A stretch of 21,416 nucleotides of DNA, taken from positions 1-21,416 of the IMG/VR virus record IMGVR_UViG_3300032322_002465; one strand, given 5' to 3'. The translations under genes and the position numbers were made by a program. Under the pieces are notes generated by a model. That model ran no database searches, was not told the origin of the DNA, and saw only the letters and a list, made by a program, of their open reading frames with translations. Source of the stretch: a virus. Shown here piece after piece: positions 1 through 21,416 of the stretch; positions within the stretch are counted from its first letter, which is position 1; each line of letters opens with the position of its first letter.

Positions 1-948
1 CTGATCAGGCCAAACCGTGGGCCTCAGCTGAACAGGATTATGTAACTTGCCCATCCACGGCTCGGGCAACCCTGTTTGCATGCACCAGGTTACAAATTCA
101 TCCAGATACAAAATATTAAAAGCACTCACGGTATGAGCAACACTTAATCTAATATTAGAATTTTGTTTTTCTAACTCTAAATATTTTTGAATATTCTCCT
201 GGAGAACATTCCAATCAGCCGGGTATCTGATGTATTCAAATTTTTTTTCCAAACCATCTATACTGATTTGTATATCTATTTCTTTGAAACACTTCCACCT
301 TTCTATCCATTCCGGATCAGGCCAGATGGTTCCGTTGGTGGTATAATGTATTGTAACTTGCTCGGCTCGACGATTATCGATCAATTTATCCAGCAGAAGT
401 CTGTGTTGTGATTTGTTCGAGAGTAACGGCTCTCCACCGTGTATGTCCATGTGCACCAGTTTCGGAGCATGATCTACTAAATCATCAATGGCTTCTGTGC
501 GGAAAGATTCGATATTTTGCACTTCTATACCATAGATATCTTTGTATTCCTTTGACCACAAACTAGATGCATAGGGGCCGCACATGATACATTTTAGATT
601 GCAGGTGTTTCCCAAAGCAAAACTCAAAGTCAACAAATTATCTTGTTCCAGGTCATAGTTGCTGTAGTGTTCTGCCCAGCGTTCTTGATCTAATTCACGT
701 TTGCTTTTGATATTGTTGCTTTCCTCAATACGGCAACGTTCGCAACCTTGGGGCCACTGGCCGTGTAAAAAATCATTTTTGATCTCGGCCAGTGTGTGGC
801 TGGACATGTAGTCTTTTATACTGTTGGTCGAAATATTAAATTTTTCTGGGTAACTGGAAATTTGAAATTTGCAACAAGGCAAAATAGATCCAGATGACAA
901 AATTTCTAAATTAGACCAAGGTGCCAAACAAAATACTTTATCTGTCAT
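1..948 (-). CDS. Radical SAM protein with N-terminal twitch-type Cys cluster (3' end cut by window)
   Basis: Translated from the ATG at 948, 316 codons are open to the left edge, so the C-terminus is missing. The radical SAM signature is a CX3CX2C motif (Cys116, Cys120, Cys123 in GNTCNLKCIMCG), followed by a GGEP motif at 171-174 that normally contacts the SAM amino group. An N-terminal region with further cysteines (Cys7, Cys25/26, and a WPQGCERC block with Cys69 and Cys72) fits the family of radical SAM proteins with an N-terminal twitch (auxiliary Fe-S) domain, which occurs in many phages. Such enzymes use a [4Fe-4S] cluster to cleave SAM into a 5'-deoxyadenosyl radical; the substrate here is unknown. 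The start lies 4 bases after the stop of the DUF2061 gene, so it is probably the last visible gene of an operon starting at 3118. A second member of the family lies at 19000-19875. Confidence 0.88.
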   Translation of the reverse strand, partial: MTDKVFCLAPWSNLEILSSGSILPCCKFQISSYPEKFNISTNSIKDYMSSHTLAEIKNDFLHGQWPQGCERCRIEESNNIKSKRELDQERWAEHYSNYDLEQDNLLTLSFALGNTCNLKCIMCGPYASSLWSKEYKDIYGIEVQNIESFRTEAIDDLVDHAPKLVHMDIHGGEPLLSNKSQHRLLLDKLIDNRRAEQVTIHYTTNGTIWPDPEWIERWKCFKEIDIQISIDGLEKKFEYIRYPADWNVLQENIQKYLELEKQNSNIRLSVAHTVSAFNILYLDEFVTWCMQTGLPEPWMGKLHNPVQLRPTVWPDQ

Positions 949-952
949 GATG

Positions 953-1333
953 TTATTTTTGAATTTTATCTGAGTCGACAGTGCGCCCCCATGATACCAA
1001 TTGCCAGACTCGATCGTTTAATATAAACAACAAAGTCTGAACAAGAGCCAACCATAATGCACTTTCGATGCCTACCCATAATGCCACAACAACAGTGGCT
1101 ATCACTCTGTAAATAATGCTTTTGACTATGGAACGAGTCCAAGTTTCAATTCCGTTTTTTATACCCCAGGATATCTTTGTCCAACCGCGTTCACACAAAT
1201 AAAAAATCACAGTCTTGGATAATTCCACGTAAACGGCGCTGGCCCATCCTACCATGATTATTGACGAAATTACAGCCAATAGTCTATAGCTGATAGATTT
1301 GGCTAGAGATCTAGCACGTGTTTCTGTCATCAT
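953..1333 (-). CDS. Small membrane protein made of two tandem DUF2061 units
   Basis: The protein of about 126 residues is an internal duplication. Each half reads ET.(T)RS..KSI.YR, then a hydrophobic stretch, then a (C/N)(E/D)R.W..(I/V)SWG ending. Unit 1 covers roughly residues 4-57 and unit 2 roughly 62-115. This is the DUF2061 pattern, a predicted membrane domain of unknown function found in bacteria and in aquatic phages. Each unit should contribute about two membrane-spanning or membrane-associated helices. I chose the ATG at 1333 because it forms an ATGA overlap with the stop of the upstream gene. A start at 1357 (8 residues longer) is also open but would overlap by 28 bases. No function is known. 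Confidence 0.8.
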   Translation of the reverse strand: MMTETRARSLAKSISYRLLAVISSIIMVGWASAVYVELSKTVIFYLCERGWTKISWGIKNGIETWTRSIVKSIIYRVIATVVVALWVGIESALWLALVQTLLFILNDRVWQLVSWGRTVDSDKIQK

Positions 1334-1893
1334 AGTCCCATTTGGAGCAATCTCCAATGTTGATATAAATTTTTTCCTGCATTATCAATCTTTGTTTCTA
1401 AAACTGATTCCAATTCTTCGATTCCGTGCCCGTTGGCAATTTCCTCTAAACGGATCAATAAACTTGTGTGTTGTTTGACCATGTTTGAATAATCAACAAG
1501 AATCTGAGCATAGTCTTCAATGGTTTGCGCCCCACAGGACTTTTTCATTTCCTCCCACACATGAGGTCGATGTAAATTTTTAAATCTATTTGCTGCCCAC
1601 TCGGCTACTTTGAGATTGTCTACCACAATGGAAACAAACTTGTGATTTTTTTTGACATGATAGTCCAAATCGTGACTGGGGATACTGTTGTACTTTATCG
1701 AAATCTCTTGCAGATAGATGTCTTTTTCGGTATCGTCTGCAAAGTCAAATGGTTTTTTTAATCTTTGACGATGTGAATCATGCATCACTGTCATGTTTTT
1801 AAAAACTGCATCTCGGTTGTCAATCATGGCCGTGACCAAATCTCCACATGTACCCCCAGCGTAACAAACAATTGTTAAGTGATTGGATTCCAT
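1330..1893 (-). CDS. Conserved phage-type protein of unknown function with P-loop-like N-terminus
   Basis: The 187-residue protein starts at the ATG at 1893, which has an excellent Shine-Dalgarno sequence (AAAGGAG four to five bases upstream). An in-frame ATG at 1917 lacks one. Near the N-terminus is a beta-strand followed by a glycine-rich turn (IVCYAGGTCGDLV, about residues 6-18), reminiscent of the nucleotide-binding loop of P-loop or sulfotransferase-like proteins but not a canonical Walker A. The middle is rich in charged and aromatic residues (HRPHVWEEM) and the C-terminal third looks helical. It overlaps the upstream gene by 19 bases and the DUF2061 gene by 4, so it sits inside a translationally coupled operon. 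A degenerate sulfotransferase fold is a guess; I do not recognise the family firmly. Confidence 0.7.
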   Translation of the reverse strand: MESNHLTIVCYAGGTCGDLVTAMIDNRDAVFKNMTVMHDSHRQRLKKPFDFADDTEKDIYLQEISIKYNSIPSHDLDYHVKKNHKFVSIVVDNLKVAEWAANRFKNLHRPHVWEEMKKSCGAQTIEDYAQILVDYSNMVKQHTSLLIRLEEIANGHGIEELESVLETKIDNAGKNLYQHWRLLQMGL

Positions 1894-2570
1894 GGGTCTC
1901 CTTTGTATACAAACCAAAACTTCAAATTCCCATTGGTAGTGTCCGGGTTTTCTAACATGTCGTAGTATCCATTTATGTCCGGTGCTTTCTTCTTAAAATT
2001 AATATCATACCACACCAATTTTAAATCATGTGTGTGTTCTAGATTTTTAGCCCAGTCTAAGAAAAAGTCTTCCATGTTTGTGGTCAAACGGTTCAGCCCC
2101 GATATCTGTGTGTCTCTGAAACTGTAAAAAAATCTACATCCAGGATTCATGACAGAGGTATAATACTTGCAGTGTTGAGCAATATTTTCAACCTCGGTCC
2201 AGATGTCGGCACGATTGTTGACCACTGCAAAATTATCGGCACGAAATGGTAATTGGCTCAACTGATTTCTAGATTCACAAATATGCACGTTTGGGTAAAA
2301 AGTCTTCACCACCGGATGCATTTCTACGACCTCAACTTCAGGAAAAATATCTTTGACATAGTAACCGGCACTGCCAAAAAAGGCCGTGGTTCCGGCTTGA
2401 CAATTTTTCAAAATTGAGTAGTCATAGGTATCAATGATTGCACGACTGGGATTTTTTCTATTGACCAGCCAATACTGATGCTTTAACCTCCCCAGTCGAT
2501 ATCTAAGATACTGGGTTTTCCAATCCGGTTTGATTCTGGACTGATTAAAATTTTCAATTATGTTGGTCAT
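1875..2570 (-). CDS. Hypothetical protein with degenerate class I methyltransferase-like core
   Basis: The protein has 231 residues. Around 63-90 a strand-turn-helix-strand pattern (TAFFGSAGYYVKDIFP, then VEVVEMHP) resembles motif I and the acidic end of strand 2 of class I SAM-dependent methyltransferases. FRADNFAVVNNRADIW may be the later strand 4 region. The glycine-rich loop is not the usual GxGxG, so this is a structural guess rather than a family match. It starts in a 4-base ATGA overlap with the gene at 2567-3118 and overlaps the next gene by 19 bases, so it is the second gene of the 3118-to-1 operon. It has no signal peptide or membrane segment. Catalytic function is uncertain; it may be an inactive scaffold. 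Confidence 0.65.
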   Translation of the reverse strand: MTNIIENFNQSRIKPDWKTQYLRYRLGRLKHQYWLVNRKNPSRAIIDTYDYSILKNCQAGTTAFFGSAGYYVKDIFPEVEVVEMHPVVKTFYPNVHICESRNQLSQLPFRADNFAVVNNRADIWTEVENIAQHCKYYTSVMNPGCRFFYSFRDTQISGLNRLTTNMEDFFLDWAKNLEHTHDLKLVWYDINFKKKAPDINGYYDMLENPDTTNGNLKFWFVYKGDPWNPIT

Positions 2571-3118
2571 TGAATTTTTCTAATAAAGTAATGGCGATCT
2601 GGAACCGCCCAGGTAAAATGTTTTCCGTAATCGACATAATCCAGACTCAGATCTATCACGTCGTATCCTGCTAAATTTTTTTTCAACCACTGAGTAATTG
2701 CCACAGTAAACTTTGGATCAAGTGTTTGATCATGATAACTGTTGTCTATGTTGATATAGTGTCGATTCAAACACAGATAAAGATTAGGACATTTTTCAAG
2801 CTGTTGTTTTATTCGTTGGATTATGACTGGACAGGGAAATCTGCTGAATTTTTGATCAGTTATAACAACCAAGTCAGCTTCGCTACTATGACAGACTCTT
2901 TTTACTTTGAACTCTTTGAACAAGTCTGTATCAGTTTTAAAACACACACGATCAAACCCATTTAACACTATGAAATCTTCAATTTGCTTTTCACGTCGGA
3001 GCTTGATATCATTCTCGACAAAAAAATTTCTTTGTAACCTATTAAAGATCCTAGACCATTTATACAGTGCCCGCGGCTCTTCGACCAAGATTTGTTTGTT
3101 TGCTTTGGAGAAATTCAT
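2567..3118 (-). CDS. Hypothetical protein, first gene of the left-hand minus-strand operon
   Basis: The 183-residue protein contains no methionine other than the initiator, so 3118 is the only ATG start. It is basic, soluble and without signal peptide or membrane helix. A predicted alternation of strands and helices (SEADLVVITDQKFSRFPCP near 79-97, then a Q-K-rich helix, then YLCLNRHY) suggests a small alpha/beta fold, perhaps related to the Rossmann-like proteins beside it. I do not recognise the family. There is no Shine-Dalgarno sequence before the ATG, and a good extended -10 element ends only 5 bases upstream, so the transcript may be leaderless. It overlaps the next gene by 4 bases. Confidence 0.65.
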   Translation of the reverse strand: MNFSKANKQILVEEPRALYKWSRIFNRLQRNFFVENDIKLRREKQIEDFIVLNGFDRVCFKTDTDLFKEFKVKRVCHSSEADLVVITDQKFSRFPCPVIIQRIKQQLEKCPNLYLCLNRHYINIDNSYHDQTLDPKFTVAITQWLKKNLAGYDVIDLSLDYVDYGKHFTWAVPDRHYFIRKIQ

Positions 3119-3123
3119 GTGTT

Positions 3124-3153
3124 AGTATAGCATACTTAGCAAGAAAAAATCAA
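3124..3153 (-). promoter_or_regulatory. Candidate sigma70-type promoter with extended -10
   Basis: Read on the minus strand: TTGATT, 18 bases, TATACT, with TGC directly before the -10 hexamer (TGCTATACT, an extended -10). The -10 ends only 5 bases before the ATG at 3118, so transcription would begin at or next to the start codon. The -35 overlaps the T-tract of the upstream terminator, so the ATPase unit ends exactly where this unit begins. Confidence 0.5.
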
Positions 3154-3180
3154 AAAAACAGGCACCAAAGTGCCTGTGTA
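3151..3180 (-). terminator. Rho-independent terminator of the AAA+ ATPase gene
   Basis: On the minus strand a perfect 7-base-pair stem (CAGGCAC / GTGCCTG, loop TTTG) is followed by an unbroken run of seven T residues. It lies about 65 bases downstream of the ATPase stop codon and just before the next promoter. Confidence 0.85.
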
Positions 3181-3241
3181 AAATGGGTAGTTTTTGAGTC
3201 TACCCAGGAGCTACCGATTACTTAATCGAGTTTGAATTTGA

Positions 3242-4261
3242 TTAAGAATTTTTCATACAAGTTGACACAGCCAAAGCCTTCCAATTTGTTTCTGACACCT
3301 TGGTCAAGTCCGCGATCTTCAGGGCCATGCGCAGGCTCATTTCACGCAAACGATCCTTGTTCTCGTCCATGAAGTTGAGAATCTCTTCACCTTTTTCTGG
3401 TGTAAAATCGTAGTCGTTGAACAGTTGTCCTTGGCGGAAGATCTGTTTGATACGCAGGAATTTGTCACGCATGGTGTTGAGTGTAAGGTCCAAGAAGTGG
3501 CAACGACTCTGTAAGGCCTCAAGATGATCTTTCATTTTCTTGCTCTGCAGATTGTCAAACTTCAAGTTGGTGATGAAAATACAGCCACCTTTGAAGTCAA
3601 ACGAGTCAGGCACACCTTCTCTGCGCAACATGGCTGAGTCAGAGTTCCAGTAGATTCTACGCTTCTTGCCAGAATCCAGGGCGGCCTTGAGAATGTTCAA
3701 GCTCAAGTCATCTTGGAACACTGAGTCACAGTCATCAAACACCAAGACGTTGCTGGGGTCTGAATGCTTGTATAGAGTGCAGTAGAGACCAATCGGAGTC
3801 ATGGCACCTTTGATCACTTCATATTTGATCTTGCGCCCGGTGATGCGTTCGAATAGACCAGACTTTTCTAGTTCGTATTCTACGCCGTAGGATTTACCTA
3901 CTCCAGGAGGGCCCACAACGATCATGGCTCTGACGTCACCTGCGATGGTGGCGCGGGTCATTTCTTGTAGGATTTCAAATCTCTGACCAATACGATCCAT
4001 GACTTCGTCGTCGGTTTCCACCGGAGCAGACGCTACCTGAGGACGATCTGCCGCCACACCGTCAGTGACAAATTCTACATCTTCGATTGAATCTACTTTG
4101 ATACGAACCACATCTGGAACATCTGGGCCAAAATAGCCATCTGCATTCACAGTCACATAGCCTCCTTTGGCACCAGTTTGAAAACCTTTGACTAGATTAA
4201 AGATCATACCGCTCACAGGTTGATTGCGATACGACCCATTTTTGATGAGAATAGTTGACAT
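3242..4261 (-). CDS. Phage AAA+ family ATPase
   Basis: The 339-residue protein has Walker A GPPGVGKS at 117-124, Walker B VLVFDD at 172-177, and a sensor-1-like FITN at 229-232. A basic KKRRIYW segment lies between Walker B and sensor 1. The first 85 residues form a non-ATPase N-terminal domain ending in an acidic, Ala/Pro-containing linker. Single AAA+ ATPases of this type occur in large aquatic phages, but the substrate (DNA, protein remodelling or clamp/helicase loading) is not established. It is transcribed alone: a consensus promoter lies upstream, a terminator downstream, and a good Shine-Dalgarno (AAGGAG, 8-9 bases before the ATG) supports the start. The strong promoter suggests early or host-polymerase transcription. 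It is not recognisably T4 gp44, gp41 or Dda. Confidence 0.88.
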   Translation of the reverse strand: MSTILIKNGSYRNQPVSGMIFNLVKGFQTGAKGGYVTVNADGYFGPDVPDVVRIKVDSIEDVEFVTDGVAADRPQVASAPVETDDEVMDRIGQRFEILQEMTRATIAGDVRAMIVVGPPGVGKSYGVEYELEKSGLFERITGRKIKYEVIKGAMTPIGLYCTLYKHSDPSNVLVFDDCDSVFQDDLSLNILKAALDSGKKRRIYWNSDSAMLRREGVPDSFDFKGGCIFITNLKFDNLQSKKMKDHLEALQSRCHFLDLTLNTMRDKFLRIKQIFRQGQLFNDYDFTPEKGEEILNFMDENKDRLREMSLRMALKIADLTKVSETNWKALAVSTCMKNS

Positions 4262-4297
4262 ACTGTTAGCTCCTTCTTTGATTGTTTTAAAAATACT

Positions 4298-4326
4298 ATT
4301 ATAGCAAATCGGTTATTTCTTGTCAA
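4298..4326 (-). promoter_or_regulatory. Consensus sigma70 promoter of the AAA+ ATPase gene
   Basis: Minus strand: TTGACA, 17 bases, TATAAT, with TTTGC just before the -10. Both hexamers match the sigma70 consensus exactly at optimal spacing, and an extended -10 TGC is present. The -35 lies within the last codons of the 4313-4537 gene. The predicted transcript has a leader of about 30 bases carrying the AAGGAG ribosome binding site. Confidence 0.85.
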
Positions 4327-4537
4327 TCATCTCAGTAATTTTGGCATCAAACTCTAATTTACTCAGAATCAAGCTATAGATACCGAAAAAACACACACTA
4401 ATGCCTGCCACTGATAGTCCTATCAAAAACTGTTCTACTGTAATATACTTTGACGCAAACTGTAATCCAACAGCTATACCCACACACCATACAGCGAATC
4501 CACTGGTGATTAATACTGCTTTTAATTTTTGATTCAT
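4313..4537 (-). CDS. Small two-helix membrane protein, unknown function
   Basis: The 74-residue protein has two strongly hydrophobic segments, about residues 6-28 and 36-58. They are separated by a short loop (ASKYITVEQF) and followed by a charged C-terminal tail ending in DKK. A short basic N-terminus (MNQKLK) would place the N-terminus, and by parity the C-terminus, in the cytoplasm. The ATG at 4537 is preferred over an in-frame GTG at 4573 because AAAGG lies just upstream of it and the promoter at 4585-4613 would start transcription close to 4578. Its own near-consensus promoter suggests early, strong expression. Candidates from context are a host-membrane-acting early protein, a superinfection-exclusion-type protein or a holin-like protein; nothing in the sequence decides. 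Confidence 0.75.
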   Translation of the reverse strand: MNQKLKAVLITSGFAVWCVGIAVGLQFASKYITVEQFLIGLSVAGISVCFFGIYSLILSKLEFDAKITEMIDKK

Positions 4538-4584
4538 AAGTTGCCTTTCTTTAAATTGTTGCCTAAAAACCACATTATGCTACA

Positions 4585-4613
4585 ATTATAGCAAATGGTT
4601 TCTTTTTGGTCAA
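4585..4613 (-). promoter_or_regulatory. Near-consensus sigma70 promoter of the small membrane protein gene
   Basis: Minus strand: TTGACC, 17 bases, TATAAT, with the same TTTGC extension before the -10 as the ATPase promoter. It sits directly after the bidirectional terminator at 4618-4647. Confidence 0.83.
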
Positions 4614-4617
4614 CCAT

Positions 4618-4647
4618 AAAAAAACCCTACATGTAGTAGGGTTTTTT
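4618..4647 (-). terminator. Rho-independent terminator (works in either direction)
   Basis: An inverted repeat ACCCTAC / GTAGGGT with a 5-base loop (ATGTA on the plus strand, TACAT on the minus) is flanked by A-runs on the left and T-runs on the right. Both strands therefore give a GC-rich stem followed by six or more T. It lies 14 bases after the stop of the 4661-5329 gene and insulates that unit from the early promoter that follows. Confidence 0.88.
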
Positions 4648-4660
4648 GCGACTATTTTTT

Positions 4661-5329
4661 TTATACGGCAGAAGGAGGAACTTGAAGATCATATGACAAC
4701 GTCGATCCAGCGGCAATTGTCCACCACCAGGTTCCCAGTGAATCTGAAGTGCGGTCAGGAATTTGGGCTACGCCATCGATAAAAACGTTTAATCTTGGAT
4801 CATCGGGCAGTGGACCATTGTCTCCTAAATCGACATATTGGTTTGGGCCCGAACTTACGGTAACTGGGCAATTGTGATCAATTAATAATTGGTCAATGGT
4901 AGATTGAGGTGTTTCTGGATCCATAAGAACAGCTATTTCTGCAGGAGAAAATTCAGGATTTGCCACAGCAGAATACACAGCCGTAAGTTCGGCTCTGGTC
5001 GCAGTTGGATCGCGTAGAATCGCTTTTTGTGCTGAATCATACGCAGGATTTGGTACCGGTTGATAGTTGGCGAACATTTGTCCAAAAATTACAGTACCAG
5101 TGGTTACTCCACAGGTCATTGGTATGTTTCCAGAAAATGAGGTATCAATTTCAAAAGAAAACAATTCAGCCTGACTTTCAATTTTTTCACTGAAATTTGA
5201 AGTCCAGACAGGTTCGTCCAGTGTGGTAACCGGTCCGCTAAAAACTGCATTACCATTGGCCGTGGCTGTAATTTGTGCCGGAGTAGCTCCAAATCCCATA
5301 CCGTAAAATTTAATTGTTTTAGTTGCCAT
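4661..5329 (-). CDS. Late-expressed protein of unknown function, possibly virion-associated
   Basis: The 222-residue protein is rich in Thr, Ser, Pro and small residues, with few basic residues and no signal peptide. The N-terminal ~75 residues have a beta-sandwich look (short alternating strands, ITATANGNAVFSGPVTT). The middle (about 95-150) is an acidic, Pro-rich helical region with repeated (D/N)P motifs. The C-terminus (residues about 175-222) again looks like beta strands with an aromatic cluster GTWWWTI. This resembles carbohydrate-binding or capsid/tail decoration folds, but I recognise no family. The ATG at 5329 is chosen because AGGAG lies 8 bases upstream; an ATG at 5347 lies before the ribosome binding site. 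The T4-type late octamer upstream and the terminator downstream make it a single-gene late unit, the usual setting of a structural protein. Confidence 0.75.
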   Translation of the reverse strand: MATKTIKFYGMGFGATPAQITATANGNAVFSGPVTTLDEPVWTSNFSEKIESQAELFSFEIDTSFSGNIPMTCGVTTGTVIFGQMFANYQPVPNPAYDSAQKAILRDPTATRAELTAVYSAVANPEFSPAEIAVLMDPETPQSTIDQLLIDHNCPVTVSSGPNQYVDLGDNGPLPDDPRLNVFIDGVAQIPDRTSDSLGTWWWTIAAGSTLSYDLQVPPSAV

Positions 5330-5350
5330 ATTTAGATCTCCTGACATTGT

Positions 5351-5358
5351 TATTTATC
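5351..5358 (-). promoter_or_regulatory. T4-type late promoter octamer GATAAATA
   Basis: GATAAATA on the minus strand matches the T4-family late consensus TATAAATA at 7 of 8 positions. It overlaps the TGA stop of the upstream glycosyltransferase gene and leaves 21 bases, including AGGAG, before the ATG at 5329. The geometry is that of a late promoter with a short conventional leader. Confidence 0.65.
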
Positions 5359-6100
5359 ATTTCCAATGCTGATTTACCACAGGATCATTCAGATCACTGG
5401 GCTTGGGTTGTCCGTGAAATATCAATATATCGGTGTTGTTTGTCAGCACTGTTTTTGCGATCATGCCAGGACTGTATCGATTTTTAAAATTATAGCCGTT
5501 GTCTAAACATTGCCAGCGCCAGCTTTTTATGCGTTCAGAATCTAAAAATCGCAGATGCTGATTTTCTATGATTTTTTTTAGATAATCTTGATCTCCACGG
5601 TATTTTTTCATTATTTGTTGTAAGTTTTGATTTTGAAAATCTTGCCACACGTAGCTGAATTTTTGTGTGTCCCACCACATGACACTGCTGTTGATGGTGT
5701 ATTGCAAAGGCCGCCAGAGATATTGGAAATCTCTCACAGTCCAGAACCAAGTCAATGGTAATTCACATATCCAGTCAATGTTGTCTACAATAACAGTGTC
5801 GAGATCAAAATACAACAAAGGGCCAGTGTGTTCTGTAGAATTAAACAAACACATTTTGTACCACCAGCTTTGTCTAGGTCCATGTATTTGCCATTCTGGT
5901 AAAACATGCTTGATCATGGGCTCAGGCACTGATCGATCTGCTTCAGTATACACATGCAATTGAATGCCACGAGACAAATGCCGAGTCAACATGTTATACA
6001 GCCGTTCTACATAGGTCCATGAGTAAGTATTCCCGTGTATCACGCAGGCACAATCAATCGGGCCTTCGACCGTTTCTAAATTTGCAATCTGCGTATCCAT
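5357..6100 (-). CDS. DxD glycosyltransferase (GT-A fold, GT8-like)
   Basis: The 247-residue protein has the plan of a small GT-A glycosyltransferase. An early strand (CACVIHGNTYSW) is followed by LHVYTEAD, and then by the metal/nucleotide-sugar binding motif LLYFDLDTVIVDNID with the DxD at 99-101. The aromatic-rich region WYKMCLF and the downstream VMWWDTQ are typical positions for acceptor and donor contacts, and a late IFHGQPKPSD resembles the HxxGxxKP motif of GT8 enzymes. It should transfer a sugar from a nucleotide donor to a glycan acceptor in the cytoplasm; donor and acceptor cannot be read. The start at 6100 has AGGG upstream and overlaps the preceding GT-B gene by 25 bases, suggesting coupled translation. 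Confidence 0.82.
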   Translation of the reverse strand: MDTQIANLETVEGPIDCACVIHGNTYSWTYVERLYNMLTRHLSRGIQLHVYTEADRSVPEPMIKHVLPEWQIHGPRQSWWYKMCLFNSTEHTGPLLYFDLDTVIVDNIDWICELPLTWFWTVRDFQYLWRPLQYTINSSVMWWDTQKFSYVWQDFQNQNLQQIMKKYRGDQDYLKKIIENQHLRFLDSERIKSWRWQCLDNGYNFKNRYSPGMIAKTVLTNNTDILIFHGQPKPSDLNDPVVNQHWK

Positions 6101-6918
6101 AATCCCTGTTCAATTTCTGTCACTGTGTATTCGGTATGACAAATTTCTACCAGCCATTGATCCCGATCCATATCATATGGTTGTTCAATGTTGCTCAAGT
6201 CAATACTCACTGGATGTGCCAAACTTGTTTTGTCAACAATGGGTCTGGTTCCGGCCAAAGCAGCCTGTATTCCTGGACCCGAATTATAGTTGACTATGGC
6301 ATGGCAATCAAAAGCCAGGTTATAACTGTCATAGGTGTTGGCTATTTTTTGTGGTTGTTCTATGACTACATCCCGGGGCAAATGCACAAGTCCAGCCCAG
6401 TCCAAGGCACTGCGAGGATGTGGACGCACCATGATGGGTCGGTCTGTGACCTTGCGCAACTGTTCAACCTGTTGGACCACCCAACCTTCCATGCTACACA
6501 ACCCCACTACTTGCAGACTGCGGGCGTGTTGTGCGGCTATGACGATTCTGGGATTACGGCTGACATTGATGGCCAAGCTGATTCCCAGCTTTCTAGGGCG
6601 ATCCCAATCCAAGTTTTCTTGATGTCCATAATAACCGTTGGCCGTTACGGAGTTCAAGGCAATCTTCCAGGTTTCGCCGCGATACAGGGCACCTACATCA
6701 ATGATGATCACAGGGCGACCCAGACTACGATAATGGCTCCACACAGCCTGATTGGCCGCCATGCGTCCGGACCACAGCACACTCCATATGATAACTGCGT
6801 CGGCATCCAGGCTATTGAGTTCAACTGTGTGCCCTTCACTACGTAGACTGGTCAGCACGGCCTGCAACGCAGGACCGCTGTTTTGAGCACACTGATTTGG
6901 AAAGTAGGCCACACGCAT
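6076..6918 (-). CDS. GT-B type glycosyltransferase, capsule/CDP-glycerol transferase-like (paralogue A)
   Basis: The 280-residue protein has a GT-B-like C-terminal half: DRPIMVRPHPRS (about 160-171), then HAIVNYNSGPGIQAALAGTRPIV. This is the pattern in capsular-polysaccharide and CDP-glycerol-type glycosyltransferases, where an Asn-Ser and a Gly-rich helix bind the donor. The tail IEQPYDMDRDQWLVEI aligns with the tails of the proteins at 13523-14476 and 14473-15654, so the three are paralogues. The N-terminal domain (VAYFPNQCAQNSGPALQAVL) is a Rossmann-like acceptor half. The ATG at 6918 is the only early start. It lies 18 bases from the divergent ATG at 6937, has no Shine-Dalgarno sequence, and is preceded by the palindrome at 6921-6936. 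Confidence 0.82.
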   Translation of the reverse strand: MRVAYFPNQCAQNSGPALQAVLTSLRSEGHTVELNSLDADAVIIWSVLWSGRMAANQAVWSHYRSLGRPVIIIDVGALYRGETWKIALNSVTANGYYGHQENLDWDRPRKLGISLAINVSRNPRIVIAAQHARSLQVVGLCSMEGWVVQQVEQLRKVTDRPIMVRPHPRSALDWAGLVHLPRDVVIEQPQKIANTYDSYNLAFDCHAIVNYNSGPGIQAALAGTRPIVDKTSLAHPVSIDLSNIEQPYDMDRDQWLVEICHTEYTVTEIEQGLWIRRLQI

Positions 6919-6920
6919 AA

Positions 6921-6936
6921 GGTTAAATATTTAACC
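6921..6936. promoter_or_regulatory. Perfect 16-base palindrome between divergent genes
   Basis: GGTTAAATATTTAACC is its own reverse complement and fills nearly all of the 18 bases between the start codons at 6918 (minus) and 6937 (plus). Each strand contains GTTAAATA, a 6-of-8 match to the late octamer TATAAATA, placed 7 or 9 bases before the respective ATG. It could be a divergent late promoter, an operator for a dimeric regulator, or a hairpin at the 5' end of both mRNAs. The inverted repeat is certain; the role is inferred. Confidence 0.5.
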
Positions 6937-7734
6937 ATGAAACTACCACCCCTTGAAGGAACTTTTGACCAATCTGAATTTTTTGTTTATGCCGCTGCTG
7001 ATGCTGACTATTTTGATTCCTATGGCATACCTCTCACAAACAGCCTGTTGAAACATACCCAATATGGCATACATGTGCATCTGTACAATCCTAGACCAGA
7101 TCAGTTGGATTTTTGTCGACAAACAGATCGAGTAAGCGTTACCTGGGAAACGTTTGATCCGGCGCAATTTGAATCTGCTATCAAGTTCTGGTCCAGACAG
7201 GATCTACCAGAACCCTATAATGGTCGTAAGAACAAAATGCTAGGACTAAAACAATTCACCAACAATGACAATTTGCCCATGTGGATTTACAAAACATACT
7301 ATGCTTGCATGCGTTTTGTTAGATTGGCTGAAATTGTCACTGAACCTTGCCGTTTTTTAGAAATAGACATTGACGGACTGGTGCGTGCACCTTTTCAGAT
7401 TAAGTTTGCTGACGAAGCTGATCGCGACTTTTATTTGTATGAAAAAGAAAAAGGCGGCCATTTGGCCGGATCTATTCTTTACACACCCAAGTCGTCTACC
7501 ATGCAGTTTATTCGAGAACTGGCAGCCACAATACGACAACAAATAGAACAAGACAACATCTATTGGTTTTTGGATCAGCACAGTTTAGATTTAGTTGTGA
7601 AAAAATACAACAAAGGGCTACTACCTATCAGTTATATCGATTGGCGTATGGCGCCTGATAGTGCGATCTGGTCAGCCAAAGGAAAACGCAAACATCTGGA
7701 AATATTCAAACAGGAATTGAGGAAATATAAATGA
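6937..7734 (+). CDS. Putative DxD-containing glycosyltransferase
   Basis: The 265-residue protein starts at the ATG at 6937; the frame is open upstream to 6883, but that would run through the palindrome and into the divergent gene. FFVYAAADADYF near the N-terminus is a GT-A first strand, and CRFLEIDIDGLVRAPF carries a DxD (DID, 144-146) flanked like the donor-binding motif of GT8-type enzymes. GGHLAGSILYTPKSS and WFLDQHSLDLV match the usual later blocks (substrate strand and a D-Q motif). The family is distant, so the assignment is to the fold and not to a specific transferase. It is the first gene of a ten-gene plus-strand block and overlaps the dehydrogenase gene by 4 bases (ATGA). No Shine-Dalgarno sequence is present. 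Confidence 0.72.
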   Translation: MKLPPLEGTFDQSEFFVYAAADADYFDSYGIPLTNSLLKHTQYGIHVHLYNPRPDQLDFCRQTDRVSVTWETFDPAQFESAIKFWSRQDLPEPYNGRKNKMLGLKQFTNNDNLPMWIYKTYYACMRFVRLAEIVTEPCRFLEIDIDGLVRAPFQIKFADEADRDFYLYEKEKGGHLAGSILYTPKSSTMQFIRELAATIRQQIEQDNIYWFLDQHSLDLVVKKYNKGLLPISYIDWRMAPDSAIWSAKGKRKHLEIFKQELRKYK

Positions 7735-8486
7735 AAATAGGCATCTTAGGATATGGCTGGGTTGGCAAGGCTGCCCACAAGTTATTTCCAACAGCAGTAA
7801 TACACGACAAGTACATTGAAGAGTATAAATCATTTCTTCCTAAGTGTGACATTGTATTTTTAGCGGTGCCCACTCCCTGGAACGGTCACGAACTAGACTG
7901 TAGTGCTGTCGAAGAGGCTATTTCAAATTGTAGTAGTGATTTGATTGTGATCCGCAGTGCTACCAGTCCAGGATTTGCAGATGCTATGGCCAAAAAATAT
8001 TGCAAACGTATCGTGGTACAACCCGAGTACTTGGGCGAAACTCCTAGTCATCCCATGCTAAACATGGCCGGCAGACAGTTTATGATCATTGGCGGCAATC
8101 CTGTAGATCGCAGAGCTGTGATTGATTGCTATGCCACAGTGTACAATGCCAATATCACTATTAGACAGGTCACCAATCTTGAAGCGGAAATTATAAAACT
8201 TTCAGAAAATCGAGCAATTTTTTTCAAGGTCATACAATGTCAAGAATTATACGATGCCTGTGAGGCCAGTGGTGTTGATTATTACACAGTGCGTGACGCT
8301 GTGTATGGAGATGATCCCAGGATGAACTTGTGGTGGACATTTGTGTATCCAAACAGCCGGGGCGCCAACAGCAAGTGTTTGCCCAAGGATGTACACGCCT
8401 GGTGTGCCTGGGCAGAAAGTTCCGGCTTGCATCCACAAGCAACATTAGACCTACTGGAATATAATCGCTCACTAATCAATGACTGA
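7731..8486 (+). CDS. Shortened UDP-glucose/GDP-mannose dehydrogenase family protein
   Basis: The 251-residue protein has the NAD-binding motif GYGWVG (7-12) and the signature positions of nucleotide-sugar 6-dehydrogenases in order. These are VPTP at 46-49, an RSATSPG segment (75-81; family RSTVPPG), QPEYLGE with Glu99 (family NPEFLRE), IKLSEN with Lys156 and Asn160, and SKCLPKD with the catalytic Cys216, Lys219 and Asp220. The enzyme class oxidises a nucleotide-sugar C6 alcohol to a uronic acid in two NAD-dependent steps. Full-length members have about 400-450 residues. This one ends shortly after the central domain and lacks the C-terminal domain that completes the UDP-sugar site. It is therefore either a minimal enzyme with another substrate or needs a partner. 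It overlaps both neighbours, and GAGG lies 8 bases before its ATG. Confidence 0.87.
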   Translation: MKIGILGYGWVGKAAHKLFPTAVIHDKYIEEYKSFLPKCDIVFLAVPTPWNGHELDCSAVEEAISNCSSDLIVIRSATSPGFADAMAKKYCKRIVVQPEYLGETPSHPMLNMAGRQFMIIGGNPVDRRAVIDCYATVYNANITIRQVTNLEAEIIKLSENRAIFFKVIQCQELYDACEASGVDYYTVRDAVYGDDPRMNLWWTFVYPNSRGANSKCLPKDVHAWCAWAESSGLHPQATLDLLEYNRSLIND

Positions 8487-9255
8487 CCTAATATATCAAG
8501 TCGCGGTCGGTCCTCAAAACCCGCTGTATGAATTTTGTGTCGCCAGTGTGGCACGCTATTGCCAACGCCACGGAATCACACACATTGTTCAAAGAGAACC
8601 CATATTGAAAATACGTCCAGACAACAGTCATCGTAGTAGTCTGGCAGTTGAAAGATTGGGTTATCTGCCTATTTTTGAAAAAGAAAATGCGTTTGATCTG
8701 TTTGATCAATACCACGACATCTGTGTCATAGACAGTGATATCTACATTGCCGACCATGCTCCTAACATATTTGATGAACTAGAAGACTATGAATTTGGAG
8801 GAGTAGCCGAGCGTGAGATGCCGTTGCTAGATCGACACCGCAAAAAGATTCGCAAATACAGTGAAGGACAGTATAGATCTCTTGAACATGAAGCTGATTT
8901 TCGTTGGAATAACCTCGGAGCTGAATTCTATAACATGGGACTGATGCTTTGTTCACACAAAATTAAATCATATCTAAATGGTCAAACAGCATGGCAATTT
9001 ATCAATAGGCCTGAATTCAAAAGATTTGTTGATGGGGAAGGACACTGGCGCTGGTCCACAGATCAAACTTTATTAAATTACTGGATCAAACGATACAAAA
9101 TTAAAACTAAAAATTTAGATTGGCGTTGGAATGCCTTGTATCGCGGCATCGAAGATCAATATCTCGGCCAGGCATATTTTATACATTTCTTTTTGGCTGA
9201 TCACATACCCAAAGATCGTACAATAGAGCAAATTGTTTCAGAGATATATCAATGA
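8479..9255 (+). CDS. DxD glycosyltransferase (GT-A fold)
   Basis: The 258-residue protein begins with a GT-A opening (LIYQVAVGPQNPLYEFCVAS), then VERLGYLPIFEK, then CVIDSDIYIAD with the DxD motif DSD at 85-87. The middle AEFYNMGLMLCSH and the WSTDQTLLNYW block with its D-Q pair match the donor/acceptor and lid blocks of GT8-like enzymes. The late FIHFFLADHIPKDR places a histidine where GT8 members carry their second metal ligand. It therefore looks like an intact sugar transferase of unknown specificity. Its start overlaps the dehydrogenase gene by 8 bases, and its stop overlaps the next start in ATGA, consistent with one polycistronic message. Confidence 0.82.
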   Translation: MTDLIYQVAVGPQNPLYEFCVASVARYCQRHGITHIVQREPILKIRPDNSHRSSLAVERLGYLPIFEKENAFDLFDQYHDICVIDSDIYIADHAPNIFDELEDYEFGGVAEREMPLLDRHRKKIRKYSEGQYRSLEHEADFRWNNLGAEFYNMGLMLCSHKIKSYLNGQTAWQFINRPEFKRFVDGEGHWRWSTDQTLLNYWIKRYKIKTKNLDWRWNALYRGIEDQYLGQAYFIHFFLADHIPKDRTIEQIVSEIYQ

Positions 9256-9944
9256 AAGCCTATGTAATCACTATTCAAGGTCACGAGTATTCAGAATCAG
9301 TGGCCCGTCGTTGTGTGGAATCAGCCAATAAATTTGATATAGCGGTGGAAACTTTTTGGGCTGTGACCAAAGACAATGTTCGGCAAGTAATGGATCAAGA
9401 AAATCTACGTTGGTCTTGGGCCAATATGAACACCGCAAAAACTCGTTGTCCTTATACCAGTCTTGAACAATTCCCGTATAGAACCAAAAGTTTAGAAGCA
9501 AAAATGGCCTGCTCGATGAGCCACTACCTGTTATGGAAACGATGTGTGGAACTCAACGAAAACGTTTTGATATTAGAACATGATGCAGTTTTTATAGCAC
9601 CTTTACCGCCTATTGAATTTACAGGCGCCATACAGATCAATGATCCTGCTGGCGGTGGATATCGTGGCCGAGACCATAGCATGATCATGCGAGAACGAGC
9701 CACGCCAGGGGTTCATTCACTGACACCAAAACGTCCCATTGACAGTATGATTCCAGACGGATTCAGCGGCAACAGTGCTTACATTGTCAAGCCCTGGGCA
9801 GCTGAAAAATTTGTTGGCACTTTTCACCGTTTAGGAGTGTGGCCCAATGATGCCACTATTTGTAAACAACTGTTTCCTTGGCTCCAAGAATTATATCCAT
9901 TTGTGACTGTGGTACAACAAAAACACAGCACCAGCACTGTATAA
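9252..9944 (+). CDS. Glycosyltransferase family 25 protein (LPS-type)
   Basis: The 230-residue protein matches the GT25 layout. It opens with AYVITIQGHEYSESVARRC, has the conserved Ser-His of CSMSHYLLWKRC (about 87-98), and then LILEHDAVFI with the acidic EHD motif at 109-111 in place of DxD. A later SGNSAYIVKPWAAEKF corresponds to the family block that ends the donor site. GT25 enzymes commonly add galactose or glucose to lipopolysaccharide core or O-chains. The gene overlaps its upstream neighbour by 4 bases and ends in GTATAA, where the stop lies inside a late-promoter octamer that serves the following gene. A second GT25 member is at 12940-13551. Confidence 0.87.
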   Translation: MKAYVITIQGHEYSESVARRCVESANKFDIAVETFWAVTKDNVRQVMDQENLRWSWANMNTAKTRCPYTSLEQFPYRTKSLEAKMACSMSHYLLWKRCVELNENVLILEHDAVFIAPLPPIEFTGAIQINDPAGGGYRGRDHSMIMRERATPGVHSLTPKRPIDSMIPDGFSGNSAYIVKPWAAEKFVGTFHRLGVWPNDATICKQLFPWLQELYPFVTVVQQKHSTSTV

Positions 9945-9947
9945 ATA
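9940..9947 (+). promoter_or_regulatory. Perfect T4-type late promoter octamer TATAAATA
   Basis: TATAAATA is identical to the T4 late consensus. It overlaps the TAA stop codon of the GT25 gene and is followed by 26 bases, including AAAGGA, before the ATG at 9974. It falls in the only gap in the plus-strand block, so genes from 9974 to 13551 can be transcribed late independently of the first four. Confidence 0.8.
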
Positions 9948-9973
9948 TACGCATATTAAAATAAAAGGATCCC

Positions 9974-10549
9974 ATGGGTAAAAATGAAACATACATGAAA
10001 GCACATTATCCTGACGCCCTTCCTACCAAGGTACAGGGTCGGGTCATAACTGAAATGCGGGCAGTGGCTGGCGCCACACCGCCCGGATGTTTCATGGAAG
10101 TAGGAGTGTATCAAGGCGGGACCGCCTGGCACTTGTGTGAAGTGGCAAAGAAACAAAATCGACAGGTGTTCTTGTATGATACTTTTGAAGGTATACCTTT
10201 CAAGGACGACATAGATCATCACAATGTGGGTGACTTCAGCGACACTGACTACGACTTGGTAAAATCACAGTTGCCCTATGCCACAGTGATCAAAGGCACT
10301 TTTCCTGACAGTGCTATGACTATGCCGCCTATTGCTTTTGCACACATTGATTGTGATCAGTACCGTGCTATACGACAAAGTGTGGCCCATGTATTGCCCT
10401 TGATGGTACCAGGCGGCATCATTTGGTTTGACGATGTGGTTGACTGGATACCCGGAACCATGCAAGCCATCAAAGAAATGTTTGGCGACCAATATGTGGT
10501 CAGTGCCACCAAAAAAGTCTATGTAAAAATCACAGACAGGATGAAATGA
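9974..10549 (+). CDS. TylF/MycF-like O-methyltransferase
   Basis: The 191-residue protein matches the TylF (macrocin O-methyltransferase) family. Motif I is FMEVGVYQGGTAWHL (40-54), then FLYDTFEGIP as the strand 2 block ending in the SAM-ribose acid. AFAHIDCDQY (121-130) carries the metal-binding Asp pair, and GGIIWFDDV holds the second Asp-Asp. These metal-dependent enzymes methylate sugar hydroxyls. In a glycosyltransferase cluster the likely role is O-methylation of a sugar residue, for example as a chain cap. The start has AAAGGA about 7 bases upstream and its own late promoter. It overlaps the next gene by 4 bases. It is shorter than typical TylF proteins (about 250 residues), mainly at the N-terminus, but all visible motifs are present. 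Confidence 0.87.
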   Translation: MGKNETYMKAHYPDALPTKVQGRVITEMRAVAGATPPGCFMEVGVYQGGTAWHLCEVAKKQNRQVFLYDTFEGIPFKDDIDHHNVGDFSDTDYDLVKSQLPYATVIKGTFPDSAMTMPPIAFAHIDCDQYRAIRQSVAHVLPLMVPGGIIWFDDVVDWIPGTMQAIKEMFGDQYVVSATKKVYVKITDRMK

Positions 10550-11121
10550 AAATATATCAATACGCCAATCACGACGAGTATGTGGCCGCACAGATCGAAG
10601 CAAATGTACGCAAAATCAAAAATGTCTGGGTTGATCGACGAACCATTGAAACCATATCGGCCAGACATGATCAAGTGCATGGTATACTGTGCCATGGTAC
10701 CAGGAATGCCACGGAACAACGATATTTTTTAGAGTCGTTTCCGCAAGCCAAAATCATAGGCACAGAGATCAGTCCCACCGCTGACCAGTTTCCTATGACC
10801 GTGCAATGGGACTTTCATGAAGTCAATGCAGACTGGACCGGGCGCATGGACATAGTGTACAGCAATGCCATAGATCACTCGTATGATCCGGCATTGGCCT
10901 TGCGTGTGTGGGCTGACCAACTGGCCACCAATGGCCGCTTGTATGTGGAACATGCCTATGCTCCCGAGGATAACTATGCGCGAGCATCGGATCCCTTGGA
11001 AATTCACGACCCAGAAATACGTGAGATCATACAGAGTCTTGGCCTGACCTTGGAACATACTTTTGATACCACTGGCATCAAAGGTCGTTGTCCTTGTAGA
11101 GTGTATGTGATAAGAGTTTGA
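10546..11121 (+). CDS. Class I SAM-dependent methyltransferase-like protein
   Basis: The 191-residue protein has a motif I-like strand and turn (GILCHGTRNATEQRYF, about 46-61) in which the usual Gly-x-Gly is changed to HGTRN. Then comes AKIIGTEISPTA, with Glu in the SAM-ribose position. MDIVYSNAIDHSYDP is the typical post-strand-4 block of methyltransferase type 11 proteins (DxVxSxxxxEH in others), and LATNGRLYVEHAYAP follows. It keeps the fold and an acidic ribose contact, so activity is plausible but the glycine-rich loop is unusual. Overlap by 4 bases with the upstream methyltransferase gene and AGGA close to the ATG indicate coupled expression. The target is presumably a sugar or a glycan terminus, inferred only from context. 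Confidence 0.77.
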   Translation: MKIYQYANHDEYVAAQIEANVRKIKNVWVDRRTIETISARHDQVHGILCHGTRNATEQRYFLESFPQAKIIGTEISPTADQFPMTVQWDFHEVNADWTGRMDIVYSNAIDHSYDPALALRVWADQLATNGRLYVEHAYAPEDNYARASDPLEIHDPEIREIIQSLGLTLEHTFDTTGIKGRCPCRVYVIRV

Positions 11122-11122
11122 T

Positions 11123-11683
11123 ATGATACATCCTGATTTTTCCCATTGCCACAGCCTACAAGAGTTCTATGATGAAGCCTGCACATTGTTCACAGCTGAA
11201 TATGGTGTGGATTTTGTGTTGTATTGGCAACACATCAACCAACTGGCCAAGCACTGTGACAGTTACAAAGAACTAGGAGCTTTCCAAGGAGTCAGTGCCG
11301 CGGCTGCCATGTTGGGTAACCCACAAATGAAATATGTGGAACTGGTTGATGTGACCTTTGAAAGACTCGTGCCACATCAGCATGTGTTCAAAGATTTTCC
11401 GGGCCAACTCAAACTCAATCAAAATTCCAGCGTGGATACTGCGGTGCCAGTATCATCCGTGGACATGATTCTAGTAGATAGTTTGCATACAGCCAAACAT
11501 GTCATCCAAGAACTACACCTACATGCGCCGCATGTGAAAAAATACATAGTGTTTCATGATGCCAAATATGCTCCTATCAAAGAGGTCATAGACAAGTTTG
11601 TGGCCAAAAATAAAGAGTGGCGCTATCTGATATACGATGATCGCAGTTTTGGTTACGCTGTTATAGAAAAAAATCTATCATGA
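11123..11683 (+). CDS. Methyltransferase-fold protein (Methyltransf_24 / cephalosporin-hydroxylase-like)
   Basis: The 186-residue protein has motif I as SYKELGAFQGVSAAAAM (about 47-63), strand 2 ending in YVELVDVT, VDMILVDSLHTAKHV in the strand 4 region, and KKYIVFHDAKYA in the strand 5 region with a His-Asp pair. This order matches the class I methyltransferase subfamily in which LxDxxHxxxxVxxDL and FHD motifs bind a metal, often found in glycan loci. It starts 1 base after the preceding stop codon and overlaps the next gene by 4 bases. It is the third methyltransferase-type gene in a row. Whether it methylates a sugar hydroxyl, hydroxylates or is a structural partner of its neighbours cannot be told from sequence. 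Confidence 0.75.
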   Translation: MIHPDFSHCHSLQEFYDEACTLFTAEYGVDFVLYWQHINQLAKHCDSYKELGAFQGVSAAAAMLGNPQMKYVELVDVTFERLVPHQHVFKDFPGQLKLNQNSSVDTAVPVSSVDMILVDSLHTAKHVIQELHLHAPHVKKYIVFHDAKYAPIKEVIDKFVAKNKEWRYLIYDDRSFGYAVIEKNLS

Positions 11684-12453
11684 AACATGTGGTTCAACGC
11701 TATTGGAGCACCAGGATACCCAATCTCATGTACAGTTGTCCCGGGTTTGGAGACATTGTACACAGTTGCCTGTTGACCTATCTGTATGGGCAGGCACACG
11801 GACAACCGGCCACCTTGCACATAGCCAGTCATCAGTACAATCGCGACAAGCCTGCCACCTGGGCCGAAGTGATTGGTCTGTTTCCACCTGGCACGGTTTT
11901 TTTACAACCTCACAAAACTGGCGATATGACTGATCAAGCATTTCTTGATCTTGTCCTGTCTCAGGCACCCAATGCTGAACTACACTACTACAAAAAATAT
12001 CCTGGTAAATTACAGTCACCAATTGCACCTTCGTTCTGGGTGGATGACTATCTTGTTGCTGAAAAATTTCCTTGTCTTTCAGCAACCAACCCAGGCCACT
12101 CTATACAACTGCCAGACAATTTTGCTACCATGCAAATGGATGCGACCAGTATCCAAAGGAGACCCACACAACCACAAATTGATCAACTTTATAAAAAGTT
12201 TGCAGATCTTGGTTGTGAAATTGTCATAGTAGGTGGCGAGGCTACAGATCCAGCCTTGCGCCGAGCACCCGGAGCAGGCTATGCCATGAGTCGTGCCCGT
12301 TATCACATTGGTGTTGACAGCGGTTACCTGCATCTGGCACAACTTTATTTCCGACCAGAAAACATTTATCTTTATACCAATAGAGATGAAGGCAAATGGG
12401 AACACCATCTCAAGATGGCCCGCGACAATGGATGTCACATCAATGAGTATTGA
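11680..12453 (+). CDS. GT9/heptosyltransferase-like glycosyltransferase
   Basis: The 257-residue protein has the two hallmarks of the GT9-like GT-B fold. These are an N-terminal glycine-rich loop SCPGFGDIVHSC (19-30; family GxGDxxxxxP) and a C-terminal ARYHIGVDSGYLHLAQLY (206-223), the donor-site block found in heptosyltransferases as xGxDSGxxHLA. Between them VIVGGEATDP is the strand that ends the inter-domain cleft. Heptosyltransferases transfer ADP-heptose to LPS inner core; related phage proteins have unknown donors. At 257 residues it is shorter than the usual 320-360, so part of the N-terminal domain is reduced. It overlaps the upstream gene by 4 bases and the downstream methyltransferase gene by 11. 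Confidence 0.8.
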   Translation: MKHVVQRYWSTRIPNLMYSCPGFGDIVHSCLLTYLYGQAHGQPATLHIASHQYNRDKPATWAEVIGLFPPGTVFLQPHKTGDMTDQAFLDLVLSQAPNAELHYYKKYPGKLQSPIAPSFWVDDYLVAEKFPCLSATNPGHSIQLPDNFATMQMDATSIQRRPTQPQIDQLYKKFADLGCEIVIVGGEATDPALRRAPGAGYAMSRARYHIGVDSGYLHLAQLYFRPENIYLYTNRDEGKWEHHLKMARDNGCHINEY

Positions 12454-12943
12454 CACGATCACTCACAACGATCAGCCTTACCCTCGATTCCAAAGCGAAG
12501 GGTTTGCGGCACAATATGCTTGGCCTTTTGCCAAAAAACTCTGCATTGGGCAAGGATTAGACATAGGGTGTAACAGGGCCGAATGGGCATTTCCTGGCGC
12601 TCAAATGATTGATTTAAAAATTGACGACGACTACGATGCTTACAATCTGCCGGATCACAGCGTTGATTACATTTTTAGTTCGCACTGCCTGGAACATTTG
12701 ACTGATTGGGTAAAGGCGCTGGATCATTGGACCACACGATTGAGATCCGGAGGTGTGATGTTCTTGTATCTGCCGCACTATGATCAAACCTACTGGCGTC
12801 CTTGGCACAATCGCAAACATCTCAGTGTGTTACAGTCTGACTACTTGGCAGATTACTACAAATCCAGAGGATACAGAAAAATATTTGTGACTCCAGGTCA
12901 CGATCTAAATCATAGCTTTTATGCTGTAGCAGAAAAACAATGA
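12443..12943 (+). CDS. Class I SAM-dependent methyltransferase (type 11-like)
   Basis: The 166-residue protein has motif I GLDIGCNRAEW (38-48), then AQMIDLKI with Asp as the ribose ligand. Next come the strand 4 block VDYIFSSHCLEHLTDW, whose HCLEH is the classic type 11 signature, and RSGGVMFLYLPHYDQ after it. It is a compact but complete methyltransferase core. ATGs at 12428 and 12443 are both possible; 12443 gives the smaller overlap with the GT9-like gene, and neither has a clear ribosome binding site. The end overlaps the following GT25 gene by 4 bases. By context it modifies a sugar residue of the same glycan; the target atom cannot be inferred. Confidence 0.83.
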   Translation: MSIDTITHNDQPYPRFQSEGFAAQYAWPFAKKLCIGQGLDIGCNRAEWAFPGAQMIDLKIDDDYDAYNLPDHSVDYIFSSHCLEHLTDWVKALDHWTTRLRSGGVMFLYLPHYDQTYWRPWHNRKHLSVLQSDYLADYYKSRGYRKIFVTPGHDLNHSFYAVAEKQ

Positions 12944-13551
12944 AAAATTACATCATCCATCTGCCAGACTTTGACAGCAGTGTTGCCATGGCCACACATG
13001 CTCTTGACACAGGAACTAGCCAGGGTTGGAATTTAGAACTGTATGCCGGTGTTGACGGAAGAACGGTGGCCGGAGACGCATGGGACTCCACTGGTATCAC
13101 CATCAATCAGGCCAGTGCCAAATGTCGAGACATGATGCAACTTCCTGGTGTTCGAGGTTGTTTTTTGAGTCATTGGAATTTGTGGCAACACTGTGCCAAA
13201 ACACAACAGCCCATTGGCATATTTGAACATGACATAGAATTTTTAAAATCTTATCAAAAACTTGAATTTGAACATGTGCTCAAACTGGAGGGATTCAGTC
13301 TTAAAAAACCTAGACCTGCTGGCGAATGGTATGAAGGTGCCAGGGCCTACATATTAAAACCAGCAGGAGCTCTACGGCTGTTGAACTGGGTCAAACAAAA
13401 TGGTGCTATACCCGCAGATGTGTGCATAGGATTAAATGTTGTGGACATTGTTTTACAAAGAGATGAACTGGTAAGAATCGCCCAACAGGCCCCTGACAAG
13501 TGGCACAAACACAAACAGAGTTTTACTTGGAACCTGGAACAACAGGAGTAA
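12940..13551 (+). CDS. Glycosyltransferase family 25-like protein, last gene of the plus block
   Basis: The 203-residue protein has the GT25 features seen at 9252-9944. YIIHLPDFDSSVA is the first strand, VRGCFLSHWNLWQHC (71-85) holds the Ser-His, and IGIFEHDIEFL has the EHD motif at 96-98. ARAYILKPAGALRLL follows as the late block. The two genes are therefore paralogues, but the sequences are well diverged, so they probably use different donors or linkages. It overlaps the upstream methyltransferase by 4 bases. Its 3' end overlaps the 3' end of the opposite-strand GT-B gene by 29 bases, a tail-to-tail junction without any strong terminator, so the two messages may interfere. Confidence 0.83.
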   Translation: MKNYIIHLPDFDSSVAMATHALDTGTSQGWNLELYAGVDGRTVAGDAWDSTGITINQASAKCRDMMQLPGVRGCFLSHWNLWQHCAKTQQPIGIFEHDIEFLKSYQKLEFEHVLKLEGFSLKKPRPAGEWYEGARAYILKPAGALRLLNWVKQNGAIPADVCIGLNVVDIVLQRDELVRIAQQAPDKWHKHKQSFTWNLEQQE

Positions 13552-14476
13552 TCCATTCACGCATGTGACTCCAACAACGACCTGTGCGCACATCATTGAA
13601 GCTCCAGTGGCACTGGGCTAGTTTTCTAATCCAGTGGTCTCGGTCAGGCATGTGAGGATTTTCTAATCTGGCAAAATCTGTGTTGGCCACATCTCCGGCC
13701 TGACAATAACTTGGATCATCAGTGACAAAAACCGGAATGCCTTCTATGGCGGCCACTGCGGCAGGAGTACTATTATGACAAATCAAGGCCCAACAGTTGA
13801 CAAGATCTGCTCTGATGTGTCTGTGTTGTGGACTTAACATGGCTTTGTATTTGGCCATTATTTTTTCATACTTGACATAGTTCTTCCAGTCGCCAGGATG
13901 CCAACGTATGATCACAGGTCTATCTGTGTGTGTTCTTATGTTACAGAGTGTTTGTTCCAACCATGACATGAGATCAACTCCGCGCATGCTCCAGCCCATG
14001 GGCCGCTGAAGAGTGATCAACAAGTGATTGCCTGTGTTGCGCCAGGGTTTGAGATCTATGTTGTAATCTCTACGGATGTTGGCCCAATTTTCTTCACCAG
14101 GACGATCATTACAATAGATGCCGGTGGCTGGGAACACACCGTTGAAACTGTAGCGTAGATATTTGTGAGGATTGCTTGGATTCAAATAAATGAACACATT
14201 TGAATCTATGCTCAGCCAATATCTACGCAAGCGGGTCTGAGTATCAATGACCATTTTACGTACAGCGTAGTGTGGCAACTGTGTTTTTTTAGGATTGGCA
14301 CCAAATGCATTGCCTATGATGGCAGCCACGTCACAGTCTTCGTAGGCATGTGACTGAGTGCAACTGGCGCTGTCTCCACATTTGGCGGCTCCTTCTGCAA
14401 AGTAGGTCAAGGCATTAATTTTTTCATCGCCGTTGACATGACGAGGCAAGCTACTAAGATAGCTTCTGATGATCAT
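13523..14476 (-). CDS. GT-B type glycosyltransferase, capsule-like (paralogue B)
   Basis: The 317-residue protein shares the layout of 6076-6918. There is an ENWANIRRDYNIDL segment, then HLLITLQRPMGWSMRG, TDRPVIIRWHPGDW, LICHNSTPAAVAAIEGIPVFV, and the tail LENPHMPDRDHWIRKLAQC. The NS...G.P block is the donor-site pattern of capsular polysaccharide and CDP-glycerol type transferases. The N-terminal ~90 residues, with a Cys-rich stretch (CGDSASC, SHAYEDCD), differ from the other two. It starts in a 4-base overlap with the 14473-15654 gene and is the last gene of the minus-strand unit that begins at 17098. Donor and acceptor are unknown. Confidence 0.82.
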   Translation of the reverse strand: MIIRSYLSSLPRHVNGDEKINALTYFAEGAAKCGDSASCTQSHAYEDCDVAAIIGNAFGANPKKTQLPHYAVRKMVIDTQTRLRRYWLSIDSNVFIYLNPSNPHKYLRYSFNGVFPATGIYCNDRPGEENWANIRRDYNIDLKPWRNTGNHLLITLQRPMGWSMRGVDLMSWLEQTLCNIRTHTDRPVIIRWHPGDWKNYVKYEKIMAKYKAMLSPQHRHIRADLVNCWALICHNSTPAAVAAIEGIPVFVTDDPSYCQAGDVANTDFARLENPHMPDRDHWIRKLAQCHWSFNDVRTGRCWSHMREWITPVVPGSK

Positions 14477-15654
14477 TTGTCAGACACTATTGTGAATTTT
14501 GTCAACATCTCTGCCGGTTCATCGTTGGGCACATTCTCTTCGGGCGCGGTCACAGAATTGTGCGATTTGATTTTTGGTCGTTCGTTATTTTGCAATACCA
14601 TTTGCCAGGCTTCGCCACTTATCATTTCTGTCAGGGAAAACTGACCGTAGGCAATACTTGACAGCCATTTGTAAACGAAGTTTTCGTCAGGCTTGAATGG
14701 CGACTCTATCTGACCAAGATCTTTACTACACACCGGGTCGGCTCCGGTGGGTGCTAGAGTAAATGCAGGTACGCCAAAATGCACAGCTTCGACAGAGGCT
14801 ATACTGTTATAGGTTACCACTGCCCAGATATCATCTGCTAGAGCTTCATATAGTGTGTTCTGACTTCTATTTGATCTTGAAGCTTTTTCTCTGACAACGA
14901 TTGGTCTATCTGTATGTGTTTGCAACGTCTGAATAGTTTGTTCCAACCACTCATGGCGATTTATGCCATAATACTTGCAAGGTTTATCACTGGGCGCTAC
15001 CAACAATATCTTTGAACCAGGATTGCGCCAACCCTGATATTGCAAGTCTTTGTTCCAGGCACACAATTTTTTCCAACGATCATCAGGTACATCCAACATG
15101 AAATTTTGTTGCATGGCATTCTTTTGTATGCGATGATATATCTTTTTGCCTCCATCGTTGTTGCGACTGGGGTAGTTGCCAAGATATCCGCTTTCCATAA
15201 AATAATAATCTATGCCTCGGTCTTGTACATGATCACATATTTTTCCATTGGCTATTCCTCGAACCAACACAGGAGTTTCTATACTTTCTTTGTTTTTCCA
15301 ATAAAGAGATTTGTCCATGAGCTTGGCTTCTTTAAAAGCTGCCACGACCATGGCTGGAAAGTCACTGTATTTTAACAGAATACTCAGTTGATCTTGTTTG
15401 CTCCTGATCATCGGGTCTATTTGTTTGTTGAATATGTAAGATGCAGACTTTTTGTTGGTAACTGGAAACTCGAGTGGATCGCGTTGATATTTTATCAATA
15501 GACCAATTTCATGATACAGCAGGAGGGCTTCTCGAGTGGTTTGTTGCAGTGCTTCTTCAATGTTGCTGAAGTTATTTTTTATGTTGGTACGGACTGGCTG
15601 TTCACCATCATACTCGCTGGGCCAACGTTCAACCAAGGCCAATGGTAATATCAT
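14473..15654 (-). CDS. GT-B type glycosyltransferase, capsule-like (paralogue C, with N-terminal extension)
   Basis: At 393 residues this is the longest of the three paralogues. The conserved C-terminal half contains THTDRPIVVREKAS, WAVVTYNSIASVEAVHFGVPAF, and the tail IESPFKPDENFVYKWLSSI, aligning with the two shorter proteins. The histidine of the R.HP motif is replaced (REKAS), so its catalytic or donor-binding details may differ. Residues 1-140 form an extra N-terminal part, largely helical and charged. The last ~45 residues (MVLQNNERPKIKSHNSV onward) form a Pro/Glu-rich tail. It overlaps the genes on both sides by 4 bases and lies in the middle of the minus-strand operon. Confidence 0.78.
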   Translation of the reverse strand: MILPLALVERWPSEYDGEQPVRTNIKNNFSNIEEALQQTTREALLLYHEIGLLIKYQRDPLEFPVTNKKSASYIFNKQIDPMIRSKQDQLSILLKYSDFPAMVVAAFKEAKLMDKSLYWKNKESIETPVLVRGIANGKICDHVQDRGIDYYFMESGYLGNYPSRNNDGGKKIYHRIQKNAMQQNFMLDVPDDRWKKLCAWNKDLQYQGWRNPGSKILLVAPSDKPCKYYGINRHEWLEQTIQTLQTHTDRPIVVREKASRSNRSQNTLYEALADDIWAVVTYNSIASVEAVHFGVPAFTLAPTGADPVCSKDLGQIESPFKPDENFVYKWLSSIAYGQFSLTEMISGEAWQMVLQNNERPKIKSHNSVTAPEENVPNDEPAEMLTKFTIVSDK

Positions 15655-16340
15655 TCAAACGTCCTTTGCTGGCAGTACTCAGTAAGTATGCGTTCTCGGT
15701 GCCACTCCTCACCTTGAGGTGTATCAGCAAATTCAGTAAAACAAGGTGTTCCTAATGTATAGTGTAAAAGTTTTGCATCAGGATTGGCACCAAATTCATC
15801 TGGCAACCAGTTCCATTCTACGGGTAGTTCTCCAATGCGTTCATCATCCAACCACGAAAACCTATGCAGATAACTGCCAGGCTGGCCTTGCACAAATTCA
15901 GGAGTAAGTTTTCTATTGGGCCAACTGCTACAGTTCCATAATATCACACTTGACCAATTTTTTCTAGGGTAATCTTCGTTCTTGGCACCCATGTATTTTT
16001 CTGTCATGCGTGTTTTGTAATCGTGCTTGACCACCATGACATCATAGTGCCCTTCCATGCGCATATTCCACAGTTTCACAATGTCATCACGTAGCACCAT
16101 ATCGCCATCAATGAATATAGCCCAACCTGTATAACTCATGAGATGTGGCACTAGGAATCTAGTGTACACAAAATGATTGCTGTTATCACCATGTGTTTCT
16201 TCATAATCTTGGAACAGATTTAGTGCCACTGGCACTATGGCCACGGGCTGGCTGGCATGGCGGATAATGCTGTTTACGCAAGTATGATAGGCTATGGATT
16301 CTCTGGGATCGTAGCCCACAAAGATTGGAATAGGAGTCAT
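15651..16340 (-). CDS. DxD glycosyltransferase (GT-A fold)
   Basis: The 229-residue protein opens with IPIFVGYDPRESIAYHTCVNSII, a typical first-strand block of a family of small GT8-like phage and bacterial transferases. WAIFIDGDMVLRDD follows, with the DxD motif DGD at 78-80. Later blocks are SSVILWNCSSWPN and a WNWLPDEFG segment followed by KLLHYTLGTPCF, whose histidine may be a metal ligand. The order and length fit an intact cytoplasmic sugar transferase. It overlaps both neighbours by 4 bases: the nucleotidyltransferase-cupin gene before it and paralogue C after it. A preceding enzyme that activates sugars and a following transferase are consistent with one biosynthetic unit. Confidence 0.85.
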   Translation of the reverse strand: MTPIPIFVGYDPRESIAYHTCVNSIIRHASQPVAIVPVALNLFQDYEETHGDNSNHFVYTRFLVPHLMSYTGWAIFIDGDMVLRDDIVKLWNMRMEGHYDVMVVKHDYKTRMTEKYMGAKNEDYPRKNWSSVILWNCSSWPNRKLTPEFVQGQPGSYLHRFSWLDDERIGELPVEWNWLPDEFGANPDAKLLHYTLGTPCFTEFADTPQGEEWHRERILTEYCQQRTFE

Positions 16341-17098
16341 TGACGTCTTTCTATGTCTTCCTCAACACAGTTTTCACCGTACTGAATTTCGACCACACGC
16401 AAAGGTTGATCAGTAAAATTGCAAAGCTGATGCCACTCTCCATGATCTATATGAATATGCTGATGACGGTTGAATTCGCCCAGGAGTTCTGCATCGCTTT
16501 TGCGATTGATGGTATAAACTGTGGCTGTTCCTTCACTCACAAACCAGTGCTCGGCACGCTGTTGGTGACGTTGCATGCTGAGTCGTTGCCCAGGTTCCAC
16601 TGTAAGCTCTTTGACCTTGACCTGGGCACCGGCTTCGTGTAGTACTCTGTAGTAGCCCCAGGCACGCTCGGTTTTGGGTGCTTTCCACTCCTGCAAGATC
16701 CACGAGCTAGAATTGGCCTTGTCCGAACCGCCTACACCGAACACAAATTCTATGCCTGGCACACTCATTTCAGGAATGTTGTCCTGGGTACGATCACCAC
16801 CATTGGCAAATATAATCTTGGCATCTGGATAGTGTGCTCGAACTTGATGCAACAAGTGACAGGCTGTACCGTCGTCATCGTCAAAAGTATACACTTCGTC
16901 CACGGGCCGGAGATTGTTCAGCACCGACAATCGTTCTTGCCAGGGCATGAATGCGCAACCTTTTTTACGGGCCAACCACTCGTCGCTGTTGATGCCCACG
17001 ATCAGCTGGTCGCCCAACATTCTGGCTGATTTGATTAGTCGGATGTGTCCTGAATGTACCGGATCAAATCCACCGCTTACTACCACTATAGTCGTCAT
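16337..17098 (-). CDS. Nucleotidyltransferase (RfaE/HldE-C type) fused to mannose-6-phosphate isomerase type 2 cupin
   Basis: The 253-residue protein joins two domains. Residues 1-140 are a cytidylyltransferase-like nucleotidyltransferase with GGFDPVHSGH (9-18; HxGH at 15-18), GDQLIVGINSD and a Ser triplet SSSWIL (130-135) in the position of the family STSxI motif. This resembles the ADP-heptose-forming domain of HldE. Residues about 143-253 are a cupin of the mannose-6-phosphate isomerase type 2 class: ERAWGYYRVLHEAG, VEPGQRLSMQRHQQRAEHW with His178 and His184, then GEWHQLCN with His223 as likely metal ligands. The protein may activate a sugar phosphate and epimerise or isomerise a linked sugar. 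It is the first gene of the 17098-to-13523 operon. There is no Shine-Dalgarno sequence; a late octamer sits 5 bases before the ATG. Confidence 0.88.
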   Translation of the reverse strand: MTTIVVVSGGFDPVHSGHIRLIKSARMLGDQLIVGINSDEWLARKKGCAFMPWQERLSVLNNLRPVDEVYTFDDDDGTACHLLHQVRAHYPDAKIIFANGGDRTQDNIPEMSVPGIEFVFGVGGSDKANSSSWILQEWKAPKTERAWGYYRVLHEAGAQVKVKELTVEPGQRLSMQRHQQRAEHWFVSEGTATVYTINRKSDAELLGEFNRHQHIHIDHGEWHQLCNFTDQPLRVVEIQYGENCVEEDIERRQ

Positions 17099-17103
17099 GT
17101 GGA

Positions 17104-17111
17104 TATTTATC
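17104..17111 (-). promoter_or_regulatory. Candidate late promoter octamer GATAAATA upstream of the nucleotidyltransferase-cupin gene
   Basis: GATAAATA on the minus strand matches TATAAATA at 7 of 8 positions. It ends 5 bases before the ATG at 17098 and lies in the 31-base gap after uvsY. Transcription would begin near the start codon, giving a leaderless or nearly leaderless mRNA. Confidence 0.5.
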
Positions 17112-17129
17112 TGGGTAGATTATGAGGTG

Positions 17130-17582
17130 TTAAACTTGAATGTCTTCCATGCCTGCTGTGCGCAAACGCACAATATGGCCCATTTGCCACTGTTTGGTAT
17201 CTAGGCCTTTCATGATACCCAACCAGCGGTTGCGTAACAAGGCTACTTCGTTAATAATGGTTTCAAAATCAATGACTTCGTCCTCACCATCTACATACTT
17301 TTCGGCATCTCTGCTGGTCAAAGCACGCTGATAACCTTCTAGATATTTTTGGAAGTGTCGGCGCCGTATTTTACGCAGTTGTATGTTGAGATAATTAAGA
17401 ACCGCTTCGATCTCTTGTAGTTGATTAAAACGTTGTTCGGTTACGCCAGGTAGAGCTGTAATGGCTTTTTCTACTAGGCCGCCAATCCTGCAGTCACGCT
17501 TGGCTTCCTCTAGTTCACGTTCATAGTGTGCTATAAAATCTGGAATAGCGCCAAGATTGGCAACTACTTTACTGTACCACAT
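17130..17582 (-). CDS. uvsY: UvsY-like recombination mediator
   Basis: The 150-residue protein is charged, helical and rich in Arg and Lys. The core LNYLNIQLRKIRRRHFQKYL, the segment RALTSRDAEKYVDGEDEVID and the ending LRNRWLGIMKGLDTKQWQMG recall the UvsY family of T4-like phages, though I rely on memory of the family and on its position beside uvsX. UvsY helps load UvsX onto gp32-coated single-stranded DNA, and all three partners are in this window. T4 UvsY has 137 residues, so the length fits. The start ATG shares one base with the stop of the acidic protein gene (TGATG), so translation is coupled. After it, 31 bases lead to the late-promoter octamer of the glycan operon. Confidence 0.8.
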   Translation of the reverse strand: MWYSKVVANLGAIPDFIAHYERELEEAKRDCRIGGLVEKAITALPGVTEQRFNQLQEIEAVLNYLNIQLRKIRRRHFQKYLEGYQRALTSRDAEKYVDGEDEVIDFETIINEVALLRNRWLGIMKGLDTKQWQMGHIVRLRTAGMEDIQV

Positions 17583-17830
17583 CAGTAGTCGTCATCCTCA
17601 TAATCTTCATCCTCGTCTTCATCCTCATCTTCGTCGGCATGGTCCTTAAGATAGTGAGTCAAGGCACGTTTGATTTCAGAATCTGATTTGAATGTATCTT
17701 TGATTTCGTCAGCATCTACATCATTGTCAATCAACACACTGACCAGTGTTTCGGCTGCTTCATCACGATCCACAGTGTTTACGTAACGACGGATTTCGTC
17801 CCAGATTTCTTTTGCTAGTGCTACACCCAT
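17582..17830 (-). CDS. Small acidic protein between uvsX and uvsY
   Basis: The 82-residue protein has a helical N-terminal domain (about 1-62; AKEIWDEIRRYVN, AAETLVSVLIDND) and a C-terminal tail of about 18 residues of Asp, Glu and Tyr (DEDEDEDEDEDYEDDDY). The tail is encoded by a low-complexity run of GAT/GAG/GAC codons at about 17586-17636. The start ATG at 17830 has a strong Shine-Dalgarno sequence, GGAGG, embedded in the codons of the acidic C-terminus of UvsX, only three bases after the uvsX stop. Coupling to both recombination genes suggests a role in recombination or DNA mimicry, perhaps moderating UvsX/UvsY binding. That is inference; the family is not recognised. Confidence 0.78.
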   Translation of the reverse strand: MGVALAKEIWDEIRRYVNTVDRDEAAETLVSVLIDNDVDADEIKDTFKSDSEIKRALTHYLKDHADEDEDEDEDEDYEDDDY

Positions 17831-17833
17831 GCT

Positions 17834-18892
17834 TTATTCCTCCTCGGTTTCTTCTTCAGTACTTACCGTTTCTTTTTGATTTGCAAAGTCAGCCATGACC
17901 TTGTCCAAGCAACCTTCTTCGTTGCTTTCCCAGGCCTTGCGGAACTGCTTGATGATCTCACCATCTGAAGTCACGAACATGAGTCTGTTGCCGTCCTTCT
18001 TGAGTAGGCCTTTCTTCTCTGCTAGATCCACAAGTCCACTGTAAGGATTCATGCCTGTTTCATAAGGAATCTTGATCTGCACACCTTCGAAAGGTTTTGC
18101 ATAGCGAGTTTTCATTACTTTACATCCTGCACGGATACCCATGACTTCGGAGATTTTGTTGCCGTCTTCGTCTTCTTTGAGTTTCATCTTCTTCATGGCT
18201 ACCACAATACTTGATGCATAGATAAATCCTTGACCACCTGAGATCTTGTCGTCGGGATCAAACATGTCCTGTGACGCATAGGTGTGATTGGTACATACCA
18301 GACCCACGTTGTAACTACCAAACATGTTGACGCAGTTACGCACCAGGGCTGTCAGTGCCTTGGGTTTGCGACCAAGATCACCTTTCAAGTCGCCGCTGTC
18401 AAACTGATTGATATCTGTGGGTGTCAACAACATGCCCAAGCTATCAATCACAAACAGGACCTTGGGACGTTCACCATCGGGCAAGGCCTTGTAGTCGGCC
18501 ATGAACGTACTGATAGTTTTGGCCACATCATCGATCATGGCCATGCTCAGCTTGAGCAACTTGCTTTCACTTGTGTCTACACCAAGTGCTTTGAGCCAAT
18601 CTTCGTCAAGTGCGTTTTCACTGTCAATCAGCACAACAAAGATACCTTGTTCCTGTGCGTTTTTGACGATGTTGCCAGAACAGATATAACTCTTGCCTGC
18701 ACCAGACTCGCCGGCAAACACAGTAACTTTACCAAGTGGAATGCCTTTGTTGAAGTCGCCCGAAATCAAATAGTTTAGTGCAAAGTTTCCTGTGCTGATC
18801 CAATCTGTGGGATCGTTAAAGCCGATCGACAAACCGTCGATGCTCTTGGTAATTTCCTTTCGGAATTTTGATACGTCAAATGGTTTTGTCAT
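17834..18892 (-). CDS. uvsX: UvsX RecA-like recombinase
   Basis: The 352-residue protein is a RecA/Rad51-type recombinase. It has Walker A GESGAGKS at 61-68, a Glu-containing region ENALDEDWL (92-100), Walker B VLFVIDS at about 145-151, and a DNA-binding loop area around KISGGQGFIYASS. The N-terminal MTKPFDVSKFRKEI and the C-terminal acidic tail (VSTEEETEEE) are as in phage UvsX proteins. T4 UvsX has 391 residues, so this is a shorter form. It catalyses strand exchange on DNA coated with gp32, with UvsY as mediator. The ATG at 18892 has AAGGA 8 bases upstream. The leader of about 55-60 bases carries a hairpin, and a moderate extended -10 promoter lies before it. Confidence 0.95.
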   Translation of the reverse strand: MTKPFDVSKFRKEITKSIDGLSIGFNDPTDWISTGNFALNYLISGDFNKGIPLGKVTVFAGESGAGKSYICSGNIVKNAQEQGIFVVLIDSENALDEDWLKALGVDTSESKLLKLSMAMIDDVAKTISTFMADYKALPDGERPKVLFVIDSLGMLLTPTDINQFDSGDLKGDLGRKPKALTALVRNCVNMFGSYNVGLVCTNHTYASQDMFDPDDKISGGQGFIYASSIVVAMKKMKLKEDEDGNKISEVMGIRAGCKVMKTRYAKPFEGVQIKIPYETGMNPYSGLVDLAEKKGLLKKDGNRLMFVTSDGEIIKQFRKAWESNEEGCLDKVMADFANQKETVSTEEETEEE

Positions 18893-18925
18893 GGTTAAGG
18901 TCCTTATTTAAATTTTTGATTCGAG

Positions 18926-18942
18926 ATCTTGTCCAACAAGAT
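18926..18942 (-). promoter_or_regulatory. Hairpin in the uvsX mRNA leader
   Basis: ATCTTGT TGG ACAAGAT on the minus strand forms a perfect 7-base-pair stem with a 3-base loop. It starts roughly 8 bases after the predicted transcription start and ends about 33 bases before the uvsX ATG. There is no T-tract, so it is not a terminator; it could affect stability or translation. Confidence 0.45.
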
Positions 18943-18955
18943 AATTTACTTCGTA

Positions 18956-18985
18956 ATTTTAACACAGTGCTTGGTATTTGTCTAA
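18956..18985 (-). promoter_or_regulatory. Candidate promoter of uvsX
   Basis: Minus strand: TTAGAC, 18 bases, TAAAAT with TGT before the -10 (TGTTAAAAT, extended -10). The -35 is poor, so the extended -10 carries most of the support. It lies in the 107-base gap between the radical SAM gene and uvsX. Confidence 0.5.
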
Positions 18986-18999
18986 TTTTTAGGTTGTTT

Positions 19000-19875
19000 T
19001 CAATCGATACCTCTTAGATTTTTTTGTTGCTGTATGTATGCTTCTGTGACCGATCGATCTGCGTGATCGACTGAAAGTTCGATTGGATATTTAAGATAAG
19101 CGTAACTGTGATCTATTTGATGCTCTCGAGCAAAGGCCCGAATATTTGGCAAATCATCCACATTTAATACACTAACGGTGGTCCATAAATTCAACTTTAC
19201 AGGCATAGATTTATAAGTCATCAGATTATCAAAAAATGTTTGCCACTTTATTGGCCATCTTGACAGTTCATGCACCGGACCTATGCCATCACAACTAACA
19301 GTTACCGTGACTTCAATTCCAGATTTGGCGATGTCATTGAGTTCATCAAGCACTGTGCTACAGTTTGTGTTGAGCCGTAGTGTTTTTAAATTAGGTGGTA
19401 AATTGGCCAAAAGATTTTTGTAATTTTTACTGTAACCAGGCTCTCCCCCATTGATGTCCAAATGCACTATGCGGTCTTGTGGCAGTTGCCAAAATTTTTC
19501 AAGATTATTAAAAACAGGAAACTGACTCCCATGTAATGCTCCTATGCGTGTGCTCAGATTTGGATTACAACTCAAACAGGCTGCATTACAAACGTTGTCG
19601 AGAACTCCTCCTACTTGGATATAATCAAGAACATCTGTGTGTTTATCTAGGCTGATAGCATACTGTCTTATGCTTTCTGGTTCGGTTTCTTGGCATCTGA
19701 TGCATTCTGCAGGCCATTCGTTGTTTTTCATTTTTTTACGAACTTCCGCTAACCAGTTGCTGGACTCCATTTCCTCTAAAGAGACAAATTGTGGAGCATC
19801 AATCATGTGGCCACATCTGCTTACAGTGCCATTGGGATTGAATCTTACAAAATGATCAAGCCTCGGACAATACAT
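19000..19875 (-). CDS. Radical SAM protein with N-terminal twitch-type Cys cluster
   Basis: The 291-residue protein has the radical SAM motif CX3CX2C (Cys96, Cys100, Cys103 in NVCNAACLSC) and GGEP at 143-146. Extra cysteines in the N-terminal part (Cys3, Cys21, and WPAECIRC with Cys58 and Cys61) match the layout of 1-948, so this is the same N-terminal-twitch family with an auxiliary Fe-S cluster. Substrate unknown. The start ATG at 19875 lies inside the end of the sulfotransferase-like gene (20-base overlap) and no strong ribosome binding site is visible, so translation is probably coupled. The position between gp32 and uvsX inside the replication core is unusual. A role in modifying a sugar, a peptide or a nucleotide is possible; context does not choose. 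Confidence 0.87.
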   Translation of the reverse strand: MYCPRLDHFVRFNPNGTVSRCGHMIDAPQFVSLEEMESSNWLAEVRKKMKNNEWPAECIRCQETEPESIRQYAISLDKHTDVLDYIQVGGVLDNVCNAACLSCNPNLSTRIGALHGSQFPVFNNLEKFWQLPQDRIVHLDINGGEPGYSKNYKNLLANLPPNLKTLRLNTNCSTVLDELNDIAKSGIEVTVTVSCDGIGPVHELSRWPIKWQTFFDNLMTYKSMPVKLNLWTTVSVLNVDDLPNIRAFAREHQIDHSYAYLKYPIELSVDHADRSVTEAYIQQQKNLRGID

Positions 19876-20518
19876 TTACTCTATCGATGGTTTTTTGAAA
19901 TACCAATTTATATAGTTCTGGGTGGCAAGTTTTTACATGGTTAATTAATTCGGCCATGGTTACAGTCTGACCAATTTTGTCAATCAAAATTTGATCTAGG
20001 AAAAAATAAAGTTCTAGTTTTTCCCAATCCAATTTGTTGATTTCTTTTTGTAAACTATCGCTGACCGGCTGTATTCCTGCCTTGCTATTTTTAGCAGTCA
20101 ATGATTTTATATTTTTAAAATCTTCTAACTTTATCAGAACATTCGGTCCAGAAAATCTCATTAGATTAAGTAACCAATGAAATTGTGGGGCATAATGTCT
20201 GTTTAAAAACAAATATTGATTTACAAAATATAAAACAGTATGTTGATCTAGGGAATGATCTTTTCTATGGAGTTGTTGTAAAAAAGTATTGACCCCACTT
20301 ATAAATCTTTCTCGTGGATCACGCAAAAACACAGTGATTGGACAAGATATCTTTTTGATATTATCTTGTGTTACAAATTTCCAGCCCTTGTCTTTCATGC
20401 TTTCTGTCAGAGAGGATCTTCCACATTTAAAAATTGGATAAACGTAGTGCTGTGAGGGCACTGTTTCAATGACCTCACAGCCGTCTGGAAAGATAATGTT
20501 ATCTAACTCAGAGAACAC
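19856..20518 (-). CDS. Sulfotransferase-like protein
   Basis: The 220-residue protein has the two PAPS-binding motifs of the sulfotransferase family in reduced form. YPIFKCGRSSL (27-37) is the 5'-phosphosulfate loop, and VFLRDPRERFISG (63-75) matches the 3'-phosphate loop RDPxxRxxS. The family transfers sulfate from PAPS to hydroxyls of sugars or tyrosines. The start is GTG at 20518, one base after the gp32 stop, with no Shine-Dalgarno sequence, so expression probably relies on coupling to gp32. The remaining body is helical with many aromatic residues, as in phage and capsule sulfotransferases. The acceptor is unknown; with the glycan genes elsewhere in the window, a sugar is the natural guess. 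Confidence 0.8.
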   Translation of the reverse strand: MFSELDNIIFPDGCEVIETVPSQHYVYPIFKCGRSSLTESMKDKGWKFVTQDNIKKISCPITVFLRDPRERFISGVNTFLQQLHRKDHSLDQHTVLYFVNQYLFLNRHYAPQFHWLLNLMRFSGPNVLIKLEDFKNIKSLTAKNSKAGIQPVSDSLQKEINKLDWEKLELYFFLDQILIDKIGQTVTMAELINHVKTCHPELYKLVFQKTIDRVNVLSEA

Positions 20519-20519
20519 G

Positions 20520-21416
20520 TTACTGCTTTTGACGTGCCCGGATCATGGCCAAGATGTCCTCAGCTTTTTGAGTCGAAGGTTTGGATTCTACCGGAGCCGA
20601 CGCTACCGCAGATGCTGGTGCATCATCTTCGTCATCAAAACTGCTAACAGCCGCTGGTGCCGCCTTAGCCGCTGGTGCCGGAGCATCCTCGTCCACGTGT
20701 GCGGCACCGCTACTACCACCTGGCGCACTCACACCTGCTGGACGGAAATACTGACCCCACCGTTCGGTATCGTAACTCTGACCATCTACCGAAGCTTCAA
20801 ACATCTCTTTGATAACTTTGACTTCGGCTTCGCTTGGCCTCTTGGGCAAGAATGTGCTCAAGTCAAACAAGCCATGCTTGTCCACAGCTGCCTGTTCGGC
20901 CTCGGTGAGTGCTGTTTCCTTGCGTGCCCACTTTGACGTGTTGTAGTCGGCATAACCACCTTTGGAGGTCTTGGTGATGCGGAAGTCCAAGCCACGTTGC
21001 AAGTCAGTTGGCAGTTCTTCCAGTTCTGGATCCATCAAGGCTGATTTAATGATTGAAAAGATCTGAGGACCAATGATGAATCTACGGATTGGATTTTCAG
21101 GACTCTTGTCATCGGCAAGAGGATTCTCACGCACAAAACCTTGAAAAATGTAACTGCGTTTTTTCCAATACTTACGACCCATGTCTTCCAAGGCCTTGTC
21201 CTTGAACCAGGTACGAACCTCGGTCAAGACTGGACAGGTCTCTTGCCACATTTCCATGCATGGCACTTGGACGTAGACTTGTTTTGAGTCTGCTTCGCCT
21301 TTGATACCATTGAATGGCAAGCGGATCATGGCCCGTTCTTGCCAAAAGAATGTGTTCTTTGAATTGCCATCAGGCAAGAAACGGAGTGTGGCACTTTGGC
21401 CTTCTTCCATGTTCCA
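20520..21416 (-). CDS. 32: gp32-like single-stranded DNA-binding protein (5' end cut by window)
   Basis: The frame runs off the right edge: codons for Trp-Asn precede the first visible ATG (21410), so the true start is outside. The visible 298 residues begin with SATLRFLPDG, the beta-strand block typical of T4-family gp32 (GQAVIRFLP in T4). The OB-fold core follows (KRSYIFQGFVREN, RRFIIGPQIFSII, LDFRITKTSKGGYADY). Only two cysteines (CMEMWQETC) lie in the region of T4's zinc site, so a full Cys-Cys-Cys-His ligand set is not seen. An Ala/Pro/Asp-rich linker follows, and the end is AEDILAMIRARQKQ, without T4's strongly acidic terminus. The protein binds ssDNA cooperatively and recruits UvsY and replication proteins; uvsX and uvsY are also here. 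Confidence 0.9.
   Translation of the reverse strand, partial: WNMEEGQSATLRFLPDGNSKNTFFWQERAMIRLPFNGIKGEADSKQVYVQVPCMEMWQETCPVLTEVRTWFKDKALEDMGRKYWKKRSYIFQGFVRENPLADDKSPENPIRRFIIGPQIFSIIKSALMDPELEELPTDLQRGLDFRITKTSKGGYADYNTSKWARKETALTEAEQAAVDKHGLFDLSTFLPKRPSEAEVKVIKEMFEASVDGQSYDTERWGQYFRPAGVSAPGGSSGAAHVDEDAPAPAAKAAPAAVSSFDDEDDAPASAVASAPVESKPSTQKAEDILAMIRARQKQ

Follow-up and report, generated by a model that had tools for sequence, protein, structure and literature searches.

Phage glycosyltransferases have usually been explained singly, as agents of DNA glucosylation, of host seroconversion, or of the addition of simple sugars to the virion. Glycosyltransferase-rich hypervariable islands are nevertheless already known from T4-like phages. 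The host recognition cluster of the pelagimyophages occupies, along with tail fibres, the interval from VrlC to gp14, averages 44.6 kb, and carries many GT8-type glycosyltransferases, an rfaE-like nucleotidyltransferase, and a UDP-glucose dehydrogenase (PMC7029224). The locus described herein was found in a 21,416-nucleotide stretch of viral DNA (IMG/VR record IMGVR_UViG_3300032322_002465; hereafter, the window) and is likewise a hypervariable, glycosyltransferase-bearing island in T4-like phages of aquatic bacteria. Unlike the pelagimyophage cluster, it is bounded by uvsY and a phrog_1250 ATPase, measures 6.7–12.9 kb, contains frame genes that are fixed, and exists also in an inverted form; no tail fibre was recognised in the window or in the closed loci. 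This fixed-frame, invertible, promoter-carrying form of such an island is new.

Other described systems share some of these features. Pelagibacter phage Mosig has a small methyltransferase/glycosyltransferase run with homologues of two of our island genes, GT8b and GTx4, and in the phiCbK-like Caulobacter phages (CcrColossus gp126–gp131) homologues of the same two genes stand side by side with a GT9-family gene. The CcrColossus run, unlike the present island, is small, has no annotated methyltransferases, and is located after the tail genes and before the lysis genes. The autonomous glycosylation of chloroviruses employs mostly soluble virus-coded glycosyltransferases and O-methylation, builds a conserved core with a virus-specific outer part, and is proven on the major capsid protein (PMC9614988). 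Here, the soluble virus-coded glycosyltransferases and the combination of a shared base with a variable set are matched at the gene level only, and, unlike in chloroviruses, the genes form one exchangeable island and the acceptor is putative. Bacterial O-antigen and capsule loci also have conserved border genes, between which the genes for glycosyltransferases and nucleotide-sugar enzymes are exchangeable, but Wzx/Wzy or ABC-type loci include a lipid-carrier initiator, a flippase, and a membrane polymerase, whereas the island is without such an initiator, a flippase, or any multi-pass membrane protein. The lack of any multi-pass protein also separates it from the gtrABC-type seroconversion cassette, with its GtrA flippase and multi-pass membrane transferase. 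Finally, according to the article that cites it, phage-coded glycosylation of virion proteins serves as a shield in mycobacteriophage (Freeman et al. 2023, cited in PMC12619734), a likeness that would extend to the present phage if its acceptor is a virion protein.

In the window, the island spans positions 5357–17098 and comprises 16 genes with a coding density of 99.6%, neighbouring genes mostly overlapping by 4 bp, as a preliminary description of this DNA had correctly delimited and counted them. Ten genes are of glycosyltransferase type, four encode methyltransferase-fold proteins, one a short UDP-sugar dehydrogenase, and one a nucleotidyltransferase-cupin; mycobacteriophages, by comparison, reportedly have few glycosyltransferase genes for virion glycosylation and no comparable pathway island. 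Five of the ten glycosyltransferases are supported by profile matches, three by profile-profile comparison and a KpsC/WbbB-like predicted fold, and two by a DxD motif and context only. No profile match was obtained for the genes at 6076–6918, 13523–14476, 14473–15654, and 6937–7734. The earlier expectation that most of these proteins would be of glycosyltransferase or methyltransferase type was borne out by the profiles and predicted folds, which mark the majority of the 16 genes as encoding glycan enzymes. The gene-level account held overall as well, except that one methyltransferase starts at 12443 instead of 12293, and that the second GT8-type gene (15651–16340) and the cupin gene form one operon, read away from uvsY. 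The interior genes (6937–13551) are on the plus strand, and those on either side (5357–6918 and 13523–17098) are on the minus strand. A tRNA search found none, and an Rfam search returned nothing.

Both flanks of the island are fixed. On the left is uvsY (17130–17582, minus strand; phrog_231, 3.2e-14), beyond which lies the uvsX recombinase gene (17834–18892, minus strand; phrog_97, 1.1e-69), and on the right is the phrog_1250 AAA+ ATPase (3242–4261, minus strand; 1.1e-83). The window also encodes a gp32-like SSB (phrog_1192), and a gp23-type capsid protein (PF07068) is present in 10 of 12 related records. By these uvsX, uvsY, and gp23 markers, found in the window and its relatives, and by its jumbo-phage type of genome, the virus is a T4-like jumbo phage.

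The frame genes are common to the relatives, and the interior is variable. The first gene of the left frame operon, NTcupin (16337–17098, minus strand), encodes a cytidylyltransferase-like domain (PF01467, 2.8e-15) fused to a mannose-6-phosphate-isomerase-type cupin (PF01050, 3.1e-23), and is also related to genes of bacteria, SAR86 and SAR11 among them. Its match to phrog_7878 (6e-27) would suggest a heptose role, which is not secure because the closest solved relatives, the ethanolamine-phosphate and glycerol-3-phosphate cytidylyltransferases, are CDP-alcohol cytidylyltransferases. GT8b (15651–16340, minus strand) is a GT8-type glycosyltransferase with an invariant DxD (PF01501, 1.7e-8; phrog_28018, 8e-36) and a profile match to WbbM (1.4e-5). 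At the other end, GT8a (5357–6100, minus strand; phrog_1962, 4.2e-22) is a glycosyltransferase with an invariant DLD. Gene content is nested, as GTx4/GTx5 always occur with GT8b (16/16), and GT8b occurs with NTcupin in 17 of 19 cases.

Sequence searches of the PDB with GTx1, GTx4, GTx5, GTx2, and the neighbouring protein g8 gave nothing significant, and structure prediction was therefore used. The AlphaFold2 model of GTx1 (6076–6918, minus strand; pLDDT 93) has a predicted GT-B architecture of the KpsC/WbbB type: the top 25 Foldseek matches in the PDB are Kdo transferases, with KpsC/WbbB/KrkA first (E 2e-8). From profile-profile comparison (hhalign), GTx1, GTx4 (13523–14476, minus strand), and GTx5 (14473–15654, minus strand) form one family, the E-values being 1e-38 for GTx4–GTx1, 2e-31 for GTx5–GTx4, and 1e-25 for GTx5–GTx1; in addition, 14 of 21 GTx5 family members matched DUF6716, a putative glycosyltransferase (best 0.0015). 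The predicted GTx1 fold thus matches the modified GT-B fold of the retaining Kdo transferases GT99, GT107, and GT140 (WbbB, KpsC, KrkA), and GTx4 is assigned to it by profile homology to GTx1. The CMP-binding (K/R)XHP motif of these enzymes, as defined in PMC12887879, is invariant in GTx1 (RPHP), kept in GTx4 as RWHP (R191, H193, and P194 invariant across 23 homologues), and lost in GTx5. The nucleophilic, catalytic aspartate of their QXXXD motif, however, has given way to Ser in GTx1 (QXXXS) and to Gly in GTx4 (QXXXG), and therefore the donor or mechanism of both proteins probably differs from that of the Kdo transferases. When 84,980 genomes of bacteria and archaea were scanned, no GTx4 relative was found.

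The interior operon is led by GTx2 (6937–7734, plus strand), a probable GT-A glycosyltransferase with invariant D144 and D146 and no Pfam, PHROG, or PDB match. Following it on the same strand is UDGH (7731–8486), a short UDP-sugar dehydrogenase in which the catalytic Cys and PKD are kept. Its NAD and central domains were recognised (PF03721, 1.2e-7; PF00984, 1.8e-10), and it aligns through CLPKD to the UDP-glucose 6-dehydrogenase 3vtf; the C-terminal UDP-binding domain (PF03720) was not matched in the profile search, and the 15 homologues aligned are similarly short. GTx3 (8479–9255), another probable GT-A glycosyltransferase, has a DSD motif, a conserved cassette position, and a match to phrog_28746 only (0.0022). 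Profile-profile comparison linked neither GTx2 nor GTx3 to other GT-A families, and both are probably glycosyltransferases as judged by DxD motif and context. Two GT25 glycosyltransferases, GT25a (9252–9944; PF01755, 4.6e-11) and GT25b (12940–13551; PF01755, 1.3e-10), are related to each other (hhalign, 8e-36). Between them are TylF (9974–10549), a macrocin-type sugar O-methyltransferase (PF05711, 1.7e-12; PF13578, 7e-13); MTb (10546–11121), a SAM-methyltransferase-fold protein with a weak match (PF13847, 0.0087); MTc (11123–11683), a SAM methyltransferase of the Methyltransf_24/rhamnosyl O-methyltransferase type (PF13578, 5.6e-6; PF04989, 0.0024); a GT9-like glycosyltransferase (11680–12453), whose PF01075 match (0.02) is under the cut-off and whose homologues, 80–82% identical, occupy the same cassette position; and MTd (12443–12943), also a SAM methyltransferase (PF13489, 8e-9; PF08241, 1.8e-7). 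All are on the plus strand.

Comparison of 264 related IMG/VR loci showed polymorphism at this site, which is nearly empty, occupied by the nucleotidyltransferase only, or filled by a full island; some full islands carry the core block inverted. The interior cassette of the window recurs as a unit in both orientations, which answers positively the earlier question of whether the gene set does so: the whole interior was found in one locus (L234) and large parts of it in seven (L233, L168, L226, L054, L107, L142, and L138), with 55–94% amino-acid identity. The gene set recurs in relatives and is thus far beyond chance. In L107 and L142, the position of UDGH is taken by an SDR/nucleotide-sugar epimerase (PF01370, 1.8e-23), and the interior pool of the relatives further includes a GDP-mannose dehydratase (5e-119), a UDP-GlcNAc 2-epimerase (4e-87), RmlD, an FkbM methyltransferase, and a SAM synthetase. 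These two loci are 94% identical in DNA across the cassette and 70–75% identical in the genes just outside it, while the window and L117 show the reverse pattern. On the uvsX tree, the allele classes need 23 changes, and the well-supported branches alone force three to six per class. These comparisons show that cassettes have moved between divergent backbones. A recent phase switch is not supported as the origin of the inverted form, since the GTx1 proteins of the inverted and window forms share only about 40% identity; the inversion is therefore old and was spread by exchange. The cultured relatives Phosso and Vibrio phage 2.275 lack an island next to uvsX/uvsY. The phage-owned, multi-step glycan pathway of the preliminary description is thus well supported, although the single defined oligosaccharide envisaged there has to be seen as the product of one allele of an exchangeable island.

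The island also carries promoter-like elements. A late-promoter-type motif, ATAAATA (17099–17110, minus strand), ends 5 nt short of the start codon of NTcupin (ATAAATATCCAC-ATG). Among homologues, NTAAATA stands at a fitting distance in 81/100 cases for NTcupin (shuffled expectation, 24/100), 20/27 for GTx2 (11/27), and 50/55 for g8, compared with 0/140 for uvsX, 1/147 for uvsY, 0/64 for gp32, and 0/81 for the ATPase; near gp23, it was seen in 21 of 98, against 6.5 expected. The signal was seen only in this positional test on homologues, the T4 late consensus TATAAATA alone being not above chance in the window. GTx1 and GTx2 start divergently, and the gap separating them contains a perfect 16-bp palindrome, GGTTAAATATTTAACC (6920–6935), a candidate bidirectional late promoter. 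Of 266 loci, 16 contain its core, TTAAATATTTAA, each in a single copy, which is located between GTx1 and GTx2 wherever the listed GTx1 start was inspected. Judging from these motifs, which are of the T4 late type and are lacking in early genes, the operon-leading island genes look to be expressed late, with the virion genes.

Adjoining the island is g8 (4661–5329, minus strand), a hypervariable beta-sandwich protein (AlphaFold2 model, pLDDT 92) preceded by a late-type motif and a Shine-Dalgarno sequence. It is a candidate virion surface protein or acceptor. It could not be assigned to a known structural protein, having no match in 50,697 phage records, no Pfam family, and no fold match that reached significance (the best were a carbohydrate-binding module at 0.056 and uncultured phage proteins at 0.002). 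The gene is missing beside some full islands and is present also without a full island.

Transmembrane prediction on the 254 proteins of 42 closed islands gave no segment for 248, one segment for six, and no multi-pass membrane protein. The lipid-carrier initiator and flippase families PF02397, PF00953, and PF01943 were missing from 12 related records of 103–344 kb in which the controls were positive. Together with the late-type motifs, the absence of membrane and lipid-carrier functions points to the decoration of a virion protein rather than to the receptor or superinfection effects suggested earlier, which are not favoured. In our best explanation, which has about an even chance of being right, the island encodes a self-contained and exchangeable pathway, expressed late and working in the host cytoplasm, whose product is an O-methylated glycan specific to the strain and attached most likely to a virion protein. 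The frame genes NTcupin, GT8b, GTx4/GTx5, GTx1, and GT8a would make a common base. In the presumed order of steps, and with enzyme specificities likewise presumed, NTcupin would activate a building block, and GT8b and the KpsC-fold GTx1 and GTx4 would add the next residues, probably from host-supplied CMP-activated sugars. The variable interior (GTx2, UDGH, GTx3, GT25a, TylF, MTb, MTc, GT9, MTd, GT25b) would then attach the outer residues characteristic of the phage and O-methylate them, UDGH supplying a uronic acid. The acceptor would most likely be one of the phage's own virion proteins, in favour of which we count the position of the GTx4 and GT8b homologues of CcrColossus close behind tail protein genes, and the benefit may be protection or diversification of the particle surface.

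The main rival, which seems less likely to us, is late remodelling of the host LPS core, on lipid A-core at the cytoplasmic face of the inner membrane, by which progeny at lysis would avoid debris and infected cells, or competing phages would be shut out. GT8, GT9, GT25, and KpsC-fold proteins with an invariant (K/R)XHP are families of LPS core and capsule synthesis, the core could be modified without a phage flippase, and the pelagimyophage glycosyltransferase islands have been read in that way (PMC7029224). Late-type promoters, however, act once most of the risk of superinfection is over, none of the 42 islands has a membrane-anchored component, and the level of diversity suits a phage-borne antigen at least equally. 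Improbable in our view is a free or secreted glycoconjugate not built into the virion, carried for example on g8 if this is released: the border position, hypervariability, late-type promoter, and beta-sandwich fold of g8 would agree with it, but the islands showed no recognisable export function, and g8 is not confined to loci with a full one. Sugar decoration of a modified base, evading restriction, is very improbable, even though multi-sugar DNA modification by phage glycosyltransferases is on record (Pyle et al. 2024, as cited in PMC12619734), since the thymidylate synthase family (PF00303), and with it a hydroxymethylase of that family, was missing from the same 12 records (controls positive, records possibly incomplete), and the late expression, gene number, methyltransferases, and dehydrogenase are unlike known DNA glycosylation. 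A functionless fragment of a host O-antigen or capsule locus, carried by chance, is scarcely credible, for its resemblance to bacterial surface-polysaccharide enzymes and the bacterial relatives of NTcupin are outweighed by the fixed insertion site, the phage-type late promoters, the dense coding, the intact genes in a cassette order kept across divergent phages, and the lack of GTx4 relatives in the bacterial and archaeal genomes scanned.

Somewhat more tentatively than the virion-glycan pathway itself, we propose that the island may be a "serotype locus", an invertible, promoter-carrying cassette at a fixed site, exchanged between phages and giving each strain its own O-methylated virion glycan; as such, it could be to viruses of prokaryotes what capsid glycosylation is to chloroviruses, with the layout of a bacterial O-antigen locus. 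The island extends the KpsC-fold transferases by a family with no cellular relative in our scan, and it presents a multi-step pathway with the organisation, regulation, and mode of exchange of a bacterial surface-antigen locus, yet with phage late promoters and without membrane export. If its product is borne by virions, large phages of a widespread group would possess genetically encoded, switchable surface sugars, with a bearing on phage recognition, adsorption, and competition.

The linear viral record of 21,416 bases carries 16 glycan-type genes at 5357–17098, 99.6% of which is coding, flanked by the phrog_1250 ATPase (3242–4261) and uvsY (17130–17582). The genes lie in three blocks: GT8a and GTx1 on the minus strand; the ten genes GTx2, UDGH (a short UDP-sugar dehydrogenase), GTx3, GT25a, TylF, MTb, MTc, GT9, MTd, and GT25b on the plus strand; and GTx4, GTx5, GT8b, and NTcupin (a nucleotidyltransferase-cupin fusion) on the minus strand, where GT denotes glycosyltransferase-type genes, and TylF and MT methyltransferase folds. 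The identities proposed in the preliminary description were mostly borne out by Pfam and PHROGs profile matches; for GTx2 and GTx3, the label is based on a DxD motif and on position. GTx1, GTx4, and GTx5, for which the profile search (Pfam, PHROGs) gave nothing above cut-off, form one family, and the member modelled, GTx1, is predicted to have the KpsC/WbbB/KrkA fold. Because GTx1 and GTx4 keep (K/R)XHP, the CMP-binding motif of KpsC/WbbB/KrkA-type enzymes (PMC12887879), but not the catalytic Asp of QXXXD, their donor is probably a CMP-activated sugar, used by a mechanism differing from that of KpsC-type enzymes.

The UvsX of the window shares 66–68% identity with its counterparts in jumbo phages, Phosso, Atu_ph07, and GAP32 among them, and 10 of the 12 long related records code for a gp23-type capsid protein. 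Four scans of viral contigs gathered 264 loci, among which 62, some sharing a contig, are closed, with both uvsY and the ATPase present. Classed by the uvsY–ATPase distance, 20 were nearly empty (226–1907 bases), with at most a methyltransferase and g8, the hypervariable beta-sandwich protein adjoining the island (4661–5329, minus strand); 22 held NTcupin with or without GT8b (1.9–3.3 kb); 15 had a full island in the window's orientation (6.7–12.9 kb), the window's being the largest closed island; and four had a full island with the NTcupin to GTx1 block inverted (8.0–10.7 kb). With incomplete loci counted in, 72 are oriented like the window and 25 are inverted. Gene content is nested, GTx4/GTx5 occurring only with GT8b, and GT8b mostly alongside NTcupin, a pattern expected if these enzymes act one after another on a shared base. 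Mapped on a 91-row uvsX tree, the allele classes, four in number, require 23 changes, and well supported branches force three to six per class; because the tree is weakly resolved and blurred by phage recombination, these figures suggest that island alleles were gained, lost, and exchanged repeatedly, and do not count events.

Whether the gene set recurs as a unit had been raised as a check, and the interior cassette, from GTx2 to GT25b (6937–13551, plus strand), is indeed complete in L234, in nearly the same order, inside an inverted frame; the GTx1 of that frame shares only 41% identity with the window's. It is partial in L233, L168, L226, L054, L107, L142, and L138. The order of TylF and MTb (9974–11121) is swapped in the window relative to L234, L107, and L138, and a nucleotide-sugar epimerase takes the position of UDGH in L107 and L142. 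The DNA of these last two loci is 94% identical over the cassette and 70–75% in the genes just outside; the window and L117 are 79–83% identical around interiors that are unrelated. Elsewhere among the relatives, interiors hold GDP-mannose dehydratase, UDP-GlcNAc 2-epimerase, RmlD, FkbM methyltransferases, and SAM synthetase.

L107 and L168, from different samples, are 100% identical where their cassettes overlap and possibly represent one phage. In islands of L011 (3834–5006) and three other loci, uvsY is adjoined by a complete gene for SAM synthetase, which possibly feeds the many methyltransferases. Short dehydrogenases without the UDP-binding domain, like UDGH (7731–8486), are widespread (L013, L236–L247, L248, L252–L257), sometimes alone right behind uvsY and sometimes elsewhere in the genome. 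Fusions like NTcupin (16337–17098), with up to 56% identity, also occur in SAR86, SAR11, and other bacteria (L283–L357), on the SAR86 contig L291 beside apparent surface-polysaccharide genes. Near the island, insertions of Radical-SAM-type genes (in the window, 1–948 and 19000–19875) between uvsX, uvsY, and gp32 recur across many relatives, often adjoining a 220-aa gene (19856–20518) that looks sulfotransferase-like by motif only, with no Pfam match. A small membrane protein with three segments, DUF2061-like by eye (953–1357), is followed by three genes (1330–3118) with no PHROG match, which recur in about six loci.

Promoters were sought among homologues by a positional test accepting NTAAATA with the start codon at 4–9 nt (leaderless), or with a Shine-Dalgarno and start at 12–26 nt. 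The motif stood at a fitting distance for NTcupin (81/100), g8 (50/55), and GTx2 (20/27), and before GTA in 19 of 44 as leaderless plus three of Shine-Dalgarno type; among the controls, the counts were 0/140 for uvsX, 1/147 for uvsY, 0/64 for gp32, and 0/81 for the ATPase. As expected for operon-internal genes, GT8b (2/84) and GTx4 (1/80) almost lacked it. Ahead of genes near gp23 it was found in 21 of 98 cases, versus 6.5 in shuffles. In the window, NTAAATA lies upstream of NTcupin and g8. GTx1 and GTx2, whose divergent starts are 18 bp apart, share a perfect 16-bp palindrome, GGTTAAATATTTAACC (6920–6935), with hardly any leader to the left or right, apparently serving as a bidirectional late promoter; its core was present in 16 of 266 loci and, in every case checked against a listed GTx1 start, lay in the GTx1–GTx2 gap. 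Near-perfect sigma-70 promoters, not of the late type, are found at the ATPase and g7 (4298–4326 and 4585–4613), and these, with terminator-like hairpins nearby, set the early ATPase unit apart from the late island. Having its own promoters would explain how the block functions in either orientation.

Decoration of the virion fits this late-type expression, and in CcrColossus the tail genes are closely followed by homologues of GTx4 and GT8b. The island enzymes may instead remodel the host LPS core, since their families are typical for core synthesis and no phage flippase would be required. A complete O-antigen pathway, gtr-type seroconversion, and classical DNA glycosylation are argued against by the near-absence of membrane segments (in 42 closed islands, none predicted in 248 of 254 proteins and one in six) and because lipid-carrier initiators, a Wzx-type flippase family, and thymidylate-synthase-type enzymes were not found in the twelve related records, control genomes being positive. 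A tempting candidate for the glycan acceptor is g8.

A small run related to the island is present in Pelagibacter phage Mosig. Pelagimyophages have a hypervariable host recognition cluster rich in glycosyltransferases (PMC7029224), and moraphages have several core glycosyltransferases (PMC12619734). In chloroviruses, viral glycosyltransferases are mostly soluble, and the capsid glycan has a conserved core, a virus-specific outer part, and O-methylation (PMC9614988). Chloroviruses exemplify the products that such a system can yield. Our literature search found no other account of this island and, as far as searched, novelty lies in the site, the frame shared around an interior that is exchanged, the inverted form of old origin, the arrangement of late promoters, and the family of KpsC-fold transferases. 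The claims at gene level are strong; the acceptor and the benefit we infer. Singly, the island genes are ordinary; what is unusual is their organisation as an exchangeable system.
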